NCBI GenBank assembly: GCA_947501685.1
Contig: CANMWQ010000001.1
Location: 372,001 to 436,000, forward strand
Direction: 5' to 3'
Length of the DNA stretch: 64,000 nucleotides
Source of the DNA: an uncultured Litoreibacter sp.
GTDB taxonomy: Bacteria > Pseudomonadota > Alphaproteobacteria > Rhodobacterales > Rhodobacteraceae
Shown here: positions 1-64,000 of the stretch, piece by piece
Numbering within the stretch: position 1 is the first letter of the stretch
How the letters are laid out: the number at the start of each line of letters is the position of its first letter
Made by a program: the position numbers and the translations under genes
The notes under the pieces: model-generated
Database searches by the model: none
Seen by the model: the letters and a program-made list of their open reading frames with translations, nothing else
Told to the model about the DNA's origin: nothing

Positions 1-372
1 GTGGTTCTTGCCATGCACGTCATTGGCAATGCAGCCGCCCACAGTGGCAAAGCCGGTGCCGGGCATCACGGTGGGCAGCCAGCCGCGCGGCGCAAAAACC
101 CGCGCGATCTCGCCCACTTTCAGACCCGCTTCGACCTCCAGAATGCCGGTGGTCTCGTCAAAGCCTATCATCCGGTCCAGCCGCACCATCTTCACCGCCG
201 GGCCGCCATCGTTCAGACACGCGTCGCCATAAGAGCGGCAATTGCCGATCGCGGGGCCGGGGTCATCGGCCAAAGCCGCGCGCAGGGAAGACACCCGTTC
301 AGGCCGTGCAACAGGCCCGGTGGCGGTCTTCACCCGGCCCCAGCCGGTATATGTCAAGGAATTCCAAAGCAT
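1..372 (-). CDS. FAD-binding (DprE1-like) oxidase, N-terminal part
   Basis: Reading the minus strand from an ATG at 372 gives 124 uninterrupted codons that run off the left edge, so only the N-terminus is present. The segment has the pattern of the FAD_binding_4 (PCMH-type) domain: an NCRSYGDACLN stretch near residue 44, and GTGFATVGGCIANDVHGKNH at the cut end, the usual flavin-cradling glycine-rich part. Family members include decaprenylphosphoryl-ribose oxidase DprE1 and other sugar or alditol oxidases; the substrate cannot be told from this piece. It starts 5 nt after the stop of the membrane-protein gene at 378-1376, so the two are probably co-transcribed and may act on the same lipid-linked or sugar substrate (inference). 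Confidence 0.8.
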   Translation of the reverse strand, partial: MLWNSLTYTGWGRVKTATGPVARPERVSSLRAALADDPGPAIGNCRSYGDACLNDGGPAVKMVRLDRMIGFDETTGILEVEAGLKVGEIARVFAPRGWLPTVMPGTGFATVGGCIANDVHGKNH

Positions 373-377
373 GATGT

Positions 378-1376
378 TCAGGCCTTTTTCGAGAATTGTT
401 CGGCGACCGGAAAGCTCAGCAGCCCGACCAGAATGGCAAACCACAAGGTGGTCACGCGGATGATGGCCATGGCGGGAAGGGCAATGGCCAGGGGCACGGC
501 TTGTGCGCTCAGCATCATCAGCATCGCGGCTTCCGCCCCGCCCACGCCACCCGGCGCGCCGGTCAGCCCACCCGCGAGGGTGGAAAATATGAAGATGACG
601 GTTGCCGTGGCCATGCCAATATCGGCGCCCATCCAACTCAGCAAGAGGTATAGCGCATAGCCCTCGGCGGTCCAACCAATCAGGCTCAGCACGAGTGCGG
701 GCAGAATGACCTTGGGGTCGCGAAACAGCGCCATGGAGCGCGCGGCCCGGCGTAGTCCCACAAATCGGCGCGGCCACCGCCCTGTCGCGCGCCACGCAAA
801 TGTAACGATCCGGGCCAGCAAGCCGGGCTTGGTCACGATGGCGGCAAAGACAAGCGCCACCAAAGCCACCGGGATTGCCGTGGCGGCATGCGCAGATTGC
901 GACAACACCACGCCGCCGCCCAACACCATGCCCATAGCCGCAATATCCACGATCCGGTCCGTGAAGGGCAGGGGCAGCAGCCGCTCGAACGGCCAGTCCG
1001 TCAGCCGTGAAATCCAGCGCAACCGCACCAGCTCCCCGATCCGGCCGGGGGTGACGGTCATCGCAAACCCACCCATGAAATGCAGCACATTCTGGCCCAC
1101 GCTCAACGGCAGCCCAAGCTGGCGGGCAAACAGATGCCACCGCAAGCCGCGAAAGCTGTAATTCACCATGGACAGCGCCAGCAGGGCCAGCAGCTGCATA
1201 AAACTCAGCGATCTGAGCTGGGACATCGTCTCCTCCCAGCCAATCGTGGCGGCGAGCCCGGCAAAGCCTATGACAAACAACGCCAGCAACCCGCCAAGGA
1301 TCACCAGATCGCGCTTGGGGGTTACTCTGGAGATTTGGGGCAGGGTTGGCCCGGTGCTGCTCATCGTTAATATCAT
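378..1376 (-). CDS. LPG synthase TM-region / UPF0104 family membrane protein
   Basis: A 332-residue integral membrane protein with about eight hydrophobic helices. It has the pattern of the lysylphosphatidylglycerol-synthase TM / UPF0104 (YbhN-like, PF03706) family, including a GRIGELVRLRW segment near residue 115 and the glycine-rich GGLTGAPGGVGGAEA loop near residue 270. Members are inner-membrane proteins, some of which move or modify lipids; no specific substrate is evident. The first ATG is at 1376, and a second in-frame ATG at 1364 is also possible because neither has a clear ribosome-binding site. The gene lies 5 nt upstream of the FAD oxidase, forming a two-gene unit. Confidence 0.8.
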   Translation of the reverse strand: MILTMSSTGPTLPQISRVTPKRDLVILGGLLALFVIGFAGLAATIGWEETMSQLRSLSFMQLLALLALSMVNYSFRGLRWHLFARQLGLPLSVGQNVLHFMGGFAMTVTPGRIGELVRLRWISRLTDWPFERLLPLPFTDRIVDIAAMGMVLGGGVVLSQSAHAATAIPVALVALVFAAIVTKPGLLARIVTFAWRATGRWPRRFVGLRRAARSMALFRDPKVILPALVLSLIGWTAEGYALYLLLSWMGADIGMATATVIFIFSTLAGGLTGAPGGVGGAEAAMLMMLSAQAVPLAIALPAMAIIRVTTLWFAILVGLLSFPVAEQFSKKA

Positions 1377-1495
1377 TGCCTTTGGCGGCTACCCGTAGAA
1401 TCGGGCGCGAATATGAAATTGTTTCCACAATTGGAACATAGCAGAGTGAATGTTGAGCCGCTGCATGCCGGCCTCGGCCTCACCGAAACATTATG

Positions 1496-2170
1496 TCAGC
1501 TCAGCCGCAAGAACTCCGACACGTTAGCGGTGTTGTTGAAAAACGGGACCGATGCGGGCGCGCCCCCCGATTTTGCCAGCGCCGCCACCTCCGCCAGCAC
1601 GACCTCCGTTATAAAGGGCAGGTTCAGCGCGCGGGCGTCGTCCAGCCGCACCCAGTGCAGATGGCTCAGCTCGTCCTGCGCATCCGAGAAATCATCGAGA
1701 TCACCCATCGCCATCTCTGCCCGCACCAGAAAAAACCGCGCATCAAAGCGCCGTGGCCGCATCGGAGGCGTAATGGCCCGGAAAAAATAATGAAACCCTT
1801 CGGCGGAGGGCTGCAAACCGGTGGCGTAAAACCCGGCCCAATCCGGGTCCATTTCCGCAGGCGCGGCCCCCGGCACACCAAACCGCAGCCCGGTTTCCTC
1901 CCAGACTTCCCGGATCGCGGAGGCCACAATCGCGTGCTCCAACCCCACCGGGCTGCGCTGCCCCAGCCGCGCCATGCTCTTCGCGTCAGGATAGCCCGCC
2001 AAGCTGACCGCGCCGTCGCTCAGATCAACGGCCCCACCGGGAAACACGTATTTATTCGGCATGAATGCCGCCGTCTTGCCGCGCTGGCCCATCAAAACCT
2101 TCGGGTCACCGCCCGCGTCGCGCAGCAAAACCACGCTGGCCGCGTCGCGAATGGGTGTGTCCTCCCCCAT
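1496..2170 (-). CDS. Nudix hydrolase, NUDT19/CoA-diphosphatase-like
   Basis: A 224-residue Nudix protein. The hallmark REVWEETGL of the Nudix box is present, preceded by FPGG near the N-terminus (NKYVFPGGAVDL). The spacing of the upstream glutamate in the box is slightly off the strict GX5EX7REUXEEXGU pattern. The N-terminal AASVVLLRD and FMPNKYVFPGG pattern resembles the NUDT19/RP2p group, whose characterised members split CoA or acyl-CoA to 4'-phosphopantetheine and ADP; that substrate is inference. The start is placed at 2170 because its ATG overlaps the stop of the DUF983 gene as TGATG, a typical coupling; an upstream ATG at 2206 would extend 36 bases into that gene. Confidence 0.8.
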   Translation of the reverse strand: MGEDTPIRDAASVVLLRDAGGDPKVLMGQRGKTAAFMPNKYVFPGGAVDLSDGAVSLAGYPDAKSMARLGQRSPVGLEHAIVASAIREVWEETGLRFGVPGAAPAEMDPDWAGFYATGLQPSAEGFHYFFRAITPPMRPRRFDARFFLVRAEMAMGDLDDFSDAQDELSHLHWVRLDDARALNLPFITEVVLAEVAALAKSGGAPASVPFFNNTANVSEFLRLS

Positions 2171-2571
2171 CAGGCGGATTTGAACCCGTGCATCCGTTTG
2201 GCCCATTGGATGCCCACAACCGCGCCCTTCATACGCGGCAGCAGGTAAAGCGACAGCGCAACGCAGAACACCGAAAACCCGATGGCCACGGACAGCGGGT
2301 CCGGCTCGAAATGCGAAAATGTCAGATGCAGCAGCGGGGCCATCAGATGGCCCACCACCAGAATGGTCAGATAGGCAGGTCCGTCATCGGCGCGGTGGTG
2401 ATGCAGCTCTTGCCCGCAGGAGCCGCAGCTGTGCTGCACTTTCAAATACCCGTCAAACAATGGCCCCATACCGCAATTCGGGCAGCGCTTGCGCCAGCCG
2501 CGCAGCATCGCAGGTTTGGCCAAACGGCCAGAAAGCTCGGTCTCGGGCAGGAGGGATACGTCTTGCGCCAT
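2170..2571 (-). CDS. DUF983 family membrane protein
   Basis: A 133-residue protein with a Cys4 zinc-ribbon-like segment, CPNCGMGPLFDG then CGSCG about 20 residues on, followed by two hydrophobic helices near the C-terminus. This is the layout of DUF983, a small alphaproteobacterial inner-membrane family often near cytochrome oxidase or Nudix genes; its function is not established. The start is set at 2571 (MAQDVSLLPE); an in-frame ATG 90 bases upstream adds a tail that does not look like the family. It is translationally coupled to the Nudix hydrolase through a TGATG overlap. Confidence 0.85.
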   Translation of the reverse strand: MAQDVSLLPETELSGRLAKPAMLRGWRKRCPNCGMGPLFDGYLKVQHSCGSCGQELHHHRADDGPAYLTILVVGHLMAPLLHLTFSHFEPDPLSVAIGFSVFCVALSLYLLPRMKGAVVGIQWAKRMHGFKSA

Positions 2572-2765
2572 GGGCGTGGTCCTTGTCGTTACCCCTATAC
2601 TATAGGCCCAAACGCGCGCCATTGCACGGGGCCCAAGCGGCCCGGCGTCGCAATGTCGCAATTATTTTTTGCGGATCGCGACGGAAACCGAAACCCCGCC
2701 CGTTTGAGAATGTAACAGCGCGAATGAGGCGCTGATCCACGTAGACCCAAAAAGGACCAAACCCC

Positions 2766-3218
2766 ATGAGCAAGACACATATCTTCGCCAAAGCCACAAT
2801 GATCGCAGCCGCTGCCCTGTTGACCACGCCAACGCTCAGCTTTGCCAAAGGCGGCGGCCACGGCCCTCGCGCCAGCTTTGAGGCACTGGACACCGATAGC
2901 AGCGGCGAGCTCACCGTGGCGGAATTGCAAGCGGCCAGCGTGGCCCGGTTCGAGCAGGCCGACGCCAATGGCGACGGGTTTCTCAGCGCCGATGAGATCA
3001 CCCGAAAGGACAGCGACCGCGCCGCCAAACGCGTCGCCCGCATGATCGAAAAACGCGATGCAAATGGCGACGGCCAGCTGAGCCTTGAGGAGATGCAGCC
3101 CAGCGAAGACCGCCTCGCCAAACGCCTCGCCCGGCTCGACACGGACGGCAATGGCGCGATCTCGCAGGAGGAATTCGAGGCCATGAAGCACCATCGCCAG
3201 AAACGCGCCAGCAAGTAA
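2766..3218 (+). CDS. Exported calcium-binding protein with four EF-hand loops
   Basis: A 150-residue protein with an N-terminal signal peptide (about residues 1-27, ending near TLSFAKG). It then has four regularly spaced EF-hand loops: DTDSSGELTVAEL, DANGDGFLSADEI, DANGDGQLSLEEM and DTDGNGAISQEEF. Each keeps acidic residues at positions 1, 3, 5 and 12, so all four should bind Ca2+ in the periplasm or outside the cell. It lies 82 nt upstream of the ECF sigma gene on the same strand, which suggests it could be a target or partner of that sigma system; this is inference from position. The role of the protein is unknown. Confidence 0.85.
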   Translation: MSKTHIFAKATMIAAAALLTTPTLSFAKGGGHGPRASFEALDTDSSGELTVAELQAASVARFEQADANGDGFLSADEITRKDSDRAAKRVARMIEKRDANGDGQLSLEEMQPSEDRLAKRLARLDTDGNGAISQEEFEAMKHHRQKRASK

Positions 3219-3300
3219 ACGCATGGGCCCGGCGGATCGTCTCTGCCGGGCCACCCCGCCATTGTGCGCCACGCGCGCGCTGGCCTAACATCACCCCGGC

Positions 3301-3876
3301 ATGGACATGGCATTGGATCAAAGCACCCAAGTTTCGGACGACGCTTTGCTGGCGCTCTATGCCAATGGCGACCCGCTGGCCGCCGCTGAGCTGACGCAAC
3401 GCTTGGCGCCCCGGCTGCTCTCCTTCGCCAACCGCATGCTGTGCGATCTGGCCGAGGCCGAGGACGTGGTCCAGGACACCATGCTGCGGCTGTGGAAAAT
3501 CGCCCCCAAATGGGTGCCGGGGGCCGCGAAACCTTCGACATGGGCGTTCCGCGTGGCCTCCAACCTATGCACCGACCGGCTGCGCAAACGGCGCGGCGTG
3601 GGGCTCGACGAAATCGCGGAGCCCGTCAGCGACGCCCCCGATATGGAGACGCAACTGATGCAAACTGAACGCGCCACGGCGCTGGATGACGCTCTGCAAA
3701 CCCTACCGGACCGGCAGCGGCAAGCGGTGGTCCTGCGCCACATCGAGGGGCTGTCCAACCCCGATATTGCCGAGATATTAGAGATCAGCACCGAAGCGGT
3801 TGAAAGCCTGACCGCACGGGGCAAACGCGCGCTGGCCACCGCTTTGGCCAGCCGCAAAGAGGAGCTGGGACTATGA
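3301..3876 (+). CDS. ECF-type RNA polymerase sigma factor
   Basis: A 191-residue sigma-70 family protein with only regions 2 and 4, as in extracytoplasmic-function sigma factors. Region 2 spans roughly residues 25-95 (FANRMLCDLAEAEDVVQDTMLRLW). Region 4 spans about 125-180 (LPDRQRQAVVLRHIEGLSNPDIAEILEISTEAVESLTARGKRAL), a helix-turn-helix for the -35 element. It recruits RNA polymerase to stress promoters. The stop overlaps the start of the next gene by 4 nt (ATGA), so the two proteins are made together, as usual for a sigma factor and its regulator. No convincing ribosome-binding site is visible before the ATG at 3301, and an ATG at 3307 is an alternative. Confidence 0.9.
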   Translation: MDMALDQSTQVSDDALLALYANGDPLAAAELTQRLAPRLLSFANRMLCDLAEAEDVVQDTMLRLWKIAPKWVPGAAKPSTWAFRVASNLCTDRLRKRRGVGLDEIAEPVSDAPDMETQLMQTERATALDDALQTLPDRQRQAVVLRHIEGLSNPDIAEILEISTEAVESLTARGKRALATALASRKEELGL

Positions 3877-4253
3877 CACGACCCCCGAAATCTGCGCTTG
3901 ATGAGGGCGCCCTCGACGCGCTCTTTGACGCCGCACCCAAGCCCGCGCCCAGCGCCGCGCTGACCGCCCGAATTCTGCGCGACGCGCAGGCGCATCAGCC
4001 CCAAACCGCGCCTCCCGCCCTGCCGCAACGCGGCCTGTTCGGGGCGCTGGCCAATGCACTTGGCGGCTGGCCCACGCTGGGCGGGCTGGCCACCGCCACG
4101 CTGGCCGGGCTCTATATCGGGATCGCGCAACCCGACCTGTTGAGCGGCCAGATCATTGGTGTCACGGCAGATGCGACTGAGGAAGACGCCCTGACGGGCC
4201 TGCTTCCCGGCGATAGCCTGTTCTTTGACACCGCGTTTCTTGACGAAGGGTAA
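3873..4253 (+). CDS. Small one-TM protein coupled to the ECF sigma factor; possible anti-sigma factor
   Basis: A 126-residue protein of unassigned family. The N-terminal 60 residues are soluble and rich in Ala and Pro. One hydrophobic segment at about residues 63-87 (GGWPTLGGLATATLAGLYIGIA) is followed by about 40 acidic residues. A cytoplasmic N-terminus, one membrane pass and a short periplasmic tail is a common anti-sigma layout. The 4-nt overlap with the sigma gene supports that role, but no ZAS zinc motif (HX3CX2C) is present, so the anti-sigma function is inference. The next gene begins 6 nt downstream, completing a three-gene operon. Confidence 0.65.
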   Translation: MTRPPKSALDEGALDALFDAAPKPAPSAALTARILRDAQAHQPQTAPPALPQRGLFGALANALGGWPTLGGLATATLAGLYIGIAQPDLLSGQIIGVTADATEEDALTGLLPGDSLFFDTAFLDEG

Positions 4254-4259
4254 TTTTCG

Positions 4260-4748
4260 ATGAACGACACCGGGTCCAATCCTGAACAAAAATCTGAAAA
4301 ACCGTGGATGCGCATCCTGCTTGTGGCCTCGCTGGGGCTCAATCTGGCGATCGCGGGGATGTTTGTCGGCGCGAAACTCTCTGGCGGGCAACACCGCAAT
4401 TGGGACCGGGGCCGCGAGGCCGCGCAGCTTGGCCCCTATGGCCGTGCCTTCACCAAGGAGGACCGCGCGGCACTGCGCCAAAACATGCAGGCCCGCGGCG
4501 ATAGCTTTCGCACCCATCGCAAAAATATGCGCGCGGCGGCCACCGCCCTCATTGAAACCCTGCGTGCCGAGCCCTTCGACATCGACGCCGCCCGCACCGT
4601 TCTCGCCACTCAACGCAGCGCCCAAATCGCGCTGCAAGATGAGGGCCAGGAGCTGATGTTGAACCATCTGGCAAGCATGACCCCCGAGGCCCGTGCGACC
4701 TTTGCCGATAATCTGGAAAAAGGTCTCAAACGCCGCAAACCGCGTTGA
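4260..4748 (+). CDS. Membrane-anchored periplasmic metal-sensor-like protein (CnrX/CpxP-like fold)
   Basis: A 162-residue protein with one N-terminal transmembrane helix (about residues 18-38, MRILLVASLGLNLAIAGMFVG) and a helical periplasmic part rich in Arg, Ala and Gln. Length, anchor and helical hairpin resemble the heavy-metal-resistance sensor family (CnrX/ZraP/CpxP-like), which measures metals or envelope stress and passes the signal to a membrane anti-sigma factor. Few His, Met or Cys ligands are visible, so metal binding is unproven. Position directly after the sigma and putative anti-sigma genes supports a sensor role. Confidence 0.65.
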   Translation: MNDTGSNPEQKSEKPWMRILLVASLGLNLAIAGMFVGAKLSGGQHRNWDRGREAAQLGPYGRAFTKEDRAALRQNMQARGDSFRTHRKNMRAAATALIETLRAEPFDIDAARTVLATQRSAQIALQDEGQELMLNHLASMTPEARATFADNLEKGLKRRKPR

Positions 4749-4783
4749 AGGCATAGGCAAAACGCCCGCCCGAAACGCCCGAC

Positions 4784-6163
4784 CTACGCAGCCTGACTGA
4801 TGCTCACCCGGTTGCGCCCATGCGCTTTGGAGCGGTAAAGCGCCGTATCCGCCCGCGCCAGCAACTCGTCCACCTCAATGGCGGCCCCGTCGCTGTGAAA
4901 CAGCCCAATGCTCATCGTGACTCTGAGTGAGGCACCCCCCTTGCTCATGGGGATCCGGGTGCGGTCAATGATCTTTCGCAGCCGCTCTGCGGTGGCCACG
5001 GCCTGCGCGCGGGAGGCACCGGGCAGGGCGACCAGAAACTCCTCCCCGCCGATACGCGCCAGCAAGTCGCTGTCACGCAGATTGGCGCTCAACGCGTCGG
5101 AAATATGGGTCAGCACGTCGTCGCCTGCGGCATGGCCATGCAGGTCGTTGATCTTCTTGAAATGGTCCAAGTCCAGCATTAACAGCCCATATGCGTCTCC
5201 AGACCCCGCGATCTGCGCCAGTTTCCGCGTCGCGTAGCGGCGGTTGTAAAGCCCGGTCAGCGGGTCGGTCACGGCCAGCCGCAAGCCGTTATGCAGCGAT
5301 TGCCGTCTGGCATCCTGGCCTTGCTTGAAACGCGCCTGTTTGCGCGCTCGTATCGCCAGCTCCGTCGCGGAAATGTCGCTTGATACCACGTTATCCGCGC
5401 CCAGATCAAAGGCCCGCGCCGCAAAGATGGAGCGGTCTTGCTCCAGCGTCATAATCAGCCCCGCGCCGGTGCCCACGGCACTGCTGCGCAGGTCCGACAG
5501 CTGGGTCAGGGCGGCCTCTTCCTCGCCTGCGGCGACCATCAGAACAATTGTGTCAATCGCGGCACCGGACACATCTTCGCCGCCCAGCAACACGCTGCCA
5601 AAATCGCGCACATCCAGCGCCATTGTCACGCCAGAGGCCGCTTCCATCGCGTCAGCACAGTCCTGCGCCCGAGCGCGCGTCCGCGCAATCACCGCAATCC
5701 GTGCGGGCCGCGCGGGGTCTTCGTCACCCGTGCTGCTCAGCTCGTCCAGCACCAGCTGGTCCTGCCGCCCGCCGCCATCTGCCGTACAGCGCCGCATCAC
5801 CGCGCGCAGCTGTGCCAAAAGCACCCGCTCGCCCACAGGGCGGCGGATCACCTCGTCAAAGCCCGCGCGAAACGCGGCCATGATCTGCGCGTCATCGCCC
5901 GTATCCGTCGTCATGATCACCGGCATGGAGCGCGTCAGCGGGTTGGTCTTGATCGCGCTGCAAAATGAAAACACGGTCTTGCCGCCCATGCCTTCCAGCC
6001 CCGCATCCATAAACACGACGTCGCAGGGGGTGGCGGTCAGCTTGGCACGCGCCTCCGCCAGGTCGCAGGCCATCACCACGTCATAATGCGCAGCGCTCAG
6101 TTTCGCCTTCATCACGATGCGGCGCGTCGGCAGCGCGTCTACGATCAAAATACGTCGGCCCAT
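4784..6163 (-). CDS. PleD-like response regulator with GGDEF diguanylate cyclase domain
   Basis: A 459-residue protein with REC-REC-GGDEF order. The first receiver has the acidic pocket at residue 9 and the acceptor Asp at about residue 53 (DVVFMDAGLEGM). The second receiver lacks the acceptor (IDTIVLMV), so it is an adaptor, as in PleD. The catalytic GGEEF motif is at about 372-376, with an RDSD inhibitory I-site (RxxD) five residues before it, so product feedback is expected. It makes c-di-GMP from GTP and controls motility and surface growth in relatives. The start at 6163 (MGRRILIVD) fits the receiver; longer in-frame starts add unrelated sequence. The usual partner DivK is not adjacent. 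Confidence 0.9.
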   Translation of the reverse strand: MGRRILIVDALPTRRIVMKAKLSAAHYDVVMACDLAEARAKLTATPCDVVFMDAGLEGMGGKTVFSFCSAIKTNPLTRSMPVIMTTDTGDDAQIMAAFRAGFDEVIRRPVGERVLLAQLRAVMRRCTADGGGRQDQLVLDELSSTGDEDPARPARIAVIARTRARAQDCADAMEAASGVTMALDVRDFGSVLLGGEDVSGAAIDTIVLMVAAGEEEAALTQLSDLRSSAVGTGAGLIMTLEQDRSIFAARAFDLGADNVVSSDISATELAIRARKQARFKQGQDARRQSLHNGLRLAVTDPLTGLYNRRYATRKLAQIAGSGDAYGLLMLDLDHFKKINDLHGHAAGDDVLTHISDALSANLRDSDLLARIGGEEFLVALPGASRAQAVATAERLRKIIDRTRIPMSKGGASLRVTMSIGLFHSDGAAIEVDELLARADTALYRSKAHGRNRVSISQAA

Positions 6164-6247
6164 AAAGGCGAATACCTTTTGCTTGTGTTGCTCTGAGGCA
6201 AAGGTAAACGTGAGTGTCTTAAATAAGTCTTTACGAGGGACGAGATC

Positions 6248-6526
6248 ATGAATGCAGACGCCGCCCAAGCGCTGGCCTTGCAGGCGCTGGCATGGATCAT
6301 TTCCACCGATGATCTGGCCGGGGTCTTCATGGGCTCTACGGGCGTCAGCGCCGATGATTTGCGCGCCCAAGCCAGTGATCCGGCCTTTCTGGGCTCGGTG
6401 CTGGACTTCATGTTGATGAATGACGACTGGGTCACCGGGTTCTGCGATCACGCCAAGTTCGACTATCACGACCCGCTGCGCGCCCGGCAGCTGTTGCCGG
6501 GCGGCGATTTGCCGAACTGGACCTAG
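6248..6526 (+). CDS. DUF3572 domain protein
   Basis: A 92-residue acidic helical protein with the DUF3572 pattern: ALALQALAWI at the N-terminus, then GVSADDLRAQASDPAFLGSV and LDFMLMNDDWVTGFCD. It is a small alphaproteobacterial family with no known function. A GAGGGACGAG stretch just upstream could serve as a ribosome-binding site. The gene is divergent from the diguanylate cyclase (84 nt apart) and converges on ribH, overlapping its end by 4 nt. Confidence 0.85.
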   Translation: MNADAAQALALQALAWIISTDDLAGVFMGSTGVSADDLRAQASDPAFLGSVLDFMLMNDDWVTGFCDHAKFDYHDPLRARQLLPGGDLPNWT

Positions 6527-6960
6527 GCCGCTTTCACGGCGCTTTCCAGGTTTTCCAGCATCAGGGCCGCCCGCGCGGCCTCCCGGCCTTTTTCCACGAA
6601 ATGCGCTTTGAATATGCCGATATGATGCGCCGTTTCCTGAAAATGATGCGGGGTCAGCGACACCGACAGCACCGGCACTCCGGTTGTCAAACCGGCCTGC
6701 ATCAGCCCGTCCACGACCGCCGAGGCCACAAAATCATGGCGGTAAATCCCGCCATCCACCACCAAGGCCGCGCAGATCACGGCGCCATACGCCCCGGTGC
6801 CAGCTAACTTCTGCGCCATTAGCGGCATTTCAAACGCGCCCGGAACGTCGATCACGTCCACTTGGGCTGCAGGTATCAGCTCGCAAAACCCGGCCAAGGC
6901 TTGATCCACAATCTCGGCATGCCAATTGGCTTTCACGAACGCATATCGGGTGAGTGTCAT
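6523..6960 (-). CDS. ribH: 6,7-dimethyl-8-ribityllumazine synthase, RibH2 type
   Basis: A 145-residue lumazine synthase, which condenses 5-amino-6-ribitylaminouracil with 3,4-dihydroxy-2-butanone 4-phosphate, the penultimate step to riboflavin. Visible family features are FVKANWHAEIVDQ at the N-terminus, the VPGAFEMPL substrate loop near residue 42, and SLTPHHFQE with adjacent His residues near 105. The sequence resembles the decameric RibH2 isozymes of Rhizobiales and Brucella more than the icosahedral RibH1. An AAGGAG box lies 8 nt before the ATG. The gene stands alone under an FMN riboswitch, without ribD, ribE or ribBA nearby. Confidence 0.92.
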   Translation of the reverse strand: MTLTRYAFVKANWHAEIVDQALAGFCELIPAAQVDVIDVPGAFEMPLMAQKLAGTGAYGAVICAALVVDGGIYRHDFVASAVVDGLMQAGLTTGVPVLSVSLTPHHFQETAHHIGIFKAHFVEKGREAARAALMLENLESAVKAA

Positions 6961-7055
6961 TGCATGGGTCTCCTTCTTCGCAACAAAAACACGTCACCAA
7001 GGCGATCCCGTTTGCACGCAGCCGCCCCCTTGAAACAGGGAAGGCCACGTCCACA

Positions 7056-7182
7056 CGCTCTCTCTCATCCGGACTATGACCGTCGGCTCAGGAATTACAC
7101 CTGATCTGCTGACACCCCTCATCTGAAAGGTCGCTCGCGGGCTATCACCGCCGGTGGGGAATTGCGCCCCGCCCTGAGAACG
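7056..7182 (-). promoter_or_regulatory. FMN riboswitch (RFN element) upstream of ribH
   Basis: On the minus strand the leader carries the conserved RFN blocks in order: TTCTCAGGGCGGGG, CCCCACCGGCGGT, then GTCAGCAGATC, GGTGTAATTCC, GAGCCGACGGT and CATAGTCCGGATG, closing with a GAGAGAG strand that pairs with the 5' end. This is the six-helix FMN aptamer. About 95 nt separate it from the ribH start codon. No U-rich terminator is visible, so control of translation start is more likely than attenuation (inference). Confidence 0.95.
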
Positions 7183-7265
7183 ACCCCATCTTTCCCCCAA
7201 ATCGCCGCTGGCGCAAGCACGCATCGAGACATACTCTGTTTCCAAAACGACAAGAGGCGCGCGGC

Positions 7266-7952
7266 ATGATCAGCGGTATTTTATTCGACAAGGACGCCAC
7301 TTTGCTGGATTTCGGCAAAATGTGGGGCGATTGGGCCTATACCCATCTCTCGGATCTGTCTGAAGGAGACGACACGCTCTTTCACCGCCTCGCCGCCGCG
7401 ATTGACTATGACCCGGCCACCCGCAATTTTGCGCCCTCCAGCCCCGTCATCGCAGGCACGCCCGAGGAAGGCGTGGACCTGATCCTCCCCCATCTGCCCA
7501 ACTGGACCCGCGACGCGCTTTTGCGCCATTCCAACGACACAGCCCGCACGGCCCCCGTCCATGCCATCGTGCCGCTTGACCCGGTGCTCTCCCGCTTGGG
7601 TCAAAGCGCCAAACTGGGCATCGCCACCAATGACAGCGCGCACTCCGCCCGCACCCATATGGAGACGCTTGGCATCGCTCACCATTTCACCGCTATCCTC
7701 GGCTCCGACAGCGGCCACGGCGGCAAACCCGCCCCCGGCATGTGCTTGGCTTTTGCGGATCAAACCGGCCTCGCCCCCGCCCAGATCGCGATGGTCGGAG
7801 ACAGCCTCCACGACCTCCACGCCGGCCGCGCCGCCGGCATGATCTGCGTCGCCGTCACCTCCGGCTTCGCCACGGCCCAGGAGCTGTCCCCTTTCGCCGA
7901 CGCCGTACTGGGCGATGTGTCAGAGCTGCCCGATTGGGTGGCCGCGCGGTGA
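7266..7952 (+). CDS. HAD-superfamily hydrolase, phosphoglycolate-phosphatase-like
   Basis: A 228-residue HAD hydrolase of the Gph/CbbY kind. Motif I is FDKDATLLD (Asp8 nucleophile, Asp10 acid/base; Ala replaces the usual Gly). Motif II is in GIATNDS near residue 120, a Lys lies in GHGGKPAPGM near 156, and motif IV is MVGDSLHDL near 178. A helical cap lies between motifs I and II. The likely reaction is Mg2+-dependent removal of phosphate from a small phosphoester such as phosphoglycolate, but the substrate is not fixed by sequence. It is divergent from ribH across the riboswitch leader. Confidence 0.85.
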   Translation: MISGILFDKDATLLDFGKMWGDWAYTHLSDLSEGDDTLFHRLAAAIDYDPATRNFAPSSPVIAGTPEEGVDLILPHLPNWTRDALLRHSNDTARTAPVHAIVPLDPVLSRLGQSAKLGIATNDSAHSARTHMETLGIAHHFTAILGSDSGHGGKPAPGMCLAFADQTGLAPAQIAMVGDSLHDLHAGRAAGMICVAVTSGFATAQELSPFADAVLGDVSELPDWVAAR

Positions 7953-8317
7953 GGGCGCACTGACCAAGAACGCTAGCATCCGACCTGAGTTCAACGCTCT
8001 GACCCGCCCGGACTCAAGCCGCAGGCACCGACCCGGCGCAAGCCCCGACCGACAGGCGATTGCCCTTCGCAATCGCCGAGAGGGGCCGTCCCAGCGGGCT
8101 GGCGCTTTTGAAGCAGATGCGCTCCGCATATTCGGAAGATGTGTTTGGCCACCATAAAGCACTGTCGAATGACCGCAGCAGCGCCACCCCACGGTCTTGC
8201 GCCCGCCCGGCTTGGGAGGGCTGGATTGCGGACAAAGTTGCCATTACCTGTTGGAGCTTTGTAGACTATGTTTTTCATTGAACATGTGTCTTGGGACATA
8301 CTAGCAAAGGTGCAGGG
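7953..8317. other. Intergenic stretch without a convincing gene; contains a perfect hairpin
   Basis: No reading frame here looks coding on either strand. At 8055-8077 there is a perfect 9-bp inverted repeat (GGCGATTGC / GCAATCGCC) with a 5-nt loop and no following T-run, so it is not a standard intrinsic terminator for the HAD gene. From about 8230 onward the sequence becomes AT-richer and leads into the lower-GC gene that follows. Confidence 0.5.
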
Positions 8318-8833
8318 ATGACTTTAGGAAATGGATGCTTCGGCGTATTGGTCGCCTACGCGTTTTTCGCAACGAAGGCAGCTGCATGTTCCTTTGCCTC
8401 CGAGACCGACATCTTTATTCCTAGCCTAGAACGCTGGGAGCAACACCCAGGCCCAGCACAACAAGGCCTTGACGGAGTATACTGGGAAAAAGTACCGCAA
8501 CCCATAGTCGAATTGATTGAAATCACTAGGGGAACTGAGGCACCCGGTTCATCTTGTAACGATGCAGGAACGCTCACTCTAACGGTGTCACTTCCTTCAC
8601 AGTCCACATACGCTATCGAGGATTTTGGTATTTACTTCAGGTCGAAGGATGAAATCTTCCCGGATGTCCCGCTGGTTGGCAAGGTAAGTGAAGGCTCAAC
8701 AGAACTTTTCTTTGCATGGCTTGATGGACATCCATCACAGCAATCTCCTCTAGAGCTTGAAGTCGAGGTATTCTTTGTGACGGATGGATTGGATATCGGT
8801 CCATCCAACACCATATTGATCAGATCAGAATAG
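8318..8833 (+). CDS. Orphan exported protein of unknown function, lower GC than neighbours
   Basis: A 171-residue protein that I do not recognise. The start at 8318 gives a signal peptide (about residues 1-24, with hydrophobic CFGVLVAYAFFA and cleavage near TKAAACS) and has GCAGGG just upstream; a start at 8291 would bury the signal. The mature part is acidic, with alternating beta-like stretches (TLTLTVSLP, LELEVEVFFVTD) and two Cys residues that could form a disulfide, suggesting a small beta-rich periplasmic or surface protein. Codon use and base composition are clearly AT-richer than the flanking genes, a sign of acquisition. Confidence 0.6.
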   Translation: MTLGNGCFGVLVAYAFFATKAAACSFASETDIFIPSLERWEQHPGPAQQGLDGVYWEKVPQPIVELIEITRGTEAPGSSCNDAGTLTLTVSLPSQSTYAIEDFGIYFRSKDEIFPDVPLVGKVSEGSTELFFAWLDGHPSQQSPLELEVEVFFVTDGLDIGPSNTILIRSE

Positions 8834-8959
8834 GTAGCATTGGGCTCAAACCAGCCCTTCATATTAGCCAGCCCGGAGGCTGCAGCCCGTTAATCGGGCA
8901 GGGGAGCAGCATGGGAACTTTAAATTCCACTTCAACCCAACCTCACCCGTTAACAAAAT

Positions 8960-9088
8960 CCTAAAAATCCCGCCCAAAAGTTTTGGGACATTTTGGGTTA
9001 TCGCCCCAAATATTTTGCCCCATTTTGGGACAAAACGACCCTTTGCGTTGAAAAGAGCCGTTTTGACCGCAGCGTCCGGTGCCAGTCA
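8960..9088 (+). repeat. Dispersed element A, copy 1
   Basis: An intergenic sequence that recurs at 15373-15497 in the same orientation; 40 consecutive bases (9009-9048 and 15422-15461) are identical. It has a CCCAAAA-G-TTTTGGG palindrome and two TTTTGGGACA boxes (8981-8990 and 9023-9032) starting 42 nt apart. A third, more diverged copy lies at 23640-23712 on the other strand. Unlike the other two copies, this one has no gene on its strand immediately downstream. The remaining part of the 8834-9233 gap shows no credible gene. Confidence 0.85.
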
Positions 9089-9233
9089 CTCGCCACGCCA
9101 TCGGTTGAGCCGTGATGTCAGCATTCTTGCTGCTGTTCTGGCCGGTGATTGGGGCAAACTCGGCCCCTCGGGACGCTGAAGGTCTGGACGCGGTGGGTTT
9201 GATCAGCGCATGGCGAGAACACGCGACCCCTCA

Positions 9234-10445
9234 TCAAATGATCGCTTTTTCAACGATCTTGCGCCCCGCCGGGATGCGGTCAAAATGGAACGGCGTCATG
9301 TCCAGCGTTTGGTATGCGCGATGCACCATGATCTCGGCGGTGCCGCGCCCCATGGCGGGCGATTGTTGCAGCCCATGGCCAGAGAACCCATTGAGAAAGA
9401 AGAAATTCTCGACCTCCATATGCGGTCCCAAAATCGCGTTGTGATCAAAGGTGTTATAGGCGTAATGCCCTGCCCATTCGGATTGCACCTTGATCGCCTC
9501 AAATTGAGGGATGCGCGTCGCAAGGATCGGCCAGACATGGTCCTGCCAAATGTTGTGATCCATGATGAAGTCATCGGGATCGACGGCGGGGTCGATCTCG
9601 GAATGCCCGCCGCATTGGTAGGTGCCGCCGCCGTTTTCGCGCACATGGACCCCGGACGGGTCAATCGTCAGCGGCAGGTCACGGTCCAGCGGCTGCTCTG
9701 CCGAGAAAATCCACGAGAAACGTTTGCGCGGCTCAACCGGCACGTCGATGCCCGCCATCCGCGCGGTGTTGGCCGCGCGAGGCCCGGATGCGTTCAGAAC
9801 CTGGCCGCAGGCGATGACCTCGCCGGATGCCAGCGTCACGCTGTCGACACGGGTGCCAGCGGCGTTTTTGGCCACGGCGACCACTTCGTTTTCAATATAT
9901 TCAACGCCGCGTTCTCGGGCCGATTTGCGCCACCAGTCAAACACGGCTGTGGCGTCCCAGAACCCTTCGTCGATCAGGTTGATCGAGCCCAGAACAATGT
10001 CATCGACATGGTAGAACGGATAGGCCGCCTTGATCTGGTCGGGGGTCATCAATTGCGTTGCGGCACCCGCCGCAATCTGGACCTGCTGGCTTTCGCGCAG
10101 AACGTCCGCAAAGCCTTCATTGTCTGCCAGATACATGTAGCCAAAGGACCGGATCGAAAGCTCCGGCACCCGGTCATCATTGCCCAGATAGCGCGGCAGG
10201 TTCTTGACGAAATCCGCCGCGAACTGGCTGATGCGCACGTTCAATTCACCTGAGAACTGCTGACGCATGCAGGAATTCGTGTGCATCGTCGAGCTGTTCT
10301 CGTAGCTCAGATCGCGGTCCACGACCAAAACGCTGCCGTCAAAATCTGCGTCATCGGACAAGAACCACGCGGCAGAGGCGCCCATCATCGCGCCTCCAAT
10401 GATAACCACGTCATAGGATGTGCTTTTGGGGGTCTGGGTTTTCAT
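9234..10445 (-). CDS. FAD-dependent oxidoreductase, FOXRED1/DadA-sarcosine oxidase type
   Basis: A 403-residue DAO-fold flavoprotein. The Rossmann motif VVIIGGAMMGASAAWFL is at residues 13-29. The substrate domain includes NCMRQQFSG near residue 57, and the FAD-closing C-terminal segment NGFSGHGLQQSPAMG is near 360. It is most like FOXRED1 and the DadA/sarcosine-dimethylglycine oxidase group, which oxidise secondary or tertiary amines, often removing an N-methyl group. The start codon overlaps the stop of hydantoinase B by 4 nt (ATGA), so it is the last gene of a three-gene operon. Its substrate is probably the product of the hydantoinase pair (inference). Confidence 0.88.
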   Translation of the reverse strand: MKTQTPKSTSYDVVIIGGAMMGASAAWFLSDDADFDGSVLVVDRDLSYENSSTMHTNSCMRQQFSGELNVRISQFAADFVKNLPRYLGNDDRVPELSIRSFGYMYLADNEGFADVLRESQQVQIAAGAATQLMTPDQIKAAYPFYHVDDIVLGSINLIDEGFWDATAVFDWWRKSARERGVEYIENEVVAVAKNAAGTRVDSVTLASGEVIACGQVLNASGPRAANTARMAGIDVPVEPRKRFSWIFSAEQPLDRDLPLTIDPSGVHVRENGGGTYQCGGHSEIDPAVDPDDFIMDHNIWQDHVWPILATRIPQFEAIKVQSEWAGHYAYNTFDHNAILGPHMEVENFFFLNGFSGHGLQQSPAMGRGTAEIMVHRAYQTLDMTPFHFDRIPAGRKIVEKAII

Positions 10446-12151
10446 AGTGCCTCCCCCCGTGCGACGGCCGCTTCCACCTCTGCGATCTCTGCGGTGGACA
10501 GGTTGTAGGCCTTGGCGGCGGTCTCGGCCGAGATATACCCCCGCGCCAGATCCCGTTTCACCAGATCAACCGGCCGCTCGGACGGGTCGCCGTAGCCAGC
10601 CCCCCCCGGAAAGGCCATGACGACGCAGCGCCCATGCGCCACGAACTGCTTGCCTTTGCCATTCATCGCCGTGCCATCGTCCTGGACAATCGTGGTGGGC
10701 GCCCCTGCGCCACCGCCGCGCCTGCCGCGGGCGGGGTGATCAACGCGGTCAAACATGGCTTGGATGTCGAACTCGTGGCCCTCTTGAGCACCCACTTCCA
10801 TATATTGCCCAAGCCCCCCACGGGTCTTGCCAGCGCCGCCCGAGTCGGGCCGCAATTCTTTGCGCCAGATGATGACGGGGCCTGCATGTTCCGTGGCCTC
10901 AATCGGCATCGTCATCACGCCGGAGGGAAAGGCGGTGGCGTTCAACCCGTCATGCTCTGGCCGCGCGCCGGAGCCGCCCGAATTGAACGTCAAAACCTCG
11001 GAGCGCCGCGCATGCGCCGGGGCTGGCGCGTCCGTGCGGGGGCGCAGCGAAACCTGAAAATTGCACAAACAACCCGCGCCTTCGGCGGGCACCAGGCCGG
11101 GCACGATCTTGTCAAACGCGTTGAACACGGCGTCAGGCACGAAATGCCCCACGATATGGCGCAACGCGACCGGCGCGGGATGCAATGCGTTGACGATGGT
11201 GTTTTCCGGCGCAAAGATCTCGAACGGCGCAAGTGAGGCTGCATTATTCGGAATTTCCGGAGCAATCGCGACTTTCAGCGCGTAGCAGGCATAGGCTTTT
11301 GCATAGACCAGCGGGCAGTTGATGCCTTTTTTATCGAGCCCCGAAGACCCGGTGAAGTCCGACACAATCCTGTCGCCCTCAACGCTGACCTTCACCTTCA
11401 GCGTGATGGGGCGGTCAAACCCGTCCATCGTCATCTCGCCCGTTGCTGATTGCTGCGGCAAAGCCGCGATCCGCTCGATGGTTGCGCGGCGCGAATTGTC
11501 GAGGATGAACGCGGCGATGCCGTTCAGATCATCAAGGGCAAACTCCTCCATCATATCGACAAGGCGGCGGTGGCCGATCTCGTTGCAGGTGGCCAGCGCG
11601 TAGATATCGCCGATCAGCTGATCCGGCTCACGCACATTGCCCCGGATGATGCGGGTCAGGGTTTCGTCCACCGTGCCGCGATCCGTGAATTTCATGATCG
11701 GGATGTAGAGCCCTTCTTCATAGACGCTATGCGCATCGGCCCCGAACCCACGCCCGCCAATATCCACGATATGCGCGGTGCAGGCGAAAAAACCGACCAA
11801 CGCGCCGCGATGAAAGGAGGGGGTGACCATCGTGATGTCATGCAGATGACCGGTGCCCTCCCATGGGTCATTGGTGATATAGACGTCGCCGTCATGGATG
11901 TTGTCGCGGCCAATCCGGCGGATGAAATGTGCCACGGCATCTGCCATCGCGTTGACGTGCCCCGGCGTGCCGGTGACCGCTTGGGCCAGCATGCGGCCGT
12001 CCACGTCATACACGCCCGCCGACAAATCGCCCGCCTCGCGCACGGAGGTCGAAAACGCGGTGCGCACCAGCGCCTGCGCCTGCTCCTCCACAACCGAGAT
12101 CAGCCGGTTCCACATCACCTGATAGGCAACCTTTGAATGCTCTTGGGTCAT
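10442..12151 (-). CDS. hyuB: Hydantoinase B / oxoprolinase family subunit
   Basis: A 569-residue HyuB-family protein. Typical segments are AFSTSVREAGDLSAGVYDVDGRMLAQ, TPGHVNAM and NDPWEGTGHLHD in the first 120 residues, and GGGGAGAPTT with GGAGYGDP near the C-terminus. With HyuA it forms an ATP-dependent cyclic-amide hydrolase; characterised relatives open N-methylhydantoin or 5-oxoproline, and others are acetone/acetophenone carboxylases. The start at 12151 is chosen because its ATG overlaps the hyuA stop (ATGA); the ATG at 12184 lies inside hyuA. It is the middle gene of hyuA-hyuB-oxidase. Confidence 0.9.
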   Translation of the reverse strand: MTQEHSKVAYQVMWNRLISVVEEQAQALVRTAFSTSVREAGDLSAGVYDVDGRMLAQAVTGTPGHVNAMADAVAHFIRRIGRDNIHDGDVYITNDPWEGTGHLHDITMVTPSFHRGALVGFFACTAHIVDIGGRGFGADAHSVYEEGLYIPIMKFTDRGTVDETLTRIIRGNVREPDQLIGDIYALATCNEIGHRRLVDMMEEFALDDLNGIAAFILDNSRRATIERIAALPQQSATGEMTMDGFDRPITLKVKVSVEGDRIVSDFTGSSGLDKKGINCPLVYAKAYACYALKVAIAPEIPNNAASLAPFEIFAPENTIVNALHPAPVALRHIVGHFVPDAVFNAFDKIVPGLVPAEGAGCLCNFQVSLRPRTDAPAPAHARRSEVLTFNSGGSGARPEHDGLNATAFPSGVMTMPIEATEHAGPVIIWRKELRPDSGGAGKTRGGLGQYMEVGAQEGHEFDIQAMFDRVDHPARGRRGGGAGAPTTIVQDDGTAMNGKGKQFVAHGRCVVMAFPGGAGYGDPSERPVDLVKRDLARGYISAETAAKAYNLSTAEIAEVEAAVARGEAL

Positions 12152-14235
12152 TGCGCGGCCCCCTTTGTGATAACGTCGATGCACCCGTCGGGCTGGCGAA
12201 TTGCGTCTCGGCTGGCGGGCACGATGATGGTGGTTTCGTCTTCGACCACCGCCGCGGGTCCAATCGCCCTGTCGCCAGAGGCCATGTCAAAGCGATTGAC
12301 CACATCCGCGTCCAGAAACCTGCCCGCAGCCGCGTCAAACAAGCGCCGCGCGCCCGCGGAAGGTGCCGTCGCTGTGCCGGGCGTTTCTGCCATCCGTGCC
12401 ACGCTTTCTGGCGGGGTGGTCGCGTTGACGGACCAGACGGTGATCTCGATATCCATGCCCGCAACGGGGCGGCCAAAGAGCTTGGTGTAATCCTCAATGA
12501 ACCGCGCCTCAAACGTCGCAGCGTCTGGGGCCATCGCCTGGCCTTCGGTCAACTCAATCGGGATCTCCCAGCCCTGGCCGGTGTAGCGCATATACACTTT
12601 GAACTCCGACAGGATCGGGCTGACCTCGTCGCAGGTGCGCACAAACCCTGTGGCCTCCGCCTTGAGGTCAGACAGCAAGGATTTGATCCGCTCCCCGTCA
12701 AAATCCGACAGCTTCATATAGACGGACCTGTTGGCCTCGAAACTAAACGGCGCGCGCAGGAACCCGATGGCCGAGCCCACACCCGCCCCCGGCGGCACCA
12801 GCAATCGCGCGACGCCCAGCTTTTCGGCCAAACGGCCCGCATGCAGCGGCGCGGCCCCCCCAAACGCAATCATGGTGTAGTCTGACAGGTCTTCGCCGTT
12901 TTCAACCGCATGCACCCGCGCGGCGTTGGCCATGTTCTCGTCAACAACCTCCGCCACGCCAAACGCGGCCTCGACCGCCTCCATGTCAAGCGCCTCGCCC
13001 ACATGGCGCGACAGCGCCGCGCGCGACTGATCCGGGTGCAATTTGATCGAGCCGCCTGCAAAATTATCCGGGTCAAGCTTGCCCAAAACAAGGTCTGCAT
13101 CCGTCACGGCGGGCCGCGTGCCGTCACGCCCGTAACAGGCGGGGCCGGGCTCTGATCCCGCACTTTCCGGGCCGACACGGATCTGGCGCAGCGCATCCAC
13201 ATGCGCCAGCGACCCGCCGCCTGCGCCGATTTCAACCATGTCGATCACCGGGATCGAGATCGGCATGCCGGAGCCCTTCTTGAACCGGTAGGTCCGCGCC
13301 ACTTCGAACACGCGGCTGGTCTTCGGGGTCTGGTTCTTGATCAGACAAATCTTGGCGGTCGTGCCCCCCATGTCAAAGGACAAAACCTTGTCCAACCCGT
13401 AACGCGCCGCGATATGCGCCGCGAACACAGCGCCCCCGGCGGGGCCGGACTCGACCAGCCGCACGGGAAACTCTGCGGCGTTCTGAATCGAAATAATCCC
13501 GCCGCCCGAATGCATCAAAAAGATGCGGCAGGACACGCCTTCACCTTTCAGCCGGTCTTCAAGACGGCCCAGATAAGAGGCCATCAGTGGTTTGATATAG
13601 GCATTCGCGACGACGGTGTTGAAACGCTCATATTCGCGCATCTGCGGCGACACTTCGGACGAGATCGACACCGCAACATCGGGCAGCCTTTCGGCCAGAA
13701 CATCGCGCACCATCTGCTCATGCGTCGGGTTGAGATAGGAATGGATCAGGCCGACCGCGACGCTCTCGAAGCCAGCCGTCGCAATCCGGTCGACAACGGC
13801 CTCGACCTCCGCGCGGTCTATATCGACCAGGATCTGGCCATTCGCATCAACGCGGCCCGCAACGGTAAAACGCATCTGACGGGGCAAGAGCGGATCGGGC
13901 AGGTTGAGGTTCAGGTCATATTGCTCAAATCGCGACTCCGTCCGCATTTCGATCACATCGCGAAAGCCTTCGGTCGTGATCAGCGCGGTCTTGGCACCCC
14001 GCCGTTCTATCAGCGCATTCGTGGCCAGCGTGGTCCCATGAATGATCTGGCCAACCTGCGACGGGGTCACACCCGCTTTGGTGCAGACCTGATGCATGCC
14101 CTCAATGATCGCGTTTTCAGGGGCGGCATAGGTCGTGAGAACCTTCGTCGAAAACGGCACGCCATCTTTTTCCAGAACAACATCGGTAAAGGTGCCGCCG
14201 ATATCGACGCCGAGGCGAACGGAAGGTGCTGTCAT
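12148..14235 (-). CDS. hyuA: Hydantoinase A / oxoprolinase family subunit
   Basis: A 695-residue HyuA protein of the ASKHA-fold ATP-dependent hydrolases. It opens with GVDIGGTFTDVVLEKDG (phosphate loop), contains HGTTLATNALIERRG near residue 67, and has a second ATPase motif, SFDMGGTTAKICLI, near 290. The full length matches the family. Together with HyuB it should hydrolyse a five-membered cyclic amide using ATP, in the cytoplasm. The gene starts 87 nt after the end of a LysR regulator on the same strand. No N-carbamoyl-amino-acid amidase, expected for a complete hydantoin route, is nearby. Confidence 0.92.
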   Translation of the reverse strand: MTAPSVRLGVDIGGTFTDVVLEKDGVPFSTKVLTTYAAPENAIIEGMHQVCTKAGVTPSQVGQIIHGTTLATNALIERRGAKTALITTEGFRDVIEMRTESRFEQYDLNLNLPDPLLPRQMRFTVAGRVDANGQILVDIDRAEVEAVVDRIATAGFESVAVGLIHSYLNPTHEQMVRDVLAERLPDVAVSISSEVSPQMREYERFNTVVANAYIKPLMASYLGRLEDRLKGEGVSCRIFLMHSGGGIISIQNAAEFPVRLVESGPAGGAVFAAHIAARYGLDKVLSFDMGGTTAKICLIKNQTPKTSRVFEVARTYRFKKGSGMPISIPVIDMVEIGAGGGSLAHVDALRQIRVGPESAGSEPGPACYGRDGTRPAVTDADLVLGKLDPDNFAGGSIKLHPDQSRAALSRHVGEALDMEAVEAAFGVAEVVDENMANAARVHAVENGEDLSDYTMIAFGGAAPLHAGRLAEKLGVARLLVPPGAGVGSAIGFLRAPFSFEANRSVYMKLSDFDGERIKSLLSDLKAEATGFVRTCDEVSPILSEFKVYMRYTGQGWEIPIELTEGQAMAPDAATFEARFIEDYTKLFGRPVAGMDIEITVWSVNATTPPESVARMAETPGTATAPSAGARRLFDAAAGRFLDADVVNRFDMASGDRAIGPAAVVEDETTIIVPASRDAIRQPDGCIDVITKGAAQ

Positions 14236-14322
14236 CTTGGGCTCCTGCTCTGAAATGCAACGACAGGTGGCCTCAAAAGCCGCGAATAATCAAATCGATT
14301 AAAATGCTCACCCCAATCAATT

Positions 14323-15231
14323 TTATTGATCTAGGGGGAGGTGCATCGCCGTCTTCGCGATCTTGGCGGCTTTTTCCACGTAGAGCGCCGCCCGTGAGGG
14401 GGCGTAGCGCGCATAAAAGGACAGCGGGTCAGGCACCCAATCGGTTTCCACGCGGTGCAGCTCACCGGCCGCAATCTCGGCCGCCACCAGCCGTTCTGGC
14501 AACAACGCCACCCCGAGCCCCTCAAGCGCCATGGGCAGACATGCCGACAAAGCGCTGGAATGCACGATCCTTTCGCGCCTCAACCCGCGCGCCGATGCAA
14601 GGCTGTGCAAAGCAGCGCAGGCCTGCGTGTGTTTTGCATGGGTCAAGACCGTCAAATCAAACAGCTCCGCGAGGGGTGGGTTGGCGCTGATCCGTTTGAA
14701 CAGATCCGAGTTTGCAACCCAGCAGTAGTTCTCCTGACCCAACGCATGGCTTGCGAATGTCTTCGATTTGAACGGCCCGGTTTGAAGCGCCAGATCAAGC
14801 TGCCCCTCCATCAACCTTGCGTCGGTCGCGGTCGAAAGATCGACCTCCAGCTGGATCCGCAGCTTGGGGTAGGCCTCTCTCATCAATCGAAGGAAGCCCT
14901 GCAACCACGTGCAGGCCACAAGTTCCGTCACGCCCAGCCGCAAGGTTTCCTCGATCAATTCCTGACGGCCCGCCTCTTCAATCAGAGCCTCTCCTGCCCA
15001 CAAAACCTCACGGGTTTTCTTGAGTAACTTGTCGCCATCAGCCGTCAAACGCACAGACCCCGCATCGCGTGACAGCAAAGTGACGTTCAGCGCCGTTTCA
15101 AGCGCGGTGATGCGCGCGGAAATATTGGGCTGGGTCGTCCCAAGCGCCGAGGCCGCCGCCCGAAACGTGCCAGTGTCAACGACGAAGGCAAACGCCTCCA
15201 GCTGCTTGAGGGTGATCCGGCTTTTGATCAT
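14323..15231 (-). CDS. LysR-family transcriptional regulator
   Basis: A 302-residue LysR-type regulator. The N-terminal winged helix-turn-helix spans about residues 5-65 (TLKQLEAFAFVVDTGTFRAAASALGTTQPNISARITALE), followed by a two-lobed effector-binding domain of normal length. It is divergent from the mttB gene, with 298 nt between start codons, and lies upstream of and in line with hyuA. It is therefore the obvious candidate regulator of both arms, with the effector likely to be the substrate of the cluster (inference). Dispersed element A copy 2 lies in the shared control region. Confidence 0.93.
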   Translation of the reverse strand: MIKSRITLKQLEAFAFVVDTGTFRAAASALGTTQPNISARITALETALNVTLLSRDAGSVRLTADGDKLLKKTREVLWAGEALIEEAGRQELIEETLRLGVTELVACTWLQGFLRLMREAYPKLRIQLEVDLSTATDARLMEGQLDLALQTGPFKSKTFASHALGQENYCWVANSDLFKRISANPPLAELFDLTVLTHAKHTQACAALHSLASARGLRRERIVHSSALSACLPMALEGLGVALLPERLVAAEIAAGELHRVETDWVPDPLSFYARYAPSRAALYVEKAAKIAKTAMHLPLDQ

Positions 15232-15372
15232 GTTCGGCTCTTTGATAGAAAAACGTGATGCTCACAATATCCGCTTCAAGCCTCCGCGCAAACCTGTTCC
15301 GAAGACCTGAGACCTCCGACCCCGGCAGCAACCATGCCCCGTCACGCGCCGCGGCGCTATCTATGAACAGAA

Positions 15373-15497
15373 CCTTAAAAAACCAGCCCAAAAGTTTTGG
15401 GACATTTGGGTTTTCGCGCCGAATATTTTGCCCCATTTTGGGACAAAACGACCCTTTGCGTCGGAAAAAGCCGTTTTGCGCAGGGCAACCGGTGGCA
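15373..15497 (+). repeat. Dispersed element A, copy 2, upstream of mttB
   Basis: It is nearly the same as copy 1 at 8960-9088, with the CCCAAAA-G-TTTTGGG palindrome and TTTTGGGACA boxes at 15395-15404 and 15436-15445 (41 nt start to start). It ends about 33 nt before the mttB start codon, inside the divergent LysR/mttB control region, so it may hold promoter or operator sequences. Confidence 0.85.
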
Positions 15498-15529
15498 CGC
15501 TGATCCCTAAGCTGAACGAAGGATACCCC

Positions 15530-17086
15530 ATGGCAAACGACGCCCCCCGCAGAACCCGCAGCGGCGGCCGCAAAGGCAATGCAAGACGCACCACATCGCT
15601 GTTGCCGCCGCAAATGCCATGGTCCCCTCCGATCAACCGCGACCGCCCCACAGAGCCCTTGGGCGAGGCCGGTGTCGAGGCCATTCACAAGGGCTGCATG
15701 CGCATTCTGAGCGAGATCGGGATCGAGTTTCTGAACCCCGAAGCCTGCGAGGTTCTGCGCAAAGCGGGCTGCAAAGTGGACGGCACAAACGTCAGGATGG
15801 ATGAAGATTTCGTAATGGAAATGGTGGGTTACGCCCCATCGGAGTTCACCATCACCCCCCGCAACCCCGACCGTGCCATCACCATGGGCGGCAAGCATAT
15901 GCTCTTTGGCAACGTGTCGTCTCCGCCCAATTCATGGACGCTGGAACGCGGCAAGGAATCCGGCAGCTTCGAGATGTATAAGGACTTCATCAAGCTCACC
16001 CAGTTCTTCAACTGCATCCATTTCGCCGGCGGCTACCCGGTCGAGCCCATCGACATCCACGCAGGCGTCCGCCACCTCGATTGCCTGTTCGAAAAACTCA
16101 CCCTCACCGACAAGGCCGTCCACGCCTATTCGCTGGGCCGGGGCAGGGTAGAAGACGTCATGGAAATGACCCGCATCGCCGCTGGGATTTCCCGCGAAGA
16201 GTTTGATTCTAAACCATATATGTACACCAACATCAATTCGGTCTCGCCGCTGAAACATGACTTCCCGATGCTCGAAGGCGCCATGATCCACGCCCGCCGC
16301 AACCAGCCGGTGATCGTCACGCCCTTCACGCTTGCAGGGGCGATGGCCCCCGTCACCATGTCGGGCGCAGTGACGCTTTCCTTGGCCGAAGGTTTGGCCG
16401 CTATCGCCTTGTTACAATGCGTAAATCCCGGCGCACCCTGCGCCATCGGCACCTTCACCTCCAATGTCGACATGAAGACCGGAGCGCCCGCATTCGGCAC
16501 GCCTGAATACATGCGCGCAACCCAGATGACGGGCCAAATGGGCCGCTACTACGGGTTGCCAATCAGATCCTCCGGCGTTTGCGCGGCAAATGTCCCCGAC
16601 GGCCAAGCCATGTGGGAGACGTCAAACTCCCTCTGGGCCGCTGTGCAATCGGGCACAAACGTGGTCTATCACGCGGCCGGTTGGCTGGAAGGCGGGCTGA
16701 TTGCAAGCCCCGAGAAATTCATCATGGATTGCGATGTTCTTCAACAAATTCAACGCTATATGGAACCTGCCACCTACGCCACCACCCCCGATGACATCGC
16801 CGTGGAAGCCATCAAAGAGGTCGGGCCCGATGGCCATTATTTCGGCTGCCAACACACGCAAGAACGCTACGAGACCGCCTTCTACAGCCCGCTCATCTCC
16901 GACTGGTCCAACTTCGAAGCATGGGAGCTGAACGGAGGCACATGGACCGCCGAGCGCGCCCACAAAATGTACAAGGGCATCATGGCGGAGTTCGAAGCGC
17001 CCCCCATGGACCCGGCCATCCGCGAAGAGCTGTCAGACTTCGTCGCCCGCCGCAAAGCTGAGGGCGGTGTGGAAACCGATTTCTAA
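15530..17086 (+). CDS. MttB-superfamily (non-pyrrolysine) methyltransferase
   Basis: A 518-residue protein of the trimethylamine-methyltransferase superfamily (PF06253), recognised by GCMRILSEIGIEFLNPEA near residue 60, PFTLAGAMAPVTMSGAV near 265 and GTFTSNVDMKTGAPAFG near 310. The frame is open throughout, with no in-frame amber codon, so it belongs to the non-pyrrolysine group, whose known members demethylate glycine betaine, proline betaine, carnitine or gamma-butyrobetaine onto a corrinoid protein. No corrinoid protein or reactivase gene is in the window. The start at 15530 has GAAGGA 7-8 nt upstream; a longer frame from 15428 begins inside repeat A. DUF1684 follows 26 nt downstream. Confidence 0.9.
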   Translation: MANDAPRRTRSGGRKGNARRTTSLLPPQMPWSPPINRDRPTEPLGEAGVEAIHKGCMRILSEIGIEFLNPEACEVLRKAGCKVDGTNVRMDEDFVMEMVGYAPSEFTITPRNPDRAITMGGKHMLFGNVSSPPNSWTLERGKESGSFEMYKDFIKLTQFFNCIHFAGGYPVEPIDIHAGVRHLDCLFEKLTLTDKAVHAYSLGRGRVEDVMEMTRIAAGISREEFDSKPYMYTNINSVSPLKHDFPMLEGAMIHARRNQPVIVTPFTLAGAMAPVTMSGAVTLSLAEGLAAIALLQCVNPGAPCAIGTFTSNVDMKTGAPAFGTPEYMRATQMTGQMGRYYGLPIRSSGVCAANVPDGQAMWETSNSLWAAVQSGTNVVYHAAGWLEGGLIASPEKFIMDCDVLQQIQRYMEPATYATTPDDIAVEAIKEVGPDGHYFGCQHTQERYETAFYSPLISDWSNFEAWELNGGTWTAERAHKMYKGIMAEFEAPPMDPAIREELSDFVARRKAEGGVETDF

Positions 17087-17112
17087 CGGTCAGAGCTTTC
17101 GTGTAGAGTGCA

Positions 17113-17751
17113 ATGACGATGAAAGAAACCGATATATATCAAGGGCCTGAGCCCTACGCGCTGGCCGATTGGCGGCGGCGTCTCAATGATCTCTATGCCC
17201 AAATCCGCGCGACGTCTGACCCCCAAAAGGGCTGGGACATGTGGCGTGCAGAGCGCTCAAATCTCTACCGCACCCACCCGATGTCCCCGGTTCCAAAGCC
17301 GCGCCGCACCACGCTCAAACAGATCGCGATGTTCGACTATAACCCGGCCCTGCGCTTTTATGTCTCGCTCGACCGGGTAACGGCCAATGCTCTCACCTTC
17401 CAACTCGACGCCGACGGCGACATGCGGGCCCGCCCAATCGCCCGCACACAGGGGCTGAAAGCCGCCTTAAAGGCCGAGCTAACCGTCTATTGGATCGAAG
17501 GCTATGGCGGCGGATTGTTTATCCCGTTCAAAGACTTAACCTCCGGTGCGCAAACCTATGGTGGGGGTCGCTACCTCGTCGACGCCATCAAGGGCGCAGA
17601 CCTTGGCCTCACCGACACCGGCGCGCTGATCCTTGATTTCAATTTCGCCTATACCCCGTCCTGCGCGTGGGCGCCCGACTTCGTCTGCCCGCTGTCACCG
17701 CCAGAAAACACCCTGCCAACAGCCATTGAGGCTGGCGAGAAAACGCCCTGA
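17113..17751 (+). CDS. DUF1684 domain protein
   Basis: A 212-residue protein with the DUF1684 signature: WRAERSNLYRTHPMSPVP, FIPFKDLTSGAQTYGGGRYLVDAIKG and ILDFNFAYTPSCAWAPDFVCPLSPPEN. The family is cytoplasmic and its role is unknown. The conserved FxPF-D-T-G-TYGGGRYLD core suggests a small-molecule-binding or catalytic site. The gene follows mttB by 26 nt on the same strand, so the two are probably one transcript. An ATG at 17119 is an alternative start. Confidence 0.87.
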   Translation: MTMKETDIYQGPEPYALADWRRRLNDLYAQIRATSDPQKGWDMWRAERSNLYRTHPMSPVPKPRRTTLKQIAMFDYNPALRFYVSLDRVTANALTFQLDADGDMRARPIARTQGLKAALKAELTVYWIEGYGGGLFIPFKDLTSGAQTYGGGRYLVDAIKGADLGLTDTGALILDFNFAYTPSCAWAPDFVCPLSPPENTLPTAIEAGEKTP

Positions 17752-17773
17752 GGGCGCCGTCCCAAGGTCCGTC

Positions 17774-20011
17774 TCAGACGAAATCAATATGCTTGTTGAA
17801 CGGCATCTCGCGGATACGCTGACCCGTCGCGGCAAAGATCGCGTTGGCCAAAGCGGGCGGGCCCGCTGGCACCGGAGGCTCCCCGATCCCGCGAATTTTA
17901 TCAGCGTTTTCAAGGCCTTTGACGATGATCTCTGGCGTCTGATACATCCGCATGCCTTCCGCGTCGTAGTAATTGATCTGCTCCGCCATGCCGTCCGAAT
18001 AGGTGATCTCCGAGTTGATCGCATGCCCCAACGCCCAGATCACGCCGCCTTGCACCAGATTTTCAAAGTTCACCGGATCAATGACACGGCCCACATCTGC
18101 GGCCACATAGACCCGGTCGATCTTGATGCCTGCATCGGTGTTGGTGACCTCAACCACCTCCGCCACCGGCACCCCGAAACTTTCCACCAACGCCACGCCG
18201 CGCCCTTGGTTCGCGCCCATCGCGCTGCCCCAGTTTGACATTTCTGCCGCTGCTTCCAACACCTTACGGTGCACGGCGTTGTTGCACAGCCGCAAGCGCT
18301 CCTCCATTTGGTCTGCCCCTGCGGCATGGATCAACTCGTCCAACGCGCTTTCCGCAAAGAACCCGGCGGTCGAGGCCCCCACGGAACGCCAGGAGCTTGT
18401 CGGCGCCAATTCCGGCACCGCATAGGCCCGTACGCGCAGGTTTGGGATGCCGTAAGCCATCGCCCAAGCGCCCGCCGCAATTTGCGTGTCAGGCCCCGGC
18501 ACAGGCACGCCCAACCGCCCCGATTGCGACCGTGCCGCGGAGACCGTGGCGATGTCCAAACTCCAGCTTTCGACCTTGCCGTCTTTGACCATGCCCCTTG
18601 AGCGGCTCATGCCAATCTGGCGCGGGTAATCGGTCACGAAATCTTCTTCGCGCGACAAGGTCAGCTTGACCGGAGTGCCCCGCATCTGCACGGCGATCTC
18701 GGTGGCCAGCGTGATGTTGTCGAACTCCAACCGATGGCCAAAGCTGCCGCCGGAATATTGGTTGTGATAGATCACATTCTCCGCCGCGCAGCCCACGATG
18801 GCGGCAACTTTCTGTTGCAAAAATCGCGGCAATTGGTGGCCCGCCCAAACCTCCGCGCCGTCTTCATCCGCGCGCACGATCGCGCCCAAAGGCTCCAACG
18901 GCTGGTGCGCCACATAGCCCGCGCGGTATTCGACCTCGATCACCTCCGCGCCGTCCAGCGCGGACTCCACATCCCCGTCGGCGCGCCATTCCTTGTCGAG
19001 ACGTTCCTCGGTAAAGCTGGCCGCAACCTCTTCCCAATGCCCGTCTTGTTCCGCAGGGTAGGGGGCCGGGGCCCAATCAAATTCGATCTGGTTGGCAGCA
19101 TTCATCGCCCGCCATGTGCTATTGGCAATCACCGCCACGCCATTGGTCACCGGCACAATCGCGGAGACGCCCGGCATCGTATCGGCGCCATTGGCCTCAT
19201 AGCCATTCATCGGCGCACGGCGCGGGTTCACACGCGTGGAGGCATAGACCATCCCGTCGACGTTCAGGTCGATCCCGTAGCTTTGCGTGCCGGTGGATTT
19301 CGCCGGAATATCCTTGCGTGCCATAGGCTTGCCAATCAGCCGCCATGTGCTTGGATCGCGCAGAGTGATATCGGACACAGGCTCCAGCCCGGAGGCCGCC
19401 TCCGCCAAATCGACATAGGCCAGCGACGTCCCATCCGGCAGTTGCACCGCGCCATTGGCCGTCTTCAACGCATCCACGGCCACGCCTGTTTGTTGGGAGG
19501 CCGCCAGTTTCAACGTCTCCCGCGCCACGGCGCCAGCAGTGCGCAGCTTTTCATATTGATCAGGCACGGAGCTTGACCCGCCGGTCCCCATAATGCCCAT
19601 CAGCTTGGCCACGCCGCCCATGACCGAGCGCATGGTCTCCGCGCCAAAGCCCTCGTCAAAAGCCGCAAATGGCACGGCCTCCGCCGCCAGAGCGGTGTTC
19701 CAATAGGCCGGATCAGGCGCGCCGAAATCCGTCTCGAACTGGCCGAACTCCACGTCCAGCTCCTCCGCGATGAGCGCCGCCTGCATATGCACCACGCCCT
19801 GACCAATATCGGCATGCGGGGTGATCAGGGTGATGGCCTCAGGCGTAATTTTGACAAACGGGTTGAACGTGGCCTCACCCGTTCCGAGGCTCGAGGCCAG
19901 CGGGTTTTGATGCGGGGTTTTGACCTTGTAGATCCCGAAGGCGACGCCCCCGGCAATGGCGGCGGAACCGATCAGAAAGGTGCGGCGTGCAATTGTTTTG
20001 GCGCGTCCCAT
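17774..20011 (-). CDS. Molybdenum hydroxylase large subunit, isoquinoline 1-oxidoreductase beta type
   Basis: A 745-residue xanthine-dehydrogenase-family molybdopterin subunit. The N-terminus carries a twin-arginine signal (ARRTFLIGSAAIAGGVAFGI, residues 8-27), so it is exported folded to the periplasm with its small partner, as in IorB and related aldehyde dehydrogenases. Molybdopterin-binding features include GHQLPRFLQQKV and SGGSFGHRLEFDN in the middle, and GIGEPPVPAGPPALANAIFAA with the catalytic Glu near the C-terminus. Physiological substrates of these enzymes are aldehydes or N-heterocycles. The [2Fe-2S] subunit gene is 3 nt upstream; the usual cytochrome c electron acceptor gene is absent. 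Confidence 0.9.
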   Translation of the reverse strand: MGRAKTIARRTFLIGSAAIAGGVAFGIYKVKTPHQNPLASSLGTGEATFNPFVKITPEAITLITPHADIGQGVVHMQAALIAEELDVEFGQFETDFGAPDPAYWNTALAAEAVPFAAFDEGFGAETMRSVMGGVAKLMGIMGTGGSSSVPDQYEKLRTAGAVARETLKLAASQQTGVAVDALKTANGAVQLPDGTSLAYVDLAEAASGLEPVSDITLRDPSTWRLIGKPMARKDIPAKSTGTQSYGIDLNVDGMVYASTRVNPRRAPMNGYEANGADTMPGVSAIVPVTNGVAVIANSTWRAMNAANQIEFDWAPAPYPAEQDGHWEEVAASFTEERLDKEWRADGDVESALDGAEVIEVEYRAGYVAHQPLEPLGAIVRADEDGAEVWAGHQLPRFLQQKVAAIVGCAAENVIYHNQYSGGSFGHRLEFDNITLATEIAVQMRGTPVKLTLSREEDFVTDYPRQIGMSRSRGMVKDGKVESWSLDIATVSAARSQSGRLGVPVPGPDTQIAAGAWAMAYGIPNLRVRAYAVPELAPTSSWRSVGASTAGFFAESALDELIHAAGADQMEERLRLCNNAVHRKVLEAAAEMSNWGSAMGANQGRGVALVESFGVPVAEVVEVTNTDAGIKIDRVYVAADVGRVIDPVNFENLVQGGVIWALGHAINSEITYSDGMAEQINYYDAEGMRMYQTPEIIVKGLENADKIRGIGEPPVPAGPPALANAIFAATGQRIREMPFNKHIDFV

Positions 20012-20014
20012 GGT

Positions 20015-20476
20015 TCAGGCCCCTTTGATCTTGGCGGCGGCATCGTGGATGGCGGCGCGGATGCGTGGATATGTTCCGCAGCGGCACAGATTGCCCGACA
20101 TGACCTCGTCAATATCGTCATCGGTGGGGCTGTCATTCTCGTTCAACAACGCGGTCGCCTGCATCACCTGACCGGACTGGCAATAGCCGCATTGGGCGAC
20201 CTGATGGTCGATCCAAGCCTGCTGAACCACCGAGAGCTTCTCCGGAGTGCCCACACCTTCAATCGTGGTCACCTCCGCGCCCTCCAGATCGCCAATTTGC
20301 AGCTGACAAGACCGCTGCGCCTCGCCATCCACATGCACCGTGCACGCCCCACATTGCGCAACGCCGCAGCCGTATTTCGTGCCGGTCAGCCCAATCTCGT
20401 CACGCAAAACCCAAAGGAGCGGCGTGTCGGGTTCAATGTCGATCTCATGTGATGTGCCGTTGATGGTCAGCTGCAT
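20015..20476 (-). CDS. [2Fe-2S]-binding subunit of the molybdenum hydroxylase
   Basis: A 153-residue small subunit (IorA/CoxS type). The plant-ferredoxin-like N-terminal cluster is bound by Cys in [20 protein letters not shown] and a Cys about 20 residues on. The second cluster uses CGYCQSGQ and [12 protein letters not shown]. It passes electrons from the molybdenum site. The start at 20476 ([10 protein letters not shown]) has GGAG about 9 nt before it; the ATG at 20524 adds 16 unrelated residues. It forms a two-gene operon with the large subunit. A perfect 12-bp palindrome lies about 60 nt upstream. Confidence 0.92.
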
Positions 20477-20534
20477 TGGGGTGGCTCCTGCATGTGGATT
20501 TTGGCATTCAGGTAGTCTGGGCAACGGGATAAAT

Positions 20535-20546
20535 GAACACGTGTTC
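20535..20546. promoter_or_regulatory. Perfect palindrome GAACACGTGTTC, candidate operator
   Basis: GAACACGTGTTC is a perfect 12-bp inverted repeat about 58 nt upstream of the [2Fe-2S] subunit start. Size and place suit a dimeric repressor such as a TetR- or LacI-type protein controlling the molybdenum hydroxylase operon. No regulator gene is adjacent. Confidence 0.45.
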
Positions 20547-20676
20547 GGCGTCAGGGCCGCACTTTAAACTCTCTACGATGCTATCAATATAGGATGCACG
20601 AGTTTGATTGCCATGGACTTCTCCGGCACGCCAATGAACGGATAAGCGCGAAATGTTTTGCTGGGTCTAGAGTGCG

Positions 20677-21597
20677 CTAAGATGCGCCACGCTTTGCAGC
20701 CTCTCTCAGAGCATCACTCACCGCGCGCCGTTCCTCGATGGACGCGGAGAGGGTCGATTGAAGGCAACATCCGATTGTATCGGGACCGATTTCTCCAATC
20801 ACGTCGGGCACTTCGCTGGTCAAATCTGCCGGGCCCTCCAAGGTCCGTAGGATCATCTGCTTTTCGTTATTCAAATAATGTTCGACCTTAGGCTCGTGAA
20901 TGAACTCGTAGTAGAGCCCATAGAGATGGTATTCAGACAACATCTTCATGCGTATTAGGTTGTGGCGCCAATCTCCCTCATGCAGCTTTTCAATCTGCGC
21001 CTTCAAGGCCTCAATTACCCCCTGGTGCCAAACGACCGGCCAACCTACATAATGTACGTCTTTCGGGATCTCGCCGGTCAGAGCCAGCATCCGTGCGCAT
21101 TCTTCGACCCAGACTTGGTGGTCGTCATATTTGGTGTCGAAGGTTTCACGAAAAAGACGTGCCCGGCCTTTGGTCACGAAATCCCCGACCTTGAGGTCGC
21201 GGATCAGGACTGTGTCGCTGTCCAGATGCACCACCACAGAATGACCAAGCGTACGGGAGGCTTCGAACTTAACAATCTGTTGCATCACCCACCCGTTGAC
21301 CCGCAGGTTTGGGCGAACCCAATACTGATCCCGGACCAGAACGCCGAGTTTCTTACGCCAGCTCCGAGGCGGCAGGGGGATGCGGTGGACTCCTGAGGGA
21401 AGGAAATCTTCCATGCTGATAATCCGACGCTTCTCGCCGGTGAACTCGCGGAACAAGTGAAGTTCATGCTTGGGAACGGCCGCCACATGTACGAAATCCG
21501 GAGCATGCCGATCAATTGACTCGCATAGCAGCCGGAAGTACTCGCGATCTCCGGAAAAAGTGCAGGTAAACAACGCGATGTCAGGGGTCTTAGTCAT
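20677..21597 (-). CDS. Glycosyltransferase-like protein (DUF6492-like)
   Basis: A 306-residue protein with an N-terminal alpha/beta part (DIALFTCTFSGDREYFRLLCESIDRHAP) and a DSD triad in VVVHLDSDTVLIRDL near residue 125. That resembles the DxD metal/nucleotide-sugar site of GT-A glycosyltransferases. The best family match I recall is DUF6492, found as single genes in Rhodobacterales; a role in cell-surface glycan building is inference. The start at 21597 (MTKTPDIALF) is preferred over the ATG at 21711. GC is somewhat below the flanking genes. It lies next to the tRNA-Glu gene with no operon partner. Confidence 0.6.
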   Translation of the reverse strand: MTKTPDIALFTCTFSGDREYFRLLCESIDRHAPDFVHVAAVPKHELHLFREFTGEKRRIISMEDFLPSGVHRIPLPPRSWRKKLGVLVRDQYWVRPNLRVNGWVMQQIVKFEASRTLGHSVVVHLDSDTVLIRDLKVGDFVTKGRARLFRETFDTKYDDHQVWVEECARMLALTGEIPKDVHYVGWPVVWHQGVIEALKAQIEKLHEGDWRHNLIRMKMLSEYHLYGLYYEFIHEPKVEHYLNNEKQMILRTLEGPADLTSEVPDVIGEIGPDTIGCCLQSTLSASIEERRAVSDALREAAKRGAS

Positions 21598-21750
21598 GAA
21601 GGCTTCACCGAATGTGGGGTCGAAAGGAGGCACCGGGCCATGAGTTAAAATGCAAGAGGTAGCCCAGTGGCGTGCAAAGCCTTCTATAAGGCCGACAACC
21701 ATGCAAAACAATGGGTTGAGGCGGATGTCTGTATGTAGGGGGTATACCGC

Positions 21751-21825
21751 TGGTACTCCCTAGGGGAATCGAACCCCTCTTTCCAGGTTGAAAACCTGGC
21801 GTCCTAACCGATAGACGAAGGGAGC
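21751..21825 (-). tRNA. tRNA-Glu (anticodon TTC)
   Basis: The minus strand folds into a full cloverleaf. The acceptor GCTCCCT pairs with AGGGAGT. The anticodon stem CCAGG/CCTGG encloses the loop TTTTCAA (anticodon TTC). The T arm GAGGGGTTCGATTCCCCT contains the GTTCGAT loop. The discriminator A is followed by an encoded CCA at the 3' end. Confidence 0.96.
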
Positions 21826-21897
21826 ATCAGCAGTGAGAGGCTATTTAGGCGAGCGGGCCCCCTCTGACAAGTCGAAAACTGCGAAATTTTGTAATTT

Positions 21898-23646
21898 TTA
21901 GCCTCCGGCAGGTGCCGCGTCTTCGAGGCGCAGTTGCACCGATTGTCGGCCTTGCCATGTGTTTATTTCGACGCGTCCGGCGAGGTGAAATCTGGCACCT
22001 TTATGCTGTGTAAGTGCTTGCATTAACCCGCTTTCTGCGGCGTTGAAGCAGATGGCGTCGATCTTAGGGCCTATGCCGTCGGAGAAGCTGAGTTTCAGGT
22101 GGCCCTGGCCGACCTCCTTGGTGAATCCGATCTGTTGGTCGGGGAAGGCAAATCGCGGGGCGGCGGCTCCGGCACCGAAGGGCCCGGCTTTTTCCAGTTG
22201 CTCAACGAGCGGCACATTGGCGGCACTTGCCATCATCACCCCGTCAAGCTTCAGATCGCGTGGCCCCAGCGCGCCTGCGCCCTGTTTTTCCATCATTTCG
22301 GAGAGGCGCTCCATCGCGGCCTCCAGCTTGTCTTCGGCCACGGTCAGCCCCGCCGCCATCTTGTGACCACCGCCTTTGATCAACAGACCCTCAGCGGCAA
22401 GTCTTTGAATTTGAACACCTAAGTCAATGCCGCTGACTGACCGGGCGGAGCCTTTTCCGATGCCATCCTCAACGCCGATGACCACGGCGGGGCGGTTGGT
22501 GGCCTCCTTCAAACGAGACGCCACGATGCCCACGACGCCGGGGTGCCAGCCTTGGCCTGCGGCCCAGACGAGGGGGGTGTCGAAGCCGCGGGATTCGGCT
22601 TGGGCGAGGGCGGCGATGCGGACCTGTTCTTCGATTTCGCGGCGCTCAGTGTTCAGTGCGTCGAGGCGTTCTGACAGGGCCTCGGCCTCGGAATTATCCA
22701 ATGTAGACAACAGCCTAGCGCCCAGATCGGGCGTGCCGACGCGGCCTCCGGCGTTGATGCGCGGGCCAAGAAGGAAGCCCAGATGATAGGAGGTGGGCGC
22801 GGTGTCCATGCGGGAGATGTCGGCTAAGGCTTTGATCCCAATGCGGTTTCTTTGCCCCATGACCTTGAGGCCTTGGACCACCAAGGCGCGGTTTACCCCT
22901 ATAAGCGGAGCTACATCGGCGACGGTGCCAAGGGCCACAAGATCGAGCAGCGCGATCAGGTCGGGGCCGGATTTCCCGTTATTTTTCAATAGCCTGTTCA
23001 AAGCCACAAGCGTCAGAAACACCACGCCGGCGGCGCAAAGATGGGCGAGATCTCCGCTCTCGTCCTGCCTGTTTGGGTTCACAACGGCCAAAGCTGGCGG
23101 CAGGGTTTCGCCGCCAAGGTGATGATCTAAAACGATAATATCGGCAGCAGAACCTGCGGCAAGGGCGTCATGGCTGAGCGTGCCGCAATCGACGCAGATG
23201 ATCAGGTCATGGTCGCGGGCCAGGGCCTCCATGGCAGGTTCATTGGGGCCGTAACCTTCGTCAATGCGGTCAGGAATATAGAGGGTCGCCGCGACACCCA
23301 TGTCGCGCAGCCAGTTGATCAGCAGCGCGGCGGAGGTTGCGCCGTCCACGTCGTAATCTGCAAAAATTGCTATCTTTTCAGAGGCTTGCGCCGCGCGTAA
23401 AATCCGCTCGGCGGCCAAATCCATGTCGCGCAAGACTGACGGATCGGGCAAAAGCTCTTTCAAAGTCGGGGTCAGATACCGCTCCGCATGCTCGGGTGCG
23501 ACGCCCAGACGGGAGAGCGTTTGGCAGATGGGGCGGGGCAGGGTGGTCTGTTGTGACATGGCTTCGGCCATGCGGTCTTGCTCGGGCGACAGCCCAACCC
23601 AGCGACGCCCCGTCAGGGAGGCCTCAATATTCAAAAAAGCGCTCAT
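21898..23646 (-). CDS. recJ: Single-stranded-DNA-specific exonuclease RecJ
   Basis: A 582-residue DHH-family 5'-3' single-strand exonuclease of recombination and mismatch repair. The catalytic DHH motifs are visible: FADYDVDGATSAALL near residue 98, ICVDCGT and IIVLDHHLGG near 150-175, and the DHHA1 motif KGGGHKMAAGLTV near 423. Full length for the family. The start codon at 23646 lies at the edge of dispersed element A copy 3, so the leader of this message is almost entirely that element. It is in line with glpX upstream, 73 nt away. Confidence 0.95.
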   Translation of the reverse strand: MSAFLNIEASLTGRRWVGLSPEQDRMAEAMSQQTTLPRPICQTLSRLGVAPEHAERYLTPTLKELLPDPSVLRDMDLAAERILRAAQASEKIAIFADYDVDGATSAALLINWLRDMGVAATLYIPDRIDEGYGPNEPAMEALARDHDLIICVDCGTLSHDALAAGSAADIIVLDHHLGGETLPPALAVVNPNRQDESGDLAHLCAAGVVFLTLVALNRLLKNNGKSGPDLIALLDLVALGTVADVAPLIGVNRALVVQGLKVMGQRNRIGIKALADISRMDTAPTSYHLGFLLGPRINAGGRVGTPDLGARLLSTLDNSEAEALSERLDALNTERREIEEQVRIAALAQAESRGFDTPLVWAAGQGWHPGVVGIVASRLKEATNRPAVVIGVEDGIGKGSARSVSGIDLGVQIQRLAAEGLLIKGGGHKMAAGLTVAEDKLEAAMERLSEMMEKQGAGALGPRDLKLDGVMMASAANVPLVEQLEKAGPFGAGAAAPRFAFPDQQIGFTKEVGQGHLKLSFSDGIGPKIDAICFNAAESGLMQALTQHKGARFHLAGRVEINTWQGRQSVQLRLEDAAPAGG

Positions 23647-23712
23647 TTGTACAAAATGGGGTAATTCAAAAGGGGCGAAAACCCATTTTGTACAAAAGTT
23701 TTGAGCTCTCTG
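23640..23712 (-). repeat. Dispersed element A, copy 3, at the recJ start
   Basis: Read on the minus strand this aligns with copies 1 and 2: a CAAAA-C-TTTTG palindrome, TTTTGTACAA boxes (23688-23697 and 23647-23656; 41 nt start to start), and a TGGGTTTTCGCCCC core. It also forms a perfect 15-bp inverted repeat, TTTGTACAAAATGGG at 23646-23660 against 23682-23696, which would fold over the recJ start codon. Confidence 0.75.
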
Positions 23713-23719
23713 GCAGGGT

Positions 23720-24679
23720 TCACACCGGGTTGCGGTAGATCATGCGCCGCACAGAGCCGGTTTTGGAACGCATCAAAATCGTCTCCGTCGTCATGAAGCC
23801 AACCTCGCGCTTGATGCCCGACACGATTGAGCCGTCGGTCACACCAGTGGCTGCAAAAATCACGTCTTGGGTGACCATGTCGTCGCGGGCGTAAATCCGG
23901 TCGAGATCGATGATCCCGGCTTTCGCCGCGCGACCGCGTTCGTCGTCATTGCGGAAGAGCAAACGGCCATACATTTGCCCGCCCATACATTTCAGAGCGG
24001 AGGCCGCGAGCACGCCCTCTGGCGCGCCGCCTTCACCCATATACATGTCGATCCCGGTGATGGCGGCTTCGGCGCAATGCATGACGCCCGCAACGTCGCC
24101 GTCGGTGATCAGGCGGATGGCGGCCCCGGTGGAGCGAATGTCTTCGATGACCTGCTCATGGCGGGGGCGTTCCAGCACACAAACGGTGATGTTCTCGGCG
24201 GTGCAGCCTTTGGCTTTGGCCAGCGCCGCGACGCGTTCCTTTACGGACATATCCAGCGTGACCACGTCCGTGGCATAGCCCGGCCCGATGGCCAGCTTGT
24301 CCATGTAGACGTCAGGTGCGTGCAGCATGGATCCGCGCGGGCCCATAGCGATGACGGTCAGCGCGTTGGGCATATCCTTGGCGGTCAGCGTCGTGCCTTC
24401 CAGCGGGTCGAGCGCGATATCCACGCCGGGGCCCTCGCCGGAGCCGACTTCTTCGCCGATGTATAGCATCGGGGCCTCGTCGCGTTCGCCTTCGCCGATG
24501 ACAACGACGCCTGCGATATCAAGCATGTTGAGCTGTTCGCGCATGGCGTTGACGGCGGCTTGGTCCGCGGCTTTTTCGTCGCCGCGCCCGATCAATTTGG
24601 CTGAGGCCAGAGCAGCGGCCTCCGATACGCGGGCCAGGCCCAGGGACAGCAAGCGGTCCTGAAAATCTACTTTGCTCAT
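23720..24679 (-). CDS. glpX: Fructose-1,6-bisphosphatase class II
   Basis: A 319-residue GlpX-type phosphatase that converts fructose 1,6-bisphosphate to fructose 6-phosphate in gluconeogenesis (some members also act on sedoheptulose 1,7-bisphosphate). Metal- and substrate-binding segments VVIGEGERDEAPMLYIGEEVG near residue 56 and DIALDPLEGTT near 85 are intact, and GEGGAPEGVLAASALKC near 185 is typical. The start at 24679 has AAGGA 10 nt upstream (minus strand); the ATG at 24784 adds 35 unrelated residues. It lies between hom and recJ on one strand. Confidence 0.95.
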   Translation of the reverse strand: MSKVDFQDRLLSLGLARVSEAAALASAKLIGRGDEKAADQAAVNAMREQLNMLDIAGVVVIGEGERDEAPMLYIGEEVGSGEGPGVDIALDPLEGTTLTAKDMPNALTVIAMGPRGSMLHAPDVYMDKLAIGPGYATDVVTLDMSVKERVAALAKAKGCTAENITVCVLERPRHEQVIEDIRSTGAAIRLITDGDVAGVMHCAEAAITGIDMYMGEGGAPEGVLAASALKCMGGQMYGRLLFRNDDERGRAAKAGIIDLDRIYARDDMVTQDVIFAATGVTDGSIVSGIKREVGFMTTETILMRSKTGSVRRMIYRNPV

Positions 24680-24819
24680 AAGGAAGTCGTCCTTTGTGTG
24701 GTTTGGATCATCGCCCGCAACACAGGCGCGATCAGAGTACCGCCCGGTATGAGAGGGCGGCAGAGGGGCCAATTTTACTTGCACTGCGCAAGCCTATAGG
24801 GGCAGGGCAATAGCGAATG

Positions 24820-24842
24820 TTTTGCCCTTAAGCGAGGCAAAA
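24820..24842. other. Inverted repeat in the hom-glpX intergenic region
   Basis: TTTTGCC at 24820-24826 and GGCAAAA at 24836-24842 form a 7-bp inverted repeat with a 9-nt centre in the 236-nt gap between hom and glpX. It could be an operator for glpX or a weak hairpin after hom. The rest of the gap holds no gene. Confidence 0.35.
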
Positions 24843-24915
24843 ATATGAAGAAAGCGCGGCTGTTGCAGCGGCCCCTCGGGGGGGCAGGCGGGGGTTAGAC
24901 AGTGGTAGTCGGGGG

Positions 24916-26202
24916 TTAGATTTGCTCGATGCGCAGCGCCACGGGGGCGCCGTTCACCACGCCCGTGGCGGGCAGCGCATCAAGGGCCGCGACCAGCGCC
25001 TCCGAAGACGTGGTGTGGGTGACGATCAAGACCGGGGCCATGGCATCTGCGTGGTCATATTGGCGCATCCGGTCAATGGAGACACCCGCATCGCCCAGCG
25101 CCGTGGCCACTTTGGCCAGCGCGCCCGGTTTGTCCTGCAGCGACATGCGCAGATAATAAGGCGCAGGGGTTGCGGCGGCGGCGGTTTTTGGGGCCTCAAG
25201 CGTGGCGGCAGGTTGGCCAAAGGTCGGCAGGCGAATGCCGCGGGCCAGATCCATCACATCCGACATCACCGCGGAGGCCGTGGGCCCTTCGCCCGCACCC
25301 GCGCCGCGCAGCATGATCTGGCCGACGTGATCTCCCTCAAGCACGATCATATTTGTACCGCCATCCAGCTGGCCCAGCGGCGAGGTGGCAGGCACGAGGC
25401 AGGGTGCCATGGATTGCTCCAACCCCCGCCCGGTCATTTGCGCAGAGCCCAAGAGCTTGATTTTAAAGCCCATATCGGCGGCGTGGTTGATGTCCTCGAT
25501 GGTGACATTCTCGATGCCTTCCAGCGCGATCCCGGCGAAATTGACCTGCGTTCCAAAGGCGATGGAGGACAGGATGGCCAGCTTATGGGCCGCATCAATA
25601 CCGCCCACATCAAGCTGCGGGTCGGCTTCGAGATAGCCCAAGCCGTCAGCCTCCGCGAAGACCTCCTTATAGGTGAGGCCCGCGCTTTGCATGCGGGTGA
25701 GGATGTAATTGCACGAGCCGTTCATCACGCCCATGACGCGGGTGATGGTGTTGCCCGCAAGCCCTTCGGTGAGCGCCTTGATGACGGGGATGCCGCCCGC
25801 GACGGCGGCCTCGAAGCGGATGATTTTATTGTGTTTTTCGGCCAGTTCCGCCAAGGCCTGACCGTGCATGGCCAGCATCGCCTTGTTGGCGGTGACCACG
25901 TCCTTGCCTGCTTTGATTGCGGCCTCGGTGGCGGCTTTGGCGGGGCCGTCTTCGCCGCCCATGAGTTCGACAAACACGTCGACATCGTCGCGCTGGGCCA
26001 GCTTGACCGGGTCATCTTCCCACGCGTAGGAGCTGAGATTCACGCCGCGATCTTTCGACTTGGAGCGGGCGGAGACGGCGGTGATCACCACTTCGCGGCC
26101 TGCGCGTGCGCTCAGCAGATCGGCTTTCTGGCGGACGATCTTGACCACACCCGCGCCGACTGTGCCCAGCCCCGCAATTCCAAGACGTAAAGGGTCAGCC
26201 AT
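24916..26202 (-). CDS. hom: Homoserine dehydrogenase
   Basis: A 428-residue homoserine dehydrogenase, which reduces aspartate semialdehyde to homoserine for threonine and methionine. It has the NAD(P) motif GIAGLGTVGAGVVK at residues 8-21, the catalytic region GGIPVIKALTEGLAGNTITRVMGVMNGSCNYILT near 140-170, and DPQLDVGGIDAAHKLAIL near 205. A C-terminal ACT domain (LQDKPGALAKVATALGDAGVSI, about residue 355 on) gives threonine feedback control. It is in line with glpX and preceded by a small lipoprotein gene. Confidence 0.95.
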   Translation of the reverse strand: MADPLRLGIAGLGTVGAGVVKIVRQKADLLSARAGREVVITAVSARSKSKDRGVNLSSYAWEDDPVKLAQRDDVDVFVELMGGEDGPAKAATEAAIKAGKDVVTANKAMLAMHGQALAELAEKHNKIIRFEAAVAGGIPVIKALTEGLAGNTITRVMGVMNGSCNYILTRMQSAGLTYKEVFAEADGLGYLEADPQLDVGGIDAAHKLAILSSIAFGTQVNFAGIALEGIENVTIEDINHAADMGFKIKLLGSAQMTGRGLEQSMAPCLVPATSPLGQLDGGTNMIVLEGDHVGQIMLRGAGAGEGPTASAVMSDVMDLARGIRLPTFGQPAATLEAPKTAAAATPAPYYLRMSLQDKPGALAKVATALGDAGVSIDRMRQYDHADAMAPVLIVTHTTSSEALVAALDALPATGVVNGAPVALRIEQI

Positions 26203-26277
26203 TGGGGGGTCTCCGTTTGGGGCAAGTCAGGGTCGCAGACCTGTTAGCGCTGAATGGGACGGGGTGCAACGTGGCGC

Positions 26278-26586
26278 TTATTGCGACAGCCGGGAGGCGT
26301 TGCGTGCGCCCGCGCGTTCCAGCCGCAAGCGGTCCGCGCCGTCAAAGACGCTGCGGCCCTGAAGGGCTGCGGCGCGGGCTTTGAGACTGGCCACGCGGGC
26401 GGCCAGCGCCTCGGTGTCATCCTCGATGCTGGATTGTCCATTGGCGCGGGCCAGAAGCTGGTCCAGCGGCTCAAGGCTGGGGAAGGGCGCGTCGCTGGCG
26501 GCGGGGCTGATTGTGCTGTCGATATCGGGCAGGCCGGAGGCGCAGGCGGCAAGGATCAGGCAAAGGGGCAAGGCAAGCAGGCGCAT
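26278..26586 (-). CDS. Small predicted lipoprotein
   Basis: A 102-residue protein. The N-terminus MRLLALPLCLILAAC is a lipoprotein signal with lipobox LAAC, Cys15 being the lipidated residue; Ala follows it, so outer-membrane sorting is expected. Residues 55-90 are Ala/Arg/Leu-rich and helical, possibly coiled coil (DDTEALAARVASLKARAAALQGR). I do not recognise the family. It sits 75 nt upstream of hom on the same strand and diverges from the tetR gene. Confidence 0.75.
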   Translation of the reverse strand: MRLLALPLCLILAACASGLPDIDSTISPAASDAPFPSLEPLDQLLARANGQSSIEDDTEALAARVASLKARAAALQGRSVFDGADRLRLERAGARNASRLSQ

Positions 26587-26677
26587 GGGGCGGGGTCCGG
26601 TTCAGCGTGCCTCAACCTAAGGGTTTGGGCCGCGTTGGGCAACCGTGATGGCGGGCCTTTTGGCGGAAACGCTTGAA

Positions 26678-26693
26678 CTGAACGAGCGTTCAG
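26678..26693. promoter_or_regulatory. TetR-type operator palindrome upstream of the tetR gene
   Basis: CTGAACGAGCGTTCAG is a 7-2-7 inverted repeat (CTGAACG / CGTTCAG), the form of many TetR-family operators. It lies 37 nt before the chosen tetR start, in the divergent space facing the lipoprotein gene, so autoregulation is likely. Confidence 0.7.
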
Positions 26694-26729
26694 ATCAGGA
26701 TGGCGGGATGGTATGTATTGTTTCTGCGC

Positions 26730-27341
26730 ATGGCACGTAAAACCGGGTCGCATTCTGACATCACCGGGCCTCGGGTCCGGGAGGCGGCGATCCGGCTGTT
26801 CACGCGGCAGGGCTATGCTGCCGTGTCGATGCGCCAGATTGCAGCCGAGGTGGGCGTGCAGGCGGGCGCGCTTTACCTCTATACGCCGAACAAGCAGACG
26901 CTGCTCTTTGACCTGCTGTTCGAGCAAATGAAAGGCGCGGTGACGGCCTTGCAGGCCGCTGATCTGACAGGCCCTACAGACGTGCAGCTTGAGGGTTTTG
27001 TGCGCGCGCATTTGCGGTATCACTTGGGCGGGACCAGCGGCAGCTTCATCCCCTATACGGAGCTGCGAAACCTGACGGCGGCCAATTACGAGAAGGTCGA
27101 GGTGATGCGGCGGGTCTATGAGGCGGCCCTTGAGGAAATCGTCGTGGCGGGCGCCACATCAGGCCAATTCGCGGTTGAAGACAGCAAGCTGACGACGCTG
27201 GTGCTGATCTCGATCCTGAACGGCGTGCTGACCTGGTACCGGCCCGGTGGGCGGGTCAAGCTGGACGCCGTGGAGGCGCACTACGTTGATATTATTGGAA
27301 AAGCCGTGAAAACTGCGCGGGAGCCCGCCCCGGTAGAGTAG
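26730..27341 (+). CDS. TetR-family transcriptional regulator
   Basis: A 203-residue TetR regulator. The N-terminal helix-turn-helix is clear: REAAIRLFTRQGYAAVSMRQIAAEVGVQAGALYLYTPNKQTLL, residues 13-55. The C-terminal ligand domain is helical, with no recognisable ligand signature. The start at 26730 (MARKTG) is preferred because the other ATG at 26700 is only 7 nt past the operator palindrome. Neither start has a strong ribosome-binding site. It probably represses itself and possibly the divergent lipoprotein-hom unit (inference). Confidence 0.88.
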   Translation: MARKTGSHSDITGPRVREAAIRLFTRQGYAAVSMRQIAAEVGVQAGALYLYTPNKQTLLFDLLFEQMKGAVTALQAADLTGPTDVQLEGFVRAHLRYHLGGTSGSFIPYTELRNLTAANYEKVEVMRRVYEAALEEIVVAGATSGQFAVEDSKLTTLVLISILNGVLTWYRPGGRVKLDAVEAHYVDIIGKAVKTAREPAPVE

Positions 27342-27371
27342 GCGCGGCCCCCAATATGGAAGGGGCCGCGC
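27342..27371. terminator. Strong hairpin between convergent tetR and glyA
   Basis: GCGCGGCCCC and GGGGCCGCGC form a perfect 10-bp stem with a 10-nt loop in the gap between the two convergent genes. There is no T-run on either side, so it may be a transcript-stabilising or bidirectional stop structure rather than a classical intrinsic terminator. Confidence 0.6.
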
Positions 27372-27391
27372 GACGGGCTACAGGCAAAGGG

Positions 27392-28687
27392 TTACAGATC
27401 GGCATAAATCGGGAACTGGCCGCAAAGCGTCAGCACCTCGGCTTTGACCTTGGCCTCGATCTGCGCGTTGCCGTCTTCGCCATTGGCGGCAAGCCCGTCC
27501 ACAACCTCGACGATCCAATCGGCGATCTGGCGGAACTCCGGCTCCGAAAAGCCGCGCGTGGTGCCCGCAGGCGAGCCCAGACGCAGGCCCGAGGTGATCA
27601 TCGGCTTTTCGGTGTCAAACGGGATGCCGTTCTTGTTGCAGGTGATATGCGCGCGGCCCAAGGCTTTCTCGGCGGCGTTGCCTTTGACGCCTTTGGGGCG
27701 CAGATCGACCAGCATGACATGGGTGTCCGTGCCGCCGGTGACGATGTTCAACCCGCCTTTGATCAGCTGATCGGACAGCGCCTGCGCGTTCTTGATCACT
27801 TGGGTCTGATAGTCTTTGAAACCGGGCTCCAGCGCCTCTCCGAAGGCCACGGCCTTGGCGGCGATGACATGCATCAAAGGCCCGCCCTGAATGCCGGGGA
27901 AGATGGCGGAGTTGAACTTTTTGGCCAATGCTTCGTCATTGGTCAGGATCATGCCGCCGCGCGGGCCGCGCAGGGTTTTATGCGTGGTCGTGGTGGCCAC
28001 ATGCACATGCGGGAAGGGCGAGGGGTAAACGCCCGCTGCGATCAGCCCTGCGAAATGCGCAACATCTGCCAGCAGATACGCGCCGATCTTGTCGGCAACG
28101 GCGCGGAATTTTGCGAAATCCAGCTGGCGCGGGATGGCGGAGCCGCCTGCGATGATCATCTGTGGCTTATGCTCAAGGGCCAGCGCTTCAAGCTGGTCGT
28201 AATCCACATCCAGCGTGTCTTCGCGCACACCGTATTGCACCGCGTTAAACCATTTGCCCGACTGGTTCGGCTTGGCCCCGTGGGTCAGGTGGCCACCCGC
28301 ATCAAGGCTCATGCCCAGAATGGTGTCGCCAGGCTGCAAGAGCGCCTGAAACACACCTTGGTTGGCCTGAGAGCCGGAGTTCGGCTGCACATTGGCGAAA
28401 CCGCAATCAAACAGCTTGCAGGCGCGCTCAATGGCTAGGTTCTCGGCCACGTCCACATATTGGCAGCCGCCATAATAACGCAGCCCCGGATAGCCTTCGG
28501 CGTATTTGTTGGTCATCACCGAGCCTTGGGCCTGCATAACGGCTTTGGAGACGATGTTCTCGGAGGCGATCAGCTCGATCTCCTCGCGCTGGCGGCCAAG
28601 TTCCGAGGTGATGGAGCCAAACAGCTCCGGGTCGCGCTCGGAGAGCTCTTGGGTAAAAAATCCGGTGTCACGATGCGAGGCGTTCAT
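27392..28687 (-). CDS. glyA: Serine hydroxymethyltransferase
   Basis: A 431-residue PLP enzyme that interconverts serine and glycine while loading or unloading methylene-tetrahydrofolate. The PLP lysine is in [16 protein letters not shown] near residue 238. Also visible are [27 protein letters not shown] and [11 protein letters not shown] in the first 110 residues. Start at 28687 ([11 protein letters not shown]), with a GGAGC box about 6-10 nt upstream on the minus strand; the ATG at 28759 adds unrelated residues. It feeds one-carbon units and glycine, relevant to the methylamine-type chemistry elsewhere in the window. Confidence 0.96.
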
Positions 28688-28900
28688 GGGGCAGCTCCTT
28701 ATAGCGGTCACGTGATAGTGTCTCTGGCGATGTTGCGCCTCCCTTAAGCTGAAATGCATGAGCGGTGAAGCGGTTATTACGACGCAGGTCTTAGCAATTG
28801 CGGCAGGTCATTATGAATCGTGCTCATATGTCCGAGGCATCTCAGGCCTTGTCTTTTGGGCCGCAGGGCGCAATCAATTGGCGCAGGGAGCCGCTAAATC

Positions 28901-29668
28901 ATGCCCAAGATTGAGAAAATTGCCTTCATGGCCTCCGACACCCATGTCGCCGAAGATGCGCTTCGGGCGCTCAAATCGCGCTATGGCCATGTCCCGGCTG
29001 AAGAGGCGGACGTGATCGTGGCCCTGGGGGGGGACGGGTTCATGCTGCAAACGCTGCAATCAACCCAAAGCCTGGACACGCCGGTCTATGGCATGAATCG
29101 CGGCACGGTCGGCTTTTTGATGAACGAATTCAACGACACCGGGTTGACCGCGCGGCTGGCTGACGCGCAAGAAGAGAAGATCAACCCGTTGCGTATGGAG
29201 GCCGAATGCGAAGACGGCACCACGCGCACAGCGCTGGCGATCAACGAGGTGTCCTTGCTGCGGGCGGGGTCTCAGGCGGCACGGCTGAAAATTTCTGTCG
29301 ACGGGCGCGAGCGCATGGCGGAGCTGATCTGCGACGGGGCGCTGGTCTCTACGCCTGCCGGATCGACCGCCTATAACTATTCCGCGCATGGCCCGATCCT
29401 GCCTATTGGCTCGGATGTGCTGGCGCTGACAGCCATGTCGGCCTTCAGGCCAAGGCGCTGGCGCGGCGCGTTGCTGCCCAAATCCGCGAAAGTGCGCTTT
29501 GACGTGTTGCACCCGGAGAAACGCCCGGTGATGGCGGATGCGGATGGGCGCTCGGCCGGGAATGTGCTGTCGGTGGAGATCATGTCGGACCCAAGCGTGA
29601 CCCACCGGATCCTGTTTGATCCCGGCCACGGGCTGGAAGAACGGCTGATCCGCGAGCAATTTGTATAA
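28901..29668 (+). CDS. nadK: NAD kinase
   Basis: A 255-residue ATP-NAD kinase that makes NADP. The catalytic GGDG motif is in VIVALGGDGFMLQTL near residue 40, and the second conserved stretch TPAGSTAYNYSAHGPIL near 150 is intact, as is GTVGFLMNEF near 68. Somewhat short, as usual in alphaproteobacteria. It is divergent from glyA, with 213 nt between them, and lies 62 nt ahead of the NADP-dependent malic enzyme, a sensible pairing. Confidence 0.93.
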   Translation: MPKIEKIAFMASDTHVAEDALRALKSRYGHVPAEEADVIVALGGDGFMLQTLQSTQSLDTPVYGMNRGTVGFLMNEFNDTGLTARLADAQEEKINPLRMEAECEDGTTRTALAINEVSLLRAGSQAARLKISVDGRERMAELICDGALVSTPAGSTAYNYSAHGPILPIGSDVLALTAMSAFRPRRWRGALLPKSAKVRFDVLHPEKRPVMADADGRSAGNVLSVEIMSDPSVTHRILFDPGHGLEERLIREQFV

Positions 29669-29693
29669 AGGGCTCTGGCGGCGCATTCCAAGA

Positions 29694-29711
29694 TAGTTTA
29701 ATATTAAACTA
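29694..29711. promoter_or_regulatory. 18-bp perfect palindrome upstream of maeB
   Basis: TAGTTTAATATTAAACTA is a perfect 18-bp palindrome between nadK and maeB, ending 19 nt before the maeB start codon. Its length and AT-rich form suit a MarR- or similar dimeric regulator, placed where binding would block transcription or ribosome loading. Confidence 0.65.
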
Positions 29712-29730
29712 CTTTTGAAAAGGGGGATTT

Positions 29731-32040
29731 ATGTCGGGCGATAAAAGCGAGACAGCCGCAGAAACACGGCGTCAGAAACAGCGACAATCGGCGCTGGATT
29801 ACCATCAGTTCCCCAAACCCGGTAAGCTGGAAATACGCGCGACCAAGCCGCTGGCCAATGGCCGCGATCTCGCCCGCGCCTATTCGCCCGGCGTGGCTGA
29901 GGCCTGCCTAGAGATCAAAGCGGATGCGGCGACGGCGCGGGACTATACCTCGCGGGGCAATCTGGTGGCGGTGGTCACCAACGGCTCCGCCGTGCTGGGA
30001 CTGGGCAATATTGGCGCGCTCGCCTCAAAGCCGGTGATGGAGGGCAAGGCGGTTTTGTTCAAGAAATTCGCCGATATCGACTGTTTCGACATCGAGCTGA
30101 ACGAGACCGACCCCGAAAAGCTAGCCGACATTGTCTGCGCGCTGGAGCCAACCTTCGGCGCGATCAATCTCGAAGACATCAAATCCCCGGATTGCTTCGT
30201 GGTCGAAAAACTGTGCCGCGAGCGGATGAACATCCCCGTCTTTCACGATGATCAGCACGGCACCGCGATTGTGGTCTCGGCGGCGGCGACCAATGCGCTG
30301 CGTCTGGCGGGCAAATCCTTTGAGGAGATCAAGGTGGTCTCCACCGGTGGTGGGGCGGCGGGGATTGCGTGTTTGAACATGTTGTTGAAACTGGGCGTGA
30401 AGCGCGAAAACGTCTGGCTCTGCGACATTGCCGGGCTGGTTTACGAGGGCCGAACGGAGGAGATGACGGAGCAAAAGGCAGACTACGCGCAGGCTTCAGA
30501 GCTGCGGACACTCGACGACGTCATTGAAGGCGCGGATTTGTTTCTGGGCCTGTCCGGGCCGGGTGTGCTGACGCAGGCGCATGTGAAAAAGATGGCGGCC
30601 AAGCCGATTATTTTTGCGCTGGCCAACCCGACGCCGGAAATCCTGCCGGACCTCGTGCGCGAGGTAGCACCTGACGCGATCATTGCCACGGGGCGCAGCG
30701 ATTTTCCAAATCAAGTCAACAACGTGCTGTGTTTTCCCTTCATATTCCGCGGCGCGCTGGACGTAGGCGCAACCGACATCAATGATGCGATGAAAATCGG
30801 CTGCGTGGAGGGCATTGCCGCTTTGGCGCGCGCCACAACAAGTGCCGAGGCCGCCGCCGCCTATCGCGGCGAGGAGATGACCTTCGGGCCCGATTACCTG
30901 ATCCCCAAACCGTTCGACCCGCGCCTGATGGGCGTGGTGGCAACAGCGGTGGCCAAAGCCGCCTGCGACAGCGGCGTGGCGACGCGGCCAATAGGGGATA
31001 TCGAGGCCTATAAGGAGGGGCTCGACGCCTCCGTGTTCAAATCCGCGCTGATCATGCGACCTGTCTTTGAGGCGGCGGCCACGCAATCGCGCCGGATCGT
31101 CTTCACCGAAGGCGAAAGCGAGCGTGTCATGCGCGCGGCCAACGCGATGCTGGAGGAAACCACGGAGAAGCCGATCCTCATCGGGCGGCCTCGTGTCATT
31201 GAGGCCCGCGCGGAGAAGCTTGGGCTGAGCATGCGGCCGGGCGTGGATTTTGATCTGGTGAACCCCGAAAAAGACGCGCGTTACCGCGACTATTGGCAGA
31301 CCTACCACAAGCTGATGGCGCGGCGCGGCGTCACACCCGATCTGGCCAAGGCGATCATGCGCACCAACACCACGGCCATTGGCGCGGTGATGGTCCATCG
31401 CGACGAGGCGGATTCGATGATCTGCGGCACGTTCGGGCAATATCTGTGGCATCTGAACTATGTCAGCCAAATTCTGGGCGGCGGGGCAGAGGCGCTGCAT
31501 CCGGTGGGGGCTTTGTCTTTGATGATTTTGGAAGACGGCCCGCTTTTTGTGGCCGATACGCATGTCCATGCCGAGCCCTCTGCCGAGCAGATTGCCGAGA
31601 CGGTGATTGCGGCGGCCCGTCATGTGCGCCGCTTTGGGGTCGAGCCGAAAATCAGCCTCTGTTCGAACTCGCAATTTGGCAATCTCGATTCGGTCACCGG
31701 CGCGCGGATGCGTGCGGCGCTCGACGTTTTGGACAGCGCGCCGCGCGATTTTGCCTATGAGGGGGAGATGCACACGGATGCCGCCCTTGATGCAGAGCTG
31801 CGCGCGCGAATTTTTCCCGATGCGCGATTTGAAGGTGCTGCGAATGTGTTGGTCTTTGCCAACACGGACGGGGCCTCGGGCGTGCGCAACATCCTGAAAA
31901 TGAAAGGCGGCGGGCTGGAGGTCGGACCCATCCTGATGGGGATGGGCAACAAGGCGCATATCGTGACGCCGTCGATCACCGCGCGCGGTTTGCTGAATGT
32001 CGCGGCCATCGCGGGGACGCCTGTTGCCACCTACGGGTAG
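29731..32040 (+). CDS. maeB: NADP-dependent malic enzyme with phosphotransacetylase-like C-terminus
   Basis: A 769-residue MaeB-type protein. The N-terminal 430 residues are malic enzyme ([56 protein letters not shown]), decarboxylating malate to pyruvate with NADP. The C-terminal 320 residues are a phosphate-acetyltransferase-like domain that in known homologues is regulatory, sensing acetyl-CoA, rather than catalytic. It has an AGGGGG ribosome-binding site 5 nt before the ATG, and an 18-bp palindrome upstream. It supplies pyruvate and NADPH during growth on C4 acids. Confidence 0.95.
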
Positions 32041-32041
32041 C

Positions 32042-32136
32042 GGTGCGGCTGCGCCGCGCATGATGTTTTGTGCTCTTGGGGAACTTTGCTCCCCGCCGCA
32101 CGGGCAGCCCCTCAAGAGTATTTTTGAAGCAGTGAT
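32042..32136 (+). repeat. Dispersed structured element B, copy 1
   Basis: It starts 2 nt after the maeB stop. It contains hairpin 1 (GCGGC-TGC-GCCGC), hairpin 2 (GGGGA...TCCCC) and the 3' signature AGTATTTTTGAAGCAGTGAT. Here the 5' GTGCGGC can also pair with GCCGCAC, enclosing hairpin 2. Related copies lie at 40270-40367 and 58801-58884. Confidence 0.85.
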
Positions 32137-32208
32137 AGGGTGAGTTGGGCCTTGTCACTGCGCGGGCTTGGCGGCAAAACTGGCGTCAGGTTTTCGGGAG
32201 GAGATGTG

Positions 32209-34101
32209 ATGGGTTACGCAGAAGTGTACCGGGAGTGGCAGAACGACCCCGAGGCGTTCTGGATGGCACAGGCGGATGCGATTGACTGGGACCGCGCGCC
32301 CTCCAAGGCTTTGTTTGATGACAATGCGCCGCTTTATGAATGGTTCAAGGACGCGCAGGTCAACACCTGCTGGAACGCCGTGGACCGCCATGTGGAGGCC
32401 GGGCGCGGGGCGCAGACGGCGATCATTTATGACAGCCCGGTGACAGACACGATGCGCCACATCTCCTATGCGGAGTTGCAGGGCGAGGTGGCGTCGCTTG
32501 CGGGGGCCTTGGCGGGCAAGGGGATCGTGTCGGGCGACCGGGTCATTATCTATATGCCGATGGTGCCGGAGGCCTTGGTGGCGATGCTGGCCTGTGCCCG
32601 GATCGGGGCTGTGCATTCCGTAGTCTTCGGCGGCTTTGCGGCCAATGAGCTGGCGGTGCGGATTGATGACGCAACGCCCAAAGCGGTGATCGCGGGCTCT
32701 TGCGGGATCGAGCCGGGGCGGGTGGTGGAGTACAAACCGCTGCTGGACGGTGCGATTGAGTTGGCCTCCCATAAGCCTGACTTCTGTGTGGTCTTGCAGC
32801 GCGAAGAGGCGCGGGCCTCCATGGTGGAGGGGCGCGATTTTGACTGGCACGAGATGCAGCAGGGGGTTGCGCCCGCGCCTTGCGTGCCTGTCTCGGGCGA
32901 TCACCCGGCTTATATCTTGTACACGTCTGGGACCACCGGCGCGCCGAAAGGTGTGGTGCGGCCCACCGCCGGGCATCTGGTGGCGCTGAACTGGACGATG
33001 AAAAACATCTACAATGTCGACCCCGGCGAGGTCTTTTGGGCCGCCTCCGATGTGGGCTGGGTCGTGGGGCATAGCTATATCTGCTACGCGCCGCTCATTG
33101 CGGGCAACACCACGGTGGTCTTTGAGGGCAAGCCCGTGGGGACGCCGGATGCCAGCACCTTTTGGCGGGTCATTTCCGACCATAAGGTGAAGAGCTTCTT
33201 CACCGCGCCGACCGCGTTCCGGGCTGTCAAACGCGTGGACCCGAAAGGCGCGTTCATGAAGGGTCATGACCTGTCTGAGCTGCGCGCGATCTATCTGGCA
33301 GGGGAACGCGCCGACCCCGACACAATCGAGTGGATCGAGCAGCTGACGGGCAAGCCGGTCTATGACCATTGGTGGCAGACCGAGACGGGCTACACCATCG
33401 CGGGCAACCCCGCGGGGTTGGAAGCGCTGCCCGTAAAGATCGGCTCGCCCACCGTGGCGATGCCGGGCTATGACGTGCAGATTTTGGATGAAGGCGGGCA
33501 TGAAATGCCTGCGGGCGCGCTGGGGGCGATTGCGGTGAAACTGCCTCTGCCGCCCGGCACTTTGCCGACGCTGTGGAACGCCGAGGACCGCTTCCGCAAA
33601 AGTTACCTCACGGCTTTTCCCGGCTATTACGAGACCGGCGATGCGGGCATGAAGGACGAAGACGGCTACCTGTGGATCATGGCGCGCACCGATGATGTGA
33701 TCAACGTGGCTGGCCACCGGCTGAGCACGGGCGGCATGGAAGAGGTGCTGGCGGGTCACAAGGACGTCGCCGAATGCGCGGTGATCGGCGTGGCGGACGA
33801 GCTGAAGGGGCAATTGCCGCTGGGGCTTCTCTGCCTGACGGACGGGGTGAACCGGCCGCACGACGAGGTGGTGGCGGAGGTTGTGGCCCGCGTGCGCGAC
33901 AAGATCGGGCCGGTGGCCGCGTTCAAGCTGGCGCTGGTGGTGGACCGGCTGCCAAAGACGCGTTCGGGCAAGATTTTGCGCGGCACCATCGCGGCGATTG
34001 CCGACGGGCGGGAGTTCAAGCCGCCAGCAACCATCGACGACCCGGCCATTCTGGACGAGCTGACCGAGGCGCTGAAGACCATCGGCTATCCCAAAACGTA
34101 A
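32209..34101 (+). CDS. prpE: Propionyl-CoA synthetase
   Basis: A 630-residue AMP-forming acyl-CoA synthetase of the propionyl/acetyl-CoA group. The ATP motif is YILYTSGTTGAPKGVVRP near residue 235, with further motifs YDHWWQTETGYTI near 385 and YYETGDAGMKDEDGYLWIMARTDDVINVAGHRLST near 470-505. The acetylatable Lys in PKTRSGKILRGT near 588 is present. The N-terminal MGYAEVYREWQNDPEAFW matches PrpE. The start at 32209 has GGGAGGAG just upstream. It activates propionate for entry into the methylmalonyl-CoA route; meaB at 57.8 kb belongs to the same pathway. Confidence 0.93.
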   Translation: MGYAEVYREWQNDPEAFWMAQADAIDWDRAPSKALFDDNAPLYEWFKDAQVNTCWNAVDRHVEAGRGAQTAIIYDSPVTDTMRHISYAELQGEVASLAGALAGKGIVSGDRVIIYMPMVPEALVAMLACARIGAVHSVVFGGFAANELAVRIDDATPKAVIAGSCGIEPGRVVEYKPLLDGAIELASHKPDFCVVLQREEARASMVEGRDFDWHEMQQGVAPAPCVPVSGDHPAYILYTSGTTGAPKGVVRPTAGHLVALNWTMKNIYNVDPGEVFWAASDVGWVVGHSYICYAPLIAGNTTVVFEGKPVGTPDASTFWRVISDHKVKSFFTAPTAFRAVKRVDPKGAFMKGHDLSELRAIYLAGERADPDTIEWIEQLTGKPVYDHWWQTETGYTIAGNPAGLEALPVKIGSPTVAMPGYDVQILDEGGHEMPAGALGAIAVKLPLPPGTLPTLWNAEDRFRKSYLTAFPGYYETGDAGMKDEDGYLWIMARTDDVINVAGHRLSTGGMEEVLAGHKDVAECAVIGVADELKGQLPLGLLCLTDGVNRPHDEVVAEVVARVRDKIGPVAAFKLALVVDRLPKTRSGKILRGTIAAIADGREFKPPATIDDPAILDELTEALKTIGYPKT

Positions 34102-34155
34102 GTTGCGGAGCGCTCTTGCGCGGCGCAAGATAGGCTCAGCTTTAGAGGAGACGAC

Positions 34156-34542
34156 ATGGACCTGCTCGACCAAGCGCGGGCGGTGCGCGAGAACGCGCAT
34201 GCGCCCTATTCGAATTTCAAGGTAGGCGCGGCGCTGCGCAGCGCGTCGGGGGCGGTGTTCACCGGCTGCAATGTGGAAAACGTGGCCTACCCCGAAGGCA
34301 CCTGTGCCGAGGCCGGGGCCATCGCTGCCATGTGTGCGGCGGGAGAGTATGAAATCGCAGAAATCGCGGTGATTGCCGACAGCCCGACCCCCGTGCCGCC
34401 CTGCGGCGGGTGCCGCCAGAAGATCGCGGAATTTGCCGATGCCGCCGTGCCGGTGACGCTGGCCACGACGGGGGGCGAGGCGCAGGTAACGTCTGTGTCG
34501 GCTCTGCTGCCGGGGGCTTTTGATGCGAGCCATATGAGCTGA
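34156..34542 (+). CDS. cdd: Cytidine deaminase
   Basis: A 128-residue zinc-dependent cytidine/deoxycytidine deaminase. The metal site is visible as TCAEAGAI near residue 53 (Cys-Ala-Glu) and PPCGGCRQKI near 87 (two Cys), and FKVGAALRSASGAVFTGCNVEN is the substrate region. GAGGAG precedes the ATG. It is the first gene of the nucleoside-salvage operon; its TGA overlaps the deoA ATG by one base. Confidence 0.95.
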   Translation: MDLLDQARAVRENAHAPYSNFKVGAALRSASGAVFTGCNVENVAYPEGTCAEAGAIAAMCAAGEYEIAEIAVIADSPTPVPPCGGCRQKIAEFADAAVPVTLATTGGEAQVTSVSALLPGAFDASHMS

Positions 34543-35831
34543 TGGAGGCCCGCGCAATCATTGCTGCGATCCGCGACGGGGAGGGGCTGGACCCTGATGC
34601 AGCGCGCTGGTTTGGCGAAGCGCTGGCAGGCCCTGCGATCAGCGATGCGCAGGCCGGGGCCTTCGCGATGGCGGTGCGGTTGCGGGGGTTGAATGACGCG
34701 GCCCGCGTGGCGCTGACCGAAGGCATGCGCGACAGCGGCGATGTGCTGAACTGGGATTTGCCGGGGCCTGTGCTCGACAAGCATTCCACCGGCGGGGTGG
34801 GCGATCCGGTCTCGCTGATCCTGGCCCCCGCGCTGGCGGCCTGCGGGGCCTATGTGCCGATGATTTCGGGGCGCGGCTTGGGCCATACGGGCGGCACCTT
34901 GGACAAGCTGGAGGCCATCCCCGGCTATATTTGCGAGATCGGCCCGGCGCGGTTGGAGCACGTCATGCGCAATGTGGGCTGCGCCATTGTGGGGGCCACT
35001 GGGCGGGTGGCACCATCGGACAAACGGCTTTATGCGATCCGCGATGTGACGGCGAGCGTGGACAGCATCGACCTGATCACGGCGTCAATCCTGTCCAAAA
35101 AACTCGCCGCTGGGCTGGATGGCTTGGTGCTGGACGTGAAAACCGGCTCGGGCGCGTTCATGGCGCGGATGGAAGACGCAAAAGCGCTGGCGGGCGCGCT
35201 GGTCGGCGTGGCCAATGGGGCGGGGTGCAAGACCTCTGCGCTGATCACGGATATGTCGCAGCCGCTGGCCTCGGCGGCGGGCAACGCGGTGGAGATCCGC
35301 GCGGTGATGGAGGCGCTGACCGACCCAAAAGCACAGAGCCGGTTGCGCGAGGTTGTCATCGCTTTGGGCGGCGCAGTTTTGCAAGGCGCTGGGCTGCAAA
35401 ACGGCATTGAGGAGGCGCTGAACTCGGGCCGCGCGGCGGAGCTTTTTGCCAAGATGGTCCACGCCATGGGCGGCCCCGCGGATTTCGCAGAAAACTGGCA
35501 GCATGTCCTGCCGGAAGCCACGGTGCTGCGCGAGGTGAGCCTTGGAAAACCGGGCGTGATCAAGGGGATAGACACGCGCGCGCTGGGCGAGGCTGTGGTG
35601 CATCTGGGCGGCGGACGCTTGCGCGAGGCCGACCGGATTGACCCCGCCGTGGGGCTGTCGGCCATTGCGCGGATCGGTGACAAGGTGACGGCGAAAACGC
35701 CTGTCGCGATGGTGCATGCCTCTGACGAGGCGCGGGCGGAGCGCGCCGCGGCGGCGGTGCGCGCGGCGTTTAAGCTGGGCGCGACGGCAGTGCCTGCGCC
35801 CGCGCTGATCCATGCGCGGGTGACCCCGTGA
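34542..35831 (+). CDS. deoA: Thymidine phosphorylase
   Basis: A 429-residue pyrimidine-nucleoside phosphorylase that splits thymidine or deoxyuridine with phosphate to deoxyribose 1-phosphate. The signature DKHSTGGVGDPVSLILAP near residue 80 and the phosphate/substrate segment ILSKKLAAGLDGLVLDVKTGSGAFM near 183-207 are intact. Coupled at both ends: its start shares a base with the cdd stop (TGATG), and its stop overlaps the deoB GTG start. Confidence 0.95.
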   Translation: MEARAIIAAIRDGEGLDPDAARWFGEALAGPAISDAQAGAFAMAVRLRGLNDAARVALTEGMRDSGDVLNWDLPGPVLDKHSTGGVGDPVSLILAPALAACGAYVPMISGRGLGHTGGTLDKLEAIPGYICEIGPARLEHVMRNVGCAIVGATGRVAPSDKRLYAIRDVTASVDSIDLITASILSKKLAAGLDGLVLDVKTGSGAFMARMEDAKALAGALVGVANGAGCKTSALITDMSQPLASAAGNAVEIRAVMEALTDPKAQSRLREVVIALGGAVLQGAGLQNGIEEALNSGRAAELFAKMVHAMGGPADFAENWQHVLPEATVLREVSLGKPGVIKGIDTRALGEAVVHLGGGRLREADRIDPAVGLSAIARIGDKVTAKTPVAMVHASDEARAERAAAAVRAAFKLGATAVPAPALIHARVTP

Positions 35832-36961
35832 GAGCATTTCTGGTGGTGCTGGATTCCGCAGGCTGCGGCGGCGCGCCGGATGCGGCGGATTTCGGGGATG
35901 AGGGCGCGGACACGCTGGGACATATCCATGCGGAAGTAGGTCTGAACATGCCCAACCTGATGCGGCTGGGGCTGGGACAGGTCTTGGGCCTTGGCGGCCC
36001 GGCAGAAGGGCTTTTCGGTCGCGCGACGGAGCATTCTTTGGGCAAGGACACGCCCTCTGGCCATTGGGAATTGGCAGGCGTGCCGGTGCCGTGGGACTGG
36101 CACACGTTCCCCGATGAAACTCCCGCTTTCCCGGCTGAGATCACCGACCGCGTCGCGGCGTTTTGTGGGACAGAAGGCGTCCTTGGTAACTGCCATGCCT
36201 CCGGCACGCAGATCATCGAGGCGTTGGGCGCGCAGCATGTCGAGACGGGCCAGCCCATTTGCTACACTTCCGTGGACAGCGTGTTCCAGATTGCCGCGCA
36301 TGAGAAGAGTTTCGGCTTGGACAGGCTGCTGGATCTGTGTCGCCATATGGCTCCGGTTTTGCATGCGATGAAAGTCGGGCGGGTCATTGCGCGGCCCTTC
36401 ACAGGGGACGCGCAGACCGGGTTTCGGCGCACTGACAATCGGCGCGACTTTGCGATTGAAACGCCTTCGCCGACGCTGTTGGATTGGGCCAAGGCCGACG
36501 GGCGCGCCACCTATGCCATTGGAAAGATTAGCGATATTTTCTCAGGCAGAGGCGTCGATGACAGCCGCAAGGGCGCGGATAGCGTTTTGATGGGGCACAT
36601 GAAAGACCTTGTCCGCGACGCGGCGGAGGGCAGTTTCACCTTCGCCAATTTCGTGCAATTCGACACGGATTTTGGGCACCGACGCGACCCGCAAGGCTAT
36701 GCCGGGCATCTGGAATGGTTCGACAGTTGCCTGCCTGAGATTTTCCAGCATTTGCGCGAGGGCGACCTGATGATCTTCACCGCAGATCACGGCAATGACC
36801 CAACCTGGCGCGGCACGGATCACACGCGGGAACAGGTGCCGGTGATTGGCATCGGTGCGGGCGCGCGCGATATTGGCGTGGTGAATTTCGTCGATGTCGC
36901 GGCGAGCATCGCGGATCATTTGGGGCTGGCGGAGCGCGGGCCGGGCAGGAGCTTTCTATGA
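35828..36961 (+). CDS. deoB: Phosphopentomutase
   Basis: A 377-residue alkaline-phosphatase-fold mutase that turns (deoxy)ribose 1-phosphate into the 5-phosphate. Metal ligands are visible in VVLDSAGCGGAPDAADFGDEGADTLGH near the N-terminus and in FTADHGNDPTWRGTDHTREQVPV near 315. It begins with GTG at 35828, overlapping the deoA stop as GTGA; the protein alignment starts there (MRAFLVVLDS). Its stop overlaps the add start by ATGA. Confidence 0.95.
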   Translation: MRAFLVVLDSAGCGGAPDAADFGDEGADTLGHIHAEVGLNMPNLMRLGLGQVLGLGGPAEGLFGRATEHSLGKDTPSGHWELAGVPVPWDWHTFPDETPAFPAEITDRVAAFCGTEGVLGNCHASGTQIIEALGAQHVETGQPICYTSVDSVFQIAAHEKSFGLDRLLDLCRHMAPVLHAMKVGRVIARPFTGDAQTGFRRTDNRRDFAIETPSPTLLDWAKADGRATYAIGKISDIFSGRGVDDSRKGADSVLMGHMKDLVRDAAEGSFTFANFVQFDTDFGHRRDPQGYAGHLEWFDSCLPEIFQHLREGDLMIFTADHGNDPTWRGTDHTREQVPVIGIGAGARDIGVVNFVDVAASIADHLGLAERGPGRSFL

Positions 36962-37938
36962 CACCTTTGGTTGAGCTGCATTTGCATCTGGAGGGCGCGG
37001 CCCCTCCGGCGTTCATCCGAGGTCTGGCGCAGGAAAAGAGCGTCAATCTGGACGGCGTGTTCAACGAGGATGGCTCTTACAGGTTCGACAGTTTCGAGCA
37101 ATTCCTGCGCACCTACGAGGCCGCGACCACGGTGCTGACCGGGCCCGAGGAATTCCGCCGTTTGACCCAAGCGGTTTTGGAGCAATCCGCCGCGCAGGGC
37201 GTGATCTACACGGAGGCGTTTCTCAGCCCGAATTTCTGCGGCGGTGGCGATCTGGGCGCGTGGCGCGAATACCTCGCCGCGATCAAGGAAGCTGCCGACG
37301 CGGGCGAGCGCGATAGCGGGATCATCATGCGCGGCGTGGTCACCTGCATCCGCCATGAAGGGCCTGAGGCCGCCAAGCCCGACGCGCTTTGTGCGGCGGA
37401 AACCATGGGTGATTTCATCACCGGGTTCGGCATGGGCGGGGCAGAGGATGTGGGCCATCAGGGCGATTACGCCTATGCCTTTGACCTGGCGCGGGAGGCA
37501 GGCTTGCGACTGACCACACATGCGGGCGAATGGGGCGGTGCGGTCTCCGTCTGGGAGGCGGTGCGCGATTTGAGGGTGGAGCGGATCGGCCACGGTGTGC
37601 AGAGCATCGAGGACCCGGCACTGGTGGATCATCTCGCCGAAAACGAGATTGTTCTGGAGGTCTGCCCCGGCTCGAACGTGGCGCTGGGCGTGGTGCCAAA
37701 TTGGGCGGCGCACCCGATTGAGCGGCTGCGGGAGGCGGGTGTGAAAGTGACGGTGTCGACGGATGATCCTCCGTTTTTTCACACCAGCCTGACGCGGGAA
37801 TATGACATGTTGGCGGAAAGTTTTGGCTGGGACGCCGAGGTGATCCGAGACGTCAATATCACCGCCGCCAAAGCCGCGTTTTGCGATGCGGCGACCCAAG
37901 AAAAATTGCTGAAACAACTGGAGCCGAACCATGTCTGA
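36958..37938 (+). CDS. add: Adenosine deaminase
   Basis: A 326-residue amidohydrolase. Zn ligands and catalytic groups are visible: ELHLHLEGA at residues 5-13 (HxH), THAGEWGG near 182, RIGHGVQS near 205 and STDDPPFF near 265. It deaminates adenosine and deoxyadenosine to inosine forms. It overlaps deoB by 4 nt and upp by 8 nt. The genus also contains adenine deaminases of this fold, so adenine as the substrate is possible. Confidence 0.92.
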
Positions 37939-38563
37939 CCATCTGACCGTCGTTGACCACCCGCTGGTGCAACACAAGTTGACCCTGATGCGCGAGACCA
38001 GCACCTCGACGGCGGTGTTTCGTCAGCTCTTGCGCGAGATCAGCCAGTTTCTGGCCTATGAGGTGACGCGCAATCTACCGATGGAAACCAAGCGGATCGA
38101 GACCCCGATGGAGGCGATGGACGCACCGACTTTGGCCGGGCGCAAGCTGGCGCTGATCTCGATTCTGCGGGCGGGCAACGGGCTTTTGGACGGTATGCTG
38201 GAGCTGATCCCAAGCGCGCGCGTGGGCTTTGTGGGGCTCTACCGCGACGAGGAAACGCTGAAGCCGGTGCAGTATTATTTCAAAGTGCCGGACGCGCTGG
38301 ACGAGCGGATGGTGATCGCGGTGGACCCGATGCTGGCGACGGGGAATTCGTCGGTGGCGGCGATTGATTTGCTGAAACAGGCGGGGGCCACGAACATCCG
38401 GTTCCTCTGCCTTTTGGCAGCACCAGAGGGGATCGCCCGGATGAAAGAGGCGCACCCTGACGTGCCGATTGTGACAGCTTCGGTTGATAGCCATTTGAAC
38501 GAAAACGGATATATCGTGCCGGGTCTGGGTGACGCAGGCGACCGGATGTTTGGCACCAAATAG
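37931..38563 (+). CDS. upp: Uracil phosphoribosyltransferase
   Basis: A 210-residue type I PRTase that makes UMP from uracil and PRPP. The PRPP loop [21 protein letters not shown] near residue 130 and the C-terminal uracil-binding segment [19 protein letters not shown] are intact, with [20 protein letters not shown] at the N-terminus. It is the last gene of the five-gene salvage operon and completes conversion of cytidine/uridine bases to UMP. Confidence 0.95.
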
Positions 38564-38655
38564 CAGGCTGGAAAAGCTGCGCCTATGTCGAATTCCGGGC
38601 TTTACGAAGCGGCGGGCAAAAGGCTAAGTTCCCACCACATATAGTGGGGACCAAC

Positions 38656-39150
38656 ATGCGCATATACAAACTGATGGCTGCGGCCTGTCTGACATTTGCA
38701 GCGAGCAACACCGCCGGTGTGGCCCAAACCTACAAAGGACCAGCCGAGCTGCCGCCTGCCTCTTACAGCGGCGCGCAGTTTGTGGACAGCCAGGGCTGCG
38801 TCTTCATCCGCTCGGGCTTTGACGGCAATGTCACCTGGGTGCCCCGCATCACCCGCGCGCGCGAGCAGCTCTGCGGTGTGCAGGTCAATTCCGTGCGGCG
38901 CAGCGCGCCTGTGGCGGCGGTGGCGCTGGCCAGCGCGTCCGTGTCGGGCAACACGTTTGTGGGGCCAAAATCCGCGCCGCGCAAAATCGCCGAGGCCCGC
39001 ACCATCCGGCCGCCGAAAGGCTACCGCGCGATCCGCGATATGGGCCGGTTGAACCCGCGCGCAGGCGTCGGCACGTTGGACGGCCGCGCGCAGATGCGCC
39101 GGATCTGGACCGACACGGTGCCACGTCGCTTGATTGCCGAAGAGAACTGA
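38656..39150 (+). CDS. Exported protein resembling the N-terminal part of Rhodobacterales SPOR-domain proteins
   Basis: A 164-residue protein with a signal peptide (residues 1-23, MRIYKLMAAACLTFAASNTAGVAQ). A conserved segment, PPASYSGAQFVDSQGCVFIRSGFDGNVTWVPRITRAREQLCG, with two Cys that may bond, follows. In relatives I recall, this module precedes a C-terminal SPOR (peptidoglycan-binding) domain; here the protein stops after a basic tail and no SPOR domain is visible. It may be a shortened paralogue. The start at 38656 has GGGGA 6 nt upstream; a GTG at 38644 is less likely. Confidence 0.7.
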   Translation: MRIYKLMAAACLTFAASNTAGVAQTYKGPAELPPASYSGAQFVDSQGCVFIRSGFDGNVTWVPRITRAREQLCGVQVNSVRRSAPVAAVALASASVSGNTFVGPKSAPRKIAEARTIRPPKGYRAIRDMGRLNPRAGVGTLDGRAQMRRIWTDTVPRRLIAEEN

Positions 39151-39179
39151 TTTTTCAGCGGGTCAGCCGACGCGGGCTA

Positions 39180-40196
39180 CTAGGTGCAAATGCCCTGCAG
39201 GCTGATCCAATCCCCATCTGACAAAAGCCGTGGCGCTTCTGCGCCGCGGAACGGGTCGGCCTCGATCAGGGGCAGGGTGGCCTCCCCTGTGACATCCACA
39301 CCGTAGGCAAATGGCGTGGCCGAGACGCGGGCGGATTTGAACAGGGCGATGATCGCGCTGTTATCCAGCGGCGGCTCGTCGGTTTTCAGCAAGGTCTCGG
39401 AATAGCTGGCCAGCCTGTCATTGGACATCTGGCCCGTGGTCAGCAGCTTGAACGTGGTCAGGAACCCGGCATGTTCCAGCAGCGGCACCATCGGGTCATG
39501 GTCGCGCCGGTCGCCAAGTGCCTTGAGCATGTAGCCTGCGGCCACATCGGGGCTGTCGTGATCTTCAACCAGCGTGGCATCAAGAAGCAGCAGGCGGCCC
39601 GGCAAGACCAGCGTGTCCCGCGTGCCCAGCTTGGGCACGACATAGGATTTGCGCAGCTTGCCTTGCAGGGCGCGGTTTTTCAGCCGGGCCAGCGCCGCCG
39701 TCCCGAGCGTGGCGCGGCAGGTGTCGCCGGTGATCCGTGTCATATGGCCCAAGAGGCTGGTGCCGATGGCCAGCCGCGTGCTTTCGGGCAGCACCGCGAC
39801 CGTGTTGCGCACCAAAGCGCCGGGCAGCCAGATCAGCCCGACAGCGAGCAAGACGGCGGCAATGCCGCCCGAGATCGCCAGCCGCAACCGGCCCGAATGC
39901 GGGCGGGTGCGTTCGATGAGTTTGCGGATTTTCTCCACGGCGTCGATCATTTCGGGGTCGGAAACTTCGAGCTCTTCCTCGGCATCGGCGGCGGGTTTGA
40001 ACAGCGCCGGGCGCTTGCCGGGATTGACCCGGTGGATAGCGGGCAGCGACCAATGGGCCAGAGGCGTGTCGCCCTTGTCGCGGATGATCAGGGAGGCGTC
40101 GCCAAAGCTGACCACCACATCGCGCCGCTGGGCCTGCCCGCTTTCGCGCCACAGCCCCATCGTCTCCAACCGGTCATATTTGTCGAGCGCCGTCAT
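39180..40196 (-). CDS. Conserved hypothetical one-TM protein
   Basis: A 338-residue protein that I cannot assign. Residues 1-100 are soluble and acidic at 70-85. One transmembrane helix sits at about 106-128 (LRLAISGGIAAVLLAVGLIWLPGALV). The C-terminal 200 residues contain GDTCRATLGTAALARL and a KLGTRDTLVLPGRLLLLDATLVEDHDSP stretch that resembles the HExxH-region neighbourhood of membrane-anchored peptidase-like proteins, but no HExxH is present. Probably a signal-anchored periplasmic domain. It stands alone, separated from the acyl-CoA synthetase upstream by repeat B copy 2. Confidence 0.6.
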   Translation of the reverse strand: MTALDKYDRLETMGLWRESGQAQRRDVVVSFGDASLIIRDKGDTPLAHWSLPAIHRVNPGKRPALFKPAADAEEELEVSDPEMIDAVEKIRKLIERTRPHSGRLRLAISGGIAAVLLAVGLIWLPGALVRNTVAVLPESTRLAIGTSLLGHMTRITGDTCRATLGTAALARLKNRALQGKLRKSYVVPKLGTRDTLVLPGRLLLLDATLVEDHDSPDVAAGYMLKALGDRRDHDPMVPLLEHAGFLTTFKLLTTGQMSNDRLASYSETLLKTDEPPLDNSAIIALFKSARVSATPFAYGVDVTGEATLPLIEADPFRGAEAPRLLSDGDWISLQGICT

Positions 40197-40269
40197 CTGT
40201 GCGGCTTGCCTGTTTATTGTTCTTGCTTGGGCGCAGCCTAGCGAGGAACGCAGGGCGGCTCAATTAAAA

Positions 40270-40367
40270 GGTGCGGCTGCGCCGCGCGTGATGATTTGCG
40301 TTCTTTGAGGACGTTCCGTCCTCAGCCACGCGGGCAAACTCCTGGAGAGTATTTTTGAAGCAGTGAT
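40270..40367 (+). repeat. Dispersed structured element B, copy 2
   Basis: The same layout as copy 1: hairpin 1 GCGGC-TGC-GCCGC, hairpin 2 GAGGACG-TTC-CGTCCTC (perfect 7-bp stem, different bases from copy 1), and the signature AGTATTTTTGAAGCAGTGAT. Read on the minus strand it begins 5 nt after the stop codon of the acyl-CoA synthetase gene, so it lies in that gene's 3' untranslated region. Confidence 0.85.
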
Positions 40368-40372
40368 GGGGG

Positions 40373-41998
40373 TCAGAGGGTTTTGGCTTGATTGCGCAGT
40401 TCGAATTTCTGGATTTTGCCAGTGGATGTTTTGGGCAGCTCCTGGAAGATCACCTGTTTGGGGGTTTTGAACCCGGCGAGCTTTGCGCGGGCATGGGCGA
40501 TCAGCGCGTCCGCGTCGGGTTTGGCACCGTCTTTCAGCTCGACAAAGGCGCAAGGGACCTCGCCCCACTTTTCATCGGGTTTGGCGACCACGGCGCAGAG
40601 GCTGACATCGGGGTGGGACATCAGCACGCCCTCCACCTCGACGGAGGAGACGTTTTCGCCGCCCGAGATGATGATATCCTTGGCGCGGTCGGCGATCTGG
40701 ATATGCGTATCAGGGTGCTGGACCGCGAGATCGCCGGAGTGGAAATACCCGCCCGAAAAGGCCTCACGGGTGGCGTCAGGGTTCTTGAGATAGCCTTTCA
40801 TCACCGCATTGCCGCGCATCACGATCTCGCCTTGGGTTGTGCTGTCCATCGGGGTCTGCGCGCCGGCCTCGTCCATGACGGTGACATGTTCCATCATCGG
40901 GAAGGCCACGCCCTGGCGGGATTTGAAGGCGGCTTTTTCCTCATCGGGGGCCGTGTCCAATGCGGGGTCCCAGATGTTCTCGGTGACATGGCCATAGGTT
41001 TCCGTCAGCCCGTAAACATGGGTGATGTTGAAGCCCAGCTTTTCGATCTTGGCCAGCGTGGCCGGAGCCGGGGGCGCGCCTGCGGTATAGACCTCGACGA
41101 TGTGGTCAAACGGCTTGCGTGCGCTGTCAGGCGAGTTGACGATCATGTTGAGTACGATGGGCGCGCCGCCGAAATGGGTGACGCCTTCCTCCGCGATGGC
41201 GGTGTAAATCGCCTCCGGGGTCACGTCGCGGCAGCAATGCACGGTGCCGCCCAGGACCGGCATCATCCAGGTGTGGTTCCAGCCATTGCAGTGAAACAGC
41301 GGCACGATGGCCAAGAACTTCGGATGCAGCTGCATGCGCCAGGAGATCACCGTGCCCATCGTCATCAAATACGCGCCGCGGTGGTGGTAGACCACGCCTT
41401 TGGGCCGCCCGGTGGTGCCCGACGTGTAATTCAGCGCGAGGCTTTCCCATTCATCCTCCGGCATCAGCCACGCAAAATTGGCGTCGCCGCCTGCCAGCAC
41501 GTCCTCATATTCGGGAAAGCGTCCGGTGGCGGGGAAGGTGCTTTGGGTGTCGGCCACCTCGATGATTTCAGGGCCATCGCCCTCGCAGGCCTCCTTGGCG
41601 GCTTCGGCCAGTGGCAGGAATTGCGTGTCACAAAGCACGATCCTGGCCTCGCCATGATCAAAAATATAGGCGACCGTATCCGTGTCGAGCCGCGTGTTGA
41701 TGGTGTTGAGCACCGCGCCGCAGGCGGGCACGCCGAAATGCGCTTCGGCCTGCGCAGGCAAGTTGGGGATCAGCGTGGCGACGACGTCGCCGGGTTTGAT
41801 GCCGCGCTGGTGCAGGGCGGAGGCGAGTTGGCTGACGCGCGCATGGTACTGCGCATAGCTGTAGCGGCGGGTGCCGTAGACCAAGGCCTCAATGTTCGGG
41901 AAGACGGTTTTGGCGCGGTTCAGATGGCTCAGCGGGGTGAGGGGCACGTAATTGGCCGCGCATTTGTCCAAGCCTGTTTCGTCTGACATCCAACCCAT
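40373..41998 (-). CDS. Acyl-CoA synthetase (AMP-forming), medium-chain or DmdB-like
   Basis: A 541-residue ANL-superfamily ligase. The ATP motif is LALNYTSGTTGRPKGVVYHHRG near residue 183, with VYGLTETYGHVTEN near 330, YFHSGDLAVQHPDTHIQIADRAKDIIISGGENVSSVEVE near 420-455, and the catalytic Lys in LPKTSTGKIQK near 528. Length and the N-terminal CAANYVPLTPLSHLNRA match the group that includes medium-chain fatty acyl-CoA ligases and the methylmercaptopropionate-CoA ligase DmdB of roseobacters. Which acid it activates is not decidable here; dmdC and dmdD are not adjacent. Confidence 0.88.
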   Translation of the reverse strand: MGWMSDETGLDKCAANYVPLTPLSHLNRAKTVFPNIEALVYGTRRYSYAQYHARVSQLASALHQRGIKPGDVVATLIPNLPAQAEAHFGVPACGAVLNTINTRLDTDTVAYIFDHGEARIVLCDTQFLPLAEAAKEACEGDGPEIIEVADTQSTFPATGRFPEYEDVLAGGDANFAWLMPEDEWESLALNYTSGTTGRPKGVVYHHRGAYLMTMGTVISWRMQLHPKFLAIVPLFHCNGWNHTWMMPVLGGTVHCCRDVTPEAIYTAIAEEGVTHFGGAPIVLNMIVNSPDSARKPFDHIVEVYTAGAPPAPATLAKIEKLGFNITHVYGLTETYGHVTENIWDPALDTAPDEEKAAFKSRQGVAFPMMEHVTVMDEAGAQTPMDSTTQGEIVMRGNAVMKGYLKNPDATREAFSGGYFHSGDLAVQHPDTHIQIADRAKDIIISGGENVSSVEVEGVLMSHPDVSLCAVVAKPDEKWGEVPCAFVELKDGAKPDADALIAHARAKLAGFKTPKQVIFQELPKTSTGKIQKFELRNQAKTL

Positions 41999-42068
41999 AT
42001 CCGGCCTCCCCCTCGTCCCTGTGACGCGTCAATTCGATGGACAGCGATAGTGCCTAAATGTCAGACAT

Positions 42069-43013
42069 ATGAAAAGAGGAAATAGAGCCGCCGCCATGAC
42101 CCGACCCCCCACCTTGCAGGCCGCAATTTTTGCCGTCACCGGCATGGCCCTGCTGGGCTTTATTGACAATTTCGTCAAGCTGTTGGCCCAAGAGGTGGGC
42201 CTGTGGCAATTCCACCTTGCCCGCAGCGCGATGGTTTTGGCGCTGCAGCTGCCTGTGGCAGTTCTGTTGGGCTGGCGGGTGCGGCCCCGGCGCTGGGGCG
42301 CGGTGGCCTTTCGCAGCTTTTGCGTGGCCACCGCGATGATCCTCTATTTCGGCGCCGTCGCGGTGCTGCCCATCGCCCAAGTGGGGGCGGGGCTGTTCAC
42401 CGCGCCGATTTTCGTGCTGGTGATCTCCGCGCTGTTTTACGGCATGCAGATCGGCCCGACCCGCAAACTGGCGGTTGCCCTTGGGTTCGGGGGCGTGTTG
42501 CTGCTGCTCAGGCCCGACGCGGGCAGTTTCACCGCCTTCTCGCTGATCCCGGTGCTGGCGGGGCTGTTTTACGGCTACGGCGCTGTTTGCACGCGGGTCT
42601 ATTGCGAGGGCGAGAGCACCGCCGCTTTGGTCACTGGCTTTTTCACGGTGCTAGGGCTGTGGGGGCTTTTGGGGGTGGCCTATTTCTGGGCCAGCGGAGC
42701 CGTCACCGACCCCAAGCTCGACGGGTTTTTCGGAACAGGCTGGCAGCCATGGACGCAAACGGGGCTTGTCGTGACTGTGGCTCAGGGCGCTGTCTCATTG
42801 GCGGGGATTGCCTGCCTGACGCGGGCCTACCAGATCGGGGAGGCCAGCCGGGTCGCGGTGTTTGAATACGCGTTTCTGATTTCGGCGGGCGGCTGGGCCT
42901 ATATCTTATGGGGGGAGGCACCGGACCTGATCGGCATCCTCGGCATGGGGCTGATCGTGCTGGCGGGCGTGGTGATCCTGATGCGCAGTGACACCAGCGC
43001 GCAGCCCGCATGA
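42069..43013 (+). CDS. EamA/DMT-family transporter
   Basis: A 314-residue membrane protein with about ten transmembrane helices in two EamA repeats (first from about residue 15, second from about residue 165). The drug/metabolite-transporter features VGAGLFTAPIFVLVISALF and AVFEYAFLISAGGWAYILWGEAP mark repeat ends. It probably exports or imports a small metabolite; the substrate is unknown. The start is uncertain: ATG at 42069, or ATG at 42096 (MTRPPTLQA). It overlaps the sulfotransferase gene by 4 nt (ATGA), so the two are co-translated. Confidence 0.85.
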   Translation: MKRGNRAAAMTRPPTLQAAIFAVTGMALLGFIDNFVKLLAQEVGLWQFHLARSAMVLALQLPVAVLLGWRVRPRRWGAVAFRSFCVATAMILYFGAVAVLPIAQVGAGLFTAPIFVLVISALFYGMQIGPTRKLAVALGFGGVLLLLRPDAGSFTAFSLIPVLAGLFYGYGAVCTRVYCEGESTAALVTGFFTVLGLWGLLGVAYFWASGAVTDPKLDGFFGTGWQPWTQTGLVVTVAQGAVSLAGIACLTRAYQIGEASRVAVFEYAFLISAGGWAYILWGEAPDLIGILGMGLIVLAGVVILMRSDTSAQPA

Positions 43014-43660
43014 TCTACTCGCGCAAACACAACTACGTCTTCATCCATATCCCGAAAACGGGGGGCAGCTCGATGGCGCGTGCGCTGGAGGCCCGCGCGG
43101 CCGCTGATGACATTATGCTGGGCGACACGCCAAAGGCGCTAAAGCGGCGGCATAGGGTCAAGGGCGTCGCGGCGGCGGGGCGGCTTTGGAAACATTCCAC
43201 GCTGAGTGACATTGTCGGGCTGGTCGCGCCCGAACAGATCGCGCAGGCGCGGGTGTTTACCATGGTGCGCAACCCGTGGGATCGGGTGGTCAGCTATTAC
43301 CACTGGCTGCGGGGGCAGGGGTTTGATCACCCGGCGGTGGGGCTGGCCAAGCGTCTGGAATTCAGCGCCTTCCTCAATCACCCCCGGATCAAGGCCAGTT
43401 TGGCGGCCCATCCCTACGCAAGTTACGTCTCGGACGCCCAAGGGGTCGAGCGCTGCGACCTGTTCGTGCGGCTTGAGCACCTGAGCGAGGACATTCCGCG
43501 GCTTGAGCGGCTGATCGGGCTGTCGATTGTGCCGCTTCCGCATGACAATCGCTCGGATCGCGAAAAATCCTATGCGTCTTATTATTCCAAGGAAGATCAA
43601 CATCTTGTGGGTGATCTGCTGCGGGAGGATATAGGTCGGTTCGGCTACCAATTCAGGTAG
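43010..43660 (+). CDS. Sulfotransferase family 2 protein
   Basis: A 216-residue PAPS-dependent sulfotransferase of the Sulfotransfer_2 type. The 5'-phosphosulfate loop is FIHIPKTGGSSMARAL at residues 11-26. The 3'-phosphate motif is FTMVRNPWDRVVSYYHWL near 83-100. The protein is short and soluble. Family members sulfate carbohydrates or other hydroxyl acceptors; the acceptor here is unknown. Coupling with the EamA transporter suggests a shared substrate or a surface-polymer role, which is inference. Confidence 0.85.
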   Translation: MIYSRKHNYVFIHIPKTGGSSMARALEARAAADDIMLGDTPKALKRRHRVKGVAAAGRLWKHSTLSDIVGLVAPEQIAQARVFTMVRNPWDRVVSYYHWLRGQGFDHPAVGLAKRLEFSAFLNHPRIKASLAAHPYASYVSDAQGVERCDLFVRLEHLSEDIPRLERLIGLSIVPLPHDNRSDREKSYASYYSKEDQHLVGDLLREDIGRFGYQFR

Positions 43661-43791
43661 GGGGACCCCTCTCGCAATTGTTCTCATTCTGGACACAGTT
43701 CGCCCCAAAATGGTCCCTTTGCTGCCGAACCCCTGTCGTCTTTTCCACGCATCAATGTCTAAATTGATGGAAAAAAGAGCAGGTGGGACTG

Positions 43792-44415
43792 ATGTTTTTC
43801 AAACCAAACCGCAAGATTGCCAAAAGGCCGTCTCCGCTGTTGTTGAACGTGGCGCCGGAGCCGGGGTTTTTCGCCGGAACACGGATTGCCACGCGCTATG
43901 CTTGGACCGCCGTTGAAGATTTGCAGGTGGGCGATTTCGCCCTGACTGCGGAGAATGGCGAGCAGGCGATCACCGCTATTGAACATGGCGAGCTGAGCGT
44001 CTCGGCGCATGCGGCTGCTGCCGCGCATTGGCCACTGCTGGTGCCCGAAGGGGTGCTTGGCAATGACACGCCGCTGATGGTGTCCCCGGCCACACGTCTG
44101 GTGATTGAACATCAACAAGCCGCGACGCTGTTTGGCCAGCCACGGGTCTCCGTGCGGGCCGAAAGCCTCATTGGCTACCGCGGCATTGCGCGCGCCCGCA
44201 TCGGCAAATCGCTGTCTCATGTGACGTTGCATTTCGAGGGTCCGCAAACTCTGGTGGCCCATGGCAGCCTGTTTTTTGACGTGCCCTGCGCCAACCGGGT
44301 GCACAGTTTTATGCCGCTTGATGCCCGTCAGGCCCGGCTGCTTTTGCACCAAATGGGAGAGGCCGAGACGATCCGCCGCGCCATGGCACCGCGCCCGGAC
44401 CCATTCCTGACCTGA
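43792..44415 (+). CDS. Hint-domain protein
   Basis: A 207-residue protein with a Hint_2-like module, common in Rhodobacterales. It has FFAGTRIATRYAWTAVEDLQVGDFALTAENGEQ near residues 27-60, a central RLVIEHQQAATLFGQPRVSVRAESLIG stretch, and VHSFMPLDARQARLLL at the end. Hedgehog/intein Hint domains cut at a Cys or Ser at the start of the GT-x-I block; here that position is Phe-Phe-Ala, so self-splicing is doubtful. The start at 43792 (ATG after GGTGGGACT) is preferred over the GTG at 43783. A terminator follows 43 nt downstream. Confidence 0.75.
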   Translation: MFFKPNRKIAKRPSPLLLNVAPEPGFFAGTRIATRYAWTAVEDLQVGDFALTAENGEQAITAIEHGELSVSAHAAAAAHWPLLVPEGVLGNDTPLMVSPATRLVIEHQQAATLFGQPRVSVRAESLIGYRGIARARIGKSLSHVTLHFEGPQTLVAHGSLFFDVPCANRVHSFMPLDARQARLLLHQMGEAETIRRAMAPRPDPFLT

Positions 44416-44457
44416 ACATCACCCTCTGAGCACTCCAAGACCGTTTGCGGTTTCCAC

Positions 44458-44496
44458 AAAAAGAGCTCCAGCCCTGTCGCGGTTGGGGCTCTTTTT
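44458..44496. terminator. Bidirectional intrinsic terminator
   Basis: AAAAAGAGC and GGGCTCTTTTT frame an almost fully paired hairpin with a TGTCGCG loop and a T-run on one strand and an A-run on the other. It lies between the convergent Hint-domain gene and the small membrane-protein gene, and can end both transcripts. Confidence 0.9.
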
Positions 44497-44510
44497 GGTG
44501 TTGAACCGCG

Positions 44511-44696
44511 CTAGGCGCGCAGCAGCAGGTCGATCAGCCCGCGCAGAACCAGCCCAGCGGCCAGTGCCACCAGATAGCCAAAGCTCGCCCAAAGCGTGAA
44601 CAGCCCGATGAACACCACCAGACCGGCCATCCACAAGAAAGGCTGCGTAAAATCCTCGACCCGGCCTGCGGGCCTGCGTGGCTCAAAATCGCGCAT
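44511..44696 (-). CDS. Small two-helix membrane protein
   Basis: A 61-residue protein with a polar N-terminus (MRDFEPRRPAGRVEDFTQ) and two hydrophobic helices (about 20-38 and 41-58). No known family comes to mind. A hydrophilic start with Arg residues suggests the N-terminus is cytoplasmic. It is separated from the convergent Hint gene by the bidirectional terminator and lies 45 nt downstream on the minus strand of nothing coding, so it has its own promoter or follows the aminotransferase transcript in reverse orientation of reading. Confidence 0.6.
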   Translation of the reverse strand: MRDFEPRRPAGRVEDFTQPFLWMAGLVVFIGLFTLWASFGYLVALAAGLVLRGLIDLLLRA

Positions 44697-44741
44697 GGGC
44701 GAAAGTTTAACATCGGATGTCAGCTTTTCCAGCCCGATTGC

Positions 44742-45851
44742 CTAGTCGTGATCCGCGGCCTTAAGAGCCGCGGGTAGCGCCTCTGCGAAGGCTTGCAGGT
44801 CCTCTGTGCGCCCGCAGCTGACCCGGATACAACGATCCTGAGGGGCCACGAAGGGCATGCGCACGAATATCCCGCGCGCGATCAGCTCGGCCAGAACTGC
44901 GCGCGCATAGTCGCCGTCCCGGCCGCAATCCATCGTCACGAAATTGGTGGCGGAGGGCAGCGCGGTCAGCCCGTTCTCTGCGGCGATTTGGCTGAGCCCT
45001 GCGCGGGCCTGGATCACCTGCGCGCGGATCTGGGCAAGGTAGTCCTGATCTTGCAACGCCGCCAAAGCGCCCGCCTGCGCTATACGGTTCACCCCGAAAT
45101 GGTTGCGGATTTTGTTGAACGCCATGATCAGCTCCGGATGGCCCAACGCATAGCCAACCCGCGCGCCCGCCATCCCGTAGCCCTTTGAAAATGTGCGCAT
45201 CCGGATCACATTCGGGTTGCCCATATCCAGCGGAGGCAGCGTGCCCTCGGGCGCCAGATCACTATAGGCCTCATCAAGCAGCAGCAGGCGGCCCTCCGGC
45301 ACCTGCGCAATGGTACGCGCCACGGCGTCAGCGCTGTGCCAGCTGCCCATCGGGTTGTCGGGGTTGCAGAAATAGACCAGCTTGGTGTCTGTTTCGCGAG
45401 CCTTTTCGAGCAGCGCATCGGGGTCCTGATGGTCGTCTTTGTAAGGCACGCTGTGCAGCACCCCGCCAAAGCCCGCGACATGGTAATTGAAGGTCGGATA
45501 GGCCCCGGCGCTGGTCACCACCGCGTCGCCGGGCCCGATCAGCAGCCGCACCACATAGCCCAGCAGCGCGTCGATGCCCTCGCCAATCATGACGTTTTCT
45601 GGCGCAACATTGTGATGCGCGGCAATCGCCTCGCGCAACTCGTGGCTTTCCGGATCGCCATATTGCCAAGCTTCACTGGCCGCCTGCGCCATGGCCGCAA
45701 TGGCCTTGGGGGAGGGGCCAAACACGCTTTCATTGGCCCCCAGCCGGGCGGTGAACGCGGCCCCGCGCGCACGTTCCTGCGCTTCGGGCCCCACAAACGG
45801 GACGGAGGCGGGCAGGGATTGGGCGAGCGGTGTCAGCATGGATTTTGTCAT
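44742..45851 (-). CDS. HisC-like PLP aminotransferase
   Basis: A 369-residue class I/II aminotransferase of the histidinol-phosphate aminotransferase group. Features are LGANESVFGPSPKAI near residue 35, YGDPESHELREAIA near 62, CNPDNPMGSWHS near 161, and the PLP Lys in RTFSKGYGMAGARVGYALG near 220; a C-terminal RIRVSCGR follows the family. It might be a second HisC or an aromatic/other amino-acid transaminase; no his genes are near. The start at 45851 (MTKSML) is chosen; 45839 is also possible. Confidence 0.85.
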   Translation of the reverse strand: MTKSMLTPLAQSLPASVPFVGPEAQERARGAAFTARLGANESVFGPSPKAIAAMAQAASEAWQYGDPESHELREAIAAHHNVAPENVMIGEGIDALLGYVVRLLIGPGDAVVTSAGAYPTFNYHVAGFGGVLHSVPYKDDHQDPDALLEKARETDTKLVYFCNPDNPMGSWHSADAVARTIAQVPEGRLLLLDEAYSDLAPEGTLPPLDMGNPNVIRMRTFSKGYGMAGARVGYALGHPELIMAFNKIRNHFGVNRIAQAGALAALQDQDYLAQIRAQVIQARAGLSQIAAENGLTALPSATNFVTMDCGRDGDYARAVLAELIARGIFVRMPFVAPQDRCIRVSCGRTEDLQAFAEALPAALKAADHD

Positions 45852-45944
45852 GCGGGGGATCAAAGCAGATCACAGCCGCGGCGCAAGGTTGAATTCTGAC
45901 CCATGCACCCCCACATGCAAGCCGTTCGCAACAGGAGGGCCAAC

Positions 45945-46124
45945 ATGGCTGACCTCACCCCACCCGGCCTGACCCGCCGGGGATTTATCGCTGCAACGCT
46001 TGCCGCAGGCTCCGCCCGGATGCTGCCGCAGATCGCCAAAACCCCACCCGCACGGCGTGTTTTGACGCTGGTCTATGACCGCTCCATCGGGGCCATGCGC
46101 GCGATCGATAAACTGGTTCGCTAG
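45945..46124 (+). CDS. 59-residue Tat-signal microprotein
   Basis: The start at 45945 has a strong AGGAGGG box 6 nt upstream, which decides it over the in-frame ATG at 45903. The N-terminus TPPGLTRRGFIAATLAAGSA is a clear twin-arginine signal (RRGFIA). The remaining 30 residues (QIAKTPPARRVLTLVYDRSIGAMRAIDKLVR) are basic and too short to be a folded enzyme, so the mature product is a peptide or an adaptor riding a partner. No family is recognised. It is convergent with valS and 93 nt from the aminotransferase start. Confidence 0.7.
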   Translation: MADLTPPGLTRRGFIAATLAAGSARMLPQIAKTPPARRVLTLVYDRSIGAMRAIDKLVR

Positions 46125-46139
46125 GCGCAGAAAAGGCGG

Positions 46140-49100
46140 CTATCCCAGCTCGGCCAGCCGGGCGAGGGCTGCGGTTAGTTTCTCTTCTTCCTCTTCCCGC
46201 GCGGCGAGGTTTTCTTTGGCCTCGGCCACCACCTCATCGGGCGCGGAGGCCACAAACTTGGGGTTGTTCAACCGCCCGCGCAAGCCGCCGAGCTCCTTGG
46301 TCAGCTTGCCCAGAGATTTCTCAAGCCGGGCTTTCTCAGCACTGACATCAACAATGCCTGCAAGGGGCAGCGCGAAATTGCCGCCAGCAACCGGGATCGA
46401 GACGGAGCCTTTTGGTGCGGCACCCGCGCTGACCTCGCCCAATCGCGCCAGCTTGCGGAACAGCGCGGCGTTATTGGCAAAGGCGGTTTTGCCTTTGGCG
46501 TCCAGCGCGACCTCGATCAGGGGCACCTCCAAAGAGGCGGGCACGTTCATTTCGCCGCGCGCGGAACGGACGTTTTCGATCAGGGTGATGACCCAGTTCA
46601 TCTCCCGGTCCGCATCGGCGTCGACCAGCTCGGACCCATATGTGGGCCAGTCGGTCACCGCAAGCATCTGCGCGCGTTTTGCGGTCACGCCCCAGAGCTC
46701 CTCGGTGATGAAGGGCATGGTGGGGTGCAGCAGGATCATGCATTGGTCCATCACCCAGCCCATGGTCGCGCGGGTCTCCGCCTTTTGGTCCTCGGTGCCG
46801 TCATAGAAGAGTGGCTTGGACAGCTCCACATACCAGTCGCAGACCTTGCCCCAGACAAATTTATAGAGCGCATCGGCGGCGTCGTTGAAACGGTACTCCT
46901 CAAGGGCGGCGTCAACCGTCTCGCGGACCTTGGCGGTCTCCCCGATGATCCATTTATTGACCGTTTGCGCGGGCGAGGGCAGCGCGAAGGTTTCCGCGCC
47001 GACATAGACCTCGTTCATCTCCGCAAAGCGGACGGCGTTCCAGAGCTTGGTCCCGAAATTGCGGTAGCCCGCGATGCGCTGCATATCGAGTTTCAACACC
47101 CCGCCCAGCGAGGCCATGGCGGCGTTGGTGAAGCGCAGCGCGTCGGCGCCGAACTCGTCGATGATGTCGAGCGGGTCGACCACGTTGCCGGTGGATTTCG
47201 ACATCTTCTTGCCTTTAGCATCGCGGACGAGGCCATGCAGGTAGACGGTGTCGAAGGGCACCTGATTCACGACCGCCAGCTGCATCATCATCATGCGGGC
47301 GACCCAGAAGAACAGAATGTCCTGACCCGTGATCAGCGTCGAGGTCGGGAAGTATTTTTTGTATTCTTCCGTTTCCTCGGGCCAGCCCAGCGTGCCGATG
47401 GGCCAGAGGCCGGAGGAGAACCATGTGTCGAGGACGTCGGGATCTCTGAGCAGCAGAACGAAGTTTGCTGACCCGTCAGCTTTACCAGCCTGCAGACCCT
47501 GCTGGCTCATGCTAGTGGCTGTTTCGACCTCATCATTGAACATGAAGTTCTTGTTTTCCTGAGGAGTGTCGTATGCGTATTCGACGCCATAGTGCGTTTT
47601 TGCAAGCTCAGTCGCTTCCTCAAAGCACGATGCGCAAAAGCGTTCTGAGAGATCGCCATAGTCGAGTGCTCCGGTTTTTGCATTCTGTTTGGGACCGTAC
47701 CAAACCGGGATCTGATGCCCCCACCACAACTGCCGCGAAATGCACCAAGGCTCGATATTCTCTAACCAGTGGAAATACACCTTCTTGTCGCCCTCGGGCA
47801 TGATCCGGGTGCGGCCGTCCTTGACGGCGTCCAGCGCGGGCTGGACGATTTTGGAGGTATCGACGAACCATTGATCCGTCAGCATCGGCTCGATCACGAC
47901 TTTGGAGCGGTCGCCGAAAGGCTGCATGATGGGTTTGTTTTCGACGTAAGGGATCATGGCGTCCCCTGCCTCAGCCGTGTCATCCCCGACTTGATCGGGG
48001 ATCTCTGAATTCGGAGATCCTCCGGTCAAGCCGGAGGATGACGTGGAAGAGCTGTCTGGAGATCCTCCGGTCGAGCCGGAGGATGACGCGGAGGAGGGGG
48101 CGGGGACCATAACGGCCAGCCCTTCATCGGTGATGTCCTGGACCACCTTCTTGCGCGCCTCGAACCGATCGAGGCCGCGATAGGCCTCGGGCACAAGGTT
48201 CATCGCGGCGATCACGGACTCGTCCGGCAGTGGTATGTCGCCATTGGCGATGCTTTGTGCGGCTTCGGCCTCTTCGGCGTAGGGTTTGCCGTCGCTGCGC
48301 ATCGCACCACGCGTGTCCATCAGCGCATACATCGGGATGCCCCCGCGTTTGGCGACCTCATAGTCATTAAAATCATGCGCGCCGGTGATCTTCACGGCAC
48401 CGGAGCCGAACGTCATGTCGGGGTAGTCATCCGTGATGATCGGGATCAGGCGGCGATGCTCTTTGGGCCCGACCGGAATTTCGCAGAGCTTGCCAACGAT
48501 GGGGGCATAGCGCGCGTCATCGGGATGGACCGCAACCGCGCCGTCGCCCAGCATAGTTTCGGGCCGTGTCGTGGCGATGGAGATGTAGTTGCGGGTCTCG
48601 CGCAGGGTGACGTTGCCGTCCTCGTCCTTTTCGACATATTCATAGGTCTCGCCGCCCGCGAGCGGGTATTTGAAATGCCACATATGGCCCGGCGTCTCGA
48701 GGTTCTCGACCTCAAGGTTCGAAATCGCCGTTTCGAAATGCGGGTCCCAGTTGACCAGCCGTTTGCCGCGATAAATGAGGCCCTTGTTATACATCTCCAC
48801 AAAGACCTTGATGACGGCGTCGTGGAAATTGCCCTCGTTGCCCGCAGGCGCATTCGGCGCGCCGGACATGGTGAAGGCTTCGCGGCTATAGTCGCAAGAG
48901 GCCCCGAGGCGGCGCAGCTGCTGGATGATCGTGCCGCCGGATTGGGTCTTCCACTCCCAGACTTTTTCGAGGAATTTTTCGCGGCCCAGCTCCGTGCGTT
49001 TGGGCTGCTGGGTTTCCATGAGCTGGCGCTCCACCACCATTTGCGTGGCAATCCCTGCGTGATCCGTGCCGGGCTGCCACAGCGTGTCGTAGCCCTGCAT

Positions 49101-49310
49101 CCGCTTCCAGCGGGTCATGATGTCTTGCAACGTGTTGTTGAAGGCGTGGCCGATATGCAAAACGCCCGTCACGTTGGGGGGCGGGATCATGATGCAGAAG
49201 GTCTCTGCACGCGAGGCGTTTGCGCCTGCCTTGAAACAGCCTGCGGCCTCCCATGCGGCCGAAAGCCGGGCCTCGGCCTCGTCTGCGTTGAATGTTTTTT
49301 CCATGGCCAT
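46140..49310 (-). CDS. valS: Valyl-tRNA synthetase
   Basis: A 1056-residue class I synthetase that charges tRNA-Val and edits mischarged threonine. HIGH is in [16 protein letters not shown] near residue 45, and KMSKS is in [17 protein letters not shown] near 690. An editing domain lies between them, and a C-terminal coiled coil closes it. The start at 49310 (MAMEKTFN) has AGAGGAC about 9 nt upstream; ATGs at 49304 and 49316 are alternatives. Unusual: residues about 402-448 are a Ser/Gly/Thr-rich stretch encoded by three palindromic units at 47979-48087, an in-frame insertion absent from ordinary ValRS. Confidence 0.95.
47979..48087. repeat. Palindromic element of three units inserted in valS
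   Basis: Unit A (47979-48003) is GTCATCCCCGACTTGATCG...; units B (48016-48042) and C (48061-48087) are its inverted relatives, with stems ATCCTCCGG/CCGGAGGAT around a CTTGA or CTCGA loop. B and C start 45 nt apart (15 codons) and are near-identical, so they form a tandem repeat. A and B face each other, joined by GATCTC...GAGATC. All stay in frame, and translate to SGLTGGSP-like and IPDQVGDD peptides. Confidence 0.88.
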
Positions 49311-49463
49311 GATCATCAGTCCTCTTGCGTTGAGGCTGACATAGCGGGGCAGGGCGGAAAGGAAAAGTGCCAAGGCTGACCTGACGCGCGGTCCGGGCCG
49401 TTTCACACCCCTGACGGTGCCGCGCGGCGTGGCCCGTCTGACGCCAGAGCGCAGACACGTCTT

Positions 49464-50645
49464 TTAGGAGCCGGAGCCATCCTGCGTCACAGTTTGCGGC
49501 AGCCCGCCGATCTTGGGGCGTTTGACCCAAGGCAGACGGCGGGACCAGCCGTCGCGGCGGGCCAGCGCGCTGCTGTGCAGCGATTCCGACGGGTCCTTGC
49601 CCACGGTCCGGGCGCTGCGGCCGAGAAACAGCTTGCCCCAGCCCCGGAACGTGCCGACCGACGGCGCATTCACATCGAGCGGGTAGCGCGCGCGCCAGCC
49701 GTCGGGCAAGGGCAAGCCGCAGCGCTCCGCATTGCCCAGCATCCAGACCAGCGGGATATTGGAGAGCGGCCGGGCGGGCTCGAAGCCCGTCAAATGCCCG
49801 CCCACATCGCCGTGGCTGCCGGGAAACCAGACCTGTTGCAAAGTGCCGCTATAGCCCGGCTCGCTGTCCCACAGCACGGGTGAGAAGGCGTTGCGGGTCT
49901 CGTTCAGCGACAGGGCCTGAAACCCGTGCCGCACGGTCTCGCCCAGATGGTGCGAGTGGAACGCATGCTCCACCGGAGACAGCCGCCACAGCACCGGCGC
50001 GCGGAAGCCAAGCGCGCGGACCGTGTCCCAGACGCCCACCATCTCCACGGGGGCGTCCTCGTAGCAATGAACCGAGCGGAAGGATTTCGCGGCCAGACTG
50101 TCGGGGTCGATGCGGTAGTGGCGAAAGGCCTGGCGCACGTTGCGCTCCGTGGCGTGGTCGCTTTTCAGCAGGCCCACCCGGTCGATGACGCCCGCAAGCG
50201 AGCGCACGGCGTAAGCCCCGCGCGAATAGCCGAACAGAAAGATCCGGTCGCCGGGCCGGTAGCGCGAGGCGATGAACCCGTAGGCGCGCCGGATCTGGCG
50301 GTTGATGCCAACGCCCGCCAAAACGTCGATCGCGCGCGAAAACCCCTGCCACTGGATGCCCGCCTCGTATTTCAGTGAGATCGCCTTGTTTGGCCCCATC
50401 TCGGAGAGCAGCCGGAAAGTGCGCCCGGCATTTGTCTCGAACCCTTCCTCCAGCGAGGACATGGTCCCGTCCAGAATGACCACATGGGTGATCGGCCCCC
50501 GCTTGGCCGCGCCTGAAGGGTGCAGCGTTTTGTCGCCCGGCCCGAACCCTGCGAGATGTTTGAGGCTGTTGGACATGGCCAACCCATGACCGAGCAGTCT
50601 TTTCATCAGCTTAGGCAGGCGCACGGTCAAAGGTCCTTTCGGCAA
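49464..50645 (-). CDS. DUF2235 alpha/beta-hydrolase (Tle1-like phospholipase fold)
   Basis: A 393-residue protein of the DUF2235 family. The nucleophile Ser is in FLFGYSRGAYAVRSLAGVI near residue 140 (GxSxG), an Asp in VEMVGVWDTVRALG near 208, and a His in WFPGSHGDVGGHL near 290, forming a likely catalytic triad. Known members include the T6SS phospholipase effector Tle1 and also housekeeping-looking proteins. No T6SS genes (vgrG, PAAR, immunity) are adjacent, so it is probably a lone intracellular hydrolase. ATG at 50645 was taken; MKRLLGHG 39 nt downstream is an alternative. Confidence 0.78.
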   Translation of the reverse strand: MPKGPLTVRLPKLMKRLLGHGLAMSNSLKHLAGFGPGDKTLHPSGAAKRGPITHVVILDGTMSSLEEGFETNAGRTFRLLSEMGPNKAISLKYEAGIQWQGFSRAIDVLAGVGINRQIRRAYGFIASRYRPGDRIFLFGYSRGAYAVRSLAGVIDRVGLLKSDHATERNVRQAFRHYRIDPDSLAAKSFRSVHCYEDAPVEMVGVWDTVRALGFRAPVLWRLSPVEHAFHSHHLGETVRHGFQALSLNETRNAFSPVLWDSEPGYSGTLQQVWFPGSHGDVGGHLTGFEPARPLSNIPLVWMLGNAERCGLPLPDGWRARYPLDVNAPSVGTFRGWGKLFLGRSARTVGKDPSESLHSSALARRDGWSRRLPWVKRPKIGGLPQTVTQDGSGS

Positions 50646-50734
50646 CGGGTCACGCGCGCCAGACTAGGCCAACGGGCAGGCGGTGTCAGCCTCGGCAGGG
50701 GCAAAGAATATGGGTTGTGTCCGGGTGTCACAGG

Positions 50735-51178
50735 TTACGGAATGAGGGTGGCAAACATCACCGACGCCGCCCCGTAGCCGATCAGCATTTCCAGCACCAC
50801 GATGTTGAGCAACATGCGGCGGAACCGGTGCGCCATGGCGGCGATGGCGAGCCCCGCCAACAACAAATGGAACCCAGCGGTGAAGGTCAGGGCGGTGAAA
50901 TAGTAAAACACATCGGGACCAAATCCGGGCGACAGCACCGCCTGCGTGTCGACCCGCGCCGCAAAGGACAGCGGCACCAGAATAAGCCCCAGAAACACCG
51001 CCAAAATGATCGACCAGCCGCGCGAGCGGCCTGCACTGTCGCGTGCAGAAATGGCGGGAGCTGTCACCCGTGTGGGGGTCACGGGCGCCTCCACAGGGGC
51101 GCGGGGCTCCGCTACGGGCATCTTGGCAATCCGGCCAATACGGTCGTGAAACGTCGTCTGGGTCGTTGTCTGGCTCAT
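50735..51178 (-). CDS. Hypothetical three-helix membrane protein
   Basis: A 147-residue protein. An N-terminal polar region of about 55 residues is rich in Pro, Ala and Thr. Hydrophobic helices follow at about 57-75 (WSIILAVFLGLILVPLSFA), 87-107 (PDVFYYFTALTFTAGFHLLLAG) and 120-145. The start at 51178 (MSQTTTQ) drops three residues from the ATG at 51187. No family is recognised. It lies between DUF2235 and the CoxL-like gene on the same strand, with 87-nt and 89-nt gaps. Confidence 0.6.
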   Translation of the reverse strand: MSQTTTQTTFHDRIGRIAKMPVAEPRAPVEAPVTPTRVTAPAISARDSAGRSRGWSIILAVFLGLILVPLSFAARVDTQAVLSPGFGPDVFYYFTALTFTAGFHLLLAGLAIAAMAHRFRRMLLNIVVLEMLIGYGAASVMFATLIP

Positions 51179-51265
51179 ATGGCGCACCTTGCTGGAAAAG
51201 ATGAGACGCCCTGAGGCTAACCCGCGTCTTCGGCCAAATTATGGCCAAATCGACCAAGTGTCGCG

Positions 51266-53554
51266 TTACGTGTTTTGCATCCAGCCCCAGACCCGGTGCG
51301 GGGTAAACGGCATGTCCACATGGCGCACGCCATCCTCCCAGAGCGCGTCGAGCACCGCGTTGGACACAGCGGCCAGCGCGCCCACGGTGCCTGCTTCCCC
51401 GCAGCCTTTCATGCCCAGCACATTGGCCGTGGAGGGCACGCATTCGGTGTGAAACTCAATCATCGGCACGTCGGCGGCGCGCGGCATGCCGTAATCCATG
51501 AAACTTGCGGTCAGAAGCTGGCCGTCCTCGTCATAGACCACATGCTCGCTGATCGCCTGCCCGATGCCTTGGACCACGCCGCCATGCACCTGACCCTCGG
51601 CCAGCATCGGGTTCATCAGCACCCCGAAATCATCCACCACGGTGAACTTGGCCACGCGGGTCTGGCCCGTGTCGGGATCGACCTCGACCTCGGCCACATG
51701 GCAGCCATTGGGAAAGGAGCGGCCGGGCAGGGTGGTTGTTTCGCTGGTGCTGAGCAGGTCGGTTTCGCCCGCCTCAGAGGCCCGGTCCGCCGCCTCGATC
51801 AGGGTCATCACCACGTTGGAGCCTTCGGCGCGGAAGGTGCCGTCCTCGAACGCCACCTCAGGCACGCCTAGCTGGTCGGCGACGAAGGGCTTGAACCGGT
51901 CGATGATGGCCTCGGACGTGGCGCGGATGGCTGTGCCCTGCGTGGTCACGGAGCGCGAGCCTCCCGTGCCGCCGCCCTTTTTGATACGGTCGCTGTCCCC
52001 TTGCACGATCTCCACCTGATCAAGCGGGATGCCGGTGAACTCGTTGAGTAACTGGCGGTAGACCGTCTCATGGCCTTGCCCGTTGGATTGCGTGCCGACA
52101 TACAGCCGCGCGGTGCCCTGGCCGGTGAACTCCACCTTGGCGGTTTCCGCAGGGTCGCCGAGAATGCTCTCGATATAGTAGCACAGGCCCAGCCCACGAC
52201 GCTTGCCCGCCGCGGCGGAGGTCTTTTTCCGCGCGGCAAACCCGGCCATATCGGCATGGGTCTCGGCGCTGGCCAACACCATGTCAAAATCGCCCACGTC
52301 GTAGGTTTCATTGGTCACGGTGGTGTAGGGAAACTGGTCCTTTCCAACGAAATTGCGCCGACGCAGCTCAAGCGGGTCAACGCCCAGCTCTCGGGCCGCG
52401 TGGTCCATCGCGCGTTCCAGCTTGTAGATCGCCTCAGGCCGCCCCGCGCCGCGATAGGCATCGACCTGCGTGGTGTTGGTGTAGATGCCCGCATTGCGGA
52501 ACCACGCGGTCTGAATGTCATAGACCCCGGCCAGCACGCGAGAGGCCAGATCTGACTGGATAAACTGCGCAAAGCCGGAATTGTAGGCGCCCATATTCGA
52601 CAACGTATCGACGCGGTAGGCGGTGATTTTCAGATCGGCGTCAAAGGCCAGTTCGACCACCGAGTGCAGGTCGCGGCCCGAATTGTCCGACAGCATGGAC
52701 TCGGTCCGCTCCGCCTGCCAGCGCACGGGTTTCCCCAAAGCGTGCGCGGCATGGCCCACCATGAAATATTCAGGATAATCAAAGGCTTTCATGCCAAATC
52801 CACCGCCCACATCGGGCGTGGTGACATGCACGTCTTCTTTGTCGAGCCCAAGCGTCGAGGCCAGCGAGCCCTTCAGCCCCCAAACGCCTTGCCCGCTATA
52901 GGCCATGTGCAGCCGGCCCCCATTGACCTCCGCATAGCAGCCCCGTGTCTCCATCGCGTTGGCGATGATCCGGTTGTCGGCGACCTCCAGCCGTGTGGTA
53001 TGCGCGGCTTTGGCGAAGGCGGCTTCAGTGGCCTCCTTGTCGCCGATGGCCCAGTCATAGGCCACATTGTCGGGCGCTTCCGCGTGGATCACCGGGCCGC
53101 CGGGTTTCAGCGCCATGGAGGTGTCGAGATCCTCATAATCAAACACCACCAGATCGGCCGCGTCCTTCGCCTGCGCCATCGTGTCGGCCACAATGAAGGC
53201 CAGCGGCTCGCCCACAAACCGCACGCGCCCCGTGGCCAGAATGGGCCGCCCCGGAGCCGCACCTTTGGTGCCGTCCTGATTGTCGATGATCGACGCGCCC
53301 ATGTTGTTCTTGACGCCCGCCGCCGCGAAACTCTCCGCCGTGATCACCATATGCACGCCCTCGGCCTGCGCCGCGTCGGAGACGTCCAGCTCCGTGATAT
53401 CCGCATGCGCCACGGAAGAGCGCAGCACATAGCCAAAGAGCGCACCCTCGGGGGCCATGTCATCCACATAAGACCCGGTGCCGGTCAAGAACCGCGTGTC
53501 CTCCACCCGGCGCACGGGCTGGGAGGTTCCAAATTTCGAGGCATGCTGGTTCAT
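51266..53554 (-). CDS. Form II CO-dehydrogenase-like large subunit (xanthine dehydrogenase family)
   Basis: A 762-residue molybdopterin subunit of the CoxL type. The active-site loop reads VDAYRGAGRPEAIYKLERAMD near residue 365; AYRGAGR is the form II signature, whereas true aerobic CO dehydrogenases (form I) have AYXCSFR. Molybdopterin segments TPDVGGGFGMKAF near 240 and GGTGGSRSVTTQGTA near 525 are intact, and the catalytic Glu lies in MKGCGEAGTVGAL near 715. The substrate of form II enzymes is mostly unknown. No medium (FAD) or small (2Fe-2S) subunit gene is beside it. Confidence 0.9.
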   Translation of the reverse strand: MNQHASKFGTSQPVRRVEDTRFLTGTGSYVDDMAPEGALFGYVLRSSVAHADITELDVSDAAQAEGVHMVITAESFAAAGVKNNMGASIIDNQDGTKGAAPGRPILATGRVRFVGEPLAFIVADTMAQAKDAADLVVFDYEDLDTSMALKPGGPVIHAEAPDNVAYDWAIGDKEATEAAFAKAAHTTRLEVADNRIIANAMETRGCYAEVNGGRLHMAYSGQGVWGLKGSLASTLGLDKEDVHVTTPDVGGGFGMKAFDYPEYFMVGHAAHALGKPVRWQAERTESMLSDNSGRDLHSVVELAFDADLKITAYRVDTLSNMGAYNSGFAQFIQSDLASRVLAGVYDIQTAWFRNAGIYTNTTQVDAYRGAGRPEAIYKLERAMDHAARELGVDPLELRRRNFVGKDQFPYTTVTNETYDVGDFDMVLASAETHADMAGFAARKKTSAAAGKRRGLGLCYYIESILGDPAETAKVEFTGQGTARLYVGTQSNGQGHETVYRQLLNEFTGIPLDQVEIVQGDSDRIKKGGGTGGSRSVTTQGTAIRATSEAIIDRFKPFVADQLGVPEVAFEDGTFRAEGSNVVMTLIEAADRASEAGETDLLSTSETTTLPGRSFPNGCHVAEVEVDPDTGQTRVAKFTVVDDFGVLMNPMLAEGQVHGGVVQGIGQAISEHVVYDEDGQLLTASFMDYGMPRAADVPMIEFHTECVPSTANVLGMKGCGEAGTVGALAAVSNAVLDALWEDGVRHVDMPFTPHRVWGWMQNT

Positions 53555-53708
53555 GGCGTTGCGTCCTTCTGCTTATGCATGCTGACACTAGCGGGCGGCG
53601 CGCCACTGTCCAGCGTGATTGGCTTATGCGGGCGGTGACAGCGTTTTGAACACCGTGCTAGGCTCCGCAAAGCCCACCAGAGGGCGCAGCACTTTAAAGG
53701 AAGCTCAG

Positions 53709-54542
53709 ATGGCAGACAGATTGCGGCTGTGCATGGCGCAAATGACCTCGTCAAACCGCTACGCGCCCAACATCGCTTTTGCTGAGGACGCCGCCGCCTA
53801 TGCCGCAAAGGAGGGCTGCGACCTGCTGGCCCTGCCGGAGGTCTCCGGCCTGATGACGCTGACCCCGCAAGACCCGGAGGCCCCCATCGGGACCGCCGCC
53901 GACAACCCGTTCATCACCGCCTGCAAGGCGCTGGCCAAGGCGCATGGTCTGTGGATTCACACAGGCTCCACGCCTGTTACTGGCCCCGAGGAGAAAACCG
54001 GCGGGCGGTTCTACAACCACGCCGACTTGATCGACCCAAGCGGGCAAGTCGCGGCCTCCTATAACAAAATTCACCTCTTCGACATCCAGCTCGATGGCAA
54101 ACCGCCTACGGGCGAGTCGCAGCGCTACGCGCCGGGCGACGCCACCACGCTGGCCCAAACCCCATGGGGCGCGTGGGGTCTGAGCATCTGCTACGACCTG
54201 CGCTTCCCGCATCTCTACCGCCATTACGCGCAAGCGGGGGCAGGGGTGTTGTTCATCCCCTCCGCCTTCACCGTGCCCACAGGCCGCGCCCATTGGGAGG
54301 TGCTCCTGCGCGCCCGCGCCATCGAAAACGGCGCCTTTGTCGTGGCCCCCGCTCAGGTCGGGAAGCATGATGACGGGCGCAAAACCTACGGCCACGCGAT
54401 GGTTGTCGACCCGTGGGGCGAGGTGATCTGTGACATGGGCGGAGACGCGCCGGGCCTTGCGGTCCTTGATCTCGACCTCAGCAAAATCACCAAGGCCCGC
54501 CGCCAGATCCCTGCGCTGACCCATGACCGCCCCTATAGCTAG
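53709..54542 (+). CDS. Carbon-nitrogen hydrolase (nitrilase superfamily)
   Basis: A 277-residue Nit/omega-amidase-type hydrolase. The Glu-Lys-Cys triad is visible: ALPEVSGLM (Glu near residue 43), YNKIHLFDI (Lys near 116) and LSICYDLRFPHLYR (Cys near 161). Family members hydrolyse amides such as deaminated glutathione or 2-oxosuccinamate. The start at 53709 (MADRLRLCMAQ) has AAGGAAG upstream; the ATG at 53619 adds unrelated residues. It is divergent from the CoxL-like gene and its end overlaps hrpB by 4 nt, tail to tail. Confidence 0.9.
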   Translation: MADRLRLCMAQMTSSNRYAPNIAFAEDAAAYAAKEGCDLLALPEVSGLMTLTPQDPEAPIGTAADNPFITACKALAKAHGLWIHTGSTPVTGPEEKTGGRFYNHADLIDPSGQVAASYNKIHLFDIQLDGKPPTGESQRYAPGDATTLAQTPWGAWGLSICYDLRFPHLYRHYAQAGAGVLFIPSAFTVPTGRAHWEVLLRARAIENGAFVVAPAQVGKHDDGRKTYGHAMVVDPWGEVICDMGGDAPGLAVLDLDLSKITKARRQIPALTHDRPYS

Positions 54543-56923
54543 GATTTGCGCGGCTTGGCCCGCACGGTGGGCTCGGCCTGCGTCGGGTCCTCCGGCCAGG
54601 GATGTTTGGGGTAACGCCCGCGCATATCCTTGCGCACATCGGCATAGGAATTGGCCCAGAACCCCGGCAAATCCTGCGTCACCTGTACCGGCTTATGCCC
54701 CGGCGACAGCAGCGTGATTTTCAACGGAACGCGATCGGGCCCCACGGTGGGATGCACCGTGCAGCCAAACATCTCCTGCAACCGCACTTCGATCCCCGGA
54801 GCCTCGCCTTCGTAATTGACCGTGGCCTTGCGCCCCAAAGGCGTGGTGATTGAGGCGGGCACCAGCTGGTCTAGCTGCTGTTGCGTGTCCCAATCCAAAC
54901 TGGCCTTGAGTGCGGCTGCCACGTCCACGGTTTTCAGATCCGCCGCCGTTTTGAGGCCAATCAAGTAAGGCGCAAGCCAATGCTCCAGATCAGCAAGCAA
55001 TCCTGCATCCGACCAATCCACCGCATCGCCCAGATATTGCCCGCGCGCGCGCAGCAGCACCGCCGCTTTCGACCAGTTGAGCGCGCCCAGCCCAAGGTCG
55101 CGCACCCCGTCCAAAACTGCCGCCGTCACCGCCTCCGGGTCGGGGTCCGACAACAGGCGATCCTCCAAAACCAATGCGCCGAACATCTCTTGGCGGCGCG
55201 TCAAAACGCGGCCCTCGCGCCGCGACCACGCGCAGACATCGCGCCACGTGATCTGGTCGCCATAAAGCGTCCGCAGCTCTGCCTCGGATAGCACCGCCGC
55301 CGCGCGCACCCGCGCCTCGCGGGCCGCCCCGTCCAGATCGGCCACCGCCAAAAGGCGCTGCCCGGCCAACGCATCATCGCCCGGCAACACGGCCCCTTTG
55401 CCCCCTGACAGATGATAGCGCGCCTCGCCGCCCTTGCGCCGCAGCGCCACCCGGTCCGGGTAGGCCAGCGCCACCATCTCGCCGATGGAGCGCTCTTCCC
55501 CTTTGGCAAACCGCGCCAGCCGCTTGGCCTCCGCCTTGACCTCGAAAGACAGCGGCCCGCGCATCCGCGCTGCCAAATCGCGCTCCGGATGTGCCCCCGG
55601 TCGTGCGCCCAAAACCGCCGCCAGTCGCGCCGCTCGCAGCCCCGACAGCGACAACATATGCGCCAAGCGAGGGTGCAGCGGCATCCGCGCCAGCCCCCGC
55701 CCATGCGGCGTGATCCGGCCTTCACTGTCCAAAGCACCTAGCCTGCGCAACACGTCGCTTGCCTCAAGAAACGCTCCCTCCGGCGGCTGGTTCAGCAGCG
55801 CCAAATCCTGCGGCGCGCTGCCCCAAGCCGCCAAATCCAGCGCCAGCCCAGCCAAGTCCGCCGTCTCGATCTCAGGCGGGGCAAAACCCGCCATCGCGCC
55901 CTCTTCGGCGCGGGTCCACAAACGGTAACACACCCCCTCCGCGACCCGGCCCGCGCGCCCCTGCCGCTGTGTGGCCTCGGCCTTCGAGGCGCGCTCCGTG
56001 ACCAACCGCGACATGCCGGAGTCCGGATCATACCGCGCCCGCCGCGCCAGCCCCGCATCCACCACAACCCGCACGTCTTCAATGGTCAGGGAAGTCTCAG
56101 CGATGGCTGTCGCCAGCACAATCTTACGCCGCCCGGAAGGCGCGGGCGCAATTGCCGCGCGCTGATCCGCATAGGGCATCGCACCATAAAGCGGCCTGAC
56201 ATCAACCCCGCCCGGCAGCTTCAAGGCAGAGGCCACGCGCCGTATTTCCACGGCCCCCGGCAAAAATGCCAGAACCCCGCCGGACGTCTCGGCCACGGCC
56301 CGCTCAATCAGCGCCGCCATATCCATTTCAAGCCGGGTATCGGCGCGGCGCGGGCGGTCAAGCCAGCGCGTCTCCACCGCAAAGCTGCGCCCTTGCGAGG
56401 TCACCACCGGCGCGCCCCCCAACAACGCGGCCACCGGCTCCGCATCCAGCGTGGCTGACATCACCATGATTTGCAGGTCCTCGCGCAGCGCCCCCCGCGC
56501 CTCCCAGACCAGCGCTAGCCCAAGATCGCCATTCAGAGAGCGTTCGTGAAACTCGTCAAACACGACGCAGCCCACGCCGGGCAGGGCGGCATCTGATTGT
56601 ACCATGCGCGTCAGCACGCCCTCGGTCACCACCTCTATCCGCGTCGCCTTTGAGACCTTGCTCTCACCCCTGATCCGGTAGCCCACGCGCTGCCCCACAG
56701 GCTCGCCCAGCATCTGCGCCATCCGCTCCGCCGCCGCCCGCGCGGCCAGCCTGCGCGGCTCAAGCATGATCAACCGGCCGTCGAAAACACCCGCCTCCAG
56801 CAAGGCCAGAGGCACCCGCGTCGTCTTGCCCGCCCCTGGCGGCGCTTGCAAAACGCAAACCCCCTCCTGCCGCATCTGCGACACGAGCACGGGCAGCACA
56901 TCTTCAATCGGCAACTCACTCAT
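54539..56923 (-). CDS. hrpB: ATP-dependent helicase HrpB
   Basis: A 794-residue DExH-box helicase. Walker A is VLQAPPGAGKTTRVPLAL near residue 25, DEFH is in CVVFDEFHERSLNGD near 120, SAT is in IMVMSATLDAEPV near 150, and motif VI is TQRQGRAGRVAEG near 323. A C-terminal HrpB region, PxxHPWPEDPTQAEP, ends it. The start at 56923 (MSELPIEDVLP) is preferred over a GTG at 56959 that adds 12 residues. Role: RNA helicase of poorly known function. Confidence 0.93.
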   Translation of the reverse strand: MSELPIEDVLPVLVSQMRQEGVCVLQAPPGAGKTTRVPLALLEAGVFDGRLIMLEPRRLAARAAAERMAQMLGEPVGQRVGYRIRGESKVSKATRIEVVTEGVLTRMVQSDAALPGVGCVVFDEFHERSLNGDLGLALVWEARGALREDLQIMVMSATLDAEPVAALLGGAPVVTSQGRSFAVETRWLDRPRRADTRLEMDMAALIERAVAETSGGVLAFLPGAVEIRRVASALKLPGGVDVRPLYGAMPYADQRAAIAPAPSGRRKIVLATAIAETSLTIEDVRVVVDAGLARRARYDPDSGMSRLVTERASKAEATQRQGRAGRVAEGVCYRLWTRAEEGAMAGFAPPEIETADLAGLALDLAAWGSAPQDLALLNQPPEGAFLEASDVLRRLGALDSEGRITPHGRGLARMPLHPRLAHMLSLSGLRAARLAAVLGARPGAHPERDLAARMRGPLSFEVKAEAKRLARFAKGEERSIGEMVALAYPDRVALRRKGGEARYHLSGGKGAVLPGDDALAGQRLLAVADLDGAAREARVRAAAVLSEAELRTLYGDQITWRDVCAWSRREGRVLTRRQEMFGALVLEDRLLSDPDPEAVTAAVLDGVRDLGLGALNWSKAAVLLRARGQYLGDAVDWSDAGLLADLEHWLAPYLIGLKTAADLKTVDVAAALKASLDWDTQQQLDQLVPASITTPLGRKATVNYEGEAPGIEVRLQEMFGCTVHPTVGPDRVPLKITLLSPGHKPVQVTQDLPGFWANSYADVRKDMRGRYPKHPWPEDPTQAEPTVRAKPRKS

Positions 56924-57000
56924 CCCGCCAGCGCTATCAAACGCGGGCGCGGGCGTCACCTTTCCATGTTCAGAAATATCCTCGCCGAAGGCATAAAATC

Positions 57001-57702
57001 CTAGCGGCGCGTCAGGGAAGCGTTCCCGTAAAGCGTCTGGGTGACCACCTTTTCCACGCGGTATCGCCCATCAGCGGTCTTGGCGTAGAACAGATTGAAC
57101 GGAAACCGGCTCTTCTCTGCCATATCCTTTGCCGAAAACCCCTTCAAACGACGATACTCCCCGTCACAGGTGATCATACCGCCTTCCTCGCGCGGGTTGG
57201 CCAGCCGCACCTGCGAGCGCCGTTTGCCGTCAAACATCTGCACATTCAGCTTGCACACATCGCCCGCATTGACGTCGCGAAAGGCCGCGTAAATCGCCGT
57301 CAGCGGATCAACCGTGCCCCTCTGGCTGGCCGGATCAAGCGCGCCAGTCTCGCCCGTCACCACCCTAGGCACGCCGCGCGAATAGGTCATTGTGGTCTTC
57401 GATTTACGCTTGCCGGTATCGGCAGTCTCGTCGTAGCGGCTGGGTTGAAACTGAGCTCCCTTGACCCGCCCCTTCGCGGAGGCTGTGTAGTTCAGCCGCG
57501 CAAGCAACCCGACCATCCCCCCCGATTGCAACACGCCGGAGGTGGCGTAGCTGCCGCCTTGCTCCTTGCCCTTCACGGTCAACGAGCCCGCGCTCAGGCC
57601 CCGAATAGCAAGGTCAAACACCGCATCGGTGCCGCCATCGGCCCAAACCGGACAGGCCCCAAGCCCCGCGACAACTGCCAAAACCGTCGAAATCCGTGCC
57701 AT
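57001..57702 (-). CDS. DUF3108 exported protein
   Basis: A 233-residue protein with a signal peptide (residues 1-22, MARISTVLAVVAGLGACPVWAD). It is a beta-rich DUF3108 domain with YTASAKGRVKGAQFQPSRYDETADTG near 75 and NVQMFDGKRRSQVRLAN near 145. The family is periplasmic and often near the outer membrane, with unknown role. The start at 57702 is preferred; the ATG at 57723 would put extra residues before the signal. It diverges from meaB. Confidence 0.85.
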   Translation of the reverse strand: MARISTVLAVVAGLGACPVWADGGTDAVFDLAIRGLSAGSLTVKGKEQGGSYATSGVLQSGGMVGLLARLNYTASAKGRVKGAQFQPSRYDETADTGKRKSKTTMTYSRGVPRVVTGETGALDPASQRGTVDPLTAIYAAFRDVNAGDVCKLNVQMFDGKRRSQVRLANPREEGGMITCDGEYRRLKGFSAKDMAEKSRFPFNLFYAKTADGRYRVEKVVTQTLYGNASLTRR

Positions 57703-57817
57703 TGCGTCACCCCACAAAGTCAATTCGTGCTTGCCCCTTTATAGTGGGGCTTCCAAAAAGGGACACCAGCCCCTCGATCATGTGAGCGGCGATTGACAGG
57801 CGAAAGACCGCGCAGCA

Positions 57818-58795
57818 ATGAAACATTTGGATGTTCTGGCCCAGAATATTGCCACCGGCGACCGCCGGGCGCTGGCGCGCGCCATCACCTTGATCGAAAG
57901 CGCGCGCGCCGATCATCAGCAAGAGGCGCAGGCCTTGCTGCAAAGCCTCTCACAGCACAAGAACGAGGCGTTGCGCATCGGGCTGTCGGGCACGCCGGGG
58001 GTCGGCAAATCCACCTTCATCGAGGCGTTCGGCATGATGCTGGCCGAGCAAGAGCTGAAAATCGCCGTGCTGGCGGTGGACCCCAGCTCAACCCGGTCCG
58101 GCGGCTCCATTCTGGGCGACAAAACGCGCATGGACCGCCTGTCGCGCGCGCCCCGCGCCTTCATCCGCCCCTCGCCGTCGCGCGCGCATCTGGGCGGGGT
58201 GGCCCGCCGCACCCGCGCGGTTGTGGCGCTCTGCGAGGCCGCAGGCTTTGACATCATCCTGATCGAGACCGTGGGCGTTGGCCAGTCTGAGACCATGGTC
58301 GCCGAGATGTCCGACATCTTCGCGCTGCTTTTGGCGCCTGCGGGCGGTGACGAGCTGCAAGGCGTCAAACGCGGCATCATGGAAAGCGCCGATCTGATCC
58401 TTGTGAACAAAGCCGATGGCGAGCTCAAACCCGCCGCCATCCGCACCGTGGCCGATTACGCAGGCGCGCTGCGCCTGCTTCGCAAACGCGGCCAGGACCC
58501 GGACGGCTTTCCCAAAGCGCAACCCGTCTCGGCCCTTCACGAAGACGGGCTCGCCCAAGTTTGGGACGACATCCAGACCCTCGCCAAGTGGCGCAAGGAG
58601 CAGGGCCATTGGCACAAAACCCGCGCACGCCAGGCCGTCCACTGGTTCGAAGAAGAAGTCCGCACAGGCCTGCTCGCGCGGCTCAAGGACGATCCCGAGA
58701 TCAGCGCGAAGATGCAGGAGCTCGCGCTCAAGGTGCAAGACGCGGCCCTCACGCCCGACACAGCCGCCAAGACCCTGCTCAAGGCGCTGCGCTAA
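57818..58795 (+). CDS. meaB: Methylmalonyl-CoA mutase-associated GTPase MeaB
   Basis: A 325-residue G3E-family GTPase. P-loop GTPGVGKSTFIEAF near residue 55, AVDPSSTRSGGSILGDKTRM near 84, ETVGVGQSETMVAEM near 148 and VNKADGEL near 190 are conserved. It is a chaperone that guards and reloads adenosylcobalamin on methylmalonyl-CoA mutase. The mutase gene is not in the window, but propionyl-CoA synthetase at 32.2 kb feeds that pathway. Repeat B copy 3 begins 5 nt after the stop. Confidence 0.93.
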   Translation: MKHLDVLAQNIATGDRRALARAITLIESARADHQQEAQALLQSLSQHKNEALRIGLSGTPGVGKSTFIEAFGMMLAEQELKIAVLAVDPSSTRSGGSILGDKTRMDRLSRAPRAFIRPSPSRAHLGGVARRTRAVVALCEAAGFDIILIETVGVGQSETMVAEMSDIFALLLAPAGGDELQGVKRGIMESADLILVNKADGELKPAAIRTVADYAGALRLLRKRGQDPDGFPKAQPVSALHEDGLAQVWDDIQTLAKWRKEQGHWHKTRARQAVHWFEEEVRTGLLARLKDDPEISAKMQELALKVQDAALTPDTAAKTLLKALR

Positions 58796-58800
58796 CCCCA

Positions 58801-58884
58801 ATCACTGCTTCAAAATACCTCCGGGGGGCGAACGCAGTGAGCGGGGCAGAGCCCCATAAAACAAAGGCGGCCCGCGCAGCGGGG
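58801..58884 (-). repeat. Dispersed structured element B, copy 3
   Basis: In inverse orientation: the signature ATCACTGCTTCAAAATAC starts 5 nt after the meaB stop. On the minus strand it carries hairpin 2 (GGGGC-TCT-GCCCC) and hairpin 1 (CCCGC-TGC-GCGGG). The hairpin-1 loop TGC is the same as in copies 1 and 2, but the stem bases differ and still pair. Confidence 0.8.
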
Positions 58885-58923
58885 CAATTCTCTAGGATTT
58901 GCCGCCTCCAGCCCTTTCACGGG

Positions 58924-58952
58924 TTGACGCCCGCAGACTCACTGGCTAAATC
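58924..58952 (+). promoter_or_regulatory. Candidate sigma-70 promoter for rpmB
   Basis: TTGACG and TAAATC with a 17-nt spacer lie about 60 nt before the rpmB start codon. The -35 box is near consensus and the -10 box is weaker. Place and spacing are right for a strongly expressed ribosomal gene. Confidence 0.5.
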
Positions 58953-59012
58953 AGCGCAACCGAATTCAAGGGGCGGGCCACCGCCCTTTATACGTTATGA
59001 AAAGGAAACGTC

Positions 59013-59297
59013 ATGTCTCGCGTTTGCGAACTTACTGGAAAAGGCCCGATGGTCGGCAACAATGTCAGCCACGCCAAGAACAGAACCCGTCGTCGTTTTC
59101 TGCCGAACCTCAATGATGTGACGCTGACCTCCGAAGCGCTTGGTCAGTCTTTCAAATTCCGCATCTCGGCAGCGGCGCTGCGCACCGTGGATCACCGCGG
59201 CGGCCTGGACGGTTTCATGGCGAAAGCCAAAGATGCAGAGCTGTCCGCCAAGGCGCTCAAGGTCAAAAAAGACATTGCCAAACAGGCAGCGGCGTAA
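59013..59297 (+). CDS. rpmB: 50S ribosomal protein L28
   Basis: A 94-residue L28, small basic ribosomal protein of the large subunit. The typical start [33 protein letters not shown] is complete, followed by the SLR-like [21 protein letters not shown] block. An AAAGGAAA box is 5 nt upstream, and a terminator lies 33 nt downstream. It is monocistronic, as usual in alphaproteobacteria. Confidence 0.97.
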
Positions 59298-59329
59298 GCC
59301 ACGCCTTCAAAAGGCAAGACCACAGACAC

Positions 59330-59364
59330 AAAGCTCCGCCCCCGCAAGGGACGGGGCTTTTTTC
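59330..59364 (+). terminator. Intrinsic terminator of rpmB
   Basis: GCCCC and GGGGC pair around a 10-nt loop, extended by an AAAGC/GCTTT flank, and a run of six T's follows. It ends the rpmB message 33 nt past the stop codon. Confidence 0.85.
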
Positions 59365-59477
59365 TTGGCCGGCCTTCGGCGCGCGCCCTCACATGCGACA
59401 AATATTCGCGTGATCACACCACCTTACGGGCCAGCACCCGCTTCACAAATGCTGTGCCGGGGCTTAGCTGTTACACT

Positions 59478-59828
59478 ATGAGCCTGTTGCGCAGCCTTTT
59501 CATTGGCCTGTTGGTCTGTATCACCGTGGTGACCTCCGGGCCGATGGCCTCGGCGCGGGTGACGTCGCAGGGCGAGGTGATGGTGATCTGCACCGGCGAG
59601 GGCCCGCAGGAGGTGACGCTGGGCCCCGACGGCACCCCCATAACGCCGCTGCCCCATTGCCCCGACTGTACGATACAGCTGCTCGCCACGCTGCCGCTTC
59701 CGGCCTGCAAGCCCTCTATGGATATCGCGTCCCGCCAGCTTGCGCCCACCACGGCGCTGCCCGCTCTGCACGCTGCCTGCCCGGATGAGACCCATGCCCG
59801 TGGCCCACCCGTCCTTGTCTTGACGTAG
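59478..59828 (+). CDS. Small exported Cys-motif protein next to copper chaperone
   Basis: A 116-residue protein with a signal peptide or anchor (residues 1-25, SLLRSLFIGLLVCITVVTSGPMASA). A TPLPHCPDCTIQLL motif (CxxC) near residue 60 is followed by further Cys residues near 79 and 102. This looks like the small DUF2946-like proteins that precede PCuAC genes. CxxC with nearby His suggests copper or redox binding (inference). The start at 59478 is preferred over 59454. It is 36 nt upstream of the PCuAC gene on the same strand. Confidence 0.7.
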   Translation: MSLLRSLFIGLLVCITVVTSGPMASARVTSQGEVMVICTGEGPQEVTLGPDGTPITPLPHCPDCTIQLLATLPLPACKPSMDIASRQLAPTTALPALHAACPDETHARGPPVLVLT

Positions 59829-59864
59829 CCCACCCACAAGACACGCAAATAAAGGACGACACTC

Positions 59865-60335
59865 ATGTCTCTGAAATCTCTCCTGGCAGCCGCCGCGCTG
59901 TCCGTTTCCGTTCTGCCCGCCCTGGCCGAAGACGCCAAGCTGACGATCATGGACCCCTATGCGCGGGCCTCCACGCCCAGCTCAAAATCGGGCGCTATTT
60001 TCCTTGAGGTGATGAATGCAGGCCCCGCCGACCGCCTGATCGGGGCCTCAACCCCGGCCGCCGGACAAACCATGCTGCACACCCATAAAGAAGACGCCAA
60101 CGGCGTGATAAAGATGATCCATGTTGATGAGGGTTTTGAGGTTCCCGAAGGCAGCACGCTGGAACTCAAACGTGGCGGCAAACATGTCATGCTGATGGGC
60201 CTGACCGGCCCGCTCGAGCAAGGCGACACCCTGCCTCTGACCCTGATCTTCGAGCAGGCCGGAGAGATCAGCGTCGAGGTGCCCGTTGATCTCAAGCGGA
60301 AACCGGGCAGCCATACTGGCCATGGCGATCACTAA
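59865..60335 (+). CDS. PCuAC-type periplasmic copper chaperone
   Basis: A 156-residue PCuA(C) protein with a signal peptide (residues 1-21, ending PALAED). The Cu(I) ligands follow the family pattern: MLHTHK near 70, then M near 82, and KHVMLMGL near 106 (His and Met). It delivers copper to cytochrome oxidase CuA sites. A second His-rich C-terminus, GSHTGHGDH, may add weak copper binding. AAAGGA precedes the start. It follows the Cys-motif protein, forming a likely two-gene copper unit. Confidence 0.92.
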   Translation: MSLKSLLAAAALSVSVLPALAEDAKLTIMDPYARASTPSSKSGAIFLEVMNAGPADRLIGASTPAAGQTMLHTHKEDANGVIKMIHVDEGFEVPEGSTLELKRGGKHVMLMGLTGPLEQGDTLPLTLIFEQAGEISVEVPVDLKRKPGSHTGHGDH

Positions 60336-60504
60336 AGACCTCAGACCTGCGCAAACGCACGCATCTACCCGAAACCAGTGAGAAGGGCCGCAAAAACTGC
60401 CCTTCTTGCAGGCACTTGCACAAAAAAAATTCGAAAAGCGTTATTTTTCCGGTTCTCAGATGAATTTCCAAAAGGTAAGGAATTCCATACCTTTTGGATA
60501 TGTC

Positions 60505-60966
60505 ATGACCCAGAGTCTTCTTTTTGTCTGTCTCGGCAATATTTGCCGCTCCCCGCTCGCGGCGGCTGTCGCGCGCAAGCGCGCAGACGAGCTTGGCCTG
60601 TCACTGCGTATCGACAGCGCGGGCATTGGCGGGTGGCATCTTGGCCAAGGAGCTGATGCACGCGCGGTTGTGGCCGCGCGGGTCAATGGTATTGAGCTGG
60701 GCGGGCATGTGGCACGCAAGCTGACGGCAGAAGACCTTGAGGCGTTTGACCTTATTCTGATTGCCGATCAGGAGGTCTATAATCACGTCGCAACCATGGC
60801 GCCTGAGCGGCTTATGAGCAAAATCGCCTATCTTGCCTCCTTTGGGCAAGCCGCAGATACGCTTGATATTCCTGACCCCTATTATACCGGGCAGTTCGAT
60901 CCGGTGATCGCGCAGCTCGAAGACTGCGTGGCCGGGGTTCTGCGTCACGCCACCGCAGAGCAGTAA
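60505..60966 (+). CDS. Low-molecular-weight protein-tyrosine phosphatase
   Basis: A 153-residue LMW-PTPase. The P-loop LFVCLGNICRSPLAAAV (C-x5-R-S) is at residues 6-22, and the acid in DIPDPYYTGQFD is near 131. It removes phosphate from tyrosine, or in some bacteria from arsenate-like substrates. The start at 60505 (MTQSLLFVC) fits the family; upstream in-frame ATGs at 60406 and 60460 add unrelated residues. Its end overlaps the following minus-strand gene by 22 nt. Confidence 0.9.
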   Translation: MTQSLLFVCLGNICRSPLAAAVARKRADELGLSLRIDSAGIGGWHLGQGADARAVVAARVNGIELGGHVARKLTAEDLEAFDLILIADQEVYNHVATMAPERLMSKIAYLASFGQAADTLDIPDPYYTGQFDPVIAQLEDCVAGVLRHATAEQ

Positions 60967-61343
60967 CGCCGCGCATCCTCAACGTATAACGTATAGCGAT
61001 CCCAGAACGCCTCGTTCGAGCGGTTGTCCGATTGCCGCACATCCTGCGCTCTTTGGGGGTTGGCATAGAACCCGGCGGACAGCCTTTGATCGGCCTCCGA
61101 CAAATGCCGGTTTGCCACGCCCTGCACACAGCCGCACAGCCTGCTATTGGCCGCGTCGCGCCCGGACCTGTTACAGGCCTGCGAAATCGGCCCGCTGGCC
61201 AGCTGCACAGCGCCCCCGCCGCCGGATGTGGCCAGCCTTTGGCTCGGCCCTCCGCCGCAGGCCGCAAGGGTCATCACAAGACCCAATGCGGTCACGCGAA
61301 TATAGGGCGTGGTTTTGATCAGTTGTGCCATCTGTCGCGTCAT
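60945..61343 (-). CDS. Predicted lipoprotein with conserved Cys residues
   Basis: A 132-residue protein. LGLVMTLAACGGG is a lipobox (Cys near residue 29). The mature part has a conserved-looking C-x(n)-CGCVQGVANRHLSEADQRLSAGFYANPQRAQDVRQS block and a C-terminal RYCSAVA. In Rhodobacterales this family is sometimes mislabelled as an arginine transporter; no transporter features are seen. The start at 61343 is chosen; an ATG at 61481 adds unrelated residues. It ends inside the 3' end of the LMW-PTPase gene. Confidence 0.72.
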   Translation of the reverse strand: MTRQMAQLIKTTPYIRVTALGLVMTLAACGGGPSQRLATSGGGGAVQLASGPISQACNRSGRDAANSRLCGCVQGVANRHLSEADQRLSAGFYANPQRAQDVRQSDNRSNEAFWDRYTLYVEDARRYCSAVA

Positions 61344-61529
61344 GATGTCCGCCTCTCTCGCCGGGACGGGCCGCCAAATGCAGCCCCGAGCCCGAACCGG
61401 GTTCGCCCGCAAATTCATGCGCGGGTCATTTGCGGTATCTTGCAAAAAATCGCGCCGACATACAATCGGCGGGCCGGTCACATTTGGGCTCGCTTCTGGC
61501 TTGCGTGGCGTAGACGGGCAGGTCTTCGC

Positions 61530-61844
61530 CTAGTTGGTGGCGCTGTCTCTCACCAAGATCAACTTGCCCGTGCTGTGCCGCGCGGGCCGTGTCACGCCTT
61601 GCGCGGGCAACACGCTGTCGCCGGTGGTCACACCCACAGTGCTGGAGCGCAGAATTTTGGTATTCGTCTCGCTATAGCCCTCAGGCCGCACGATCAGCCG
61701 ACCCTCGCCATTATAGGGCCGATAGTTGATCGGCTCTGAAAAGCTGGCCACCAAACCGTGAGAATGCGCCCCCAGCTCGGGGTCGCCCGCAAGCGCGGGA
61801 AAAGCACAGACAGCCACGGCGGAAAAAACAACAAGACGCAACAT
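61530..61844 (-). CDS. Small exported protein of unknown function
   Basis: A 104-residue protein with a signal peptide (residues 1-19, MLRLVVFSAVAVCAFPALAG). The mature part contains GAHSHGLVASFSEPINYRPYNGEGRLIVRPEGYSETNTKILRSSTVGVTTGDSVLPAQG, a conserved-looking beta-rich stretch without Cys. I do not recognise it. The start at 61844 puts the signal at the terminus; the ATG at 61892 would not. The 223-nt gap to the methylase gene and the 186-nt gap to the lipoprotein gene hold no gene. Confidence 0.6.
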   Translation of the reverse strand: MLRLVVFSAVAVCAFPALAGDPELGAHSHGLVASFSEPINYRPYNGEGRLIVRPEGYSETNTKILRSSTVGVTTGDSVLPAQGVTRPARHSTGKLILVRDSATN

Positions 61845-62067
61845 TTGGAAAATACCTTGAACACAGGTGAGGGGTAACCACGCGAACGCCACTGTCTGTT
61901 AACCTTTGCGAGCCGTCAAGGTTTTGCCATATTTCAAGCAACCGGGGCTGCAATTGCCCTCGATATCTGTCTCAGACGACACACTCTGAGCCTACCGTTT
62001 CTTCTAAGGAAACAGTCCCGCCACAATCTTGCCCCATTCAGGCCAGGACGCGCGCACCCGAGTCGCG

Positions 62068-62700
62068 CTACTCCGCCGCCTCGCCGGACTGCGAGTGGTT
62101 GGCATAGGTGTCCCAGGTCGGCGCGTAGTCCTCGGACTGGTTGCCCCACACGGTCCACCCCTTGCGCGGCCCTCGGGCAAACAGCTCCAGCCGCGACCCG
62201 AAGCTGCACGCTTCGATCAGGTCATATTGCTCGTCGGGCTTGCGGCTATGCTCGCGTTTCTGGGTCGAGATGATGTTCTCTTGGCTGCGCCCCGGCTGCA
62301 ATGTCCGCGCGTTCTTGCCGCGCACGCCAAACAGCAGCACCTCGGTGACATTGCGAAAGTAAAACCCCACGCCGCGCCGGTCCGGCCCGCCATCCTTGCG
62401 AATTTTGTACCAGATGATGTTCGACTTATAGGCAAACCCCCAGGCCTGCATCACCCGCAACCCCTCGGGTAGAAGCGCATTTGGCACCCACATATAGAGA
62501 TGCGCCGGGTCGCCGGCAAAATCGGCCACCGGCATCTCGCAGATCTCGTCCAGCGCCATGGTGGGGTAGCGCGCCAGCCGCTTATGCTCGGGCGCCATTT
62601 TCCCGGTGCGGTTTTGAAACTGCCAGGGCGGGTCGGCCAGAATGGTCTGGAACGTCTGCCCCTTGAGGTCGGCCCGCAGGGCGTCGGCGGCGCTGGTCAT
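62068..62700 (-). CDS. MT-A70 family adenine methyltransferase
   Basis: A 210-residue SAM-dependent methylase. The catalytic DPPW is in TILADPPWQFQNRTGKMAPEH (residues 19-39). A C-terminal FARGPRKGWTVWGNQ and YDLIEACSFGSRLELFA complete the MT-A70 pattern. Bacterial members put N6-methyl on adenine in DNA. The ATG overlaps the stop of the BglII-type endonuclease gene by 4 nt (ATGA), so methylase and nuclease are made together. This is a candidate restriction-modification pair; the target site is unknown. Confidence 0.9.
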   Translation of the reverse strand: MTSAADALRADLKGQTFQTILADPPWQFQNRTGKMAPEHKRLARYPTMALDEICEMPVADFAGDPAHLYMWVPNALLPEGLRVMQAWGFAYKSNIIWYKIRKDGGPDRRGVGFYFRNVTEVLLFGVRGKNARTLQPGRSQENIISTQKREHSRKPDEQYDLIEACSFGSRLELFARGPRKGWTVWGNQSEDYAPTWDTYANHSQSGEAAE

Positions 62701-63290
62701 GTCTCGTCATCCTCAAAGAGCGTTGGAGAAATTCCGAACACCAAAAGCGGACACCCGCCACCACCACCGCCCTCAATCCGAGGCAGCAGCTTGCCCATAT
62801 GCGTGGTCGACGCCCCGTAAGACGTGCCCCGCCCGATCTGTTTGAATATGCTTTGCAAGTCGTCGCACCGCGTGATGATCACCCCCACACTAACCGCCTG
62901 CAGGTCAAACAACAGCCGAAAATTGTTCAGATCACGGTCAAAAAACGGGTCCTTGTTGTTCCACTCGATCTCCAGCGCGACGCGGTTGCGAAAACAATCC
63001 ACCGAATGGGTCGGGCTGTCGGTATAGACCCCGTCCACATAAACGCCGGTCTTGAAATCCTTCTCCTCCCAGCCGCGCCCGTACAGCGCGCCGTCGATGA
63101 ATTCCGAAACCTTCGATTTGCGACCACCACCTTGCGTGATCCACGATTTTTTCAGCCGAAACACCTCAAGGACGCTCAGAATGTCCCACCACTCATTGGG
63201 AAAATCCTGAGACAGGATGGCCGACGCATGCCGCCACTCATGGCACTCATAATGCGCGGCGATAAACGGAGGCAGGCGGTCTTGCAACAT
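62697..63290 (-). CDS. BglII/BstYI-family restriction endonuclease
   Basis: A 197-residue protein. The metal and catalytic site of the BglII/BstYI fold is visible: D98 in SVDCFRNRVALEIEWNNKDPF, then E107 and E109 (D-x8-E-x-E), with FFDRDLNNFRLLFDL following. BglII itself cuts AGATCT and BstYI RGATCY, so an -GATC- containing site is plausible (inference). It lies first in the operon; the methylase overlaps its stop by ATGA. The C-terminus has a GGGGGG run, like a flexible tail. Base composition is close to the genome average. Confidence 0.8.
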   Translation of the reverse strand: MLQDRLPPFIAAHYECHEWRHASAILSQDFPNEWWDILSVLEVFRLKKSWITQGGGRKSKVSEFIDGALYGRGWEEKDFKTGVYVDGVYTDSPTHSVDCFRNRVALEIEWNNKDPFFDRDLNNFRLLFDLQAVSVGVIITRCDDLQSIFKQIGRGTSYGASTTHMGKLLPRIEGGGGGGCPLLVFGISPTLFEDDET

Positions 63291-63669
63291 CTAGCGGTAT
63301 CCTCGTGAGTGACCCACATTAGCTTGTGGCAGGGCAGGGGTTCAATGGAGAAGTAGAGCCGTGACAATACTCAAACCAAGCCGATGTTAGCGCCTATTGG
63401 CCCCGCCTCGAGCCGGGCAGCGCCAGACCGGGGGCAGGCGACCCAACACCGTTTCTACAGAGATTTATACCAGCCAAGCACATCTTCCATCCACGCGCTG
63501 CGCCTACGTCAGCAATATCGCCAGCCCATCAAACCGGAGGTTTGCCCTTGGCAAAACGACCGGTCTGGCGATGCCCGGCGCCTTCGGCTTGATTCCGGGC
63601 GACGGGGGATGCGACCCGCGGTTGCAATTCTTTCAGAAATTGGGACTCTGTAGTTCTACGGATCTTGAG
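63291..63669. other. Intergenic region without a convincing gene
   Basis: About 380 nt between the endonuclease start and the last gene. Frames on both strands look like chance openings. An inverted repeat GCCCGG...CCGGGC lies near 63573-63599. The frame of the last gene stays open upstream to at least an ATG at 63571, so its true start may lie in this stretch. Confidence 0.4.
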
Positions 63670-64000
63670 ATGCCTGCAGATATATTTTGGTTGCATGATG
63701 AGTGGGGGGATAAGATGACACATATGGATGTTGCAGTTTTAGCAGATGAGCTGAAAGGGCGCGATTTCACCACCTTCCATGAAGGTGTTCCGAGACTTGA
63801 GGAAATTAAGAAGTGGCTTGAACGAAGAGATTGGTCGGCGGATGCAAAGGCTATTGTCTTACGAATGGCAACCGTGACCATAAAGATCGGCACCACCATC
63901 GTAGCGGTTGGGCGTAAAATTCTAAACACCGTGCTAGAAGTAGCGAGGCAGTATCCTCAAACCACTTTTGGGTTGGTGATTGGCGCCGTACTTTCATTGC
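63670..64000 (+). CDS. Lower-GC hypothetical protein, cut by the right edge
   Basis: An open frame of at least 110 codons reaching the window end without a stop. The protein (MPADIFWLHDEWGDKMTHMD...) is soluble and helical, with charged stretches like GVPRLEEIKKWLERRDW. It ends in a hydrophobic segment, FGLVIGAVLSL, that may be the start of a membrane helix. Not recognised. The frame is open back to an ATG at 63571, so the start is uncertain. AT-rich codon use sets it apart from the neighbours and suggests acquisition, perhaps with the restriction pair. Confidence 0.55.
   Translation, partial: MPADIFWLHDEWGDKMTHMDVAVLADELKGRDFTTFHEGVPRLEEIKKWLERRDWSADAKAIVLRMATVTIKIGTTIVAVGRKILNTVLEVARQYPQTTFGLVIGAVLSL

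What the first reader, a model, noticed from the sequence alone, without database searches (positions are those of the whole stretch)
8960..23712. Dispersed intergenic element with paired TTTTGnnACA boxes at fixed 41-42 nt spacing
Three intergenic copies (8960-9088, 15373-15497, and 23640-23712 on the minus strand) share a CAAAA-n-TTTTG palindrome and two TTTTGnnACA boxes (TTTTGGGACA in copies 1 and 2, TTTTGTACAA in copy 3). The boxes start 42, 41 and 41 nt apart, about four helical turns. Copies 1 and 2 have a 40-base identical run. Copy 3 is diverged outside the boxes yet keeps their spacing, which suggests selection for protein binding on one DNA face. Copies 2 and 3 sit just before gene starts (mttB, recJ). 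This could be the binding site of an unnamed global regulator or a mobile non-coding element.
Basis: seen in the sequence. Interest (0 to 1): 0.75.

Follow-up and report, generated by a model that had tools for sequence, protein, structure and literature searches.

The report
Dispersed palindromic repeat overwritten between species
A marine bacterium carries about forty scattered copies of a short mirror-image DNA element that sit at the same places in related species but have often been rewritten as whole blocks, which looks like a mobile repeat family kept uniform by copying and is not obviously a gene switch.

Summary
The three window copies belong to a family of 53-55-bp quasi-palindromes with 16-17-bp arms and a centre of about 20 nt. 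Box starts are 41 or 42 nt apart as the box type predicts in 104 of 107 scored copies from seven genomes. The own genome has about 41 loci, a close relative about 36 (merged by eye). The family occurs in 9 of 21 Litoreibacter genomes, two only marginally, and in none of 196 sampled family genomes of other genera.

Copies lie beside unrelated core genes in all gene contexts; three lie inside open genes. Twenty-four sites are shared with the relative, yet at 10 the box type differs. In a carboxyltransferase gene the element is 57% identical between the two species, the rest of the gene 87%, and a paralogous copy matches it at 93%.

I read it as a REP/MITE-like element inherited at fixed sites and overwritten by copying between sites. 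No Y1 (RAYT-type) transposase was found in 21 genus genomes. A global-regulator site is not supported; a protein binding the paired boxes is not excluded.

The parts
8978..9038 (+). Copy 1 (GGGAC/GGGAC type); boxes at 8981-8990 and 9023-9032
   Evidence: near-duplicate of copy 2
8950..8968 (+). TTAA-type flank of copy 1 (TTAAC ... CTAAAAAT), on the side where many copies carry TTAA
   Evidence: TTAA within 40 bp upstream in 64 of 109 copies against 12.3 after shuffling
15392..15451 (+). Copy 2 (GGGAC/GGGAC type), upstream of mttB; boxes at 15395-15404 and 15436-15445
   Evidence: the corresponding G018 site carries GTAC/GTAC boxes with near flanks alike on both sides
15375..15384 (+). TTAA-type flank of copy 2
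23641..23701 (-). Copy 3 (GTAC/GTAC type) between glpX and recJ; boxes start at 23697 and 23656 on the minus strand
   Evidence: site filled in G000, G018, G017, G020 and G006; without the element in the 8 further genomes readable
9066..15369 (.). Segment (approximate ends) flanked by copies 1 and 2 in direct orientation, without a match in the corresponding 36-kb stretch of G018; carries DAO oxidoreductase, HyuB, HyuA and LysR genes

Best explanation
The three window copies belong to a lineage-specific family of miniature palindromic elements: 53-55 bp of quasi-palindrome, in part of the family with a TTAA-containing flank that is copied with it. It works like a REP, RPE or MITE. Shown: it is dispersed, restricted to part of one genus, sits at sites shared between species, and at three examined places sister species lack it. 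Shown: at shared sites whole elements differ as blocks between species, so orthologous copies can differ more than paralogous copies do. Inferred: insertion in an ancestor of the carriers, survival mainly at gene boundaries and in tolerant protein segments, and later replacement by ectopic gene conversion or targeted re-insertion between copies. Inferred: the fixed 41/42-nt spacing reflects recognition by a dimeric or tetrameric trans-acting protein (transposase, recombinase or host DNA-binding protein), or the need to keep the palindrome intact. No mobilising enzyme was identified.
For: Genome-wide excess of the box: 44 against 3. About 41 loci in G000 plus two partial matches, 36 in G018 plus one partial, merged by eye (lower bounds: 150 of about 700 candidates were scored). 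Restriction: 9 of 21 genus genomes with model R1, of which G016 and G007 have one weak match each; with model R2 G016 has two and G007 none. None of 196 family genomes of other genera. A strict GTAC-type pattern over GTDB hit 38 stretches, all titled Litoreibacter; none in viral contigs and no match of two copies in plasmids. Sites without the element in sister species: glpX-recJ and cysS-HMGL. In-gene insertion: a carboxyltransferase linker is expanded in carriers. Replacement: orthologous elements 0.766 identical, 60-bp flanks 0.747, paralogues 0.711 and 0.780 (24 pairs); 10 of 24 sites have another box type in G000; best G000 paralogue beats orthologue in 19 of 24 (a best-of-38 comparison, which favours paralogues); 32 of 56 identical inside and 1368 of 1573 outside at the carboxyltransferase site. 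TTAACnAAATA at the edge in 6 of 39 G000 copies and 0 of 33 G018 copies. Location resembles REPs, mainly unidirectional and convergent (PMC3733652 section 15).
Against: No Y1/RAYT transposase in 21 genus genomes; no transposase family among the flanking proteins scanned. Target-site duplications could not be defined. 15 of 39 G000 and 9 of 33 G018 scored copies were not paired, but I did not establish that any is a new insertion, so current mobility is unproven. Near-invariant box spacing with a variable centre suggests a functional constraint. Elements follow the direction of flanking genes in 21 of 25 co-directional G018 cases, 19 of 22 without the in-gene copies (adjusted by hand), which a purely selfish element need not do.
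Confidence: 0.6

Rival explanations
1. A chromosome-wide binding site for a nucleoid-organising or occlusion-type protein (working like SlmA or Noc sites, recalled), held on one DNA face by the 41/42-nt spacing; box types are lineage dialects of that protein.
For: Spacing 41/42 in 104 of 107; boxes kept even where arms no longer pair, as in window copies 1 and 2, which fold no better than shuffles (z about 0); more even spacing than random on both large G018 contigs (P 0.004 and 0.0013); no regulon coherence.
Against: Evenness is mixed elsewhere: G000 C1-C3 P 0.68, 0.08, 0.21 and C4 0.009; G017 0.36, 0.027, 0.35; G006 0.72. Whole elements including centre and near flank change as blocks, which point selection on a binding site does not predict. 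No match in 12 of 21 genus genomes. No protein identified.
Confidence: 0.2
2. An RNA hairpin in mRNA that affects transcript ends or stability, as proposed for REPs.
For: Long hairpins with z -4.1 to -5.3 in copy 3, L012, L094 and L100 (4 of 6 folded); arms pair in 88.7% of cells against 81.2% in shuffles, with 63 doubly changed cells against 30.1; orientation follows genes 21 to 4 in G018.
Against: Two other measures show no excess: pairs with double changes 6 against 6.5, further pair types 10 against 10.6. Within single genomes pairing was not clearly above shuffles (G018, G017, G020, G005 rows, some rows mis-anchored). Copies 1 and 2 have no such hairpin; 11 of 39 G000 copies have non-complementary box types (counted); 4 of 36 G018 copies are between divergent genes and 3 inside genes; no T-tract follows the stem in the copies I looked at.
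Confidence: 0.12
3. Operator of a global transcription regulator, possibly with a CtrA-like box in the flank.
For: TTAA within 40 bp upstream in 64 of 109 copies, clustered near -31, -20 and -12, against 12.3 after shuffling and 16 of 109 downstream; copies 2 and 3 precede genes.
Against: Relaxed YTAM-N7-YTAM in only 9 of 33 G018 and 6 of 39 G000 copies; 7 of 36 G018 copies between convergent genes; neighbours unrelated; no such flank at the recJ, serA and carboxyltransferase sites.
Confidence: 0.06

Closest known systems
CGTC- and GTAG-tagged REPs, including RPE-4/RPE-6 of Rickettsia conorii (PMC3733652: abstract, passages, sections 6 and 15 read)
   Same: Short palindromes in many copies, mostly between unidirectional or convergent genes, some inside genes; CGTC type lacks a dedicated transposase.
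   Different: Stem 16-17 bp and centre about 20 nt here against 8-9-bp stems and 4-5-nt loops for CGTC REPs; GTAG in 0 of 109 copies and CGTC not clearly enriched (15 of 109 downstream against 9.1); block differences at shared sites.
MITEs of prokaryotes (PMC10969869, four passages read)
   Same: Small, inverted-repeat ends, intergenic and in-frame insertions.
   Different: No related full-length IS or cognate transposase found; target-site duplication not established.
Long Rickettsia palindromic elements (about 150 bp; from passages of PMC10969869 and PMC3733652)
   Same: Palindromes inserted in frame in protein genes.
   Different: About a third of the length; only 3 in-gene sites among 36 G018 copies; sequence relation not tested.
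Neisserial DNA-uptake-sequence dialects (recalled, not tested)
   Same: Lineage dialects of a short motif, often as inverted pairs at gene ends.
   Different: About 40 sites per genome here, far fewer than recalled for uptake sequences.

Membership tests
REP / REPtron | GTAG or CGTC tag at one end of the palindrome | tested here: not met
   GTAG 0 of 109 on either side; CGTC 15 of 109 downstream against 9.1 shuffled and 4 upstream against 3.0
REP / REPtron | RAYT (Y1) transposase in the genome (for GTAG REPs) | tested here: not met
   PF01797: 0 of 21 genus genomes; the same search rings in 5 of 14 control genomes
REP / REPtron | Multi-copy, mainly intergenic, unidirectional or convergent | tested here: met
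   G018 36 copies: 25 unidirectional, 7 convergent, 4 divergent; three of the 25 are in fact inside genes
RPE | In-frame insertion in protein genes | tested here: met
   Carboxyltransferase linker compared with non-carriers; TilS-like and LeuRS genes stay open but were not compared with non-carriers
MITE | Terminal inverted repeats | tested here: met
   Arms pair in 88.7% of cells over 50 copies; broken in copies 1 and 2 of the window
MITE | Target-site duplication | tested here: inconclusive
   Sites without the element at glpX-recJ and cysS-HMGL too diverged to define ends
MITE | Cognate transposase or parental IS | tested here: inconclusive
   No transposase family among 64 of 72 flanking G018 proteins scanned; whole genomes were not read
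CtrA-regulated promoter | TTAA-N7-TTAAC box (consensus recalled) | tested here: inconclusive
   Relaxed YTAM-N7-YTAM upstream in 9 of 33 G018 and 6 of 39 G000 copies, downstream in 1 of 33 and 1 of 39: enriched but a minority
Rfam RNA families | Match at gathering score | tested here: not met
   12 sources searched; four matches, an FMN riboswitch and three tRNAs, none at the elements
Nucleoid-occlusion or organisation site | Bound by a dedicated host protein; distribution tied to chromosome geometry | tested here: inconclusive
   Even spacing on both G018 contigs, G000 C4 and G017 C2; not on G000 C1-C3, G017 C1 and C3 or G006; binding not testable

The most novel reading that the evidence does not exclude
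An unidentified trans-acting protein recognises two boxes on one DNA face 41/42 bp apart and actively rewrites or re-targets the roughly 40 sites, so that each lineage carries its own dialect of the same chromosomal addresses, even where this changes a protein's sequence. This would be a self-homogenising address system lacking the RAYT enzyme and end tags of known REPs.
Probability: 0.18. Interest if true: 0.8.

Novelty: new variant of a known kind. Interest (0 to 1): 0.52.

Why it matters
It gives a natural record of short repeats being replaced as blocks at fixed chromosomal sites in bacteria, including inside a coding gene, with closely related genomes available to test how it happens. If a dedicated protein is behind it, it would be a new kind of palindrome-handling enzyme or DNA-organising factor in Roseobacteraceae.

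Tried and rejected
Chance was rejected. The literal TTTTGnnACA pattern with gap 20-45 found only four places in the own genome, two of them with starts 32 nt apart; those are inner-box combinations of full copies, so the pattern was replaced by alignment models R1 and R2.

A composite transposon between copies 1 and 2 was considered; the enclosed genes are an oxidoreductase, two hydantoinase subunits and a LysR regulator, so the pair is better read as a duplication around an acquired segment.

RAYT/REPtron was rejected for lack of the enzyme and tags. Rfam gave nothing at the elements. Full-text searches for the box letters gave 64 papers (20 listed) and 5 papers; the listed titles concern other organisms or topics. 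Searches for Litoreibacter with palindromes (3 papers), for intergenic or concerted palindromic repeats with Rhodobacter (2), for REPs with gene conversion and concerted evolution (0), for Roseobacter-related dispersed inverted repeats (57, 10 listed) and for Litoreibacter with repetitive intergenic DNA (0) showed no description of this family in the listings; papers outside that library were not searched, and only PMC3733652 and PMC10969869 were opened.

A first arm-pairing script used an anchor that fails for GGGAC-type copies, so its G000, G006 and G019 rows were discarded; one search replaced it. An indel comparison of centre and flanks was inconclusive because the aligner placed compensating gaps. 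Even chromosomal spacing was not general; the G018 and G017 lists included partial matches, the G000 lists left two partial matches out. Searches use 109 copies above a score cut; weaker and partial copies were left out. The flank control shuffles single bases of 40-bp flanks.
Full report
Observation. The two-box pattern is in the window where stated and is not chance. Copy 3 uses a shorter box, TTTTGTACAA. Genome-wide, TTTTGGGACA occurs 44 times against 3 for the reversed control. Reading 25 stretches around these outside the window showed that 16 hold a longer quasi-palindrome or inverted-repeat cluster and 9 hold an isolated box without a second arm.

Anatomy. Forty further copies were read. 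The oriented consensus in the closest relative G018 is roughly GAG-TTTTGTACAAAATGGGTTTTGGCCC-N12-ACCCCATTTTGTACAAAA-CTC. The second type, common in the own genome G000, is roughly TTTTGGGACATTTTGGGGAATGGCCCAAAATATTTTGTCCCAAAATGTCCCAAAA, with box variants GTCCC and GCCCC. Box starts are 41 nt apart in 73 of 75 GTAC copies and 42 nt apart in 31 of 32 others; 2 of 109 copies were not scored. On 50 aligned copies the arms pair in 88.7% of cells, against 81.2% in shuffles and 34-54% when slid, and 63 cells are doubly changed against 30.1; but the number of pairs with double changes (6 against 6.5) and of pair types (10 against 10.6) shows no excess. Pairing is not universal: window copies 1 and 2 carry both boxes in the same direction and fold no better than shuffles, whereas copy 3 and three other tested copies fold with z -4.1 to -5.3.

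Flank. TTAA lies within 40 bp on the left in 64 of 109 copies (12.3 expected after shuffling, maximum 23 in 500) and within 40 bp on the right in 16 of 109. It clusters near -31, -20 and -12. It resembles a CtrA box (recalled), but the relaxed full motif is in a minority. In G000 6 of 39 copies share TTAACnAAATA at the edge and 0 of 33 G018 copies do. Paralogous similarity runs into this flank in several hits. I infer that the flank is copied with the palindrome in part of the family.

Distribution. Model R1 gives 76 matches in G000, 69 in G018, 67 in G017, 36 in the incomplete G019, 23 in G006, 15 in G020, 14 in G005 and 1 each in G016 and G007; 12 of 21 genus genomes have none. Model R2 gives G017 65, G006 20, G020 17, G016 2 and G007 0, so G016 and G007 are marginal. 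Palindromes score on both strands; merged by eye, one search gives about 41 loci in G000 plus two partial ones and 36 in G018 plus one partial. R2 matches only G000 among 198 family genomes in 197 genera; one of the 197 non-matching genomes is of the same genus (stricter filters). A strict GTAC-type pattern scanned over GTDB species hits 38 stretches from four genome records, all titled Litoreibacter; the own genome may be left out of that scan. Two patterns in viral contigs gave none, and two copies gave no match in plasmids.

Context. In G018, 36 copies lie 21 forward and 4 reverse between co-directional genes, 7 between convergent and 4 between divergent genes, by my own gene finder. The forward excess has a two-sided binomial P of about 0.001, worked out by hand. 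Three of these copies (two counted forward, one reverse) are inside genes. In other genomes forward and reverse are 17 and 5 (G000), 5 and 3 (G017), 5 and 4 (G006), 4 and 1 (G020); sites are shared, so these are not independent. Of 72 flanking G018 proteins 64 were scanned; families include polyphosphate kinase and Ppx, ribosomal L15, 2-hydroxyacid dehydrogenases, a cysteinyl-tRNA-synthetase-type protein, RecO, glyceraldehyde-3-phosphate dehydrogenase, an aconitase-family pair, cobalamin enzymes and a cold-shock protein, with no common theme and no transposase.

Insertion and inheritance. At glpX-recJ the element is present in G000, G018, G017, G020 and G006. In the 8 other genomes whose junction is readable (G001, G002, G003, G004, G007, G010, G014, G015) there is no element and the genes overlap or are at most a few tens of bases apart; 9 rows of that call were mis-anchored and ignored. 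At the cysS-HMGL site the genes abut in G005, G008 and G009, G004 has an unrelated spacer, and G018, G000, G017 and G020 carry a spacer with flank plus element (the other rows were not readable at this anchor). In a carboxyltransferase gene the carriers G018, G000, G017, G020 and G005 have an expanded linker encoded by the element, with possibly degenerate forms in G006 and G016 and shorter, different linkers in the other 12 genomes aligned. Two more in-gene copies, in a TilS-like PP-loop gene and in leucyl-tRNA synthetase, keep the frame open but were not compared with non-carriers.

Replacement at shared sites. With both flanks required to match, 24 sites are shared by G000 and G018 (39 and 33 scored copies). 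The elements there are 0.766 identical, about the same as the 60-bp flanks (0.747) and paralogues (0.711 in G000, 0.780 in G018); non-orthologous copies across the two genomes are 0.681 identical, so orthology still counts for something. At 10 of 24 sites G000 has a non-GTAC box where G018 has GTAC/GTAC, 12 are GTAC in both and 2 G000 copies were not classified. The mttB copy of the window is a further switched site: its flanks match G018 but its boxes do not. The best paralogue beats the orthologue in 19 of 24, a comparison that favours paralogues because it takes the best of 38. The clearest case is the carboxyltransferase gene: 32 of 56 identical inside the element, 1368 of 1573 outside, while the same G000 copy is 0.93 identical to a paralogue at another site. 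Copying of a whole element explains this better than point mutation. GGGAC-type copies occur in G000, G006 and G019 and not among the G018, G017, G020 or G005 copies read (one G018 copy unclassified), so the direction and number of switches remain open; flank identities place G018, G000 and G019 close together.

Mechanism. I favour a miniature palindromic mobile family that now changes mainly by overwriting its own sites. Steps shown: dispersal, lineage restriction, absence at examined sites in sister species, shared sites, block differences. Steps inferred: that the differences arose by ectopic conversion or re-insertion, and that a protein reads the two boxes at fixed spacing. The element fails the REP tag and RAYT tests (definitions from PMC3733652, abstract, passages and sections 6 and 15). 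MITE membership is open because neither a target duplication nor an enzyme was found.

Against. Strict spacing and the orientation bias speak for a functional constraint, and current mobility is unproven. Even spacing in G018 (P 0.004 and 0.0013), G000 C4 (0.009) and G017 C2 (0.027) would suit a chromosome-organising site but is not seen on G000 C1-C3, G017 C1 and C3 or G006.

Noticed in passing
window 7053-7185 (-): FMN riboswitch (113.7 bits) upstream of a lumazine synthase gene at 6523-6960 (-).
   Followed up: no
window 21754-21825 (-): tRNA gene (Rfam) between two minus-strand genes.
   Followed up: no
window 9066-15369: Segment with DAO oxidoreductase, hydantoinase B and A and LysR genes, bounded by direct near-duplicates of the element and its flank, not at this place in G018; suggests acquisition or duplication around element copy 2.
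   Followed up: partly
L024 2029-2163: Two complete copies of different type (GTAC and GTCCC) side by side in the own genome; L028, L202 and L208 also hold extra boxes or rearranged halves.
   Followed up: partly
L216 1512-1558 and L201 1502-1548: Element-like sequence inside leucyl-tRNA synthetase with identical residues in both species, encoding VQFVQNLEGLNPFCTG.
   Followed up: partly
G017 contig C1 625-988 kb: About 360 kb without any listed copy although the rest of the contig has one about every 75 kb.
   Followed up: no
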